Assembly (NCBI GenBank): GCA_037783545.1 | Contig: JBBELK010000024.1 | Location: 3,162,001-3,226,000 of the forward strand | Reading direction: 5' to 3' | Source of the DNA: Henricia sp. BOLD:AAB3569 | Lineage: Eukaryota > Echinodermata > Asteroidea > Spinulosida > Echinasteridae | DNA length: 64,000 bases | In this document: positions 1 through 64,000 of the stretch, piece after piece | How the letters are laid out: each line of letters opens with the position of its first letter | How positions within the stretch are numbered: the stretch's first letter is position 1 | Position numbers and translations under genes: made by a program | The notes under the pieces: model-generated | Seen by the model: only the letters and a program-made list of their open reading frames with translations | Told to the model about the DNA's origin: nothing | Databases searched by the model: none

Positions 1-111
1 ACTCGCCGCACGCAGAGCTAGAAGTTTGAATGTACAAACGTCAAGATGAACGGAAAAAGTGAATGCAACGGCAAGCTACTTTTGTTCAGTTTTACAGATT
101 TACATAAAAAA

Positions 112-304
112 GTATTTATAAATGGGATTAAAAGTGTGTTTGGCCGATCTTAAACAATCCGTTTAAAACCGGATAGGGGCCTGGACGCTGATAATGGCCT
201 GCGCCTTCGGCTTGGGCCATTATCAGGGTCCAGGCCCCTATCTGGTTTTAAACCTATGTTTAAGACCGGTCAAACCCACTTTTAATCCCTAAATAATATT
301 TGTA
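112..304. repeat. Foldback element with C(TTCG)G tip
   Basis: Two long arms pair: gggattaaaagtgtgtttgg near 124 with its reverse complement ending at 289, and ataggggcctgga with tccaggcccctat. The tip is gccttcggc. Probably a palindromic MITE. Confidence 0.75.
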
Positions 305-469
305 CACAAATTTTAAGATTATGAGGCTAATGTGTAGATCAAGGATAGATTTTTATTTGACCCTAAAATTGCAGACTCATGTAAAATGACTTAGTTAAAG
401 ATTCCGTTTTGTGCCGTGAACAGGTCAGGAGAAAAATGTTATCGGTTTAAAAGTGTTGCAATTAATATC

Positions 470-512
470 CCTCCCGGATATCCCCCCCGGATATCCCCCA
501 AAATATCCCCTC
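470..512 (+). repeat. Short GGATATCCCCC tandem
   Basis: Three to four degenerate copies of an approximately 11-bp unit immediately before the element at 523. Confidence 0.5.
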
Positions 513-522
513 CATCTCTTTG

Positions 523-833
523 CAGGCCCGTAACCAGGGGGGATCTGGTGGATCGGACGATCCCCCCCGCGGAACAGGGAGTTCCGCTCTACAAAATATA
601 AATTCAATAATTCGAATAATTCAATTTTTCGTCGCACAATATAACCAGTTGTTATTGTATTATGTTGTTGTATATATCACACAGTGATCATATCTGAAAG
701 GGGGTCATCTACTTATCCACGCATTCTTCGTTATGTATGCAATGTTATGTATAGCCGGCATTTTACTGTTTCAAAACTTGTGCCTGACGGCACTATTCGA
801 TCCCCCCCGCAAAACTCGCTGGTTACGGGCCTG
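523..833. mobile_element. DNA-transposon remnant with CAGGCCCGTAACCAG ends
   Basis: Terminal inverted repeats CAGGCCCGTAACCAG and CTGGTTACGGGCCTG, flanked by a CTTTG direct repeat (518-522 and 834-838). No coding capacity. Same terminal style and duplication size as the element at 18672-20111. Confidence 0.75.
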
Positions 834-2008
834 CTTTGGCCCTGGTTCGAATCCCCATCCAGGTCAATATTTGGATTGGGATGTGGGTTTGTCCATGAAG
901 TTGGGGCACGGTGTCCACGTAGCATCGGTATAGTCTGTGTTAATTATATACTGAATTGTATTTACAACTTCAAATTGTTGTTGCAACGGATATGGTATAG
1001 TGCCTGGCTATATTCATTCATGTTTTCTTTGGGCAATCTCTCACTGAATATGAAATTCTTGTTTTACCTACGCCGTGGACACCACATATGTTTAACACTA
1101 TCAAGACATTTGACCGAGTCTGTGGTTTGGTACACCATAATGCAAGTACTTTTACTGTAGTGGGATATGCTTTTCTTTCTGAAATAAAATATTGACTGAA
1201 GTAGCTGGGCTAGAATGAGACACGGTTTTTGAGATACCGTATGATATGTCACAAAACGTGACCCAACTTCATGGACAAACTAATATATAGTCAGTCCCTG
1301 TTTGATATCATGGGTTTTCTTCCACTTGTAAAACCTGAACATTTCTTCTTCACAATTTCTCAAATACCAGTCTGTAACTTGCATTAATGATCCTCATGTT
1401 TTGGTCAATGACGTAAACATAATGGATTTGTGTACAGTATGCTATAGGATCCGATGAACAAAATGCACAATGTCTGTGGTAATCATAAACTTCAATGTGT
1501 TCACTTGAAAGAACAAGTTCTTTCCATGGATATCGTGGCACAGTTTGCCAAGATAATGTCTGGTATTTTTAGACTGTCCTGGATATCATGCTGTAGATAT
1601 TCCATATAGCACAAGGTAAGAGCATCAACATAAGTTGCATTCCAGATGATATGCTAAGCATACTGTTCACGGGAACAAATTCTTATAAGTATGGTATTCT
1701 AAAATTGGCTGCGAGTTTTGACTTCCTCAGTGAAAATGCAAGTATTTGTTAAGGCGGGGATTAAAGACACAAAACAGATTTGAATCTAAACGAGCCCAGT
1801 CTTGGTCCTGAAACCATGTTTTTATAAAATTCATACATAAATGAGATGATATGCAGGGTAAGACTCAATGTTCAATTCATAACGAACTGTGATTTTAAGC
1901 TTTAAATAATAATATGGAAATAAAACTAATTGATGAAATTTTAGCAGCATTTAAAGCTGCATTGAACTGGCAAAAGATACTTTTGAATCACTGTAATTGG
2001 TATACCTT

Positions 2009-2600
2009 TGTGGCTGCCTCAAGGCACACTCGTGCCCGGAGGAGTTTCGGTGACTCTGGACTCTTAAAACGTATTTTACAAAACTTTATTTCCAATCCCA
2101 ACTTGTTGATACATTCACAATGACAGTTGACGTTCAAACTATTACAGATCACTGCATGAGTTCATACCATTGCATCATTGAGATAGCAATCAAATTGGGC
2201 TCTTTCTGAAACCTTCAGATGGAAAATAATGTTGAGAATTGGCGAAATACTTCAGACTACATGTATTGAGAACTGTGATTGCAAGACTGCAATGTGTCGT
2301 ACATGAGGTTTTTAGAACAAAGAACACATTGATAAGGGAAATGGCTACATATGCCAAGTGCGTGTGGGGTGAGCACTAAAACCACAAAACACAGCAGTGC
2401 AGTTGTGGGTACACTGAGAACTTGAGAAGTATACTCTGGGAAGGAATTAATTATTATAATGATGAACTCTATTTGACTCGAGAATAGTGTATGAATTAAA
2501 GGTGCATCTAAAACTTGAAAATTAGCATCTAAACTATTATTAGTTTACTTATCTATTATTGTGGATGAACTAAACTCGCTGCACAACTGCTGCAGTGACA
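2009..2600 (-). repeat. 3' LTR of the BEL/Pao element
   Basis: 592 bp, TG...CA ends, matching 9191-9782. In element orientation this is the 3' LTR, because the coding frame runs right to left. Confidence 0.95.
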
Positions 2601-2723
2601 TGGCTCCTCTAACTGTACCTACAGTTAACTACTAAAACTTTCGCTTACAAAACCTTCAAACTAGTGTCCATGAACCGAATACCTCATCGTCCTAGAGGGT
2701 CTACTGACTCTACCCTGTGTCAT

Positions 2724-5700
2724 TCAAAGTGATTCCTCGGCGGGGACTTCCCTGGTCTCTTGAACCTTAGAGGGTACCAGAAGGACAAGTTTGTGCACCG
2801 GTCGGACAAGGAATGAAGGAGAATGCTGTCGCTTCCCAAGGTTGTCTCGGTTGCTGTCAGCCATGAGGAGTTTTACTGACCGGATTCTGCCATCCTTGCT
2901 TGGGTAGGTCTCGGCAACACGTGCTAGAGGCCACATGTTCCTGGTCTGCTCGTTCTCCTTGGAGATCACTACATCACCGACTTGTAGATCTGTTTCTGGG
3001 TGGACCCATTTTTTGCGCTCTTGAAGAAGATGAAGAAACTCTCGTCTCCAACGCACCCATAATTCATTGGCTAGGTACTGTACTCGTCTCCACCAGCTTC
3101 GAGCATACGTGTCTTCCTTCTGGAACGTTCCAGGCGGTGGTAGTACTACCTTGGGTTTCATCGTCAGGAGGTGGTTGGGTGTTAGCGGTTCGGGTGCATC
3201 CGGTGCGCACAAGAGGTTTGTGGTGAGAGGTCGAGAATTTATGATACCTTCTACCTCAGTCATGAAGGTCCGGAAACACTCGTCATCCAGACATGTTTTG
3301 GTTGTGAGAAGAAGACTCTCTAGTGTGCGGCGAACAGTACCAATCTGTCTCTCCCATGCACCTCCCATGTGACTGGAGTGAGGTGCATTAAACTTGAAGG
3401 GAATCCAGTCACACTTGCTCTCTGACAGATACTGTTGGACCCTGCTTTGATCCATCTCGGACAGTGCCTTTTTCAACTCGCTACGGGCACCAATGAACAT
3501 CGTTCCCTGATCTGAACGCATCTGGCGAACTGGGCCTCTTCTGCTCAGGAATCTGCTTACAGCATTGATGAAAGAACTTGCCGTCAGGGAATTCGCCGTT
3601 TCTATGTGAACACTCCTCGAGGCCATACATGTGAACAGCACTCCGTAACGCTTGACTTGGCTTCTTCTCTCTTCTAGGCGATCTTCTGGTAGCTCGGACA
3701 TTTTCTGCTTCTGCAGTGAACCTCGAAGTCTACGACAAATGACACAGCTGGAGATGTAGTTTGATACAGCTGATGATCCTCCTATCACCCAGTATCCACT
3801 TTGACGTATTTCGTTGTGCGTCATGCCTCGACCCATGTGATGTGTTTTCTCATGATGGTGTTTCACCAGTAACTTCGTGACGTGGTCTTTCTTTGGCAAA
3901 AGAACTGGATGTTTCACCTTCGCTGGTACATTGGCTCTGACTATACGACCTCCTACTCGAAGTAGACCTTTCTCATCCAGGAAGGGGTCTAACCTGTATA
4001 GGGAACTTGACTTCTTGATGGCTTTGTTACGCTTCCTTGCTAACTCTCGGCTTGTAACTTCTCCAATCTTCCCAAGCTGTTGGACGACTTCAATTTCCTC
4101 TTTGAAGTGCTCTCGTTGAAGACTTCTCAGAATCTGAACTTCCGCATCTTCCATCTCTTCAACAGACGGTGCAGACAGACTGTTTACCTTAATTCCTTTG
4201 CGAAGTCTTCCTTTGTACTTCAGACAGTTTGCAACTGCTCGTTTGGCACGATGCCAACTGGAGAAGGATTTTAGGCGACTCTTCTCAAAGTGATTGGGAA
4301 ATGGGACATTCTCTGTGCATGTTTGCATTGTTACGACTTTAAGTTCGGGATCGGTTTCATCCAACTTAGGGACTGGATCAGAGGAAAGCATAGTAGGTCC
4401 ACTTTTCTTCAAGAATTCTGGACCGGTCAACCAGCAGGACTCCTCCACTAGCTGTCTCGCTGTCAATCCACGGGAAGCGTCGTCCGCTGGGTTGGAGCTT
4501 GTATCCACATAATGCCATGAACGTGGATCAGAGGAGTTGCGTATCTGCTGAACTCTGTTTGCAACGAACACGTGGAATCTTCTTGCTTCACTTGTGATAT
4601 AACCGAGGACGATCTTACTATCAGTCCAGAAGAATTCTTTCACGTCCGGATAGGTTAACTCGGCACGTAGAAACTCGCTCATCCTAGCTGAGATGGTAGC
4701 TGCGGCTAACTCAAGCCTTGGGATAGTCACATGCTTCAGTGGAGTAACTCTTGCTTTTCCCATCACGAAGGAGCAGTGGGATTCACTTTTCTCATCTAAC
4801 AGACGTAGATAGGAGCACTGACCGTACCCGTCTTCACTTGCGTCAGAGAAGTGATGAAGCTCAACAACTTTCACATTGAAGCCCTCTGGCTTGAAGCATC
4901 TTTTGACTTGGAGTTGCTCTAGAAGCATGCACTCAGATCTCCACTTCTCCCACAGTGGACGAAGACTCTCTGGCACCGGACTGTCCCAATCAAGTTTGTC
5001 ACGACACATTTGTTGGAGAATTTGTTTTCCTTTCAGGGTGACTGGTGCTACGAAACCATTTGGGTCATAAATCGAGCTAACTGTCGATAGTACACCTCGT
5101 CGTGTGAAAGGGCGATCTCGGAGTTCAATCCGGAACTGAAACGTGTCACTCTCAACACACCATATGACCCCTAGTGCCCTCTCGACTGGTAGGGGGTCAA
5201 TCTTGAGATCAAGATTCTTTAGACCTTTGGCTCTGTCTTCTGGAGGAATAGCCTCTATGACGGCCTTCTTGTTCGATATGATTTTGTGCAACTTCAGACC
5301 TGCTTTTGCACAAATGCTTTGGCTTGCTCTGATGAGACAAACTGCCTCGCTGACTGTCGAAACGGATTTCACACCATCGTCGACATAAAAATCATTTCTT
5401 ATGAAATCGGCTGCAGGTGTTCCAAACTCTTCTTCACCGTCATCAGCAGCTCGTCTAAGCCCAAAGTTGGCACAACCTGGAGAACTGGCAGCACCAAACA
5501 GATGCACAGTCATGCGATAGTCAATGACATCTTTTGCGAGATCATTGTCTTTCCACCAGAGGAACCTGAGGAGATCTCGATTCTCTTCAGCCACATGGAA
5601 TTGGTGGAACATACCTTGGATGTCTGTCATGAAGGCTACTTCATCTTCACGAAATCTGCAGAGAACTCCAAGTAGCCCATTAATCATGTCGGGACCCTGC

Positions 5701-8700
5701 AGCAAGTGATCGTTGAGGGAAACACCTCCGTATTGTGCGGAGCAGTCAAAAACCACACGGATTTTGTCCGGCTTCTTGGGGTGATACACACCTGTGTGAG
5801 GGACGTAATTTATCTTGCCATCTTGTATCTGAAGACGTTCAGGAGGGACTTTCTCGGCACAGTTGGCAATTATCTCACCCATGAACTCTCTGTAGTCTTG
5901 CAGAAACTTGGGGTTCCTCCTAAACCGCGCTCTCAGCTGGTTCAATCTTTTCACAGCGAGAGATCTGTTGAAGGGAACTGACACATTTTGGGACTTCAGT
6001 GGGAGGGGCATTTCGTAGTGGCCATCGGGTCGCTTCTTTATCCCCTTCTCGAGGATGCCGACAAACTTCGCATCCTCCATGGAGTAAGGCTTGTTTTTGT
6101 GACTTGTCTGGGCAAAGTCAGACTCTAGAACTTGTAGCACCTTCTCTGCATTAAATATCTCCTTCGTTTTGGTGCCGTACACAAAGTGAGGGTAGGTTTC
6201 ACCTGTAATCATCTTGTTGCAGTAGCTACTGTTGCTCTCTCGGGGTGACTTGCATACTCTTCCCACGACTCCCCAACCAAGCAGTGATTTCTGACCGTAG
6301 GGATCATCCTCTCCTCCAGCTACGATATCTCTGGGTCGAACTATACTGGGGCAGTTGCTTCCGATCAGCATTGATATCTCAAGGGTGGAATCATAGGGCA
6401 TGATGTTCTCTGCAATTCGCTCGAGATGGCTCCACTGCTTGATCACGTGAGGCTTCGGTATTTGTGATCGCTTGGCGGGTACATCTTTACGTGAGTAGCA
6501 CACTGGCAGCTTGACGACATGCTCTCTTTTTACATCGAGCACCTCCAGGCCCGATATGCGCTTGCTGGTTATGGACGCATTACGTTCTTGCATGGTTGTC
6601 AGAAGCAACTGAGTCTGTGGTCCTTGAAGATTCAGCTGGTCGCACAGGCTCTCTGTCACGAAGCAACTGTTGGATTGGTCGTCAAGGACTGCATACACGA
6701 GAGATTCTCTGCTGGGTTCGCTCTCGGATCGAACTAACACTGGGACTATCATACAGTGGTCACCATCGCCTTCTTGGTCAGGATGAGAGCACACGCTCAG
6801 ACAATTGGATGTTCCCTCTGCAGTATCTGGCGGCTTTGGCTTTGCTGCTAGAGACTGACTCTGGGTCAAAGTTTCATTACTTTGAGGCCTGAAAACATCT
6901 CGATGGAGACATGTTAAATGTGCACCAGAACAAGTTTTACATTTCTTCTTGTTCGGGCAATCTTTTACTTGATGTTCGGAACTTGCTGCGCATCCCATGC
7001 AAAGTCGTTGTTTGAAGAAGAACTCTTTTCTGTCCTTAAAGGGACGGCGAGAGAACTGTCTGCATTCTTCGAGAAAGTGTCGCCTGGTACAGAAAAGGCA
7101 AGAACCTTCCTCGATCTCTTTCTTCCACGATTTCATCGGTTGGCCACTCTGGGCTGGACTCTTACTGGTTGTGGTTGCAAACACTTTTGACCTTGTACTC
7201 TTGTTGTGGTTGGATGATGAAGTGCCTGCGCTCTGATAGTTTCGTTGACTTTCTCTGCTGTTGCCAATTCCTTCGAGCTCTGGCATGTTAGCTCTGTCTG
7301 CAGCACGTCGTACGAATTCAGTGAACTCTGCGAAAGGTGGATAACTTTCCACGCCGTGTGATGACCTCCACCTCTCAATTGCATCCCTCCACTTGGACTC
7401 TAAGTGTAATGGCAATTTTTCCACCAACTTGGCATTTTCTTTCGCATAGTCAAGTACGCCCAGGGTTGGAATCGTCTTCCTGGCAGCCACTATTTTGCTC
7501 AGGAAGTCCGCGAACTCTCTCAGCGCTGGTCCGTCACGTGGGTGTATCTTTGGCCATATTTCTAACTTGTTCGTGAAGGCTGTACTTATGACACTGCTGT
7601 TGCCGTATCTTTCGGCAAGAAGGGCTCTGGCTTTGATGTAGGCATCTTCTGTGCCAAGCAGCAGGTAGTGCTCGACAATTTGCTTCGGCTTTCCAGCTAC
7701 ATACTGATTGAGATAATTCAGTTTGGTGTCGACATCAAGGGGTTTGTGATCCACGAGGGAGTTAAATGCATTCTGCCAAAGTGGGTATTGAAGGGGATCG
7801 CCAGTGAACACTGGGATTGTTATCTTCGGTAGATGACTGGCATGTGCAAATTTTCTGTTCACTTCACCTTGTTCTTTATGTTCATCGGCTAACATTTTGA
7901 AGCATTTCTCAAGGGAAAAGGCTACCTTAGCCCATCCATCCTGTGGATTTCCATTGTTGTTGGACACTGGTATGGTTGTGACGTCACAGCCTTGGTGTTC
8001 AACATCAGGGATATTCAATGGGGCACATCCTTCGGTAGCATACTCTGTCATCACTGGGTTGGGCATAATGGGAGCATCTTCATGTGAGGGCGCTGTCGGT
8101 GGTGGATGTGTGGGGACAAAGGACGGTTTTGGTTCAATGCACTCTTGCGACTCAAAGAACTTCTTTAAATCATTTTCCTTGTCAACAGGTGAAACTGACG
8201 ACAAGTCACATTCATTGAACTCGTTCTCTGCTTCATTGAATACTTCAATTTGAACACGCATCTCTGCAATTTCTCTTTTTATTTGCAGTTGTTCCAGCTT
8301 TTCGTCTCGGTCGAATTCAGCAATTTGTGCTGCTTTTTCGGCATCAAATCTTCTCCTTTCTTCTTCTAGATGCATTACCTTTAAGCGTCGTTCTTCTTCT
8401 ATGAATGCTAATTTAGTTTTTAGCATTGCCTCTTCTCTCATAAGTGCAATCTTCTCTTGTTTCGAAGATGTAACGGAGTTGTTCGTAGTGATAGACTTAC
8501 CACTATGTGAACGGCGTTTCCCATCAGACTTTCTGGAGCTGGCAGGACTGGTAGACACTTCTAGATGTTGCAGATGATCAATTTCTTTGCAGACATCTTG
8601 CTCAAAGTTGTTCCATTCTCCGACAACTCGATCATGTTGTTGATTCACTTGTTTGACATCATCGTAGTCTGTAACGAGGGTAGTTAACTCTTCTGACATT

Positions 8701-9110
8701 TCTCTGAATTCATCAAAAATTACTTGGGCCAGACCATATTCTTTTTTCCATTTGGCCAGATCGGAACACTCTCCTTTCATTTTTAGTATTTTTCTTCGTT
8801 GTTTTGTGAGGTCTATTCTCTTGGCATTGCATTGCTTTTTCTTTGTTTCAATTTGTAGTGCAAGTCCCTTTTCAGTCAGTGTTCTTACTCTTTGTGTTTT
8901 GGATTGCTCTTCATCCTGCATGCTAAAAGGGGGCTCTTCGTCTCCATGGGGACTCACCGATTGGGGCTCTTTAGTGTCCTGAGGGTTGGATAGAGGGGGC
9001 TCTTCTGAAGTGCAAATGCCGGCACTAGCTGGCTCTTCAGTGCCTTGCAGGCTGGGCTGGGGGCGCTCTCCAGAGGTCGACGACATTTTCTCTTTCTCAA
9101 TAACTCCCAA
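2724..9110 (-). CDS. BEL/Pao Gag-Pol polyprotein
   Basis: A 2128-codon frame. The N-terminal third holds a long charged coiled coil and then a Gag-like region (DUF1759 type: DPLQYPLWQNAF, LAERYGN). Zinc knuckles follow (CLFCTRRHFLEEC, CPNKKKCKTC), then an aspartic protease with LDDQSNS, a reverse transcriptase with FYVDDG, an RNase H region with FSDASEDGYG, an integrase zinc-binding and core region (CVICRRLRG, MRSDQGTMF), and a DUF5641-type C-terminus. This order, with protease before reverse transcriptase and integrase last, is that of BEL/Pao. It belongs to the transposon, not to the host gene set. Confidence 0.95.
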   Translation of the reverse strand: MGVIEKEKMSSTSGERPQPSLQGTEEPASAGICTSEEPPLSNPQDTKEPQSVSPHGDEEPPFSMQDEEQSKTQRVRTLTEKGLALQIETKKKQCNAKRIDLTKQRRKILKMKGECSDLAKWKKEYGLAQVIFDEFREMSEELTTLVTDYDDVKQVNQQHDRVVGEWNNFEQDVCKEIDHLQHLEVSTSPASSRKSDGKRRSHSGKSITTNNSVTSSKQEKIALMREEAMLKTKLAFIEEERRLKVMHLEEERRRFDAEKAAQIAEFDRDEKLEQLQIKREIAEMRVQIEVFNEAENEFNECDLSSVSPVDKENDLKKFFESQECIEPKPSFVPTHPPPTAPSHEDAPIMPNPVMTEYATEGCAPLNIPDVEHQGCDVTTIPVSNNNGNPQDGWAKVAFSLEKCFKMLADEHKEQGEVNRKFAHASHLPKITIPVFTGDPLQYPLWQNAFNSLVDHKPLDVDTKLNYLNQYVAGKPKQIVEHYLLLGTEDAYIKARALLAERYGNSSVISTAFTNKLEIWPKIHPRDGPALREFADFLSKIVAARKTIPTLGVLDYAKENAKLVEKLPLHLESKWRDAIERWRSSHGVESYPPFAEFTEFVRRAADRANMPELEGIGNSRESQRNYQSAGTSSSNHNKSTRSKVFATTTSKSPAQSGQPMKSWKKEIEEGSCLFCTRRHFLEECRQFSRRPFKDRKEFFFKQRLCMGCAASSEHQVKDCPNKKKCKTCSGAHLTCLHRDVFRPQSNETLTQSQSLAAKPKPPDTAEGTSNCLSVCSHPDQEGDGDHCMIVPVLVRSESEPSRESLVYAVLDDQSNSCFVTESLCDQLNLQGPQTQLLLTTMQERNASITSKRISGLEVLDVKREHVVKLPVCYSRKDVPAKRSQIPKPHVIKQWSHLERIAENIMPYDSTLEISMLIGSNCPSIVRPRDIVAGGEDDPYGQKSLLGWGVVGRVCKSPRESNSSYCNKMITGETYPHFVYGTKTKEIFNAEKVLQVLESDFAQTSHKNKPYSMEDAKFVGILEKGIKKRPDGHYEMPLPLKSQNVSVPFNRSLAVKRLNQLRARFRRNPKFLQDYREFMGEIIANCAEKVPPERLQIQDGKINYVPHTGVYHPKKPDKIRVVFDCSAQYGGVSLNDHLLQGPDMINGLLGVLCRFREDEVAFMTDIQGMFHQFHVAEENRDLLRFLWWKDNDLAKDVIDYRMTVHLFGAASSPGCANFGLRRAADDGEEEFGTPAADFIRNDFYVDDGVKSVSTVSEAVCLIRASQSICAKAGLKLHKIISNKKAVIEAIPPEDRAKGLKNLDLKIDPLPVERALGVIWCVESDTFQFRIELRDRPFTRRGVLSTVSSIYDPNGFVAPVTLKGKQILQQMCRDKLDWDSPVPESLRPLWEKWRSECMLLEQLQVKRCFKPEGFNVKVVELHHFSDASEDGYGQCSYLRLLDEKSESHCSFVMGKARVTPLKHVTIPRLELAAATISARMSEFLRAELTYPDVKEFFWTDSKIVLGYITSEARRFHVFVANRVQQIRNSSDPRSWHYVDTSSNPADDASRGLTARQLVEESCWLTGPEFLKKSGPTMLSSDPVPKLDETDPELKVVTMQTCTENVPFPNHFEKSRLKSFSSWHRAKRAVANCLKYKGRLRKGIKVNSLSAPSVEEMEDAEVQILRSLQREHFKEEIEVVQQLGKIGEVTSRELARKRNKAIKKSSSLYRLDPFLDEKGLLRVGGRIVRANVPAKVKHPVLLPKKDHVTKLLVKHHHEKTHHMGRGMTHNEIRQSGYWVIGGSSAVSNYISSCVICRRLRGSLQKQKMSELPEDRLEERRSQVKRYGVLFTCMASRSVHIETANSLTASSFINAVSRFLSRRGPVRQMRSDQGTMFIGARSELKKALSEMDQSRVQQYLSESKCDWIPFKFNAPHSSHMGGAWERQIGTVRRTLESLLLTTKTCLDDECFRTFMTEVEGIINSRPLTTNLLCAPDAPEPLTPNHLLTMKPKVVLPPPGTFQKEDTYARSWWRRVQYLANELWVRWRREFLHLLQERKKWVHPETDLQVGDVVISKENEQTRNMWPLARVAETYPSKDGRIRSVKLLMADSNRDNLGKRQHSPSFLVRPVHKLVLLVPSKVQETREVPAEESL

Positions 9111-9190
9111 AGTGTGACATCACTCTTGTAACAGCTTTAGTAGTACTCTGAGATGGTGTCGATGACGACTGTTATCCCTTTGATTGCTAT

Positions 9191-9782
9191 TGTGGCTGCC
9201 TCAAGGCACACTCGTGCCCGGAGGAGTTTCGGTGACTCTGGACTCTTAAAACGTATTTTACAAAACTTTATTTCCAATCCCAACTTGTTGATACATTCAC
9301 AATGACAGTTGACGTTCAAACTATTACAGATCACTGCATGAGTTCATACCATTGCATCATTGAGATAGCAATCAAATTGGGCTCTTTCTGAAACCTTCAG
9401 ATGGAAAATAATGTTGAGAATTGGCGAAATACTTCAGACTACATGTATTGAGAACTGTGATTGCAAGACTGCAATGTGTCGTACATGAGGTTTTTAGAAC
9501 AAAGAACACATTGATAAGGGAAATGGCTACATATGCCAAGTGCGTGTGGGGTGAGCACTAAAACCACAAAACACAGCAGTGCAGTTGTGGGTACACTGAG
9601 AACTTGAGAAGTATACTCTGGGAAGGAATTAATTATTATAATGATGAACTCTATTTGACTCGAGAATAGTGTATGAATTAAAGGTGCATCTAAAACTTGA
9701 AAATTAGCATCTAAACTATTATTAGTTTACTTATCTATTATTGTGGATGAACTAAACTCGCTGCACAACTGCTGCAGTGACA
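9191..9782 (-). repeat. 5' LTR of the BEL/Pao element
   Basis: 592 bp and apparently identical to 2009-2600. The target duplication ACCTT follows at 9783-9787. Confidence 0.95.
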
Positions 9783-9854
9783 ACCTTTAATAAAGGCTTT
9801 CAGTGAAAGATTATATTTGAATGCAAATAACATAATTGAGAATATCATTCTACA

Positions 9855-10424
9855 CTTAAAGATATACAGTCCGTGGTTTCCAACAAATTCAAATTTTTTT
9901 TCTGAACGAATTTTTAAAGCATTTACTTTATTTTAACGAAAAAACATCGTACTTTAAACCTTAGACATCAGCAACCCTGTGAAAAACGCCGTGTTGCAGG
10001 GCCGTTTTTGCGCCTTGTCTATAGACTTGCTCAAGTCTGACTTGGTATTTGGTCTGTGATCCGCAGCATGTAACGTGCCCTCTGGACTAGTGGCCTGTCA
10101 AATCTCATTTCTTCTGTCTCGGAAGACTTTTTGAGAAAGAAGAAACAAGATTGGACAGGCCACAGGTACGAAGGGCATGCTGTGCGCTGGGCGCTGCAGA
10201 CCATGCAAACACAGGTCAGACTTGGGCAAATCTATGCCTTGAATTATTTCAAAATAATTCAAAATATCGACAGTATTGTGCGATAACTAAACGTCGGTAG
10301 TTTTTTTTTCCCGTTGATGTATGTCTCATTTGAAAGCGAATAACTTTTATGTTTCTAGAAAATTATAATTTTAAAAACCTTTATTTTTCGCGGTGTCACA
10401 CCCAAAATGCACGGACTGTATATG
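9855..10424. mobile_element. Inverted-repeat element, ATATACAGTCCGTG ends
   Basis: The left end AAAGATATACAGTCCGTGG is mirrored at 10405-10424 (cacggactgtatatgt). Inner inverted pieces (gtctatagacttgctcaagt near 10017) also pair. A partial reversed copy lies at 25570-25662. Confidence 0.65.
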
Positions 10425-11329
10425 TATAAGATGTATCATTGTTCCTTTCCAGAGAAACAGGATGTTAGGTCCTAACATTCTTTAAATGAAATTTATTTGC
10501 CCAAGGTTATGTGCAGATGGGGTATGCACTATATTTATTGCCGTAAGGTCAGTGTGCTTCCGGGACTTATTCTGCTTTCAGGAACAGTTCTGTGAGTTTT
10601 TATACGCGTGCCTGTGGCCACAAATCTGAAATACAGGCAAATTTACATTACAAGAACATCCTAAGTTGGTTTCCTACGTAAAATTGTGGGTCAGCGATGA
10701 TGAATAATATATAGCTTGTATGGTACATTACTACAAGTGTTGACCCATACTGGAATGTCCGTGGCATAGTATTGGTCAGTATGTGCACAGTGTATTGCGT
10801 CAATTGAACAGTAACTGTATCCTGCTGGAATTAAAATAATTATGCTGCGTCCACCTCATGTGATGAAATGTTAGTAGCCTCTGTAAATTGCATCCACATG
10901 CAGTGGTATACGGTATCGTTTGCTATAGTATACATCTGTATGTAGGCATATGAAAGGTAAGTTTTTTATTTGTTTTGTCCTCTTGCCTACTTGCCATCAT
11001 TAATGAATGGAATTTCCTTTGCCATATTTCTTCGTGGCGGGTAATAAATTTGATTTTACTTGACCTCTCTGTGAAAAAAAATTGATGTTGTCACCAATTC
11101 ATTGTCCACATTAGGGGTTGCTGAAGTGGGTCATTTGCTGATAAAATTCCATTGATCAGTGATGGATTGCAGTCACCGTACTTCTGTAATTCTGACAAGA
11201 GTTAAATAATGATTTCTAGCCAGGATTTTTTGTGACCTTGCATGCGGCCTTATATCTGGACCATTTTGGTTTTCCAAAAAATTATAGGAAATAATTTATA
11301 TTCGTAATTAACTAAAGTGTGAATGCAGA

Positions 11330-11697
11330 CCTAAAAAGGGATTGAACTCGGACTCGACCCCACGACCTCCTACATGTAGACAGATGTACGTCTTAACCAC
11401 TCCACCACTGATCTTGTCAGTGCTGAGTGGTAGGTTTGAACATGGAGGTTTGAATAACCTATGTACAGCATGTAAATCTGCAACTTAGATCATAGTTTAA
11501 AGTATATATTAAGGAAATTTAATTTAATTTTGTTGCCAGGTTTTTTTTCTGCAATTATTTTTATAGCCAAATTATCATTTTCCGGGAAGAAAAAATTATT
11601 TACAATTTACTTAATCATGTACATTTCTGACTGTTTCCACCAGACACAAACATTTGATGAGGCACGTGTATCCTGAGGATCCTGATGAATGTTTTTC
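11330..11697 (+). pseudogene. Decayed duplicate of the exon 1 acceptor region (ghost exon)
   Basis: The sequence from about 11330 to 11643 matches the intron before exon 1 (about 17090-17917, minus a later insertion). Shared words include tgatcttgtca, ttttgttgcca, ttctgcaattattttt and atgtacatttctg, followed by tccaccag. The following bases keep the exon 1 frame for about 15 codons (HKHLMRHVYPED against YKLLIRHVHAED) and then diverge. It is probably not a working exon. Confidence 0.6.
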
Positions 11698-12216
11698 CTT
11701 TTTGGTATGCCATGCTTTTTATAGTACAATCTGAATGTCGTCACTACAGGGGATGGGTTGCGAAATTCCCAGTAGCACACTGCAGGATAATCAATTAATT
11801 TATAATTTGCCAGTTCTTTATCAGCATAATGTTTGCAAGGTCCCCAAGGACACTACCAAATGAGGCTCACAAGCATATAGTGCAATCCGCTTGCAGCTTG
11901 TGGCGAAGTAATTGTGGTGTAGTACCCTGTCACTACCATTTCAGGAATTGTCTGCAAACATTGACCACTAGGTGTTAATGGTAGATTGATGAAACGTGCC
12001 TGAGGGAGGCCGAGCTCTGAGACTACTGATGACATACCAAAACTTGTGCACAGGGTGGAGTCGTGATGTCAGCATGAGTATTCCCTGATTAAACCAAACC
12101 AATGGTTTGCGACAAGCGGTTCTTTATTAGAAACACCACTAAGCACTGCACCTGTGCTCTGTATGGGGTATCCTCATGTAGTTAGTTTGATCAGCATTCA
12201 GCAAGATGTTTAAGAG

Positions 12217-13327
12217 CTGTCCGCATTGGACTTTTTTTGGGAAACTTATACCGAGACGATGGGTACTTTTCCCTTTTTTTAATCCAGTGCGGACAGCCTA
12301 GGAGGTTTTCCTCTCAGTAACAACGTTCGAATTAGCACTGGTCCGTTGGCCAAATGACAGTTGAAATGGTCTCGGGCCAGCTGGAAAGCCTTTCCAATGG
12401 TCCGGCTGTCCAGTTGAAATAAAACAGACCCACGCTGTACTAAATTTAAAGGAGTGATGAAATAACTTTGATCTTTCTTCAGACTCCCACGGCCGGTTCC
12501 AATTTATTCCCCTGGAGTGAGAGACTGCACTTGCAGTATACATATATGTCCCTGGGGCTAAAGACTTGATAACTAGTTTTTATTTCAAGTCGTAAATCAA
12601 TCTTATTTCTCAAGTCCAGTCACAAGTCATTTTCTCCAGAGTCAAGTCACATGTCAAAAACTAAAAACTGACTTGACCCCAAGCCAACAGGTTAAAAAAG
12701 CTCTGCCCAGGTAGTACTATGGGCTAATTCTGTATAACTGCCCCCAAGAGTACACTCACGCTTATAGTCCCAAAGGGGTTAATGTGCACAAAAACATGCA
12801 TCCTTGAGAATTTACAACAAAAGAGCCTTTCAAGACTCCAGAATAGCTCTAAAATGTACCACACATTTTCAAACTTTTAATGGGGAGAACCTTAGGACTA
12901 ACAAATTTTCCTAATTCATTCACTCAAATGTGGTTTTTGGAAACATTAATAGTCGACTGTGTTTAAAAAGAACAACCATCAATTTTAACGGTATTAGAAC
13001 GGTATGAAATGCCGACGGGCCAGTGAAGATTTAATACAACTGGCCCTGTTGGCCAGTTGGGAAAAAAGTTAAGGCCGAACGCTTAGTAACTTTTCCCGAG
13101 TCCAGTGGTTACTTTTCCTGGCCAATTGTTGCCCACGAAAATTGACCAGGTAACTTTTCCCGAGATGAATATAGTCCAATGTGGACACATCGAGTCGGTA
13201 AAAGCGCTCTGGAAGTGTACCGTATGTCCGGGCCATGAAGGTCATCCTGCTAAGCCAGGCACACTGCGCATGCTCTCCCAGTCTCAGTAAATTTTCCTGT
13301 GTTAAAAAAATTCAAATGTGGACAGGG
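12217..13327. mobile_element. Composite element with CTGTCCGCATTGGAC ends
   Basis: The left end CTGTCCGCATTGGACTTTTT continues as gggaaacttataccgagacg; the right end is a diverged mirror (aaattcaaatgtggacaggg). A reversed relative lies at 24952-25342. The interior contains another dispersed repeat (about 12490-12720), also seen at 16400-16680 and 60060-60560. Confidence 0.65.
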
Positions 13328-13766
13328 CTTAAGTATTAGTTGTAAAGAAAGATGTGGAAGTTTCCTGTTTTTAAGTCATTTTACATTTTATCGAAGTTAT
13401 GTTAGACAACAAGGTCATAATGCATCATGAATGTGAATGGTGTGAAATTCATGTATAGGCCTATAAGATGATTTCCATTTCGACCAAGGACTTGGAGTTA
13501 AAACTAGAATGTATGACGTGCATAAAGTCCTTTATAAATACCAGTGATGCTACTTATGATGTGGGACATGTTGTGATACCATTGACTGCATTGATGTCAT
13601 AATGTAGTGAAGGCCAGTCGTCATTTGAGGCCTCCCTATGTCAAATATCAATCCAATGATGTTGCAGCTCATAGTGTGAGTGGTAGTATTTCTGTTTAGT
13701 ATACATCTAGAAGCAAGTTTGATTCATTACCATAGTACATTACCGAGCACATAGTACATTACCGAG

Positions 13767-14189
13767 CACAGTCTAGTCAGCGATGGTTAGTTGTGTCTGG
13801 TCGACCATTTGGAACCAGCCCACAGGGCACGGTTGCACTATATGCAGCGTTTTGCGCGGAACCAATTGACTATAAACTAAAGGCGTTCACACTTTAATGT
13901 TATGGTGCGCATGTGTCTTGCCTGGATGTTGTTTGACCAGTGCACGGTAGACTCCAGTCATGAATCCAACTTGCTCCACATTGTAGAGCAAGTTCACGAC
14001 TGTAGATGTATCCTGGCAACAACATTTGCACTAACCTTCGAGTGCTAACACCTTTGGTTAGTCGGGTTCCATGCAAAACGCTGCATCGGCTTAATGTGTG
14101 GTGGGTACCAGTCACCAGTGCAACCTTGCCCTGTAGGCTGGTTCCAAATGGTCGACATGACACGACTAACCATCGTTGACTAGACTGTG
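13767..14189. mobile_element. Foldback element with arms of roughly 60 bp
   Basis: The left arm cacagtctagtcagcgatgg runs on to cccacagggcacgg; the right arm is its near-perfect mirror ending at 14189. A related partial copy is at about 32035-32200. Confidence 0.75.
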
Positions 14190-14666
14190 TTCAGATAGTT
14201 GAACTGTAGTTAACTACAGTAGTTAACTACAGTTATCGATCGAACTTGCCTCCTATCACCTATCTACCACACTGACCATACTTGCAATGCGGCTTGACCA
14301 CAAATAATTTTGTAGAATTAGAAGCCAATAACCTGGTTTAATGGCAAACAGAATCAGTCGTCCCCAAAGTGGATAACAACCATGCATTGTGGCTAAGGAT
14401 GGCATCTGAAGCATGTGTTATGAACATGGACTGAAGCAAATTGAGGAGGACAGTAGAGGCAAGATGCTGCAAAACAGGTGCATTATGGGAGCAGTGACCG
14501 CAGATAGCTTGAGATATTACCACCCCCCCGTAGGAATGAGGCCTTATGGTTGGTTCAAATTAGACAGATGTTTACGAGGATTGGTGGCACTTACGGATAT
14601 GTTGGCAAAGTAATGAATTTGTTGCATAATACAAATAAATAGTGCACATGAAATTAAAACCTTCAC

Positions 14667-14970
14667 TTAAAGGACTGTGTTCAGAAAAATGCATTTCATT
14701 TTAACCTAACAATCATATAATGCTCCCCTCAAAACGGGAAATTTGCAATCTCCAATTTGGATATTGGCAAAAAGGTTGGTGTAATTACTGAACTGCTTTA
14801 TGGAACCAGATACATTTTCGACAATAACCTTGAAAATATACGGATTGAGAACGTGAAATTTCAGAATGGTAATGAGAAAAATATGACAAATGATATGGTA
14901 TCAAAATCACAACACCCATGGGAAAGATTGGTGTATAAAAAATGTGATCTAGACACGCTCCTTTAACCTG
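14667..14970. mobile_element. Dispersed 280-bp repeat, copy A
   Basis: A family of five in this window, recognised by caatctccaatttggat, aatggtaatgagaaaaatat, caacacccatgggaaa and atctagacacgctccttta. The ends carry short inverted AAAGGAG-type sequences. No coding potential. Confidence 0.75.
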
Positions 14971-16399
14971 GACCAAAGTGAGGAGGATATTACAATTTAA
15001 TCAAATTGACTTCACGGCTGCACTCTGTGACATTAACAGTGTAGTATCCTACATTGATCGGATTTTACAATCAGCGTGATGCTGCTGTTTGCATGTGAAA
15101 CATTGTCTGATGTTGCACTCAATTTTTGTTGATCTCAATAGATCAGTGCTGTATAAACTAGTGTTGTCATATTCACTTTATTAGCTTGAAGTTTGAGCTT
15201 TTCCAGTATTAGTGTGGAGCGATTTTGAATCTTCCAAATGTGAGTTTTATTTAGATGTTTAGAAACCTATCAAATATTTTGACCTGACAGTTCCAAAACG
15301 CAATGGATTGTAACAACTACTAAACATGTATGTAGTTTCTTTTCTCATTACATTATTATGTACCGGTACAGTCTGAATCTTGCTACATGTAAGTTGTTTA
15401 TGAATGAGACTTAATTTGTGCAGGCATCATGCAAACCAGAGTTGTAGTCTTGTGATAGACTCAACTGTACAACCCTGATGCAAATGATAGTTCCCTTATT
15501 AGCTTCTCACATGAGACAAATTTCCAGGTTGATACAAGCTAGGTTCATGCAGGGTTTTCACAGGGATGACACAGTGTTGATAACAAGCAACATTTCAGAC
15601 ATACAATTTTTAACTACACTAACCCCGAGATTGCTATTTTGCCCCTGGGTGGGTTGATCGCTATTCTCCTTCAGACCAGGTACAGAATGCAATAGAATCA
15701 GTCTTAGAAGACTGGCTTTAAACAGCCAGCTCTGAGCTTAGAGCTGGTGAGATTAGCCTATTGCTAAGCCTCAGTATTTAGTCAAGAGATGTTTCAACTG
15801 CGCATGAGGCACATTCAGGTTCTGAACAAAACCAGCTAGTTTAACTAGTTATAAAAAGTGTTTTGATTGTTATTTGTAAACACTCATTAGTCACATACAT
15901 GTAGTTAACTATGTTTTTTTGGATGTATTTCTTGAAAAAACGATGATCCTGGCATCATACTGGGCAGATAGCGATGTCCTCAAGATCTGAAAACGGGCAA
16001 ATGCTGATGTTTTGAACTATTATCCATTTTTCTTCAAAGCGAAGTGGGCCGGGTCAAATAAAATGTGCATGTTTGGTGTATTATCATTCAAGAGGCAAAG
16101 ATCAGTCATACTATAATTCACCGTTGTGCAGAATGTTTTGAAGAATGTTTTATCCTCCAATGAATCATTTCCCCATCTGTTCAGCCTAGATTTATTCAGT
16201 TATTGAACAGTTGGTTGCCAATAGGTTCCTGCAGTGCATCAAGCAATACACAGTGCTAGAAATAGCAGTTACTGCTGGGCCTTTGTGGTTTCCTGAATTA
16301 TGGCAGTGTGACCCTATTTTTCCATCTATAGGTGTGTTTCTATTGAGAAAAGACGGAAAATTTTCTCAGTAGAAATATGTCTTATCCGCTACTTTCCGG

Positions 16400-16680
16400 G
16401 TCAGTATACCAGGGCAGAGCTGGTCTCTCAACTTGCTGGCTTAATTGGGCTCAAGTCGGTTTTTATTTTTTGACTTGTGACTTGACTCTTGAGAAAATGA
16501 ATTGTGACTGGACTTGGAAAATAAAATTGATTGACGACTTGAAATAAAAACTGGTTATCAAGTCTCCAACCCCAGAGACATACATACATGTACATGTACT
16601 GTATATATAATAACCAAAAACTGCAAGTGTAGTCTCCCGCTCAAGGGGAATAAATTGGGAAATGGTTACCTACTGCGAAG
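16400..16680. mobile_element. Dispersed repeat (gacttgtgacttgactc family), copy 1
   Basis: ccagggcagagctggtctct, then gacttgtgacttgactct, gaaataaaaactgg, tccaaccccagagacatac and agtctcccgctcaaggggaa. Copies also occur, reversed, at about 12490-12720 and at 60060-60560. Confidence 0.65.
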
Positions 16681-17356
16681 GGGTTAAATTTAATATTTCA
16701 TAATTTTAATATTTCAAAGAAAAAAGTCATTCCATTGGGCATCTGTTTGTGCAATACATGAGGTAAATGACCTTGCTTTCATTTTGGACTTTGGAACTGA
16801 AATTGATATCAAAATTATAAAAATTGATTTTCGACGCTGTCATTTGTGATAAATCTCTTCAGAATTTTATGATCGATAATTTGTGACTGTTTCATATTGT
16901 TTTAGTTTCTTGGTGTTTTTTTTACAGGTGTAGATGAAAGTGATAACAAATATACAATATTTTTAAAACAGAAACTTAAATATAAAAATAAAAAAATGGA
17001 TGGATGATAAATGGAATTTACTTTGCCCATAAATGACATTTAAGGTACATATATGCATTTTTCCTAACACACTAAATTTCATAACACATTCAGGTGAGAC
17101 TCCAACCCATGACCTGCATATGCATGCAGATGCCTTTTGTTTTTAAACAACATGACTGATCTTGTCACTGCCAATTGGCAAGTTCAAATGTCCAATAGCG
17201 GGCAACTGTAACTTAGATAGTTAGATTATAGTTTGAAGAATGTTAAAGAAATTGCATTTCATTTTGTTGCCAGTTTTTTCTGCAATTATTTTTTTGTTAC
17301 AAGTTACTAAATTATTTCTTTTCCCAGATGGTATAAATTATTTACATTTTACTTAA

Positions 17357-17884
17357 AGGGCCTGTGACATGCTAAACAACTTTGTGCCTGAGCTTTGCTT
17401 CATAATGACGGATTACTTGTTCAGCAAGACATACTATTGTTTGTTTGGATGTAAAATCAATAAAAGGTGACCCTTTTCAACTTTGAAGATTTTATTGCAA
17501 TAAATCACAGACAGAGGGGAAAAGTTACATAAGACTTCAAGTTGGACTTGTGGCAAATTGCTGCAGTTTCTATCCCCAGTTTTGTCATGGCTTATAGCAG
17601 GCAACATGTAAAACAAACTCAAACAGCCATGGATTACAAAAGTTTCAGGAAAATTTAGAAAAAAGTGGTATCTTTTGTGCACAGTTGAATGTGATTTTCC
17701 TGTGTTTGCCTCTTGTGACATCGTGACCTTGGTCATGAATATGCATATTTGCATTAGCATAAAAACTAAAAACCTTCGTTCTAACCCCTAAAGCAAGCTC
17801 CAAATAGGATATTTATGACTTTAACTGAGTAGAGTGGTTTTAAAGCATAGATTTCATTGATAAAAATCCTAAATAAGGGGCCCT
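17357..17884. mobile_element. TTAA-flanked insertion (piggyBac-type target site)
   Basis: A 528-bp insertion with AGGGCC/GGCCCT ends between two TTAA copies (17353-17356 and 17885-17888). The paralogous segment at about 11610 has a single TTAA at the same place (acttaatcatgtac), an unoccupied site. TTAA targets are characteristic of piggyBac; no transposase is present. Confidence 0.7.
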
Positions 17885-17917
17885 TTAACCATGTACATTT
17901 CTGTTTGCTTCCACCAG

Positions 17918-18283
17918 GTACAAGCTGTTAATCAGGCATGTCCATGCAGAGGATGGTGGTATCTCCACAGCTCATGCCTTCACTGATTCCTGGGTGAAAC
18001 TCTCGCAATCAAACCTTTCTGTGGATGAGATCTTCCCAAATGTCTCTGGTGAACAATATCATCTATCTGAGCTTGGCAGAGCTGTGCTTGAGGTACAGAA
18101 ACCAAATGGGCATGAAGGCTGTTTATGTTCTGATTTAGAAGGGAGACAAGAGACGAATCATAAAGGAGAAAACTCGCTGGACATTGCCAAGATGCTGAAG
18201 AAGAAGATCAAAATAAAGACGGGAGACACAGCTTTACTGGAGTGTGCCTTGGACCCGTCGGATTCCAATGTCAAAGTCAAATG
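17918..18283 (+). CDS. Exon 1 visible: linker and first half of Ig1
   Basis: A pyrimidine-rich tract ending ccaccag precedes the exon, and a gtaagt donor follows. The frame opens in phase 2. About 90 residues of low-complexity linker lead to KIKIKTGDTALLECALD, the first strand and first cysteine of an Ig fold. The donor splits the Trp codon of the Ig core (TG|G). The 3' end is firm. The 5' boundary is less sure because upstream exons are not recognised and a decayed look-alike lies at 11644. Confidence 0.75.
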
Positions 18284-21200
18284 GTAAGTCATCAGCTAGA
18301 TGCCCTTATATACAGGGTGTCTCCTCCCCAACCCCCCTAAAAAAAGAAAGTCCTGGGTCCTATTTCATAAAGCCCACTTAGAAACATTCCTAAATAAACA
18401 TTCTTAACTCATGTTTTTGAAGATTAGATTTTATTGTTCCTAAATCCACGTAAGAATGTTTTTAACTTTTGTGAAATAGGACCCAGGTCAAATCTAATTT
18501 TCCCTGGACCCTGATGGGGAAGAATCTTACATAAAAAACGGTTTGATTGCATCAAAGTCAGTCGAGTGAATAACGAAAGTGATGTCATTATTGGTGCAGC
18601 AAGGTAAGCTCTCTACTAGGAGTGACCGCCTGTATAATCAGATCTGGGTTCATGAACTAGATATAGGGTATCAGGCGCGGATCCAGGGGGGGGGCCGAGG
18701 GGGCACGTGCCCCCCGGGCAAATTGAGTCCAAAAAAAAAAAAAAATGGGCGGAAAGGAAAGGAGGTAAAAGAAAAAAGGGGGGAAGGCAAGTAGTGCACC
18801 ATTGATGATTCTATGCACATGCGTATTGTATGATGATGCGTAAACATGTAGTGGTATCAAAGTGTATATACGAAAGCCAAGCCTTTGACTTTCAGGCTTA
18901 CGATCAGCACTTATAATACACTCCCGTACACCACATTCTAATGCCTGAATAGTTTACGCTCAGGAGGAGCTTCACCATCAGAACTTATCATAATGCTTGG
19001 CATATGGAAACTAGTCAAGTCCAGTATTTCGTGTATATTTGATTTCCATAAGAGCTTCAGTTATAAAAAAAAATCAAGGATGTGAGGTTGATAAAAAAGG
19101 ATAAGATATTAAAGACGTAGAGGAAAAAATAAAGCCAATATCCAAGGTACACAGCGCATACGATTTGCTTTACTGTCATTATTAAGAAAAGTTAATTTTT
19201 CGTGTAAAATTTTTCCAATGACGATTGAAGTGACTTTTTTGTCTTCAAATACATACATTAGGTACTACCCTAATTGAGTTTGACCATTTTTCGTTTGTTA
19301 TCGGTAGTCTGTGAAGTCTGGTTTGCTGACCTGATTCCTCAAAGTATATAAATTGTTCTGTTTCGTCTGAAAAAGGTTCAAGGTATACCTTGTGGACATT
19401 TTTGCCGAGGACAACTTGACGCCAATACACATAGGCCTGCCTACTAATGGTCTATTATGTCTTGCAGCCGATCTGCCGATGTTTTAACACAGGGCATTAG
19501 GGCAAGGAACAGTCTGAAATCAAGTCCTTTTCTTGAACTTTTCAACTGGACTGAATTAAAACCAAGAAAAAATCCGGAAAAATAAGAAATGATGATGGGT
19601 AAAAACTGCATATTAAATGCCAAATTGGGGAGGGAGAAACTTTATAGATTTTTGTCAACTTAACCGGGCGAAAATAATGGCTAAAAATAATGGCGAAAAT
19701 AATTCTTCATACACACAATTCTCAAAACACACAACAATCTTCAAAACTTTTGCTTAAAAAAGTCAGTTAAAAGTGGCCAGGAATCGCCTTATATTGCACC
19801 ACAGAGCATCTATGAATCCAAAATTTCCCGGGGCCCTTAAGCGGGCCCCGGACCCCACGCCGTAAGGGCTTCGCGCTACGCCCCCCCATTTGTCCCTTTT
19901 TGTTGTGCCCCTTTTTGTTGTGACTTAAAAAAGTCAGTTAAAAGTGGCCAGGAATCGCCTTAGATTGCACCACAGAGCATCTAGAATCCAAAATTTTCCG
20001 GGGCCCTTAAGCGGGCCTCGGACCCCACGCCGTAAGGGCTTCGCGCTACGCGCTCGCATTTGTCCCTTTTTGTTGTGCCCCCCGTCTACAAAATTCCTGG
20101 ATCCGCGCCTGGGTATGACGTTGCTGCACTAAAAGTGACATAACTTTAGATTCGTTTGACTGATTTTGATGCAATAAACACAGTTTTTCATGTAAGAAGA
20201 TTCGGGATTCTGAGGTTGCCTGGTTTGATCTAGACAACAACAAAAATGCACGCCTCCTGCCGGCTGAAATATGAAATATTCATAAAAGTAACTTTTTAAT
20301 GCATGTCTGGCAGCAGACCCAACAAGGTCACAAGGCTAGACAATTGGTGCAGATATAAAATGTACAATGCTTCGCATGAATGGTACTTGGCTAATTTGCA
20401 AAATACTGGTAGTTGCTAACATTTGCATGTTTTTTTGTTGTTGAGTATACTTAAGAATCCTACTGCATCTGGGAACAAAAGCAAGAAACTCCTTGAAGTC
20501 TTATATTTTCAATTCTGTTCCATTTTATGAGGGTAGTCTGTCACTTTTATCTAATTTCCACTTGAAATAAAACTACCCCTACAAGAGTGAAAATTGCCAA
20601 ATGGACAAGTGTGCATTCAGCAAAATAGTCACTTTCTGTTTTCAAAAAAAAGGAAAAAAACCTCTACATCATGTCGATGGGCAATTTCTACACTAGACCA
20701 TAGTCATTCCCATGTAGACTTCAGATAGGGACACCAATGACAGCAATTTGTGTTATCAATATTTATTGGTGTCAAAAAGACATGACATTTGATAAACCCC
20801 TTCACACTACATGCATGTGTTACTGGTCAGTTATAAGAGAGCTTAAGGATTTAAAGAGGAATAGTTTACTTGCCCTGCCAAAAATAGTGCAAAAAACAGC
20901 CATTAATTAAATGGGCAATAATCAGTTTGGTTGTTAAGTTCACACTTGTCAGTCTACTTCAAAATTATATGGTGACATTAAAGTAACATGTTAAAAAGAA
21001 ACCACTTAATTCGTTCAATCATTATCTAATTGTGCATCTTCCAAGCAATGTAGTGCAATTTTTGTGCCCAAATGACAGACTGACATGCCAGTAATTGACC
21101 GTTAATCGCGCCCAAATCGCTGTTCAACCCTCTTCAGATCTAGATCTACCATATTTCAGGATTAAGCGCATCTCAAACACACATAAAGCTTTTATTTCCT

Positions 21201-24200
21201 CTAGAACTCCTTGACCATTGGCATTCCTTCAGAGGATCTCGAGTGCCTGTCTGGGTCTGGGTCAGGAGGTTTTATGATTTAAAGAGATGAAACTGTTTAG
21301 ACTGATCCAGTTATCCACTGTGAGCTCTTGAGATGGCAGATGCTGGGGCAATTCAGGGTGACGAATGACAAATTAAAGTGGCTATAAGATTTCCCTATGA
21401 GTAATGCTTCAGATAACATCCTCTTTTGGGCCTGCTGTTCCTTGTCAAGGAGGTTTTTTAAGGCAAATAGTGAACATAGTTGATGCAAAGTGTCAAGCCA
21501 AGTTAACTGGAGGACAGAGGGGAAAGCTCTTTGCCAAAAAACTTTGATTTGTTTGTAGAATTTACCGTATAAAATGAATTTTGCAAGCGATGTTACATTT
21601 ATTACAGATATTTTCTGTTGAAATTATTTGCACAGATATTTAATGCCATTTCTTGGAGAATCCTGTATATGAGCTCTCCCAGAAAATCAAGTTTGTTGGA
21701 TTTCAACCTGATTGAACATGTATGGGATGAGCTGCACGAGCTGCTGCATATTTCAAAAGCAGCACTAGCTAGAAGTGCAGGTTTTTAGAGAGCACTTTAA
21801 GTACCTCAGTGGCTCTTTTGGAGCTGGTGTAGTCAGCCTTGCCACAAGAGGCGGTCGTACATGTTATTTACCAATAAAATAAGGTACATCTCTCAGCTTC
21901 CTAGAGAAAAAAGGGGTGTACTTGCGTTTCTCTCCATCATTTGATGTCTTTGCGCATTAAAGTAGCTTGTTAAGATTTTTCCAGAAAAGTGATTTCATTC
22001 TAACCTAACAATCATGTGAAATACCTCTTTAAAATACTATCTATGGGAAGAAAACAGAAAACTTGCAATATCCAATTTGGATGTGGAAGCAAAAACTGCC
22101 TTACATGTATGTAACCGGATAAATTAGTTTACAAAACATCAGTGTTTTTTTTTTATGATATCCTTGAAAATATATGAATTGAGACCAGGAAACTTCAGAA
22201 TGGTAATGAGAAAAATATGACAAAGGATATGGTATAAAAAACTCAACACCCATGGGAAAAATGAGGGGCTAAAAAATGTGACCTGGGGACGATTTCACAA
22301 AAATTTGCGACGCGTAGCAAGTTCCAAACCCATTGCAACTCACCGAATCCTTTGTAATTTTGCCACTCACCAGAGTTGCGTTGGATTTGGTACATTTGCG
22401 ACATCGATCTCTGGACACGTTCCTTTACCAAAGTTTACCGTTACTTTCAGAACAGCTAATAACATGAAGCCAGCTTTGTTGTGGCATTCGGTTAAATGTG
22501 TAAACCCTTTAAACATACTAGCTGATGAATGCACCTACGGTACTATAATTTTGACAATTGGCTATATATATATGCTACAGTAAAGAGGATGAGGCAGAGG
22601 GGGAGGGGAGAGATGGGGTAACTAACCTCCCACATCACAATCTGTTCAATCTTTGTGGCATTTGATGAAGCTGAAATGTTTGCAGAAGTGAAATAGATAG
22701 ATACAGCAGATGTGTGCATTATGCCTTGGCTATCAATTGATGAATAGTCAGGCAGTATTTGATGCAGTACAATGTATCAGCATGCGTAGTGCCAGATGGC
22801 TAACCCATTGCATGGTATCATGATCATAGCCTAACCGAGTTAACCAACATCATCTGCTTCATGTAATATTTACAGGTAATTACAAGAAACTGTTGGTGTC
22901 ATAACACTTTTATCTTGTTCTCATGCCTGTTCTTGCGTTAGTATTTTGAATATGCTACATTATATATTTATTAAGGAGCAAATGTTATTGGTGTGCCTGC
23001 ATGTACATGTACATGTACCTATTTCATGTACATACATGTATTTCAATGTTTTTTGATTCATAGGGAAATTAAAAAGGTTTATCTCTGCACTCATATTGGA
23101 TGCTCTTCATTCTTAAGCCGGCCGTACACCTTGCATTTCGTCCGTGATCCGACCACGATAGCGCATATGTTGTGCAGTTGTATCACAAGGTGTACAGGTT
23201 TTGCGATGCGTTCCAATGGCGATGGGGTCACGATTTTGTGTACGTGTCCGTCGCAACGCAATAGCATGCTCAAAATTGGGCGTGTCTGTGCAATCGCAAC
23301 GGAGTCGGAACGCAAGGTGTATGGCCGACTTTATAGGCAATTACATAATTTGCAGTTACTCAAATTTTTACTTAATGAGTTGACAAGAATTTAAAGACTT
23401 AAAATGTTGATAGCAATGGAAAAAAAATAAACCACAGGAATTTATTTCTGTCTAAGATTGTACTTTATGTACATCTCTTTATCTCTTTGATTATTATTCC
23501 AGGTTTTTGTGATAAATGTTCATTATGTCAAATAATTCATTAATCGGGAGGGTGTTGAGTTTAACCTGTGACTCCTTCAAATGAAAATGCCACCACATAG
23601 CCATGCAGCTGGTGCCACGGGAGTTAAATTACAGTTCAACGATACCTGAGATAAACTCCCATGGTAGGAACAATTCAAGTCAGATCAAATCACGTCGGCC
23701 AACCCTGTGACGTCTTGTGTATGTATGCAAGAATATTTCACCAACAGAGAAACTGGTAATTGGTTGTTAGAGCCATGGGATGTGTACAAACTGCAATGCT
23801 GCACGCTTGATGGAACCAGCTGAGCAAGAGAAAGCGGGCGTAGGGATTTGACTAGCTGGAGTGTGAAATGTGAAGCATGTGTGTCAGTGCGTCTCCAAGG
23901 CCGGAATGCAGAGCCTGAGCCTGAAGCCGAGATTACTGCAACGAAATACGAAACTGGGATGGGCATTTATTATTTAGTCTGTGTATGTACCAGGCAGTGT
24001 GTGCATCCGGAGACAGACGTACTTGCCCTGGTCGGAGACTAGCGGGGCATATGTTTGACAGGGCAGTTGGTGAAGGAGTAATGGTGTAAATGAATGAAGA
24101 CAGACACTGGTTCACAACGTGGATTAACACACAGTGGACTAACTTGATGTTTTCATGATTTATTTGCGCTTTTGAAATGGTGACATAAATTGTGTTGGAG

Positions 24201-27200
24201 TAACAGCAGCTGGGATTTTAATGTGTTCACAACATCTCAATATGTGATATATGGAATAGGATGATGTAGGGTAGGTATTACTAGTACATTATACTGGTAC
24301 TCATGAAGCCTGATAAAGCCAGATCGTTAAAGACAGTATACATGATTGGTAAACTGTTACAAATAGTTTTATCCGCCTGTGTGATTGAAGATATGCATGA
24401 TTAAAACCAACCTGAGCAAAAACCAGCTCCGTACTTCGTCTAACTTTTGAGAAAACAGTAAAAAAAAGGTTTGCAGTCACTTCGCCCCAAAACCACTTCG
24501 CCCTAAACCATTTCGCTCTGAACCACGGCCTGTGCACGAAGTGGTTTGGGCCGAAGTAGCATTTGGACGATGTAGTGTTTGGACGAAGTGATTTGGGGCG
24601 AAATGGCATTCGGAAAAAGTGGTTTAGGGGTGAATTGAATTTTCGTCTCATAAGACGAAAACTAATTGTTTTACTCATTTCTCGCAGACTATAGGACTTT
24701 GGACAAAACCATTTCAGGGGAAGTTTTCTACGGTCATCATGTTTATATTGTGTAAGTAAGGCGTAAATCATGTATACCAATCATGTATACTGCCTTTAAG
24801 AACTAATTGTTCTGGACAGACATGATCATCATGACAGATTTGCCAAAAATAAATTGACAAGTGTTGTTGTATCTTGTGTATATTGTATACCTGACAATAA
24901 TTATAAGAGGTACATGTACATGTACCTCTCTTGCCCATTTCCTTCTCAATTAGTGTCCGCATTGGACTTTATCGAGACGATGGTAAAATGAAAAATGGCT
25001 AAATTTTACTGCTGTCCGCATTTGGACTTTTTGACACAGTAAAACTTTACCGAAACTGTGGGAGAGCATGCGCAGTGTCCCGTTGCAGTTTGACCTTCAC
25101 GGCCCGGACGTACCCTTCCAGAGCGCTTTTACCGACTCGCTGTGTCTGCATTGGACTTTTCGTTTCGGAAAAAGTTACCTGGGAACTTTTCCTGGGCAGC
25201 AGTTGGCCAGGAAAAGTAACCGCTGGACTCAGGGGAAAGTTACTGAGAGGAAAACGTCCTGGGCTGTCCACATTGCACTTAATATTGGAAAAGTACCCAT
25301 CGTCTCGGTAAGTTTTCCCAAAAAAAGTCCAATGCGGACAGGCCTTTAAAAGCAATCACCTTGGATTGCCTAATTTTCAGAGTGCTTGGGTAATTAAAAA
25401 AATACTTTAAATGTATATGGGTTTCACCTTTTAGAAGTTTCACCTTAAAAAGTTAATTTATATACAGATAATAATTTTCTCAGTTTGTACCTGCTACAGT
25501 AAGGATTGTCAAATGAGCTGTTAATTTCAAAAATGTATCAACTCAAATTTATACTGCATTTTTTTACCACAAATACTGTCTAAAATGATGTTTTGTCGTT
25601 AAAATAAAGTAAATGCCTTAAAAATTCGTTCTGAGAACCATGGACTGTATATCTTTAAGTTTACTTTATGTTTGATGATTTCAATGGTAACCTCTGCACC
25701 TGGAACATCTGAAAATTTCATTGATATTGCTAAATGCTCTTCATTTTAAGGAAATCACCAGTGCGATTTAGTTGTTTACATGCATGTAATGTCCAATCGT
25801 TACATGTGTGTCTGCTTGGGAATCGCGCATTTGACACAATGTATTATTTAATCTCTTTAATAAAGGTTGAAAGAGGATGAGGAGATCTGCCCCCAGTCCT
25901 CCCAACGCTACAAGGTTAGACATGATGACAGCGGCGTACACTCCTTGGAAATAACTGACATCATCTCTGATGATGAAGGGGAATATTCATGTGTTGTTAA
26001 CACCAAAGGGTCCACGACATCCAGTAGCACAGAGCTCATTATGAAAGGTAGGAAAGTCATGTCTGACAATTGCCCTTTTCATCTGTGCAGATGACCAGAC
26101 TAAATTGTTGTTGCTATGTGGTGCATGCAGCAGGTGTGAAGTACAAAGCATAGGCATACCAAGCTCTTAAAAAGTGGGGGTGTGGGGTAGGCATGGTGTG
26201 CGGGTGAGCGCCCCCATGCAACAGCTTGTATGGACATGTATGTAATAGCATTGCCATTGCCGTGGCGTTTTATCAGCGGTGTTCTATTAGTTTCATTAAC
26301 TTTTTTATATGGGAGGCAAAAAAGTGGGGGGTGCAAATTGACAGCTCCCCTTGCCCCCCGTCTCCTATGCCTATGCAGAGTTAATACCGGGTTCACTATA
26401 AGGGAGAATGGCATAAAGCAACCAGACTGTTGGTTGGTAGACATTGGCGTGCACCACGTAGCAACAACAGCGTTATGTGGACTTTCTATAATCTGCACCT
26501 CCATTTGAAGGTTACATGCAAAATGTTAATTACGCTGCTAAAACTGCACTGTACTGTAAACTTAAAAATATTCTGCAAAAAAAGTAGACCCTAACAAAAT
26601 CTCCAAATGCAAAATGCCTATTGATCACGTTCAAATGACGTCACTTCCTACAAATCGCCACGTGCATCAGAATTGAAGGTTTTTTTTTTTTGTGGCGCAC
26701 ATCGGCTGCGCCTTATTTAAACAAATTTCGAGCAACACGCGCGCGTATTTGAAACATGTTACAGCGTGTGCGTGCGAGTACTTGATAGCGTTTAATACGC
26801 AGTAGCATTTTTTCCTACGAAGATGGCGTCTGTGACCGTAATCAATAGGATACTAGATGCAAAAACAGCACATTAAAACATGATGCTGGGAGGAACACGA
26901 ATACTCTGTTTACAGTTGATCCCGAGCTCGGGGTTGAACACCAAGCTCGGGATCAGCCTCGGATCACAAACTGTGTGTGAACACTCTCGGGACCAAATTG
27001 GCCTCGGATCAGACCCTTAGATTTTGGTCTTGCATTGGCAGAGGGTTCGATCCCGAGCTCAGGATCAGTTTGCGGTGAAATAAGCAATTAATCTTGACCG
27101 CATCCTGCCGCATCCGCTCCACGGGGGAAAAGCCCGCGAAATTCAAGTAGACTTGTACACTGTACAAGTACAACCCATACACACATAGAACATGACCTTT

Positions 27201-30200
27201 GACTGAAACTTTTGTTACCGCGCTCGAGATCAACTACAGAATGTAAACACGGCACTCGGGATCATTGCGGTTAACACTGACGCATTCTTATCGGGGGATC
27301 AATCTTGATCCCGAGCTCGGGACCAGTGTAAACACGGTCAAAGAACCAGTCGGGCAGAAAGATGGGTTGGAGTGGAAAGCCAATTAGGGGAACAAAGGGC
27401 AGGAGGGTGAACAAAACGGGGATACCAGGAAAGAGGGGAGTGGGAGAAAAATGTGGAGTGGCAGGGGGTGTAAGGGCGAAGAGGAAGGAAGATTTAGAAA
27501 GAGGAGATGTCTATTTGTATTTCTGTACTGTTGTCTGTTGTATGCATCTACCAGTGTGTTTGTATTATGTCAGATGATAACTAATAACACCCTGGTGTTT
27601 GCTGGTATAAGGACACCATTGACATCAGAACATGTAACCCAATATGCCATGTGCCTGACGTGGGCTAGTCCCTCTCTGTGTATCTTAGATGGAAGATGTT
27701 AAAGGATGACTTCACCTTTTGATTTCAACTCAAGTGAATGATTCTTATGATTTCGGAGGAGCTTATAGGGGTGGATTTAAGTCTTGATTGTTACAGTATG
27801 GGGCGGATACAATGAATAAAGCTAAAGTCAAGATGGCTTATGTGGTATTTTATGCTTTCACATGCTTTTAAATGCAATGCACATGTGAGTACTATATGGG
27901 CAAACATCAAACATTTCCTAACAGTAAACATATACATACAAAAGCAAAAACAAGAATCTAGTTAAAGCAGTTCAAGTGCACACAAGGCAACCAACAAGAG
28001 CATGTGTGGTCTAGTGGGTATACAGCCGTGCTAGTGATGAGGGGTTATGGGTACGAGCCCCACTTGTGCCAACACGTTTGTGTCCATTGTCAAGACACTT
28101 AATCTCAATTGCCTCGTTAACCCAAGCGATATTTGGGGAGCTGTTAGGGGGATTGCCACAATCTAACTGCTGATAGGGTTGTGCGCCTTGGCAGGTAGCC
28201 ACCTGTAGTTGAAGCGAAATGGTTCTGATGATTTCCTGATGGCAGCGATAATAATAATGGCAACAACGCAAGGAGTACCCTAGGGTAGACATGTGCGCTA
28301 TACAAGTGTCCACCATAATCATTATTAACAATCGGTAGAACTTTATGAACAGTAAGTGAAAAATGAAGTGTACATCTTCATATAAAAGCAGGAATCATAA
28401 CCCAATTCGCTCCTTGCACAGAGGCACCATATTAGCTAAACGGAGAGACTCTGTAGGCCTACATGTATACATACATGTATCTATTGACCCCTTGCATTGG
28501 GAGTCAAATTATGACGCGTCAATGTTGACTCCATGTGTGTGCGCTTTGTGTGTGCCTCTGGTGGGCGTAACATGGTTTATTTTACCAATGGGAACCCTAG
28601 TACAGCGCGTTACACATGCTAGAGACACACACAATGCGCATGCACATCGCTTCAACAATGACGCAGGATTTTATTGACTCCCAAAATGTAATAAGCACCA
28701 GCCTATATAATAGGATTTTTAAATTGTCTTTGAAAACAAGGGTCTCATGCTTGTTTGGTGACCTAGTTTAAAACTGAAAAGATGCTTCACGTAATACAGT
28801 GGCTAATTAGATCTAAAGCAAAGCTGTTGGTGATAATTTGAATTTGTATATTCTGTCAAAAATAAGCATTTACTCCAAAAGATCTTCCAAAGTGATAATG
28901 CAAACTGTCTGGGAGCCAATACAATTGAGGGTATGCATTCAGCTTGAATGATTTTGTATATGATTAGACAATGCATAGTTCCAAGTTTGCCTAGTTAGCC
29001 CCGCCCCTTGGATATTGTTGCTATGGCTCACACGCTATCGTCAAAATGGCGACACACAACGCACAAAGCAATGGGACTCTCAACGGAAGGCGCAGATTCA
29101 TTGGAGAAAACTCAAAGGTATTCATGTTTCAGGGTCAACAGTTATCTTAGAACACACTGAGTAAAGGGCCGGTAATACAGGGATGTCATATCATGACATA
29201 CGTGCTTTCGTACCTTTGAACAACGAAACGACCAGCCTTGAAACCAAAAATTCACCCGGATCATCGCATACATTGTGTACAACACTGTACAAATTGTATG
29301 GGGCAGAACATCGCGTGATGTTGTTGGGAGACCGTGGACCTATGTGGGTGATGTCTGCTAGCTCTGTTGTGATTAGTCGGCGGGTTCGGTTGATTGACAG
29401 GTCGGAACTATGCATTGTATCTGCATGACAGACACACCTTGTAAGATTAGGTCAAAACAGTCATTTGAAGAAAAAAATCCAAGATTGAACCACACCAATA
29501 TCCCTAGCTTACATGTATATAACGAGTGGTGTAGTATGTCATACTGACAAACTGAGTGGAAGCCCAACTTGGCACTTGTATGATTTGAACCTATTTCGAT
29601 GTCACAGAGGTGGAAAGTGAAGAAAGTAACATTACACCAACCTCATCTCTTAAATCGTGCACAAAATTGCTGTGTGTTGAAATGGACTCTGTTACACCGT
29701 GTTTACACTCAAAATGCCAAAGTTGAATACAGACCCAGCATTTTTATTGCGACCTCAAAAGTAAACATTTGCCGCATTTACACTACTCTCGATTCGGCTT
29801 CAATTTCCCTTCTCCACTGTTTAAAACCACAAAAGTCACCGCTAATTGTGACCGCAGCGCATGCGTGGATTCCTCGATTAAACCTACGACACGTCGAGCA
29901 CCTCTCAAATTGCCAAATCTGTATTCCGGTACCGTTAACACAACAAGTGACCTAGACAATTGCGGGGTACAACCTAGACAATTGCGGCGTTCAACCCTAC
30001 CCCAAAGGTGACTTGAAAAAGGCGAATCAGACCCGGGTCTGATCCGCCTTTTCCAATTCACCTTTTGCGTTTACACTTAGCGCCTACCCGGCTTCAACTC
30101 GCCTTTTTGGAAAGACGAATCGAGTGTCAACAGGCCTTAAGAGTGTTGAACATTATTGATTTTTTGTGTGTGTTTTTACAACTCCCTATAGATATTCTCT

Positions 30201-33200
30201 ACAGGCCCTTCCTCTCTTTTATCCTCAGAGCGAAAGCCCAAGCCTTGGGACCCGGTCCCGGCTCGGTTCCTAAATCGCATCGGGGATCTGACGGTGACCG
30301 AGGGAGAAGAAGCCTTGTTCCGTTGCCAGATCGTTGGTCATCCGATTCCAGAAGTCACTTGGTATCAGGATGATGAGGTTCTCTGTCCATGTCAAGATGT
30401 CAAGATGACCTTTGACGGCCGGACGACATTTATGATCATTGCAGCGGCTTATCCTGAAGACAGCGGGCAATACACCTGCCAAATCTACAACGGTCTTGGC
30501 GGCAGGTTGACGTGCAGTGCAAACTTGAAAGTGAAAAAGATGAAGTCAAGAAAGCTGGTGCCAAAGCTACCAGAGTTTACGGAGGTATTCCATGACAGGA
30601 CAGTATCGGAAGGAACTGAGGTGAAGTTTGAGTGTCGAATACGTGGAAATCCTAAGCCTAAAGTGAGTTGGCTGTTCAACAATAAGGAACTCAAGCAATC
30701 ACCGGATTTCCTTTTCTTCCGTAAGCATAATCTGTACGTGCTTCATATCGTAGAGGCTTTCCCCGAGGATGAAGGGGAGTATACATGCAAAGCTGCCAAT
30801 TCAGTTGGTGAGACTCAATGGAGTGCTGGACTTTTTGTCGAGGAGCTACAATCCACAGTCGCGTCGCCTGCCGTTTCAACAAACACAGCCAACTTTTTCC
30901 GACCCTCCTTCCTCAGTCACACCAAAGACTGCAAAGCCATCGAAGGTGGCCCGGCCACATTCAATTGTAAAGTGACTGGCTCCCCTAAACCGGAAGTGGT
31001 ATGGCTTTACAATCAATCTGAGATCAAAGAAGACGACCACTACATTCTGGAACATGGGGAGGATGGAAGTTGTATGCTAATCATTCCGCATGCAACACCA
31101 AATGACGTAGGAGAATATATGTGTGTTGCCCGCAGTTCATTAGGTGTTGCGCATAGTGTAGCCAGTCTAGAGGTTACGGAAAGAGGTACGTCACTTCTAC
31201 ATGTATAAGTTATGTAATTCATTTCATTTGTTTTTTATTCCAACTTGGAACACCCCCTTAACCATGGGGAGGGTTACATAAACCTTTTGAAGGCCCATTG
31301 TATCATTTGCAATGACCCAATTTTGTTTTTCATGAGTTGACAAGAAAAACCTTACTAAAAATGTTGATAGCAATTGTAACAAAACACCACATAATTTGAT
31401 TTCCGTCAAAAGTGGTATTTCATGTTGGAAATTGACAACCGAAGGTGTATTTCTAAAAAGGTCCCGTGCACGGGACTTTTTTACCATCCACTTGTACACA
31501 AAATTCATATATAGATTTTCAAGGTTGCCTAAAGCACTGATGCATCTATGTAGCTAAAATTTCTTCAGGCTAGTTTACCAACATTCTTCCTTAGATATTT
31601 TACACTCTTATTCCACGAATCTGCAAAAAGTTGTATCTTGCGAATGATACATAGGGCCTTTAAACCTGGATATTTAAATATACATTGCCAGGAGGAAACA
31701 GACAACCAAAACATCCAACATTATAAGGTGCAGAGGTGTTTATTGGTGTTGACAGCAAAATTACTCCACAAGTACCAACAAACCGATGATGTAAAAATCA
31801 CTAAAAGTCGTCGTTTTGGCTAACTTTGTGAGACTGAAACCTCACTAATATGTTACTTAATTGCTTTGATTCTGGCAATCTTTGCAGTATCTGACGATGA
31901 CCAGGAGCAGGACAGCGGATACCGAGGAGGCCAGGAAACACAACTCACTGATGACTTGCCTAGGAATGGATCAACAAGTAAGTTCAATTCACGACCATAG
32001 TTAACTATGGTTTGACTTTTGGAACCGAACGCAGTTTACTCAACGATGGTTAGTCGTGTCTGGTTGACCATTTGGAACCAGCCCACAGGGCACGGTCGAG
32101 TTGCTGCAGCAATTTACGTGGAACCAGTTGACTAACTAAAGGCATTCGGACTTGCACGTTAATACGCAAGTGTGTTACGTTACCAGAATGACGTTCGACC
32201 AATGGTTGACTCAATTCGTGAATCAAACTTGCTCATGGTTATTGGTCTGTTTGCTGCAAAATATGCTTAGGGTCCAATTCACCTTAACATTTTGAATAAA
32301 ACAAATCCACCAACGTATAATGGAGAAAAAATATTGATGTCTTTACAAAGTAACATAAAGTCTTATAAAGATCACCAGTTAAGAAGAAATGTAAAATTGA
32401 ACTCCCCACTTGCAGGTATTTTCTAGTTTATTGGTATTTCTAATATAATAGAGCCCCTGGCAAGCAACCATCTTAAGGCCAGTTCATGCAAAAGTAAACA
32501 CGAATGCAAATCTGACGCCATAGATTTTGCACCAAACATTTGCGCAAGTTGAAACTAGTCCAACTTGAAACATTGGCCTATTTGTGGCACAATTTTTTTG
32601 TGACGTCAAATTCACTTTTGTCGTTATGCCTTTTTTAGTCAACAAAGTCCAACCATTTTCCACAATAGGTATGTGTAATTCTATTTTCTATTCCTAACAC
32701 AAGATATCCCCCGTCGACCTGTGGGAAAACCTAAAGTGGCCAAGATTGCTGGTGAATCCATCTTACTAACTTGGGAGACCATTTCAAACACCGATAGCCC
32801 CATGCCCTCTATCATGTACATCATAGAGGGTAAAGATGCCAGCGAAGTAGACTGGATCCTCATAGCTACCGATGTGACCGAGATGTCATATTGGGTGTCT
32901 AGCATTAACCCTGAAGGAGGTTATGTCTTTAGGGTTCGAGTTGAGGGCTTGAATGGAATCAGTGAGCCTAGTGAGGAATCGGATGTAGTGTGCCTCATGG
33001 ACCTGCGTAAGTATGCAGTCTGTATCTTGGATGCAAGGGAATATTATCACGTCAACTACTTTTCATGGATGGGTTCTATAGTTGTAAAGGATTCATTTTA
33101 TTACAAATGTGTCCTCTGTGCCTTGTAGTGTGTTTATTGTCAACGTCCCCAAAGTATGCTTGCAGTAAGGCTATATACAGTTTTTTTTGGGGGGTAGGGG

Positions 33201-36200
33201 GGAGGGGGGAGGGGGGGGGGGGGGGTGGGGTGGGGGTGGGGGTGGGGTAGTGGGGGTGGGGGTGGGGGTGGGGTAGTGGGGGTGGGGGTGGGGGGGGGGG
33301 GGGGGGGGTGGCTGCGGGGGTTTGTGATGGTGATGGTGCAAAGGAAACACAAACCTAAGAAGGAATCTAGAGTTTTGCATCTTGATATTATAGTATGCTT
33401 GTCAACTATCACAACCGATGAACATCTTTTTGTCCAATTACAAGAGAATTCAGAAAAAGATGAAATAATACACTGCTAGTTATGACTTCTCATAACTTGT
33501 AAAATATTGTTAAATTCATTGTCATAAATTAAAATCCTTGGAATAATACAAAGCCGGATGTTTGAAATTGCCTTACATGATTTATGATAAACGATCCATC
33601 GTCCTTATTATTGTAGTATTAATGCAGTGTTGAAGCACACTCGATCCTGACAAGTTTAAATGCCATGTTTCCTTCCTAAATTTATCATCGCCTTTGACAA
33701 AAATCTTCTGTCAATAAACATGGCCCCAAGCGCTCTGGTGCTATTTTACAGGATTTACATTTGAGAGAGTTAGACTGACCAATTATACACCAAAGCAAAA
33801 TGCCTTTTAAAAATCTAAATTTGTTTCAAATGAACCAGGAGTTTCTTTGACAACTGTATTTGTTTGTACATGTAGATATAAATTTAACTTTTGAAGTGAG
33901 GAAGTGCAATCAAGCAGCTTAGCATACTTGCAATTTTTGTAAAACCACTGTATCTTTTTTTTTCTTTGTTGATGTTTAGTGATAGCCAACAAGCCGAACA
34001 TTGAAACAAAGCTCTGAATTGTGTTTTTAAGGTCCATCTCCATGTTGTGCTGTGGCAATTCTGTCTTAGATTGGTCAAAACAAATTTCAAAACAAATGTA
34101 TACTCCTTGACTAAGACACTGGATCTGCTTTAATGAGGATTCTTTTAAAACAAGATGGATGACTATTATGGCATAATATTGACAATTAAATTCAAGTAAA
34201 TGTTGGCACAAAACAGAGTGTGCGCTTTGAGTATACTAACACCGTCTTCACATTGGGACGTGCATACAGTGAGCTATCACAAATCATTAGGGTTGTGACA
34301 GGAACAATAAATACGTAGGTACTAAACATGCTGCACGTGTGCGTCTATCCAGCCGTGACACCTCAGCAATGCAGTCTAAATACAGATAACGTAACTGTGC
34401 TATGGTATCGCGTCGTATCAATGTCTATGGTATTTTGCATCTACGACATCGGATGCTATCATTTCATGCAGCTTTACCACAAGGAATTGTGCAGAATGCC
34501 AAATACATGGTGTCTCTCCCCCTCCTCGTCCCCCTCCCACCGACAAACACACAAAAAGAGTCTGAACCAAACCAGGAAACACCAGAATCTAGGTTTCCCG
34601 GATCCTGATAGGGAAACTTCTTACATGAAAAATAGTCTTTAATTCAATCATTGTTTGTGCAGCAAAGTTGCACTTTAGTTCATGAACCACATCTGATTAT
34701 TTGACAACAAGAACTTGGCATCTATTGTTTTGTTTTTTAAGAAGATTCCTTATCTGGATCGGCCCGATCGGGAAACCTAAGGTTGCTTTGTATGGCCTGA
34801 CTTTTTTGGGACACTTTGTATTCATAAACCATTCTATCTATCTATCTATCTATCTATCGTATTCATCCAAGATTTTTGTCAATGTGTTCTTTATTATTCC
34901 CTGTACATGTGATCTAGAATAGGACCTTTATTATTCCCTGTACATGTGATCTAGAATAGGACCTTTATTATTCCCTGTACATGTGATCTAGAATAGGACC
35001 TTTATTATTCCCTGTACATGTGATCTAGAATAGGACCTTTATTATTCCCTGTACATGTGATCTAGAATAGGACCTTTATTATTCCCTATACATGTGATCT
35101 AGAATAGGACCTTTATTATTCCCTGTACATGTGATCTAGAATAGGATCTTTGTATCTTTGTGTAATAAGCGTGCTGTGATTTACAAAAATACTCCAGAAT
35201 AAGAAAATAGTTACCAATTAACATTTCATTGCATTTGGTAATTTTTCTAATACATGTAGGTATAGTTAGGAGACACCTTAGTGTTATTTTTTTCGGTAAA
35301 ATTAGGGAGACTTTGTCCAATTAGGGAGACATTGTCGGTGTCTCCCAATTTTTTGGGCTAAATTTTAAAAATATTATTAAGGTTATGTTATGTTTAGCTT
35401 TGTAGCTTGAGTTAGGTAACATTAAAGTTTTGTACACAAGTCTATGGAAATGTCTTCCTATTTACCCATTACGGCTAATATTATTTATGAGTATTATGTT
35501 TGTTGAATTCAAATTATTATTGTTTCATAATATTTTGAGTGTTAATTCCTGTTTGCGTGGGGCCAGTTGCAGGAAATTTAGCCGGGGATTCAAGGCACTC
35601 ATCACTGTTCATAATTTTATTATATTTCATTTTATAATTTTTAAGAGCAATATTTCTCAGGGGTGGAACAGACTAGATCACCTCCACCTCCCCCACCATG
35701 CAGATGCGGTGTCTATTTTGTGATATATGGGGTGTTATGGCCGAGCGGTCTAGTGCGTCGAACTTAAGTTCCTGTGCTAGTACTAGAATGTAGGTTAGAT
35801 TCCGGGCTGCGACGGGTTGTGGCACCTGTGCCCTTGAGCAAGGCACTCAACCACACTTGCTCCCATTCCTGTAATTGGCGGCCCCTCCGCTGTTGGATGT
35901 GGTAAATAAATAAAATAATAAAATAAAAATGTGCAACAAATAAGAATCTTAGTAAAATCTTATTCCCTGTTATTTTTGAAAAAGAGAAATTGTGTACTAC
36001 TGTCAATAATTGAATTGATAATCTTTGCTTTCATTGACAGTTTCAAGGAATAAGGAGACTTACGGGTCCTCTTCAAAAAGCAGTTTGAAGAAGCAGAATA
36101 CATTAGCCATAGCCAAAGGCAAGTCTTGCTTTAAGAATTCTTGTATATTACAACACATTATACTATTACTAATGCATGTATAATGGTGTGTAATGCTGAC

Positions 36201-39200
36201 ATTTGATGCCAAATGTTTTACTCAGGACAAATATGAATCCATTGCTGTATATATATATATATATATCTACAATACAACAAAGTGTTTGGTTGTGCTAGGT
36301 ATTGGGAGTTTTGAAACGCTAGTTCCCTCGGCCTTCGGCCTCAGGATCTAGCGTGTCAATTTCCAATACCTGGGGAGCTAATATTGACTATTCACCCTCA
36401 AACCATGTGATATTTGTATATTATATACCTCATGCGTAGATTCCTGTCATCTGATTGGTTAAAAGCGGGGGCATTGAATCGGCTAGACCCGGCGCGTATA
36501 TGCCCACCGGTCAATAGTCTTTGCCATGCCCCGGGCATTTAGCGGGTTCCGGACGCGCGCATTACATGTGTTAGCATAGCTATAGCTGTGCACCAACTAT
36601 GCAGCTGTGCGCTTCACGTAAACATTCATCAGGACGGTAATGGCGGAATCTCTACGTCATTTGGTCGTCTGTCGTAGATGATGAAGTCCTTAAGAAAGTA
36701 AGAGAAGTGGCCTACAGTGAAAACTGTGTCAGGTGAAATGTGCTACTTAAGTGCCAGGTGATTATGCTACAATGTTTGCTGTAAATATACAACTTTTCCG
36801 CCGTAGACCAGCTTCCGAAATCGAAACGCGAAGGACCACTGTCATGACTGTATATGATGTCTCGTTACTTTTAACCAACCAGATGACAAAAATCTACACA
36901 TTCGGTATATAAAACAAATATTGACTGCTGTTTATTCGGGTCATGGTAAAGATTATAGGCCCTCGGTAATCTCGAAGCCATGACTATGCCCCTCGGCTTC
37001 CGCCTCGGGGCATAGTCATGGCTTCGAGATCACCTTGGGCCTATAATCTTAACCCTGCCCCTCCCTGCAGTCAATATTTGTATACTATGGGATTTCTAGT
37101 TTGGCTTTAAGGGTGGATTCACACAACACTTTTCACACATCACACATGTTAATTTGATGCACGTTGTTCTTATAAAATGGGATGCAAAGATAATTTGGGG
37201 TAAATCTATTCTCTGAAAATCAAACAATGACAAAAACACTTTCAGCCTAAATTGATAAAGTGGTTTTCAGTGTGTCATTCACTCCTAATTCCCTCCGTGC
37301 CATGTCTTTGAAAAGGACTTCAAGTCTACGCGCTCAACGCGTAAAAAATTCACCCTAAGTATGACTTACTTTAACCTTTTAGATATCAAGCCATTCTTTA
37401 TGGACAGTCTTGAGGACGTATACGTCTTGCAACAAGGCACTGCAATACTAAGCTGTAAGGTCTTGTGTGAACCGCCACCTATTGTCAAGTGGTATCGTGA
37501 CGAGGACATTATTCTAAACGACGACCGGATCCAAGGAACGTACAAGGAGGATGGAACTTGCCAGCTTGAGATTAAAGATGTGACGTTTAAGGACATCGGA
37601 GAGTACGAGTGTGTGGCTGAGAATAAGATTGGCAGGGCGAGTTGTCGACTCTATCTGGATGTAGCAGGTGAGTGGGAGTTTAATTTCCTGATTTGCTGCT
37701 TGTTGAAAACAGTTGGATTTGTCACAATTTCATTTCAGTATCTCAATTTCAGTTGAAAGATTATAACTTTCAAAGTGTTTTGTACTGGGGTCGGTTTCAT
37801 GGCGCTGCTCAAGCGTTAGCTGAAAACATGCTTGTTGTGCTAGCTTTACCGCTATTTCACGACTACGACGTGCTTAAGCATGTGCGTGTTTCGAAACGGG
37901 CATTGTTGCATCACTAGTGTTTAGCAAATGTTGCCTCTGAAGCTACCAAATGTTTAGCAGTGCTTAAGGTTACGGTCTCCATGAAATAGCCGGAGCCTTT
38001 GTTAGCACAAAATCGGCTGCTAAACAGCTCCATGAAACGGACTCCTGGTCCTTGTCCAAGATTTACACTGTACACTATGAACAGCCTTTTCACAATACTC
38101 ACAATAAGTTGGGGTGTACGCAGATATTTTATTGAGGGTATGCATTCCGCTGGAATGATTTTGTATATGATTAAACAATTGTATCTGCATGACAGACACA
38201 CCTTGTCACAGGATACGCAATAGGTGAAAACAGCCATTTAAATGGAAAAACAAATCCAAATTTGACAACATACCAATATCCCTAACTTGTGAGTGGTGCA
38301 GATAGCCTTTGTACAGAATATTCTCAGAGAATGTTTATGTTTTGTGCTTCACAAACATTAAAACCGCACATCATACATTCGTTTTGCTATTCACACAACA
38401 TTTTATTTATTGCCTGAAGAAAAAAATTTTTTTTTTTAAAACTAGCTGGTAGTGTGAAATATTATGTCAGTGTCCATCTCTACATAAGATGCAAAATAAT
38501 GTATCTGCCGGTATCTTTGCTGTGAAATGATAAATGGCAGTTTGGAATCAGATATAAATGATATCGATGTTTGTCTTTTCCTGAATTATCTATACCTAGC
38601 TGAGTAAACTGTGGAATCAACCCATTATGGCTTGACTGCATTGCATCTAAAAAGTGTAGTCATTCTAATTCCAATTTTCTGAAGAAAAAAATTTAATTGC
38701 TGGTTGAGTGTCAGCATAGAAAACAAATTATGCTAAACTGTAGAAGCATCCAGAACAGAGGAGTACAGAAATGAAAATATTTAATATTTTAGGCAACACA
38801 TTTTTGTATTGGTTATTTCCTTTATAATTTTTGTTTATATGTTAAATTGCCTTATGGGTCATTCTATAAATTTGGGGTCCAATTTTTCTTTCCCTCGTAC
38901 ATCTGACATCTTGTAAAATGTTGTAGTTTGTAAATTCAGGACATATTCTTTAAATCCTCTCTATTTCAAAGAGTGATTACTTAAAGTACAATTCATAAAA
39001 ACATGTTTTGAAGGCATTTTTAATGATACTTGTATGGCAAATAGCAGTATGCCAGGTGTAACGGGGACAGAAAAATGTCACACGTTGGACCCTAAATTTA
39101 TAGAATGACCCTTATGTGTTTTGGTACATGTGTTTTGGTAGGATGTCTGTACGTTAAGCAGAAGGTCCGCGGTTCGAATCCCGGTGGAGCCAAGTTGTTT

Positions 39201-42200
39201 TTCACTGCATCCAAATTCCCAAGCTCATGGACATTTGTCCACATTTGTATTGAGCATGAGTATTAATTTTTAATAAACATTTGCATTTTTCTAACTATGG
39301 AGGCCGGAGGCCACTCAAGGGTGTGGGCTGCAGGACAAAGAATGAAGTCATAGGGATAAAAGGTATCTCCTTTCAAAATTTGGTTTGTACTGTGATGACA
39401 CGGTAGATAGTGGAGGTAGTTTCAGGTAGGCTAGGCAGAATTTGTCATTGTACTAGATGATAGCTTGTTTTTATTAGAGCTAGAACATTTAGTCTAAAGG
39501 CCCGTCTACACGAGGACCAACATGAAGTTAGCATATCTGGACTGCAGTTGGTTGCTGCCCACACATGACAGGCGTTCTTACCTGCTATTGGCCCGTTTCT
39601 CCAACAAGCTCCAACAAAGTCGGACAATTGCTACATGTTCCAACATGGACCAACTTGTTGGATGATTGTCTGGCATTGTCTGGAGTGGCGTCCACACCAT
39701 CCAACTTTATGTCGGCCGACATCGTCAGGCTCGTGTAGACAGACCTTTAGAGTTCACTTCTTTGTCTGTGCTAATATGTAGTTAATCATCTTAGAGGTGA
39801 CCTTTTTGGGTTCATGCAGTGTTGTTGTTGAGGTTCTTTCTAGATCTTTTGAAATAATGCAAAATAATCAAGTGATGACGGTAAAGAAATTGTCAGATTT
39901 GTAATTCTTTCAAACTTCAAAACTGTAATGTATCCAGAAATGTCAGAATTACATGAACCACAAACCCCCATACGTGCACTATGCATACACATATTTCATT
40001 GTCCATCTAGAACCACCCGGCATCATCAAGGGTTTCCCCGATACGAGTGCACCGGCCGGCGAACAGCTCCGTTTGGATGTTCGTATCGGTGGCGTACCCG
40101 AACCAGACGTGATTTGGTATAAAGATGAGCGCCCTCTATCACCGACTAGCAAGTTTACGTTCCTGTTTGAAGGCGAGGACATGTGTTCCCTAATGATAGA
40201 TCAAGCGGTACCTGATGATGAAGGGCTGTATAAGATGACTGCTATCAATATGGCTGGTGAAGTGTCACATTCAGCCAAGGTCACAGTGCCTGGTGAGTTC
40301 ATTGGCTTGACACAAAATCACTTGGTTTTATAACAATAAACCTTCATGGGACATTGGCAATGGAGGCAGAGGCCAACTTGGAAACTCAACAACTTTTTCA
40401 CTCAATTTCAGCATCAAGCATAGTGACCAACATGTCTCAAAATAGAAAGGTGGCAAATTGACCACTCTCACAGACGCCATCTTCTTAGGTAAAATGCTAC
40501 TGCGTATTAAACTCCATCAAGTACGCGCATGCACACCCTGGGAAAATGTTCCAAACGCGCGCGCGTGTTGCTCGAACTTTGTTCGAAATACGGCACAGCC
40601 GATGCGTGTCATAAAAATTTACGCTCAAGATCCTGATGCACGTGACAATTTGTAGGAAGTGACGTCATTTGAGAGTGATCAATAGGAGAAATTGTCAGGA
40701 TTCCCCTTGTAGTGGGAGAGTTTGAGAGCACGGACTAGTAGTCGTAACTTGCACTGTAGATAAACACCGAGCTGGTTTATCAACCTGAATGAACCTGCAT
40801 TCACATGTTTCTCAAACGGCCTTAAGTGCAGGATCTCGGGCAGAGTGGTGCACCCTGCCTCAGTGGCTCTTAAGGAGGCTGGTGCAGTCAGCCTTGTCAC
40901 AAGAGATTCTTGCAGTTTTTAAAGCGTATATTTTTAAACATAACTTTTTTTTTCTTATTTGTGTTTAGTATGAGCTTGTGTAGTTCCATCCTAACATCAA
41001 CTACTCTTCTATATCCTTGTCCTTTTTGCAGATCCTGAGCAGTATTTCTTTTCTGACAGTTCTGTAAAGATAAAGAAAGCCATTGCAGTAGAGGATGAAT
41101 ATAAAGTCTTAACTGAGCTTGGCAAGTAAGCAGATCCGATGATCGATCATGACAGGCATGCAAATGTTTAGCTGGTATCCTCTTTTTTGGTTCCTCATCA
41201 TCAGTCTAACTGAAAATTAAAATATTTTGTGCAAAACCAACTGTTGATATTTCTCTTTTTTTGACTCGGTTGCATGCCAATAAACCCTTTCACGGTTATC
41301 GACGCCATCTTGTTCACAGGGCACTTCGAACACGATTTGCATGCGAGAATCGTAGCTAATGCACAGTGACCTAACAATGCATTCGTATATAATCAGTGCA
41401 TGCACACAGCAACGCGTATTCGAACTGCCCCTGTGAACAACATGGTGTCGATAACCGTGAAATGGTTTATTATCAATCGTTCAATGAGAAAAAGTGGTGT
41501 TTAGATTGAAACGAATAATATTGATCCACCGCTTGTGTGTTTAAAGATGGATCACATTGACAAAATGGATCAACTTCTTGGATTAACAAATTTGTTGGCT
41601 TTTGAATGAGATATCCGTGTCAGTCAGAATTTATGGTGGGAAAGGTACAATTTTGGAAAATTTGCACACATTTGCATACATTTGCATACATTTGCATGCA
41701 TTTTCAGAACCTTTCTGTTTAGGGATTTATTTTGACATATCTAATCACATTTAAAAGCTTGTATTACAAGTTATTTCAGATTCAAGCATTGTAGATAAGC
41801 AGCCTACATGTAATAAACCAATTTTGTTGATGGAAACATCTTGGCAACACCTTAAATTTGGCAGAAACATGTTTTCACAATTTAGTATGCCTGATCTGAA
41901 GTATTCAAAATCGCCATATACATGTATACCATACTTTATATATTGGTTTTAACTTTGTCTCTGCTGCTATTATAGACCGTATCGAATAGCCGCCATTTTG
42001 TGGGGCAGTTCATTTGTTCCTTGAGGACATGCATGGTTGCACATATTGTGCTTCCATTGTTGAACGGTTTAAGTAACAAAAGGTGCCCCACGAAATGGCG
42101 GATATTCGATACGGTCTATACAAACTATCAAATGTTTAATTTACACAATATATGGTATGGTGCCTAATTACCGGAAATGAATCATCCAAACTTAGGATGA

Positions 42201-45200
42201 GACCCTCACGATTGATCTGTCATCCCAAGTTTGATATTTAAATTTGACATTGTGATCATTAAACAAAAATTAATTGGTGACATGATTATACTTTGAATAT
42301 TATTTTTGGTTTTCAGAGGAGCGTACGGAGTTGTGAGAAAGTGTGTGCACAAAAAGACGGGCAAGGAGTTTGCGGCTAAAATCATCCACGTTAAGAACGG
42401 CATGTGGCACGACCTGAGACGCGAGGTGTTAGTTATGGGAATGCTTGATAATAAACGACTCATCAAACTCTACAATGCTTATCAGACTAAGAAAGACATC
42501 ATCATGGTTATGGAACTGTATCCTTTTATTCATGACGGAAATAAATTCCATTCAGCAAAAATAATGATTGAAATACAGCAACTGGGTAAGTCAGTTTCTT
42601 TCTTTTTTTCATTCATTCAAGCTTTATCTGTCTTTGTATTTTTTGTCAGTTATTGTACACCACACATACAAAACAATGAAACTTTGAAAAGTAAAAACAA
42701 AGAAATTAATCTGAAATTGTGGCACTTATTTTCACTCCAATTTTGCATTAACTATGAAAATGGAACATTTTAATTTTCTTTGCCAATTGAAAAGTAAACG
42801 AAAACATTGGAATTTAAAATGTAATTATGGCAAAGTGCTGCAGTTATGTTACAAAGGACTTTGTTGCATGGGGTTACATTTGACCTCCAATAACCTTTCA
42901 TAGCCTGCTCTGCAGCAGCCAAATTGAAATTGAAACTGAGACCAACATTTTGTTTAGGACCTGGCTATACAGTTAGGTTCTATTATAATTGACCCAACTG
43001 CGTATTTTACTGAAAATAAATGCAACTAAATCATATTCAGGAGAATCAGGAATATTTTGTTGAGCATTGTGCCTGTTTAAAGGAGCGTGTTCAGTTTCGT
43101 TTTTTTTCCCCTCCAATTTGGATGTGGAAGCAAAAAGGTTGGTGTAATGTACTGCACTGCTTTATGGAACGGATAAATTAGTTTACAAAACATTTGTGGT
43201 TTTTGGACGATATCCTTGAAAATATACGGATTAAGAACCCAAACTTTCAGAATGGTAATGAGAAAAATATGACAAATGATATGGTATCAAAGTCTCAACA
43301 CCCATGGGAAAAATGGGGGGTTAAAAAAAATGTGATCTAGACACGCTCCTTTAACCACTTGATGCCGGAGGCCATGTAAACGCGCCAAGATTTCTGCATC
43401 AGTTTAGCGGAGAACTAGTAAACACATTTAGGTGAAATTTGTTTGTTACTGCTTTTAACGTCTACACTCGTAGTAATTTCTGAGGGAAATGTCCAAAACA
43501 GTTCATAAAAAAAGTTACATTGGGGTATACAATGAGAGTGCATCGTCGTAACAACAATACTTTACCGTGGATAGTTAATGAGTTCAGTTGTTTTCCTTCC
43601 TCCATGCTTCAACTAAAAATAAACCCGCGCCTAAGTACAGCAATGTCTGAAATAATCCCTGCATTACCTGGTTAACTGTACAGTACTGCATGTACTGACA
43701 CTAGAGGGCACTTTAATAAATACATGTACATGTACCAGCGTATTGTGCTGTTACAGATACCCCTCTTATTGAAGTGGAATATGCTGTTTCTGGTCACAAA
43801 GTTCACACACAAAACACACAGTCATCACACACAGGAATTTAGAACAGTCCATTGATCTAGTATCAGGGCCTTAATGCACCCACTGTACACAGCAAACCAT
43901 TATGTTATTGTAACCCACCAACCCAAATTCACCTGTTGTTATTATGAGTTTTGCTAATAATTGATTGGTTAATGGGACAACGGGGAAGTACCTGTCCTAC
44001 CTAGCTTTGGTCTATTGTTATAGATCATTGTAGTAAACATCAGAACCACCTGAGTGACCTGGGGGAACCCTATGGAACTCTCTTCATAGAGTAAGTGGTA
44101 ATGTTTATTTTCAACTGTGGAGTTGACTTTTTACTTAAGTACCACTTGTAGCCTGGGTGTGGCAAGACTTAGTGGTGAATGGCGTAGGTGGATTGCAAGA
44201 ATGCAAAATGAACTTGAACGGCAGTTGTGCCTAGTGGTAGATATACTCTTGGTACAGACTTACTCATTACTCATTACCGCCGTATTAGTTCGAATCCGGC
44301 ACAGACAGCCTAGTACTACAAGGCTTGATCATGATCCAACTTTCCACTTCAAGGTTTGTGAGCTAGGGGACATTTGTGCACATTTGTTTGTGTGTACCCA
44401 TGGTGTACCCTACAATGTACCCTACATCTGTTTCCTTGCTCTATGGAATAATAATCCCTGTGTTTTCTTGCTGTGTGTTGTATCATGGAGGAAGAAACAG
44501 GTTGTATATATTGTGTATATTTTGTAATGCAGGCAGATAGTTCCTGTTCATGTTGGCCTTGTGTCTATACCATGTACAAATTAAACCATACCCAGGTTTA
44601 ATGCACAGTCAATACATCATCAGTATACTAGCGACACTAGACAGTGGTTTGTGTTGGTAGACATATGTGTGGGATAGTTTGTGGTACATGTATATGTTCA
44701 TTTTTATGAACAAATTTAATCGGTACCCTTATTTCACTTTGTACAAACAAAGGGCATGTTCTTCCCAAATAAGAATCTGTGCAAACCAATGTGCATAAGG
44801 GAAAAAAAAATTTTTTTCGAATAGACAGTATTCCTGAACGCGTAAGGCGCTATCAAGTGGCCGCGCCCATCGTGCGTTATGTTCGAACACAAAACGCGCT
44901 ATGCGCGCACCGCCGTCCCAAACGTTTACTTTTAATGGCTGGGACGGCCCCGCGCTCCGCGTACGCTATTTTTCCCCACGGACGTACGTATATATAATTC
45001 TCCCATTTTCCACTGTCAAACTGGGCATTTTCCCCCAAGTCATCTAGTTCGAGCGCCCTCACAGGAATACGGTCTATTGGCTTATTCCAAATGTATTCCA
45101 CTTCAGAATGGCGTCTTAATAAATGCGCAAACCACAAAGGACCCAGCGACAAATGCCAGGATAATAAAAAACACAGCTAGAAATAGCAGTGAGAGTTAAA

Positions 45201-48200
45201 CAGCTGGCAAAGTCTCTCAGGGAACTGCAGTTGATGCAGGACTTAATGATTTGTGACATGACAGCGTTTCAAAGGTTATGACTGCCCATCATTCTTCCCC
45301 ATGGCTCTGGCCGTTTATGTCCGCTAGTTCTACCTTATGCACACTGCGCATTCATCATAACATAGGCTATACACAAGTTCAAAGTATATTTTATCAGGTG
45401 CATGAGGCCCTGATATTTGTAGGGGTTTTCATGCAACAAAATTATTGTGTTATGGGCCGTCCAAAGTTATCGACATTTTCACAGTTCTAGAGAAGTATTT
45501 TTCAAGACCTCCCCTTCCTCCCTCTGAAATACGTACTACTTATAAACATTTTTGTCACTACCATGAAATGTCAACATTTTAAAGTCCTATGCAGCCCTCG
45601 ACCTACCTCCCCCTTTGTAGAATCATGACAATTTTGGATTGCCCCTTACAAGACAAATGTGTTACAAAAAGCTCAATAATTTCAACCATTTTTGTATAGT
45701 TGATTAACAAGTCTCTAAGTTTTACTATGTATTTATACCCCCCAAAAAAATTCAGTGCAGACATGGCTTGCAGGGTTCTGTAAATACCGATTGGTCTTGT
45801 TAATTGAATCTACATGTAGTAATTTAATTTGATTGTTTGTCTTGTGAAATAATTGAGTCATCAGGTTCGTTTGTCTTTTAAATTGTTTGCCCAAAATTCC
45901 AGCTTGTAATTCACACTAGTGTGAAAATGAGGTTTTTGTTATAGGAAACGGCAAATGCAACCCACTATTTCCTTGCATATGTTCATAGCAGTTTCCTGAT
46001 GTACGTTTACATGTTCCTAGTATACCGAGCAACAAAATAATGCAACATTTTCTCCACTTTTTAATTAAAAAGTGGAGAAAATTTTGCATTCTTACAGTGG
46101 GAATTTTTAGCACGCAGAAGCTTTATGCAGTCAAGCATAACGAAGCTGATGTGATTACGTGTATTTATATATCAACTTGATTATACATTTCCCAATTCTT
46201 CAATTTTAGTGTAATTTTGGATAGGCCCGGCAATAATTAGGACTAATTAATCAAGCATCTGTTTTCATAAATGACATCTAATTCTGCTTGTTTTCAGATG
46301 AAATTCAACTCATTTTATTGTAAAAAGTAATTGACATGAGACTGGTGTAGGACAGTTTATACACTTCTTATGTCTGACAGTACTGCATGATTTATGAGGT
46401 CGCTGTGTGATTATAGGATCAATTGATTAAAACCAGTTTCACTTCCTGCTTTGAAGGCCTAGTTCATTCAGAAATGGGTCATTCCATGAAAAACGGGACA
46501 CAGAGAACGATTACCCTCAGCATATAAAGAATATATGACCTCATGAATCGAACACCACCTTTATCTGTTGATACTACCCAAAACATAACGAGAATGATTA
46601 AAAAACTAGTGTGATCTTCTAAATGCAAGTGTGACATTTTGAAACTTTTGCTCAAAATGGAACAAAATTCGCTCATAATGTAATTTGAAACGATAAATTC
46701 CATATTCTACAGCTGGGTAAAATCAGCAACTACCTTTTCCAGAAAGAAACTGGTCAAAAAGACTTGAAATGTAATCGCAACAGATGAAAAATGCCTAGAG
46801 TTCCCCCTTACGTCGTGAACAAATTTCTTGACTATGCTACCAAGACATGTCTAATACCCTTTGTAAGTTATTTCAAATATTCTACATTATTTTGCACATA
46901 AATTTAACTTGAAAAGACAATTTTTACTGCATCAAAATGTCACATTTTGGCTTCTCTTTTTATATTAGTTCAGACACTATACTAAAAGTGACGTACATGT
47001 AACTTTTATTCAGTCAAAACACTCAAAATTGTATCTTGTTTACATACATATATAGATCTTTTTAAGCACCAAAGTGGTCCAATTCTGGTCTATACGTGTA
47101 TGTAGATGACCAAAGATGGGCGGTTTGCAGAAAATGTAAAATAGACCTTCTGGTAGTAGTATGGTGTTTGGACAGTTATCACACATAGTCTAAGGGATTG
47201 TCAAGATATCATGTTAACTTTCTTAAAATGCTGGTTAAACTCGTCTCTGTGACAATTTTTGGCGAAAACACTGAAGGGTTTTAAAAATGGTGTCAAAACC
47301 AGTTTTTTGTTTTCCCGTAGAAGATAAATTCTGGAGCTTTGCATAGAATATGGTTAGTTTATATTTTAAGGATAATGACATTGGTAATGTGTACCTGTAT
47401 GTATTTGCTTTAGTAGTCTATTGCTTTGCAAAAATGGGTTAACAGTCAATAGACCGTATTCCTGAACGCTTGAGGGCGCTCGAACTTGGGGTGATTTGTG
47501 GGGAAATGGGGGGCAAGTCGCGTACGTGGAGTGCAGGCCCCTGGTGCGGGCACATATTTCCATTAAAAGTAAACATTTGAAACGCGCAGCGCGTAGCGTG
47601 TTTGTGTTCGAACATAACTTGCGATGCACTTGACAGCTCCCTCATGCGTTCAGGAATACAGTCTATTGTAATGCACACATGGGTTGCCAGTGTAATGTGT
47701 AAAGGAAATAAATTTCGTACTTAACAGATTTTTCTGCTGAACAGCTTTATGAAATCATTCCCTGGTGGCAAAATAATTTGTAATAATTAAGGTCCTCCCA
47801 GGTTTTTTATGTATATATTAATCCAAAACGTGACTTTCCTTGACCATATTTTGACTCAGTGTCTCAGGAGGTGAACTGTTTGAGCGGATTGTATCTCAAG
47901 ATCACATCACAGAGACTGAAACTGTGCTCTTCATAAAGCAAATCATTGAAGGCGTCCATCACATGCATCAAAAGAACATCGTCCATTTAGACCTCAAGGT
48001 AATGATGTGATACTAATTAGGCCATGCACCGAGTTCTCACAAGCCTGCACAAAAACTTGTGTACAAGCACAGATATCTATTAATAACAAGATAAGAAACG
48101 ACTGTGTTATTGAATGGCACATCACCGTAACCAGTTTCAGGCAGCTTGGAACGCGTGTGCGTGTAGCGCGTTTTGTGTTCGAACATAACACGCGCGGTCG

Positions 48201-51200
48201 TCACAAACATTGAGAAAGTGCGCATGCGAGAGGTTTTACGTGTAATTCAATGGGGAAGTGCCCAAAACCATGCAAATGAGGTGCCCAAAAGTATGCACGT
48301 AAGGTGCCCAAAATTATGCGCGTACGGCCTCCGTTTCCTATCTTGTTGTTAATAGATATCTGTGTGTACAAGTGAAGTCTGTGGATCTCAATTTGGACAT
48401 CTCACAATAAATAGCGCCACCAAGCATTTTTAGTCAGAGAGGGAAGTGCGGTCAACATCGGTGTATTAGTTTATTGCACAAACAATTTTGAATTTGATTT
48501 GAATGCGATTGAAAGTTGTATACTTTATACAAGATTGTGCTATTCAGGATTTGAAATGTCTGTATGTAAAAGGCTTGTTTTTTCTCATTTTGTCCACAGC
48601 CCGAGAACATTCTGCTAGTGTCACCCGATTCAGATGACCTCAAGGTCATTGACTTTGGCTTAGCCAGAGTGGTATCCCCAGATAGGGATGTTATATGCAA
48701 GTTTGGCACACCAGAGTTTGTTGCTCCAGAGGTTGTGTGCAAGCAGCCTGTGACTACAGCGTCTGATGTGTGGAGTATTGGTGTCATGGCGTACATCTTG
48801 TGAGTATAGACTACTTCTTAAATTTTACCTGGCTAAAGCCCGCCGCACACCTTTGCGATTTACCGGATACTTGGATCAGCGGACCACATACCGGAAAGGT
48901 GTGTGCTGAAACAATTCGACGGGCCGGTAAATCGCAAAGGTGTGCGGCGGGCTTAAAGGGCATTACGAAAAAGTATGTCAAAATACCTTTCTTGCTAAGA
49001 AATTTTTTCCCCATGAAAACGACATGAAAAGTCAAAACATTTCAACTAACTCTTCTGGCAAATTTTTATTTTTAATGCATTTTCAGTGTACTTTCACTGT
49101 GCTAATCTCCAGAAAATCATAGGGATTCCGTGGAAATTTTATTGTAATTTCAGTTGAGCAAACATTGGGTCTTGGTATTTTTTTCATCTTGTTTTAAATC
49201 GTCAAATTGCCACTAGACCACACATTATCTCTAATACTGTATTTACTTTTGGTCCTGAAATATTGCAACCTATCTACCATTATATCCTTGCCTCGTCCAG
49301 ATTGAGTGGAATCTCCCCTTTCATGGGTGAAGATGACAAACAGACATTACAGAAAGTCAAACGTGGTTACTGGGACTTTGAGGATGAGGTTTGGGACGAC
49401 ATATCACAAGAAGCTAAAGAGTTTCTCAAAGCTGTCTTAGTCATGGATCCAAAGTAAGAAGTTTTCTCTCTTTCAGTCTTGTGACTTTGCCATTAGTGAG
49501 GTTTTGCTCATAATGTAATGTAATGTAATGGTGGACACTTGTATAGCACACTTGTCTACCTTAGGGTACTCCTGGCGCTGTTGCCATTAACATTATCGCT
49601 GCCATCAGGAAATCACCAGAACCATTTCGCTTCAACTAGGTGGCTACCTGGCCAAGGCGCACAATCCTATCAGCAGTTAGATTGTGGCATTTCCCCTAAC
49701 AGCTCCCCAAATATCGCTTGGGTTGACGAGGCAATTGAGATTAAGTGTCTTGCCCACGGACACAAACACGTTGGCACAAGTGGGGCTCGATTAACCCATA
49801 ACCCTTCGATCACGAGCACGGCTGTGTACCTACTAGACCACATGTCTAGTGGGTATTGTGCACAATTACAGTGAACGATTACATGTGAACATAACTGTTA
49901 ATATTGATGAACACACTAAATTTGGTTTTCACTGTGTGACTCTACCTGTACATTTATCAGCATCTAACAGCTGATTTTTCATGCTTTCAGTTTCATTTAG
50001 ATATAACTCACTAAATTCAATTGATATTTATAGAAAATATATCAAAGAGAAACAAAGTGTACAAAATGTATATGAAGCAACAAAAACAAAATCTGCAAAA
50101 CATGTATCCATTTACATGTATGTGTGTGCAGCCAATAACCATTGTCAACATGTTCATGAAAACATGTGTGCAACAGTGTCGGGTTAAACAGGAAGTGCTT
50201 ATATCTGTGTCAGTGCGAAACCTTTTCAATATCCTTCTTGGTTGGATGTTTCTGGTACAAACAATGAAATCCCTTTCATGACATGTGCACAAATGAGGTT
50301 ATAACAAGCTCTCTTTTGTTCATCTCGCTATAGTAGGAAAGAATTTGGTCGATATTTTCTGTCTTTTGAGTACTTGCTTTTATCAGTATTTTGGTGGCTG
50401 TTTTTTTTATTTCCAGGAAAAGACGAACATTGGATCAGTGCTTGCAACTTCCCTGGTTGAAGGTATTCTTAAGACATAAATTATTGATGTAGATATCAAC
50501 AAAGAAAAGGCACACAATTTCCCCACTTTTTCATTGCACACAGAAGCTTTATGCAGTCATGCATAATAAAGCTAAATTGAATATTCTTCTGAAATCCATC
50601 ATCCTGTGTGAAAGTTATTATTTCTTACAAATTTTCGAGCGTAACCCGCTCCTCATCAGGTAAGACTGAATAATAAAGCTGTTGTGTGAATATTTTGATG
50701 TCAACTTAATTAGAAAACAAAATCTTCAAATTTTACTTAAACTGAAAAGTTGCATTTGTTGTTGTTGCTCGGTATATATCCAAGTTTTTAGGGTAAGAGG
50801 CAAGTGTAAGACTTGAGGCTGTGTAGGGGGTACCGGTAAGAAAATTTGCAGACACCCACTATATGGGGGTTGGGTGGAGGGGGTTGTAGGTCCTGTCGTT
50901 TTAGACTGTTTGAAATGTTGTGCAGTTACAAACCGTTGATACAACTTTCAGCATTTTGAATGTTTATTTTAAAGCAACACAGACTTGTACTATTATGTGA
51001 CGACATAATTTAGAATCCTCTATGATGTATAGATTTTTGTCTTATTTCAGTTTGATGAACGTCATGACCAGGGTGTTGCCAAACTCAGCACACAGAGACT
51101 TAAGACATTCAACTCAAGACGAAAATGGCAGGTAAGAATGGCACAGACATTACTTACATGATTGGTAAACTGTTGGTAAAACGGCGTTATTTCCACTGAG

Positions 51201-54200
51201 TCGAGAAAACTGCCATGTAGAAATTTCAGCCACATAGATGCAGTAATACTTCAGAAAACCTAATGAATCCATGCATGTTTTTTTGTGTGTGTGTTAATGA
51301 ATGGTAAAAAAGTTGTCTGCAGACAACTTTTAAAAGAATAATATGCTCTGCAGAATCGTGAAAATGTTGACAACATTGGACGGCCCCTAACTGTAATATG
51401 TTGACAACATTGGACGGCCCCTAACTGTAATATGTTGCTTTTTGCAACTCTGCACCATAAATCCTTTGAATAAATGAGAATAATCTTGGTTTCCAAACTC
51501 AGAAAGCTCTTACTGCCGTGAAGTCTGCCATGCGATTAAGACGTCTTTCCAGTATTGCTGCAAGTGATATCAATGCCTTACAGCAACGACGACTCCAAGC
51601 CAAGGGTCAGAGGTCAAACTCGGTCACCCTGGGGGATAAAGCCAAACCCCCACAGACAGACGATGGGGAAGGAGGGGACACAGGTATGGGGACTGGGTTC
51701 CTGGCATGCTCCTTTACGGATGTCGACCTTCAACTGGCTGCATGGTCCGATATTGATGTTGGTATCCAGCCTCTTCCTTGCATACTTGATGACAGTATGG
51801 GCACCAGTGATGCTGATGATGACTATGCATGTTTGATGGTCCCTCCCTTTAAAGCACACAGCACTTTGAGTAATCCCATGCATGGCACCAAAATCCACCG
51901 GAAGCCAGCGACTAAAGGTATGCAAGTCCTTGATGTAATATGTGATGCATGTGCCGTTTTGAACATTGCATGTCAGTTGGACGTCGGCGCATTGTGCGTT
52001 CGCTGTACTTGTGTGCATGATTTGTGTCGTTGTTGCGAGCGTGTATTTTGTGAACCTGTGCAAGATTTGGTTGGTAATTCGTCTGTGATTGTTAATAAAA
52101 CTACCCAAGCAAATGTGGACCTGATAGAGGAAAAGAGCCTCACTCATTCAAACTGTAGTGCAGACAAAGATGTGCTTTCTTCAGGTGTAATTAGTGGTTA
52201 TGCATCTCACAGTGCACTTTGGTATTTACAAGGAAAAATGTCCACAACTATGGAAAATATTGTGATTGTCAAAGACGCTGTTGAATTATTGCAAGGAAAC
52301 ATCAACGTGGAGAAAGCTTTGCCACTTAAAGATAGGACCACAATACATGTTGTAAATAGCTCAGACTTAACAATGGTATCGTGTGAACGAAAGTTTGCCG
52401 TCAACAACCACTTAGTTTTTGGGAATGATGACTACACTAAACCTATGATGACATTAGCTGTCTGCTATACGGAGCATGTTCCTGATTTGGATCTGGAAGC
52501 TGTTCCACCCAGCGAAGCCGCTGCTGATCTTGAAAACATGAAACACGAAAATGGAAAGGCGGAACATTTTACCTTTGACATTGGCGTTAATGGAGCAGTT
52601 GGGAACGAGAAAAAGACGGGAAAGTTAACCCATGAGGGAGCAGGGAAGACGATTTGTAATGGAGAGGAGGAAGCAACACAAAATGGAGTGGACGGGTCAC
52701 TAACTCGGGAAGAAACCAAAGGAAAAGTCGGCAAAGCCAACTGGGGCACTGATAAAAGCATTCCGTCTCAGTCAGAGCAAACTGATCCAGAATCGCTGAG
52801 TCTTGAGCTGAATATTCAGAAACAGGTGCATCCAGGCGTGGCCGCCTTCTCCAAACGTCAGTGGTCCAAGTCCAAACTAGTACTTCCATCCATGTTAAGA
52901 CGTATTCAGGAAAATCGATCATTATCCACTGAGGAAATACCTCCTGCTGAAGTCGCCACTGCCCAAAAAGAAGATGTAGATCACAACTCCAACAGTTCCC
53001 CAGCTCTACCCCGCAAGCTGTCCAACAAGTGGTCCAAGGAATCCATGGACTCAGTTGATTTTGAAGAAGAGGAAGATTTAGCGGAAGAAACGGCTTCGGT
53101 TTTGCCCGATATCATGGCTGTTGATTCTCGCCATTGTGCCGAGAAAAGACGTCGAAACAAGATAGAAGTTGAAGCACCTCAACAGCCTAAACTACTGAGC
53201 ATCACGGAACTGATGCTGAAACACAGCCGCGATAGCAAGAAGAAGAAAGACACGCAGTCAAATGGAAGCAGTCCGCAGAAACAAGACTCTCAGAAGCTCT
53301 CGGTAAATGACAAAGCTTCCAACTCAACTGGAAAGAGTGCAATCCTGGGCAGACTGAGGTCTGTTTCGTTTAACGCCAGCCAAGAACTGGAACTCAAAGG
53401 CCACTTAGATTTCTTAGTGTGTCAGGTTGATGATCGTTTAAATCTTGATCAGGTCCCAAAATGGTTTCTTCTATGGTATAATCGCTGGGTGCGGTTAATC
53501 GCAGGCATAGTCTTTGGCATGGTTATGGGGATACTTTGCCGCATTGTGTTTTGAGGGTTTCAAAAGTACAAAGTTGGATTCGCACCACCATTAGGCTTGG
53601 TGCCCTTTTTTGTTTGCTTGTTTTGTTTTGTTTGTAAATGAAAAACAACAATTGCTGAACTTGTTAGAGGATAAATCAAGACCAAAACTAGAAGAAGGGG
53701 TGCGGGGTGCGGGTGCGGGGGGTTCCATGGCCCCTTCAGACTATTACATGCATGAAAGTTCATTATTTAATTTAAATGCTGACATGTGTGCTATTGTTGA
53801 ATATTTGTGTACTTTTATAGCTGGCCACTATGTAATTTATTTTTGTGTGTAATCTAGACATCTACATGTATTTTAATACAGTACTATTAGATGTGTTAAT
53901 GTTTTGTGGTAGCTTAAAAGAGTAGCACATTGTGTCTACAACATGTAATAGTTCAGAGTGAAACTCAGTCTTTGTAGTCTTTGACATGAACAAAATGATG
54001 CATGTGCGTGTCTGCATTCAAAATGTTTATTTGCACATTTATTTCAATATTATAAACAGTGTACAGTGTTTCATATTTTTTTGTATGAATGTATGTATTT
54101 TTATAATGCATGTACTTTTGAAACTCACTTTAAAAATCACTCTGAGATCACTATAGACCGTATCAAATAGCCGCCATTTCGTGGGGCATTTTCTTTGTTC

Positions 54201-57200
54201 TTTGAGGACATGCATGGTTGCACATATTGTGCTGGCGGCTATTTGATATGGTCTATAAAATAAAATATATTTGAGCAGAGGATGCATTTATAAGATGGGT
54301 CATTGAAATGACATTACACTCTACTGCTATTCTATTGGACATACTAACATTTTTGGACATTTCATATTTGACTCGACAAGCAAGTAGTGAAAAGACACAC
54401 CAAAAATCAATGAATTATAGGGCAGTTGCTGCATAGAATACATGTAAATACTGAAATAAACAATAATAGTAAGGTAAATATAAATGTTAAATAAGGGAAA
54501 AGAAAACAATTCACTGACAATATAAAGGAGTGTTGCAACTAACGTAAACGAATGAACAGATCTAGAGTTATCAAAATCATAATACCGGTATGGGCAATTC
54601 CACGGTTAGTTTAACGTTACATATTTAGCCATTTACTTGTTCTGTCCTCTGTTACATGTATATCAACACGCAAGCCTGTCAGTTCTCCATTTCGGTACCA
54701 TCAATGCATCTCATCAACATCTGCTGGACAGTAATAACTAAAATTATTTAGCCCCATTTTGTGAATTGTAATAAAGATTTAAATCTTGGTTAGTAACTTT
54801 ACTTTTTTTTAACGTTACTTTTTTTGTACTCCAATTTTATATAAAAATATAAAATGCAATACTTTGCCCAGTTGTGCTCCCATGCACCACCGAGAGAAAA
54901 ATTTGGTTTATAGGAATTACCTGAGTGAGTATACCACTGTGCCTCATAGCTTAGCTGGTAGAACATCTGCCCGGTGAGTCAGGGGTCTTGTGGGAAAACC
55001 TGAGTGAGTATACCACTGTGTCTCATAGCTCAGCTGGTAGAGCATCTGCCCGGTGAGTCAGAAGCCTCATCACTGAGCAAGATTACTGCAAATAATGCAC
55101 TCAGCCTTAAAGATCGGTGTAAGACATTTTAAGGATACCCCATTGCATTCTTTGTACTAATTGCAATGAACTGGGTTTGAGCATGTAGTGAACAAACAGC
55201 ATGTGATGAAGCCTATTTGCTTGATATGATTGTTCTGATATGGATCGATGTTCCTTTGATCTAACCCAGCCTGCACTGTGGATTGAAGATGCCTCGTCCA
55301 GAATGGTAATCATTTGATTTGATTTGATTTCTAACCAAGTTGTAACCGATTGTGTGATTTGTCATCATTATTACTTGATTGAGTTTGATGTGACTTTGTG
55401 TCAGTCATACAATGCATTTTTGTGTTTTATGTGGTTGACCAAGAATATCATCAGTACATATTTCCACTTGTTTTCCAAACTTTTTTTTTAAATTTTTCGT
55501 TTGAAAGGTTTGAGATTTTCTTGACACCTCAACAAAAATACAACACATTGGTTCATTGTGAACATTTTATAAGAAATCTCAGATCTGCTTTTAAAAGCGT
55601 AGATCAAAACAGTGCTGCTGTCATGAACAAAATACATGTAAGGTTCCCACATGTCCTTGTCGTCTGACAATCTGCAATGCGATGAAAGTACACTTTTTTT
55701 GGAAACTATTAAAAAAAAGCGGTGCTCTAATTTCAGGCAGTGATTTATAATTTTTGGTGCTTTAATCAAGGGCAGTTATTTTGTGATAACTTGGACATTT
55801 CTTATATTTTTTTCCGGTTAAAATTTACTTTGGCCATAACATAATTCCCTGCTTATTCCCTTCAGAAGGCCCTCCGGTTTTCTCCAGTCATTTAGAGAAA
55901 GCCATCATCATCAGAGGCAACGACCTCAAGTTGACATGTCAGGTCAAAGGTCAATCTCCGACCACATTCACCTGGTACCGTAATGACAAAGAGCTTGCTG
56001 AGGGAAAACGTGTTGAGCTGACATCGGACAAAAAGGGGAAGGGATCATTGGTCATTTCAAGAATGGAAAAAGACGAGGAAGGAATGTACAAATGTGTGGC
56101 TACTAACCAGCATGGCAGTGCTAGCAGCTGTACAAAGGTGGTCGTCGTTGGTGAGTACTGTCTATTTACATATATTTGATTTAATGAGTTAACGGTAAGG
56201 GTCAAGTTTGGTAATCACCCTCCAAAGAAGTGACTGAATTTTTTTCTAAAAGCTTACTTGTTATCAAGATAGTAATGGTAGTAATCATCATATGAAATTA
56301 TTTCATTTGAAGTGCTCCCATTGATGAGAAAAATGTCAAAACTATTTGAATCACCATGAGCCATTTATTCATGCACAAGAACCATGGTTTGATTTTTCAG
56401 GTTTTCTGAAGTATTACTGCATCTATGTGGCTGAAATTTCTAATAGGAAGTTTTCTCAACGTAGGCTTTCAATTACCAGTGGAAATGATGCTGATTTTAA
56501 CACTTTACCAATCATATAGTTTACCTTTAAAGAAACGTCAATTCTTCTACCAAACATGAGCGCAAAACTAACAATCAACAGTAGACTCTTAACAATATTG
56601 AGTGCTTACCGGCTGTTTGTATTGGACTTAATTTTGGTTAAATTAGCAACAATCTCAATAAGTTTTACCAAAAAGAGAAAAACGAAAAGCCTTGCGGACA
56701 CGGCTTCAGTTGTATGTGCTTTTGTTCGAAGTGCACTGAAAAATGCAAAGTACCAAAGAATTACTCCTGTAATTTTTTCCATCTATTAGATAAACCAGAA
56801 GCTCCAACTCGACCCAAGGTATCTTTAGCTGCAGCGACAGAAGCAGTGGTGACGTGGAAAATCCCCGCTAGTAAAGTGACGATCACTGGATTCAGATTAC
56901 AGAGCAAGAAACAAGGTAAGTCTTGATGTCACTTGACATAGCAATAGATCCAAACATTGAACCGCTGATTGCAAAATTTAGAACGCGTGCACAAGTAGCG
57001 TGTTTTGTGTTTGAATATAACATGCGCGATTGTCACAAGCATTAAGAAAGTGTGCACGCGCGAGGTTTGACTTGTAATTCAATGGGAAGGTGCCAAAAAT
57101 TATGCAAATGAGGTGCCCAAACCAATACAAATGAGTGCCCAAAACCATGCAAATTACCCAAAAATATGCTGATGAGAAGGCGCGGTAATGCGCGACCTGG

Positions 57201-60200
57201 CTCCGTTTCAGTTCTAGCTTTTAATGGAGTTCTGTGCCCAGCACTGAGTACAGGCCAGACAATGTGTTTGTATTATTACACGCCTCTTTCTGATTCTCAA
57301 TCCTGACTGGCAAAAACGCAATTACATGAGGTTCACTAATATAGGCTAGTGCATGAAATCTGTTCCAGCATGAACTACATGTAGACGCGCGCCAAAACTT
57401 TAAGCATGCGAGTAATTTGTTGACTAGTGTTCCTCACTCAAAAACTAGTGACCGGTTCCTGAGCCCTTTGGAGGTTGCCAACTGTGTCAGTGAACAGCAA
57501 CTCCGAAAACTGAAGCTAAGAAGCCAAAAGTTTCCTGAGTGACAAACTGACCCTTGTTGAAATGCTGTTCAAAAGCCTACATGTATCAAACGCCTATTGA
57601 GGAAATGCTTTTGATCAAATTTAATGACATTTATATTTTTGGCTAGAGACATGTTATAAAACACATGGACTGGCATAATCCGGTTACCAGTGCATGTCTA
57701 TGTGTGGACTGTGAGTGACCACAAGAGGGTCCTATTTCCTTCGGCCTTCGGCCTCAAACACGACCCTCTTGTGGTCACTTACAGTTCCTCGGGGCGCATA
57801 GACGTACACTATTGACCTCATTAGCAGTCAATATGTGTGTACTATTGTATCTCTATAGATGACAGACAATGGAACCTCACAGATGATAGGATCCAGCAAT
57901 GCTTCATGCATGTATCTCCACTGCTACCATCGACCGAGTATAGATTCCGTGTGGCTTGTTGCACGGATAATGGCATTGGTCCATACAGTCGCTCCTCGGT
58001 CCCAGTAACAACGTTAGCTGTTGGTAGGTCACGCTCTCAATCTTTGTTGTGGATTTTTGCACAATGCTTTATAGCTCAGTTGGTATAGCATCTGCCTGGT
58101 GAGTCATAGGTCTCGGGTTCAAATCCCGATGAGGCCTACGTAATTTTTCTCTTATCCCATGTTTCACTTCAGTGGTGATTAAGCGCAATATCATATATTG
58201 CGTTCATTACTTTGCCCAGTATACCACTGTGCATAGCTCAGCTGGTAGAGCATCTGCCCAGTCTTGGGTTCCGGGTTCAAATCCTGGTAATATTATATGC
58301 ACCATACCAAATAATGCATTTATTACACATGCTACAGTGATTAATGTTCATTACAGCAGAATGTTCGTTATTGTGATTTTTCACTGTCCAACACTAGCGT
58401 CTTGTCCAACACTGGCGTCTTTTCTCTTTCTGTGTCTAGGTGCACAGCCTCTTAGCATAGATGCCATTTCTAAATTCCAGACATTATCAAGAAGCTGCAG
58501 TCTAGACCAAGATCGTAAATCATCCTCCAAGGAGGTAGTTCTTGGGAACTTTTCCGATGGAGATATTGAAGAGACTGTTGATTTAAATCTTAAGGACAGT
58601 CTGCCACAGAAGGCGTATGACTTCAACATTGAGATTGGCAGGTGAGTATCTGTGTAATCATTATTCATAAATACCCAAGACAATTCACCAATTCCTACGA
58701 GTCGAGAAAATGTCATATGGCCGGTCTTAAATAGACAATAAAGACAGTCCGGCCCAGGTTTAAATGCTTTCAAGATAATGAATTCCGTTTTAACCTAAAA
58801 ATCATGTAAAATAACTGCCCCCACCAAAATAATACTATTCATGGGAGGAAAACAGGAAATTTGCAATCTCCAATTTGGAAGTAAAAAGGTTGATGTAATC
58901 ACTGCACTGCTTTATGCAACTGGATAAATTAGTTTACCACACCTTTTGGGTTGTTGATATCATTGAAGGTATACTAATTGAGAGTGCGAAATTTCAGAAC
59001 GATATTGAAAGAAATATGACACATGATATGATATCAAAATCTTATCACCCATGAGGGAATTAGGGGGAGGGGCGGAGGGGGGTGGGGGATCCATCAAAAA
59101 AGTGATCTGGTCAAGCTCCTTATTACGTCACAGACCTTGGTCCGTAGTGAAAGAGTTAATGGATTGTTTTTTCTTGTATTTCATCTACAGAGGTAGATAC
59201 GCTGTAATGCGGAAGTGCTATAAATACACCACTGGCAAAGAACATGTTGCCAAGATAATGCTCTCCGCTGAAAAGCCAAAGAAGCAAAATCTCTCTGAGT
59301 ATGAAATCCTGAAAGAACTCAACCATCCAAACATCCTCCAGCTCCGTGATGCTTTCTTGACCAAGCGGTTTTATGTCTTAGTGACGGAGCGATACTACGG
59401 AGGGGGCGTTATGAGCTATCTCATACACAAGGACAAGTACACGGAGGAACAAGTCGTGCGATTGGTCAGACAGCTACTGAGCATGCTCAGTTATTTGCAC
59501 AAGAGGAGAATCGTTCATCTAGACTTGAGACATGATAATATTGTGCTGGAGAGTCGGCGACGGGATACGATCCGTGTCATTGATTTTGGCTCGGCACGGA
59601 GGATGGCGAAGGACGATGGAATGAGGATTAAAGGTTTAGATTCACTGCCGGAATTCATGGGTATGGAGTATTAACCTTTATCACGGTGTGTCCATCTTTG
59701 TCTTGTTCCCCATAGTACGCGTCCGGCACGATATCGGTGTGACTGCGTGCAATCTTTTGTTGTTGTTTTGGGAGAATCACTGTCTGTACTGCGCGTTGTC
59801 TTGATCGCGTCAGCATTTGTCATTGTGATACATACAATGAGCATTTTCATCACGGGACCACACTATTTTTCCTGCAAGCCTCGCTTTGGTTACGGTCATT
59901 TGAATAGGGAAAAAGGGAACATAGCCGCACCGCGATAAAGGTCTACTGTGAATGTTACCGCTCTTCATTTGATCAATTTTTGTTAACCACTTCGCCATGG
60001 GGGAACTGCATATACAGTTCTAACTGGAGTGTCTTGGGGGCGGTTATACAGAATTAGCCCATGAATTAGACCAGGGCAGAGCTGGTCTCTTATCTTGTTG
60101 GCTCTGGGTCAAGTCAGTTTTTGGTTTTTGACCTGTGACTTGACTCTAGAGAAAATGACTTGTGACTGGACTTGGGAAATAAGATTGATTTACGACTTGA

Positions 60201-61921
60201 AATAAAAACTAGTCATCAAATCTCCAGCCCCAGAGACATACAGTTGTAGTCAGAAGTTTACATACAACTGTGTTAAAACTGGTGTGCTTAAACTTGAGTT
60301 GTCACCATTTTTGTAACAGTCTTTACTAAAGTCGTGATTTTGTGGAATTCCTCACGTGCTTGCAGTACTTAAAACATAGCTTGCACACCTTGCAATGGTT
60401 CGGGTAGTCCTGTTTACCATTTTGGGTGATGATGGTAGAGGTGTACATGTATGTAAACTTCTGACTTCAACTGTACATGTATACTGCATAACCAAAACTG
60501 CAAGTGCAGTCTCCCGCTCCAGGGGAATAAATTGGAAAATGTCTAGCCACTGCGAAGTGGTTAAATGAGATGTGTACACATGCTTCATTAACCAACATCT
60601 TCGTTGAATGAATCATCTTATATTTTCTTCAGCTCCTGAAATCGCTTCAGATGGACTGATTGAATATGAGACGGACCTGTGGGCTTTGGGAGTGATGATC
60701 TTTGTCTGGTAAGTTGATATACTCGGTCACTGATAAAGTGGAGGGGTGGTTATCTCATTGAAGGGTTTATCTGTAGGGCTTGCTAAGCTCACGTGATAGC
60801 CAATCCCAATCGGTGAGGAACAACTGCATTACCCTGATTCAAGACCACCAGTTGGCTTCATAGCTAAATTGGTAGGGCGTTTGTACGTTAAGCAAAAGGT
60901 CTGTGGTACTAATCCCGGTGAAGCCAAGTGCTTTTCACTGCATCCAGATTTCCCAAACTGATTTTTGAAAACCGATTGAATGATGGAAGCCTTTACAAGA
61001 TTTTACTTTCTGCGGTTTACCTTCAAACAAAGATTTGCCAGTAAAAAAACTGTCTTATCTTTCAGGCTGAGTGGAACCAGTCCTTTTCTCGGCCGTAATC
61101 GTGAGAAGACAATCTACAACATCACTCGGATGAAGATCGACAGAAAACAACTCTTCAAGAATTGCACAGCTGAGGCCAGGCAGTTTATCTGGGCAATCCT
61201 GCAGAAGGAAGCAATGTAAGGCGAGCCAACTCCTCTTATCCTTCATTTCGGTGCACTTGTTTAAAGGAGTGTGACCAGATCACATTTTGTAACCTCCCCC
61301 ACTCCCATTTTTTCCATGGGTGTTGAGATTTTTATACCATATCATTTGTCATATTTTTCTCATTACCATTCTGAAATTTGTATGTTTTCAAGGATATCGT
61401 CAAAAACCACCAATGTTTTGTAAATTAATTTATCCGGTTACATGCAGCATAGTGATTACACCAACCATTTTGCTTCAACATCCAAATTTCTCTGATTTCT
61501 TCCTATGGATAGTATTTTGGGGAGGTATTTTATATGATTGTTGATATTGTGTATGATTGTTGATTCTGTGTACATAACAATAAAAACAACACACAACTTT
61601 TCCTGTAAGAAATGAAGTAATGAAACTTGATTTTTATCTTGCAGTGACCGACCATCGGTAGAAGAGTGTCTTGACAGTCCTTGGCTTAGCAATGCTCCCG
61701 AGATGAAATCCAAACGTGAAAATACCGTCTTTTTATCCAGAAAGCTACGAACACAACGCACCGAGTATAAACTTCGTCTGTTGGCTATACAGACACGGGA
61801 AGACATGTCGCTCAGACGCTATTCTTCAACGATAGAGCTGAAATCCCCTGGAACACCGCTATCGCCGAAGCAAAGGAATGGAGTCTTAAACTTATTGGTC
61901 TGTCCAAAGGTTAAGGTTTGA
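17918..61921 (+). CDS. SPEG/OBSCN-like: Twin-kinase giant muscle protein (obscurin/SPEG/UNC-89 family), 3' part of gene
   Basis: Twenty-four exons join in frame: 17918-18283, 25866-26047, 30229-31185, 31888-31977, 32704-33006, 36041-36118, 37383-37667, 40011-40292, 41032-41125, 42317-42517, 47860-47998, 48600-48799, 49301-49453, 50417-50462, 51051-51131, 51503-53554 (ends in a stop), then 55866-56150, 56790-56915, 57859-58023, 58440-58641, 59191-59660, 60633-60708, 61066-61215, 61645-61921 (stop). The order Ig-Ig-Ig-Ig-FN3-Ig-Ig-PK1-interkinase-Ig-FN3-PK2 is the signature of the C-terminus of obscurin, SPEG and nematode UNC-89. Known family members sit at the sarcomeric M-line or triad and link myofibrils to the sarcoplasmic reticulum; that role is inferred here. 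The first visible exon starts mid-codon, so the 5' part is missing or unrecognised. The exon at 51503 ends the frame, so the PK2 block needs alternative splicing from within that exon or its own promoter. Obscurin and SPEG cannot be separated by eye. Confidence 0.85.
18352..18487. mobile_element. Palindromic MITE, CCTGGGTCCTATTTCATAAA ends
   Basis: The left arm cctgggtcctatttca mirrors tgaaataggacccagg at the right. 136 bp. Confidence 0.75.
18672..20111. mobile_element. DNA transposon remnant, CAGGCGCGGATCCAGG ends, GGTAT duplication
   Basis: Perfect 16-bp ends CAGGCGCGGATCCAGG and CCTGGATCCGCGCCTG with GGTAT on both sides (18667-18671, 20112-20116). 1.44 kb with no transposase frame seen. 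Ends of this kind are common in marine invertebrate hAT-like elements, but the 5-bp duplication leaves the superfamily open. It contains a 171-bp internal tandem duplication. Confidence 0.8.
19753..20090 (+). repeat. 171-bp tandem duplication inside the 18672 element
   Basis: cttaaaaaagtcagttaaaa recurs at offset 171 with only small differences (for example atctatgaatcc against atctagaatcc, and cccccccatt against cgctcgcatt). Confidence 0.85.
21960..22428. mobile_element. Dispersed 280-bp repeat, copy B, with a nested insertion
   Basis: Same family as 14667. Near its end a 124-bp sequence (22287-22410) interrupts the consensus between acctgg and ctggacacgt. Confidence 0.7.
22287..22410. mobile_element. 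124-bp foldback insertion inside copy B
   Basis: Arms ccaaacccattgcaactc and gagttgcgttggatttgg pair. CTGG occurs on both sides (22283-22286 and 22411-22414), which could be a target duplication. Confidence 0.55.
23116..23335. mobile_element. MITE with cggccgtacaccttgc ends
   Basis: gccggccgtacaccttgc and gcaaggtgtatggccgac are inverted. The interior is rich in short self-complementary GC words. Confidence 0.65.
24952..25342. mobile_element. Second CTGTCCGCATTGGAC element, compound
   Basis: GTGTCCGCATTGGACTTTAT starts it and aaaaaagtccaatgcggaca ends it. An internal end-like sequence (gtgtctgcattggacttttc at about 25143) suggests two copies in contact. The right end is the reverse complement of the left end at 12217. 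Confidence 0.65.
25570..25662. mobile_element. Partial reversed copy of the 9855 element
   Basis: gttaaaataaagtaaatgcc, aaaaattcgttct and ggactgtatatctttaag match the reverse complement of about 9855-9960. Confidence 0.6.
25866..26047 (+). CDS. Exon 2: second half of Ig1
   Basis: The first base completes the split Trp codon, giving KVKW then LKEDEEIC. The exon ends with the DDEGEYSCVV signature (second Ig cysteine). The donor is gtagga, phase 1. Ig1 is thus split by a 7.6-kb intron. Confidence 0.85.
26617..26849. mobile_element. MITE family 26/40, copy 1
   Basis: cctattgatcacgttcaaatg at the left and gtaatcaatagg at the right. It shares aatgacgtcacttcctac and acgcgcgcgt with 40457-40686, which is in reverse orientation. 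Confidence 0.75.
26907..27335. mobile_element. MITE with GATCCCGAGCTCGG repeats
   Basis: tgtttaca...gatcccgagctcgg at the left mirrors ccgagctcgggaccagtgtaaaca at the right. Several internal gatcccgagctc words. Confidence 0.7.
28000..28328 (+). mobile_element. tRNA-headed SINE, copy 1
   Basis: A Pol III A-box-like ggtctagtggg and B-box-like gggtacgagcccc head the repeat, and tacaagtgtccaccataatc closes it. About 330 bp. The reversed copy is at 49531-49846. Confidence 0.75.
28923..29540. mobile_element. Dispersed repeat (gagggtatgcattc family), interrupted
   Basis: The 28923-28971 part and the 29415-29540 part together match 38070-38330 continuously. A 443-bp segment separates them. Confidence 0.65.
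28972..29414. mobile_element. 443-bp insertion with TGCATAGTTCC ends
   Basis: tgcatagttcc at the left and ggaactatgca at the right form an inverted repeat exactly at the breakpoints of the flanking family (acaa|ttgtat). Confidence 0.6.
30229..31185 (+). CDS. Exon 3: three consecutive Ig domains (Ig2-Ig4)
   Basis: One 957-bp exon encodes three I-set Ig domains. Ig2 runs from GDLTVTEGEEALFRC to DSGQYTCQIYN, Ig3 from RTVSEGTEVKFECRI to DEGEYTCKAAN, and Ig4 from CKAIEGGPATFNCKV to DVGEYMCVARS. Each has the two core cysteines and the tryptophan. Acceptor atcctcag and donor gtacgt are both phase 1. These domains are likely binding modules for other sarcomere proteins. Confidence 0.93.
31888..31977 (+). 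CDS. Exon 4: acidic linker
   Basis: This 90-bp exon has phase 1 on both sides (acceptor tttgcag, donor gtaagt). It encodes about 30 hydrophilic residues (SDDDQEQDSGYRGG...) with no recognisable domain. It is symmetric, so it could be skipped without a frame change. Confidence 0.8.
32035..32200. mobile_element. Partial copy of the 13767 foldback element
   Basis: cgatggttagtcgtgtctgg, then gaccatttggaaccagccca and cagggcacgg, match the left arm at 13780-13835. The right arm is not recognisable. Confidence 0.65.
32704..33006 (+). CDS. Exon 5: FN3 domain 1
   Basis: The exon encodes a fibronectin type III domain: GKPKVAKIAGESILLTWE, then IMYIIEGK, then GGYVFRVRVEGLNGISEPSE. The core Trp and the YVFRVRVEG strand are present. 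The gtaagt donor is in phase 1. It sits between Ig domains ahead of PK1, as in SPEG and obscurin relatives. Confidence 0.9.
33183..33312 (+). repeat. G-rich tract (G-quadruplex prone)
   Basis: About 130 bases of almost pure G with T and TA spacers on the coding strand, so the pre-mRNA is G-rich. It offers many G-runs of four or more. Confidence 0.9.
34891..35149 (+). repeat. 37-bp minisatellite, seven copies
   Basis: The unit starts ttattattccctgtacatgt and ends gatctagaataggacct. Copies start at 34891, 34928, 34965, 35002, 35039, 35076 and 35113, with a few single-base differences (ccctatac in the sixth). Confidence 0.92.
35737..35900 (+). mobile_element. tRNA-Leu-like SINE
   Basis: The head tggccgagcggtctagtgcg has a tRNA-Leu-type A box, and ggttagattcc has a B box. 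tgcccttgagcaaggcactc follows. Another head starts at 63976 and is cut by the window end. Confidence 0.7.
36041..36118 (+). CDS. Exon 6: Ser/Lys-rich linker with a GC donor
   Basis: About 26 residues (LSRNKETYGSSSKSSLKKQ...). Acceptor cattgacag; the donor reads aag|gcaagt, the usual context of a GC-AG intron. Joining exon 5 and exon 7 through this exon keeps phase 1 on both sides and creates the Asp codon at the start of DIKPFF. Confidence 0.78.
36119..36120 (+). promoter_or_regulatory. GC splice donor of intron 6
   Basis: The exon 6 boundary reads aag|gcaagt. No GT donor nearby keeps the phase needed by exon 7. AG|GCAAGT is the standard context of GC-AG introns in animals. Confidence 0.72.
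36297..36371. repeat. Hairpin with C(TTCG)G tip
   Basis: Arms aggtattggga...gaaacgctag and ctagcgtgtcaatttccaatacct pair imperfectly. The tip reads ggccttcggcc. Confidence 0.75.
36906..37086. mobile_element. MITE with ACAAATATTGACTGC ends and a long hairpin
   Basis: Ends caaatattgactgc and gcagtcaatatttg. The inner arms gattataggccctcgg and tctcgaagccatgactatgc are mirrored after a short loop. Confidence 0.75.
37383..37667 (+). CDS. Exon 7: Ig5
   Basis: A whole I-set Ig domain in one 285-bp phase 1-1 exon: GTAILSCKV, VKWYRDED, DIGEYECVAENKIG. Acceptor ccttttag, donor gtgagt. It has the same length and phase as the Ig exon 55866-56150. Confidence 0.93.
38070..38330. mobile_element. Dispersed repeat (gagggtatgcattc family), whole copy
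   Basis: tgaacagccttttcacaata, gagggtatgcattccgctgg, ctgcatgacagacacacctt. An uninterrupted relative of 28923-29540. A reversed copy is at 62045-62245. Confidence 0.65.
38855..39113. mobile_element. MITE with GGGTCATTCTATAAATTT ends, copy 1
   Basis: gggtcattctataaattt and aaatttatagaatgaccc form the ends. Related to the reported copy at 62347-62582. Confidence 0.8.
39136..39225 (+). mobile_element. tRNA-Asn-like SINE, truncated copy
   Basis: gtctgtacgttaagcagaag, ggttcgaatcccggtggagc and ttttcactgcatccaaattc. The 5' part of the tRNA is missing. Same family as 60854. Confidence 0.65.
39496..39749. mobile_element. MITE with AAAGGCCCGTCTACACGAG ends
   Basis: aaaggcccgtctacacgag at the left and ctcgtgtagacagaccttta at the right. 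Several internal inverted fragments (ccaacatg, catgttgg). Confidence 0.7.
40011..40292 (+). CDS. Exon 8: Ig6 before kinase 1
   Basis: A whole Ig domain in a phase 1-1 exon: GEQLRLDVRIGG, DVIWYKDERPL, DDEGLYKMTAINMAGE. Both core cysteine positions hold other residues (Val in strand B, Met in strand F), a variation seen in some titin-like I-set domains. It lies directly N-terminal to PK1. Acceptor ccatctag, donor gtgagt. Confidence 0.9.
40457..40686. mobile_element. MITE family 26/40, copy 2 (inverted)
   Basis: attgaccactctcacagacg to gagagtgatcaatagg. It is the reverse complement of 26617-26849 with scattered differences. It lies in the intron between Ig6 and PK1. Confidence 0.75.
41032..41125 (+). 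CDS. Exon 9: entry to kinase 1
   Basis: The exon encodes the short linker DPEQYFFSDSSVKIKKAIAV and the first kinase strand EDEYKVLTELGK. Acceptor ctttttgcag; the gtaagc donor splits the Lys codon within the glycine loop (GK|GAYG). Confidence 0.88.
41279..41471. mobile_element. MITE with AATAAACC(C)TTTCACGG ends
   Basis: aataaaccctttcacggtta and taaccgtgaaatggtttatt form the ends; tgttcacagggca and tgcccctgtgaaca continue the arms. Confidence 0.8.
41971..42120. mobile_element. MITE with TATAGACCGTATCGAATAGC ends, copy 1
   Basis: tatagaccgtatcgaat and attcgatacggtctata are perfect mirrors, and the arms continue through gccgccattttgtgggg. 150 bp. Confidence 0.85.
42317..42517 (+). CDS. Exon 10: kinase 1 N-lobe
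   Basis: Glycine loop GKGAYGVVRKC, ATP-anchoring lysine in EFAAKIIHV, helix-C glutamate in DLRREVLVMG, and the hinge MVMEL. The donor gtatcc is weaker than its neighbours, but the join rebuilds MVMELVSGGELFERI exactly as in MLCK-like kinases. The next intron is 5.3 kb. Confidence 0.9.
43079..43357. mobile_element. Dispersed 280-bp repeat, copy C
   Basis: Same orientation as copy A: gatgtggaagcaaaaaggtt, aatggtaatgagaaaaatat, atctagacacgctccttta. It lies in the intron that splits the PK1 N-lobe from its hinge. Confidence 0.75.
44820..45078. mobile_element. MITE with AATAGACAGTATTCCTGAACG ends, copy 1
   Basis: aatagacagtattcctgaac at the left and cacaggaatacggtctatt at the right. It shares gttatgttcgaacacaaaac with copy 2 in opposite orientation. 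Confidence 0.8.
46041..46089. repeat. 49-bp palindrome
   Basis: tgcaacattttctccacttt is followed by ttaattaa and the mirror agtggagaaaattttgca, so it is nearly perfect with almost no spacer. Confidence 0.9.
47448..47667. mobile_element. MITE with AATAGACCGTATTCCTGAACG ends, copy 2 (inverted)
   Basis: aatagaccgtattcctgaac and gcgttcaggaatacagtcta are the ends. The interior gtttgtgttcgaacataact runs opposite to copy 1. Confidence 0.8.
47860..47998 (+). CDS. Exon 11: kinase 1 helix D/E and catalytic loop
   Basis: VSGGELFERIVSQ through MHQKNIVHLDLK. The HLDLK motif, with Leu where most kinases have Arg, is typical of the MLCK/titin/DAPK group. Acceptor gactcag, donor gtaatg, phase 0. Confidence 0.93.
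48056..48374. mobile_element. MITE with ACAGATATCTATTAATAACA ends
   Basis: acagatatctattaataaca at the left and ttgttaatagatatctgt at the right. The interior gtgcccaaaa repeats are shared with 56980-57220, a partial copy. It lies in the intron between the two halves of HLDLK-PEN. Confidence 0.8.
48600..48799 (+). CDS. Exon 12: kinase 1 catalytic core
   Basis: PENILL completes HLDLKPEN. It is followed by VIDFGLAR (DFG), KFGTPEFVAPE (P+1 loop and APE), and SDVWSIGVMAYIL (helix F). All residues expected of an active kinase are present. Acceptor tgtccacag, donor gtgagt. Confidence 0.95.
48835..48955. mobile_element. Palindromic MITE close to the exon 12 donor
   Basis: Arms aagcccgccgcacacctttg continuing to cgatttaccgg, mirrored by ccggtaaatcgcaaaggtgt running to gcggcgggctt. 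It starts about 35 bases after the splice donor at 48800. Confidence 0.88.
49301..49453 (+). CDS. Exon 13: kinase 1 C-lobe
   Basis: LSGISPFMGEDDKQTLQKV through EAKEFLKAVLVMDPK. This is the helix G-H region, closely like MLCK-family C-lobes. Acceptor cgtccag; the gtaaga donor is in phase 2. Confidence 0.93.
49531..49846 (-). mobile_element. tRNA-headed SINE, copy 2, minus strand
   Basis: Reverse complement of 28000-28328: gtggacacttgtatagcaca at the tail end and tacctactagaccacatg at the head. It lies in the intron after exon 13. Confidence 0.75.
50417..50462 (+). CDS. Exon 14: kinase 1 end (46-bp microexon-like)
   Basis: KRRTLDQCLQLPWLK closes the kinase fold (the conserved Arg of helix I and a PWL motif). 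Acceptor tatttccag, donor gtattc, phase 0. It is too short to find without the flanking frame. Confidence 0.88.
51051..51131 (+). CDS. Exon 15: regulatory tail of kinase 1, first part
   Basis: FDERHDQGVAKLSTQRLK then FNSRRKWQ. In MLCK-type kinases, RRKWQ begins the autoinhibitory/calmodulin-binding helix. Acceptor cttatttcag, donor gtaaga, phase 0 on both sides. Confidence 0.9.
51363..51432 (+). repeat. 35-bp direct duplication before exon 16
   Basis: tgttgacaacattggacggc followed by ccctaactgtaata occurs twice back to back. Confidence 0.85.
51503..53554 (+). CDS. Exon 16: calmodulin-binding end, interkinase region and C-terminal membrane anchor
   Basis: The 2052-bp exon opens with KALTAVKSAMRLRRLSS, which completes the MLCK-like calmodulin-binding helix begun in exon 15. 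A mostly hydrophilic region of about 640 residues follows. It has a patch of ten cysteines near residues 139-185 (CDAC, CVRCTC, CRCC), an acidic stretch DFEEEEDLAEE and a KKKK-containing segment. The frame ends in a TGA after LIAGIVFGMVMGILCRIVF, preceded by aromatic and basic residues (PKWFLLWYNRWVR); this resembles a tail-anchored membrane segment with almost nothing after it. More than 1600 bp beyond the possible inner donors stay open, so I treat this as coding. No family is recognised for the middle part. Inner donor-like sites at 51684 and 51918 may trim the exon in the full-length form. Confidence 0.85.
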   Translation, partial: KALTAVKSAMRLRRLSSIAASDINALQQRRLQAKGQRSNSVTLGDKAKPPQTDDGEGGDTGMGTGFLACSFTDVDLQLAAWSDIDVGIQPLPCILDDSMGTSDADDDYACLMVPPFKAHSTLSNPMHGTKIHRKPATKGMQVLDVICDACAVLNIACQLDVGALCVRCTCVHDLCRCCERVFCEPVQDLVGNSSVIVNKTTQANVDLIEEKSLTHSNCSADKDVLSSGVISGYASHSALWYLQGKMSTTMENIVIVKDAVELLQGNINVEKALPLKDRTTIHVVNSSDLTMVSCERKFAVNNHLVFGNDDYTKPMMTLAVCYTEHVPDLDLEAVPPSEAAADLENMKHENGKAEHFTFDIGVNGAVGNEKKTGKLTHEGAGKTICNGEEEATQNGVDGSLTREETKGKVGKANWGTDKSIPSQSEQTDPESLSLELNIQKQVHPGVAAFSKRQWSKSKLVLPSMLRRIQENRSLSTEEIPPAEVATAQKEDVDHNSNSSPALPRKLSNKWSKESMDSVDFEEEEDLAEETASVLPDIMAVDSRHCAEKRRRNKIEVEAPQQPKLLSITELMLKHSRDSKKKKDTQSNGSSPQKQDSQKLSVNDKASNSTGKSAILGRLRSVSFNASQELELKGHLDFLVCQVDDRLNLDQVPKWFLLWYNRWVRLIAGIVFGMVMGILCRIVF
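51684..51685 (+). promoter_or_regulatory. Candidate inner splice donor 1 in exon 16
   Basis: acag|gtatgg lies after 181 bases of the exon and leaves phase 1, matching the phase-1 acceptor at 55866. A splice here would delete the stop-containing part and join PK1 to the Ig-FN3-PK2 block. Confidence 0.4.
51918..51919 (+). promoter_or_regulatory. Candidate inner splice donor 2 in exon 16
   Basis: aaag|gtatgc lies after 415 bases of the exon, also phase 1, and fits the same acceptor at 55866. The cysteine-rich patch starts directly after it. Confidence 0.45.
54152..54257. mobile_element. MITE with TATAGACCGTATCAAATAGC ends, copy 2
   Basis: A shorter relative (106 bp) of 41971-42120 sharing gaggacatgcatggttgcac. 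It ends gcggctatttgatatggtct and lies just after the exon 16 stop region. Confidence 0.8.
54259..54264 (+). terminator. Candidate poly(A) signal for the PK1-only transcript
   Basis: AATAAA about 700 bases after the exon 16 stop, just past a small MITE. A second one lies at 54455-54460. Confidence 0.35.
54935..55075 (+). mobile_element. Two tandem tRNA-Thr-like SINE heads
   Basis: gagtataccactgtgcctca, then tagcttagctggtagaacat, recurs about 70 bases later. Both lack a clear B box and are cut short. Confidence 0.6.
55866..56150 (+). CDS. Exon 17: Ig7 between the kinases
   Basis: Phase 1-1 Ig exon: NDLKLTCQVKG, FTWYRNDKEL, DEEGMYKCVATNQHGS. Acceptor cccttcag, donor gtgagt. An Ig then FN3 ahead of PK2 is the conserved order in SPEG, obscurin and UNC-89. 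It needs a phase-1 donor upstream, which exon 16's terminal stop does not supply. Confidence 0.93.
56790..56915 (+). CDS. Exon 18: FN3 domain 2, first half
   Basis: DKPEAPTRPKVSLAAATEAV then VTWKIPASKVTITGFRLQSK. The Trp-containing B-C strands of an FN3 domain are clear. Acceptor ctattag, donor gtaagt, phase 1. Confidence 0.88.
56980..57220. mobile_element. Partial copy of the 48056 MITE interior
   Basis: gcgtgttttgtgtttgaata, cattaagaaagtgtgcacgc and atgcaaatgaggtgcccaaa follow the order of 48150-48330. The terminal repeats are not recognised. Confidence 0.65.
57713..57778. repeat. Hairpin with C(TTCG)G tip
   Basis: gtgaccacaagagggtc and gaccctcttgtggtcac are perfect arms. The loop contains ttcggccttcggcctc. 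The flanks resemble the MITE at 36906 (cagtcaatatgtgtgtac). Confidence 0.85.
57859..58023 (+). CDS. Exon 19: FN3 domain 2, second half
   Basis: QQCFMHVSPLLPSTEYRFRV then CTDNGIGPYSRSS. STEYRFRV and GIGPYS are the FN3 F-G strand signature. Acceptor ctctatag, donor gtaggt, phase 1. Confidence 0.9.
58062..58300 (+). mobile_element. Two tRNA-Thr-like SINE heads
   Basis: tagctcagttggtatagcat with gggttcaaatcccgatgagg at 58072-58137, and tagctcagctggtagagcat with gggttcaaatcctgg at 58226-58287. The anticodon loop of the first reads ctggtga, and its acceptor stem does not pair, so these are tRNA-derived repeats rather than genes. Confidence 0.65.
58440..58641 (+). CDS. Exon 20: linker into kinase 2
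   Basis: A Ser-rich linker (SKFQTLSRSCSLDQDRKSSS), an acidic stretch and the first kinase strand AYDFNIEIGR. Acceptor gtgtctag; the gtgagt donor is in phase 2 and splits the Arg of the glycine loop. Confidence 0.87.
58770..59130. mobile_element. Dispersed 280-bp repeat, copy D
   Basis: Plus-oriented, immediately before the first PK2 catalytic exon: gcaatctccaatttggaagt and gatgtaatcactgcactgct. A short G-rich run (59062-59090) is inside it. Confidence 0.7.
59191..59660 (+). CDS. Exon 21: kinase 2 N-lobe to activation segment
   Basis: Glycine loop GRGRYAVMRK (third glycine replaced by Ala), lysine in EHVAKIM, helix C ETYP-like segment SEYEILKEL, catalytic loop HLDLRHDN (Arg and His where Lys and Pro are usual), DFG in VIDFGSAR, and LPEFM at the exon end. 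The Asp and Asn needed for catalysis are present. Acceptor catctacag; the donor gtatgg follows a phase-1 G that gives APE with the next exon. Confidence 0.93.
60060..60560. mobile_element. Dispersed repeat (gacttgtgacttgactc family), copy 2, interrupted
   Basis: Same order of words as at 16400-16680, but split after agacata by the Tc1-type MITE at 60241-60473. Confidence 0.7.
60241..60473. mobile_element. Sleeping-Beauty-like Tc1 MITE, TA target duplication
   Basis: Left end CAGTTGTAGTCAGAAGTTTA and right-end reverse complement CAGTTGAAGTCAGAAGTTTA, both followed by CATACA. This resembles the known Sleeping Beauty terminal CAGTTGAAGTCGGAAG. TA lies on both sides (60239-60240, 60474-60475). 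At 233 bp it is non-autonomous. The related repeat at 16400 shows the site without the insertion. Confidence 0.85.
60633..60708 (+). CDS. Exon 22: kinase 2 APE and helix F
   Basis: APEIASDGLIEYETDLWALG then VMIFV. The APE motif and the D-x-W-x-x-G of helix F are intact. Acceptor tttcttcag, donor gtaagt, phase 2. Confidence 0.92.
60854..60960 (+). mobile_element. tRNA-Asn-like SINE with an intact acceptor stem
   Basis: GGCTTCA (60854-60860) pairs fully with TGAAGCC (60919-60925) around a 72-nt tRNA-like fold with a GTT anticodon position. The T arm is imperfect (gtactaatccc). The tail ttttcactgcatccagattt is shared with 39136, so this is a SINE rather than a tRNA gene. Confidence 0.65.
61066..61215 (+). 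CDS. Exon 23: kinase 2 C-lobe
   Basis: LSGTSPFLGRNREKTIYNIT then AEARQFIWAILQKEA. The parallel with exon 13 of PK1 (LSGISPFMGED...) is plain. Acceptor tctttcag, donor gtaagg, phase 2. Confidence 0.93.
61262..61500. mobile_element. Dispersed 280-bp repeat, copy E, inverted
   Basis: Reverse complement of copies A-D: ccatgggtgttgagat, catatcatttgtcatatttt, ctcattaccattctgaaat. It lies in the last intron, opposite in orientation to copy D. Confidence 0.75.
61645..61921 (+). CDS. Exon 24: kinase 2 end and protein C-terminus
   Basis: DRPSVEECLDSPWLS closes the kinase fold. A basic tail follows (SRKLRTQRTEYKLRLLAIQ, then Ser/Pro-rich SPGTPLSPKQRNG) and a TGA stop at 61919-61921. The basic helix after PK2 could be regulatory but is less MLCK-like than the one after PK1. 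Confidence 0.93.
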
Positions 61922-62044
61922 CGCTAGGTGAAATTGTAGCGTGTGGAAGGCTCGGAGTCAAGTAAGCCAGATTTCAAATTAATCTGCTGTTTTTTGCTAC
62001 TTTTAATTTGACAACAGGAGTCCATTTTGAAAATATTATTCTCC

Positions 62045-62245
62045 TGTGAACTTACTTACACTACTCACAATAAGTTATTGGTGTGGTTAAATTTTGGATT
62101 TTTGTTCTTCGAATGACTGTTTTCACCTATTCCTGTGACAAGGTGTGTCCATCATGTAGATACAATTGTTTAATCTTATATAAAATCATTCAAGCGGAAT
62201 ACATACCCTCAGTTAAGTACCTGTGTACACCCCAAAATATCCCAA
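62045..62245. mobile_element. Dispersed repeat (gagggtatgcattc family), reversed copy
   Basis: caaggtgtgtccatcatgta, aaatcattcaagcggaatac and ataccctcag match the reverse complement of 38070-38330. It lies in the 3' flank or 3' UTR of the kinase gene. Confidence 0.65.
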
Positions 62246-62346
62246 GCTTAATGTGAGTAGTGTATATATTCATACTAAATGTACAAAATGGACTTCATCC
62301 ATTTCTTTGAAAATGGTCCATGAGTGGATTTTGTGGCAAACTGTAT

Positions 62347-62582
62347 AATTGGGTCTTTCTATAAATTAGGGGTCCAAAAGTGTGACATTTAGTTTCCCCC
62401 GTTACACCTGATATGTGTTGTTTTTCGTACACAATTCATTAAAATGGCTTTTAAACCATTTTGTATGAATTGTACTTTATGTACCCACTCATTGAGATGG
62501 AAAGTATTTAAAGAATGTGTCCTAAATTTACAAAAACGGGGGACACCAAAATTTGACCCCTAATTTATAGAAAGACCCAATT
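62347..62582. mobile_element. MITE with AATTGGGTCTTTCTATAAAT ends, copy 2
   Basis: aattgggtctttctataaat and atttatagaaagacccaatt are perfect mirrors. The interior word cccccgttacacc is shared with copy 1. It lies after the PK2 stop, possibly in the 3' UTR. Confidence 0.8.
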
Positions 62583-62636
62583 GCTACATGCTTGAGGATA
62601 GCGCTTATCTAAATGTTATTTAGGTTTGGTACAAGT

Positions 62637-62865
62637 CAGGGTTGTAGGCGAGTCCATCACAAGTCCATCACAAGCCTTCATAAGTCCCTGGTCTTAATTC
62701 AAGTCACAAGCTATTCAAATAAACTCCAACAAAAGCATTCTTTTGTGCGTGTTCATCCTTTGCTTCTTGTTACTGGACTTGTGACGGACTTGTGCGGGAC
62801 TTGTCACGGACTTGTGATTTTATCGGCTCTGGACTTGTGAAAGACTTGTGATGGACTACAACATT
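62637..62865. repeat. Foldback with acaagtcc/ggacttgt words
   Basis: gttgtaggcgagtccatcac and tgtgatggactacaac lie at opposite ends, with repeated tccatcacaagt and acttgtgacgga between. Confidence 0.65.
62718..62723 (+). terminator. Candidate poly(A) signal after PK2
   Basis: AATAAA about 800 bases after the stop at 61921. Another, at 63628-63633, is equally possible. Confidence 0.35.
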
Positions 62866-63019
62866 GCTACATGTCGACAAACTGCCTACTCCTTTACATA
62901 GCTACCATGGAAATAGCCTATGGAGTCATTCTTTTTGTATCATTGGCTGAATATATTTGATCTTTAGGATGAAAATTCTAAAAAGTCTTGTAGTAATGCC
63001 TCATTAGAAAATATAGACA

Positions 63020-63470
63020 AGCTAGACCCCGTTCGACGATGATTCGACGAAGAGATTTCCTGATGTGAATGAACGCCTCTTCATTCGACGATGATTAGAA
63101 TCGCTTAATTCAATGAAGGAAATAGCTTTATTCGACGAAGATATCGCTTCATTCAACGAGGCAAATTTGTAATGTGAACGGCTCCCTTCGTTCGACGAAG
63201 CGATTTGACAGGCCTGTTGCATAAGCGCATTGTGCAACGAGCGCCTAGCAAGAGTTGTTTTTGACGCGCTGCTGGAAACCACACAGCGCGTCTAGACGCT
63301 TGATGCGCGATGCACATGTACGACCTCCCACGGCTTCATTCGATCTTCATTAGCGGTCGCTCATCGTTTGATCTTCTTTAAGTGATATGTGAACGCACGC
63401 TTCATTAACGACGATGATTAACTAATCTTCGTCGAACAAAGCGATTTCTCTAGTGAGAACGGAGTCATAG
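63020..63470. mobile_element. MITE with ttcgacga repeats
   Basis: gaccccgttcgacgatgatt at the left and gagaacggagtc at the right, with attcgacgaag and cttcgtcgaa words in both orientations. Confidence 0.6.
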
Positions 63471-63975
63471 AACATAACAAGACTAATTATACAATTTGCA
63501 GAATGTCTCCATTTTATTTTGAGATATTTGCTGTTCGGACACTGCCTTGTGATATTAGGTTGCTTAAGGAAAATTTGTATAGTTAAAATAGATGTGCTAT
63601 ATATCATGTGAATGTTACATATTATTGAATAAATATATTCATAAGTGTAAATTCAATGAGTCAAATATACCATACTCAAAATAACATTACTGATGTATAA
63701 AGTGCGCATGAATGGGATTTGTTCACTGTAATCCATGCTACTGTAACTCTCAGTTAGTTGTCTAAACTATTCATTTTGAAACCCATTTCGAAGGTGTATT
63801 TACCCATTATTGATTTTATGCTTAATGCGAGCTGCCAACCCTCCCGGATTTTGGGGAATACATCTGGGAAAACAGGTCCATTCCGTGACTCCAAACACAT
63901 CTAACAATCCCCAAGGTTTGTTAATTGACAATCCAGAAGAGTCGGGGCTGACAAAATTAGTAATTTTCCGAAGAA

Positions 63976-64000
63976 TCCGAGCGGGCTAGTGCGTCGAACT
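63976..64000 (+). mobile_element. Second tRNA-Leu-like SINE, cut by the window end
   Basis: ccgagcgggctagtgcgtcg matches 35740-35760. Only the head is visible. Confidence 0.6.

Follow-up and report, generated by a model that had tools for sequence, protein, structure and literature searches.

The window, that is, the whole stretch of 64,000 nucleotides of the sea star Henricia sp. which was analysed here (contig C24, positions 3162001-3226000, of a searched assembly of 740.7 Mb), carries a gene which, judged by its domains, is obscurin/SPEG/UNC-89-like. The domain order is Ig/Fn3, PK1, MLCK-like segment, linker, Ig, Fn3-like exons and PK2 (Table 1). Both features by which the family is recognised are present: an Ig/Fn3 array ahead of PK1 and the tandem order PK1 - linker - Ig - Fn3 - PK2, where Fn3 was assigned by look and disorder by composition. 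The array comprises five I-set stretches detected with Pfam in the open reading frames 30192-31205 (three), 37289-37753 and 39929-40330, and a borderline Fn3 match in 32679-33125 (23.4 bits, slightly below the cut-off of 25). Downstream of PK1, Pfam recognised I-set in the frame 55790-56176 (1.2e-20) and Pkinase in the frame 59027-59671 (2.4e-30), and the Fn3-like label of 56790-56915 and 57859-58023 comes from their position and look. Modelled donors were defined by open joined frames and scored, like the acceptors, with approximate matrices. Exon 41032-41125 is followed by a donor GTAAGC at 41126, and the joined frame from 42317 is open up to the stop at 53554. The intron 42518-47859 within PK1 looks U12-type: its donor is GTATCCTT, and ahead of exon 47860 a branch site resembling TTCCTTGAC is visible by eye; the intron is required for the motif MELVSGGELF, and its read-through is rather long (85 codons).

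Table 1. Coordinates in the window of the tandem-kinase gene and of its proposed alternative ending
Feature	Positions	Strand	Basis
Exon preceding PK1 (DPEQYFFSDSSVKIKKAIAVEDEYKVLTELGK), with N-terminal linker and beginning of PK1 glycine loop	41032..41125	+	by eye
PK1 core exons 42317-42517, 47860-47998, 48600-48799, 49301-49453, 50417-50462	42317..50462	+	
PK1 end and start of MLCK-like regulatory segment (...STQRLKTFNSRRKWQ at the junction)	51051..51131	+	donor 51132 scores 6.89
Exon common to both forms: rest of calmodulin-like segment (KALTAVKSAMRLRRLSS) and linker, 138 codons	51503..51917	+	
Read-through part of proposed composite terminal exon	51918..53482	+	open frame, codon signal, composition
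Predicted C-terminal hydrophobic helix RWVRLIAGIVFGMVMGILCRIVF with GxxxGxxxG (53504-53530)	53483..53551	+	prediction
Stop TGA	53552..53554	+	frame read
Proposed 3' UTR to third AATAAA	53555..54775	+	inference only
Ig domain exon, phase-1 acceptor, long-form partner of donor 51918	55866..56150	+	joined frame open
Fn3-like exons 56790-56915 and 57859-58023, then exon 58440-58641	56790..58641	+	joined frame open
PK2 exons 59191-59660, 60633-60708, 61066-61215, 61645 to TGA 61919-61921	59191..61921	+	joined frame open

The common order PK1 - long polar linker - Ig - Fn3 - PK2 of the obscurin/SPEG/UNC-89 tandem-kinase region is thus shared by the sea star gene, and so is a PK1 nearest to the MLCK/twitchin kinases. 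The joined PK1 matched best MLCK4 (4.7e-79) and twitchin (7.5e-79) among PDB sequences, of which 156 distinct ones reached 1e-40 or better (the best 60 of the 156 listed). The catalytic motifs of an MLCK-type kinase (AAK, HLDLKPEN, DFG and APE) are all there. According to passages of PMC10129394, PK1 of invertebrate UNC-89 is a pseudokinase while mammalian PK1 has the catalytic motifs; in this respect the sea star kinase resembles the mammalian one and contrasts with that of UNC-89. The segment which follows PK1 contains the calmodulin-like peptide SRRKWQKALTAVKSAMRLRRLSS, which aligned with residues 1-25/26 of the calmodulin-binding peptide of skeletal MLCK (2bbm_B) in a weak match (13.8 bits, E = 0.81). 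A calmodulin-binding segment after PK1 has been reported in mammalian obscurin and SPEG, as stated in part of PMC10129394, and the sea star gene has a possible counterpart at this place; calmodulin regulation of PK1 is plausible.

The exon 51051-51131 (ending ...SRRKWQ) precedes 51503 in phase 0, with the splice junction located within the MLCK-like segment, SRRKWQ/KALTAVKSAMRLRRLSS (the slash marks the splice site). The next donor, AAAG/GTATGC at 51918, has a score of 4.12 and phase 1, and a second candidate donor of the same phase lies at 51684 (4.91). When 51503-51917 is joined through donor 51918 to the phase-1 acceptor 55866, the frame is open for 721 codons through the Ig domain, the Fn3-like exons and PK2, and the TGA at 61919-61921 ends this tandem-kinase form.

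If donor 51918 is passed over, the frame stays open as well. The stop-to-stop frame 51470-53554 comprises 694 amino acids, and from the acceptor 51503 (phase 0, ...ccaaactcag/AAAGCT) 683 codons lead to the TGA at 53552-53554, the terminus being a strongly hydrophobic stretch, RWVRLIAGIVFGMVMGILCRIVF. The initial annotation had drawn attention to exactly this frame, directly after PK1 and with a hydrophobic end, and both its existence and its placement hold. A point absent from it is that the gene continues downstream to Ig, Fn3-like exons and PK2, so the end at 53554 is an alternative ending. Beyond donor 51918, 545 codons are open, for which the chance is about 5e-15 at 5.8% stops per triplet (as in the presumed noncoding parts of the window), and read-through at the 13 other modelled donors of the gene, all those tested between 42517 and 61215, gives only 1, 1, 1, 1, 1, 3, 3, 4, 9, 9, 9, 21 and 85 codons. 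A frame open by chance is ruled out by these two figures. The product of 51918-53482 is polar for the most part and carries R/K-x-x-S/T motifs, which number 18 in the 683 residues. Pfam and PDB searches with the 683-residue product gave no match at E up to 10, and on contigs of prokaryote genomes the search pattern matched five stretches with no relative among them. Directly past the skipped donor, at 51941-52051, there is a cysteine-rich patch with 10 Cys in 37 residues (counted by eye), where codon usage is noncoding-like.

The coding signal is uneven along the read-through. In 52463-53422, eight windows of 40 codons have scores reached by 0-5.3% of open noncoding windows (scoring based on nine of 30 kinase loci), and 3-base periodicity is marked (p = 1.8e-7). 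A second scoring used 12 of the 30 loci (16 were skipped by the frame finder and two duplicates dropped) together with exons of the gene itself, and its null consisted of stretches of at most 60 codons; the noncoding reference set was taken from window pieces presumed noncoding. Codon usage is noncoding-like in 51917-52183 (0.46 of the null at or above, periodicity p = 0.026) and in 52184-52462 (0.44, p = 0.005), and for the 43 codons at the end it points neither way (0.20, p = 0.12). In the reverse frame, 52463-53422 scores almost as high and these final codons score higher. Because the scoring favours some reverse frames and few loci served for training, it is a blunt measure and weak evidence for the tail.

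The tail itself is distinguished by hydrophobicity. Among the final 31 residues, the best stretch of 19 has a Kyte-Doolittle mean of 2.43, and elsewhere in the 683 residues the value is at most 1.56. The initial annotation had proposed transmembrane prediction on the C-terminus as a check, and a hydrophobic helix is indeed predicted: residues 661-683 have a Hessa-type insertion energy, computed with approximate parameters, of -2.23 kcal/mol, and no other segment of the 683 residues scanned goes below +2.48. For comparison, 133 stop-ended frames of at least 31 codons were taken from window pieces presumed noncoding; none of them reaches -2.23 and four reach 0 or below, while by Kyte-Doolittle 11 reach 1.6 and one reaches 2.4. 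Base shuffles of 53423-53551 keep a Kyte-Doolittle value of at least 2.4 in 1.1% of the open ones. Genome searches at the DNA and protein level found tail and frame here and in the other haplotype only, among the best candidates scored, and a repeat origin of the tail is ruled out on this ground. GxxxGxxxG is a pairing motif, and its occurrence in the predicted helix suggests pairing within the membrane. The core of 15 residues is followed by RIVF only, with Arg flanking both sides; such a short core with Arg on either side is as compatible with the mitochondrial outer membrane as with ER/SR.

It is fairly probable, on gene structure and prediction, that the exon from 51503 is a composite terminal exon from which an isoform with PK1 alone and a tail anchor at its C-terminus is made. 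The short form has its observed basis in the open frame, the splice phases, the lack of a good phase-matched exit donor and the predicted hydrophobic helix. A membrane-anchored PK1 form, as the initial annotation had suggested, accounts most simply for the gene structure, and its proposed regulation by calmodulin is plausible on the weak peptide match (E = 0.81); the proposed ER/SR is one of two candidate targets, the mitochondrial outer membrane fitting equally.

The frame could instead be an exon for a long linker between the kinases of the tandem form, continued to the Ig exon by a weak 3' donor or a small bridging exon, in which case the hydrophobic end would be chance read-through of the intron; this is judged unlikely. 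The length of the frame is close to that of known interkinase segments: disordered segments of typically 150-650 residues are given for obscurins in parts of PMC10129394, and 647-742 residues for the springy segment of UNC-89 in parts of PMC12812942 and PMC7957886, where the obscurin segment is described as phosphorylated by kinase 1. The codon signal, too, weakens past 53422. Phase-1 GTs in 52463-53554 number 11, of which 52857 scores 0.0 and the other ten, among them all those past 52857, at most -3.5; the 12 modelled U2-type donors of the gene range from -0.53 (50463) to 8.97, and the existence of so weak a donor as 50463 counts for the linker. No U12-like or AG/GC[AG]AG-type donor was present in the stretch scanned. 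The lack of a donor above 3 from the read-through is in itself unremarkable (codon-shuffle P = 0.19). Since GTs out of phase at 52826 (1.8), 53489 (1.8), 53359 (1.2) and 53303 (0.4) have scores that overlap those of the gene's own donors, the interval 53560-55860 was searched for bridging exons 20-600 nt long whose acceptor scores 0.35 or more (n = 8). With donors of at least 2 (n = 10) none was phase-correct in this interval, and with donors of at least -0.6 (n = 23) there was one, 55034-55118 (85 nt, acceptor 1.0, donor 0.1), which restores the phase for those of the four GTs that are phase 0; this sole candidate, however, overlaps a tRNA-like repeat (by eye). Exit by a phase-matched donor or a bridging exon was judged unlikely. 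Besides, an exit at 52857 leaves 231 open codons unexplained (P about 9e-7), and by insertion energy the tail is more hydrophobic than all 133 noncoding frames. With no good phase-matched donor and one weak bridging exon, the stop at 53552 is taken as the likely, though not certain, end of the read-through form.

A variant which is compatible with the composite terminal exon, and which is regarded as improbable, assumes that the short form loses a 267-nt intron, 51918-52184, which is in frame and has phase 1 at either end, with the ending unchanged. Donor 51918 (4.12) and an acceptor at 52185 (0.62) are phase-compatible, the latter no outlier beside the modelled acceptors 51503 and 57859 (0.4 and 0.6), and codon usage inside the interval is noncoding-like; nevertheless, its 89 codons are open with a chance of P = 0.005 and contain weak 3-base periodicity (p = 0.026).

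Hydrophobic ends are common in translated noncoding sequence. It could accordingly be supposed that the transcript is real but a by-product of premature polyadenylation, the hydrophobic end leading mostly to quality-control degradation and not to a working membrane kinase, and the 11 of 133 noncoding frames which reach a Kyte-Doolittle value of 1.6 speak in favour of it; this seems quite improbable, however, as 320 codons with coding-like usage stand ahead of the tail and the 545-codon frame stays open. A nested gene of its own in the 3' half, which would begin for example at ATG 52250 and encode a tail-anchored protein without kinase, is highly improbable: in-frame ATGs in strong context exist at 52250 and 52373 and the codon signal starts only at about 52463, but the frame runs on unbroken, and in the same phase, from the exon upstream of 51918, and the 111 open codons there have a chance of P about 0.001.

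For the composite terminal exon, we infer transcript end, disorder, insertion, orientation, target membrane and regulation as follows. Use of donor 51918 (or 51684) would lead by splicing to the Ig exon 55866 and so to the long form with PK1 and PK2, and donor 51918 would be in competition with cleavage inside the next intron of 3.9 kb. As putative signals for this, AATAAA hexamers lie within this intron at 54259, 54455 and 54770. Where the donor is skipped and cleavage takes place in the intron, translation would continue to 53554, and the short product would consist of PK1, the MLCK-like regulatory segment, a mostly polar, probably disordered tether of about 550-640 residues and the C-terminal helix. 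The helix would be inserted post-translationally as a tail anchor, with the kinase facing the cytosol, and the choice at the donor would set whether PK1 shares the tandem protein with PK2 or is placed on a membrane by itself. It is possible, though doubtful, that the choice between splicing and termination at 51918 shifts an active, calmodulin-regulated PK1 to the membrane as a tail-anchored kinase which pairs with itself through the glycine zipper and is held by a disordered tether of ~640 residues; such a tether, stretched out, would measure about 230 nm (0.36 nm per residue).

Short MITE-like elements with inverted ends (ATAGACCGTATCAAATAGCCGCCA) are seen at 54151-54256, within the proposed 3' UTR, and at about 41971-42120, and repeats resembling tRNA-derived SINEs (CATAGCTCAGCTGGTAGAGCATCTGCCC) lie at about 54945-55080 and 58070-58260 (by eye).

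A muscle Ser/Thr kinase with alternative tails is already known in DMPK, which belongs to a different kinase family and is without Ig domains. In the DMPK splice isoforms A-D, as described in passages of PMC2778554, alternative C-termini choose between a membrane (ER or mitochondrial outer membrane) and the cytosol. This is a clear parallel; if the reading is true, the sea star gene would resemble DMPK, whose alternative tails set the organelle (PMC2778554, in part). Within the obscurin family, obscurin is tied to the SR through small ankyrin 1, according to parts of PMC12812942; this link likewise takes obscurin to the SR, but the membrane protein is a partner there, whereas here the predicted helix is in the kinase chain. 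SPEG kinase 2 acts on SERCA2, an SR calcium protein (passages of PMC12812942, PMC10129394 and PMC7957886), which again places a family kinase at the SR, but it is PK2 and not PK1, and own membrane insertion is unmentioned in those passages. The word transmembrane is absent from PMC12812942 and PMC10129394, a PK1-only form with a membrane helix is not described in the accessible part of PMC7957886, and no report of a tail-anchored or intronically polyadenylated obscurin-family isoform was found in the literature searched, which was available in part and largely without subscription journals. In comparison with obscurin/SPEG/UNC-89, the sea star gene differs in that one reading of its linker exon ends in a predicted membrane helix without PK2. 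Why proteins of this family keep tandem kinases is called unknown in a passage of PMC10129394. If true, a chain with its own anchor beside PK1 would separate the two kinases through an alternative ending, and the Ig array together with the tail would make a family member which bridges myofibril and membrane by its own chain, the ankyrin adaptor being unneeded. It would also offer a simple route to testing PK1 alone at the membrane, and the interkinase region would be a possible protein end as well.

The other haplotype is most probably represented by contig C103, on which the main blocks of the region recur with about 88-99% identity, interrupted by large gaps. Within the frame the two differ by six substitutions (three synonymous, three non-synonymous), none of them in the tail, and by no indel; they are too alike, so the comparison is too shallow to show selection. 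Within 50667-60242, the haplotypes differ at many sites as far as about 51030 and at few beyond about 51700, which suggests a recently shared haplotype block across the 3' part of the gene. Elsewhere in the window, a minus-strand frame 2727-9119 (2131 amino acids) lies in 2260-9726 and is flanked by repeats 2260-2544 and 9442-9726 whose listed translations agree; this has the look of an LTR element, and 2010-9782 is missing from the other haplotype. On contig C955, three COX1 matches are spaced 16,221 bases apart, and by this spacing the contig probably holds tandem mitochondrial genome copies, an assembly concatemer. COX1 of the assembly shares 355 of 447 residues with a bovine sequence; in this alignment AAA falls on Asn at 8 of 8 positions, TGA on Trp at 11 of 11, AGA on Ser at 3 of 5 and ATA on Ile at 10 of 18, which is the mitochondrial code common to echinoderms and flatworms, and the degree of identity speaks for an echinoderm.

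A search for RhoGEF, the middle part of the SH3-RhoGEF-PH module that marks obscurin as against SPEG, gave matches at C24:3099215-3101696, on the same strand and about 60 kb ahead of the window; as MLCK-like kinase exons intervene, the RhoGEF may belong to another gene. Over about 2.70-3.22 Mb of C24, the matches listed include many I-set, several kinase, MLCK-like kinase and RhoGEF ones, all on the plus strand, with the gene at the end. This looks like a titin/MLCK/obscurin-type cluster in an echinoderm, in agreement with the clustering in chordates described in part of PMC12198301.
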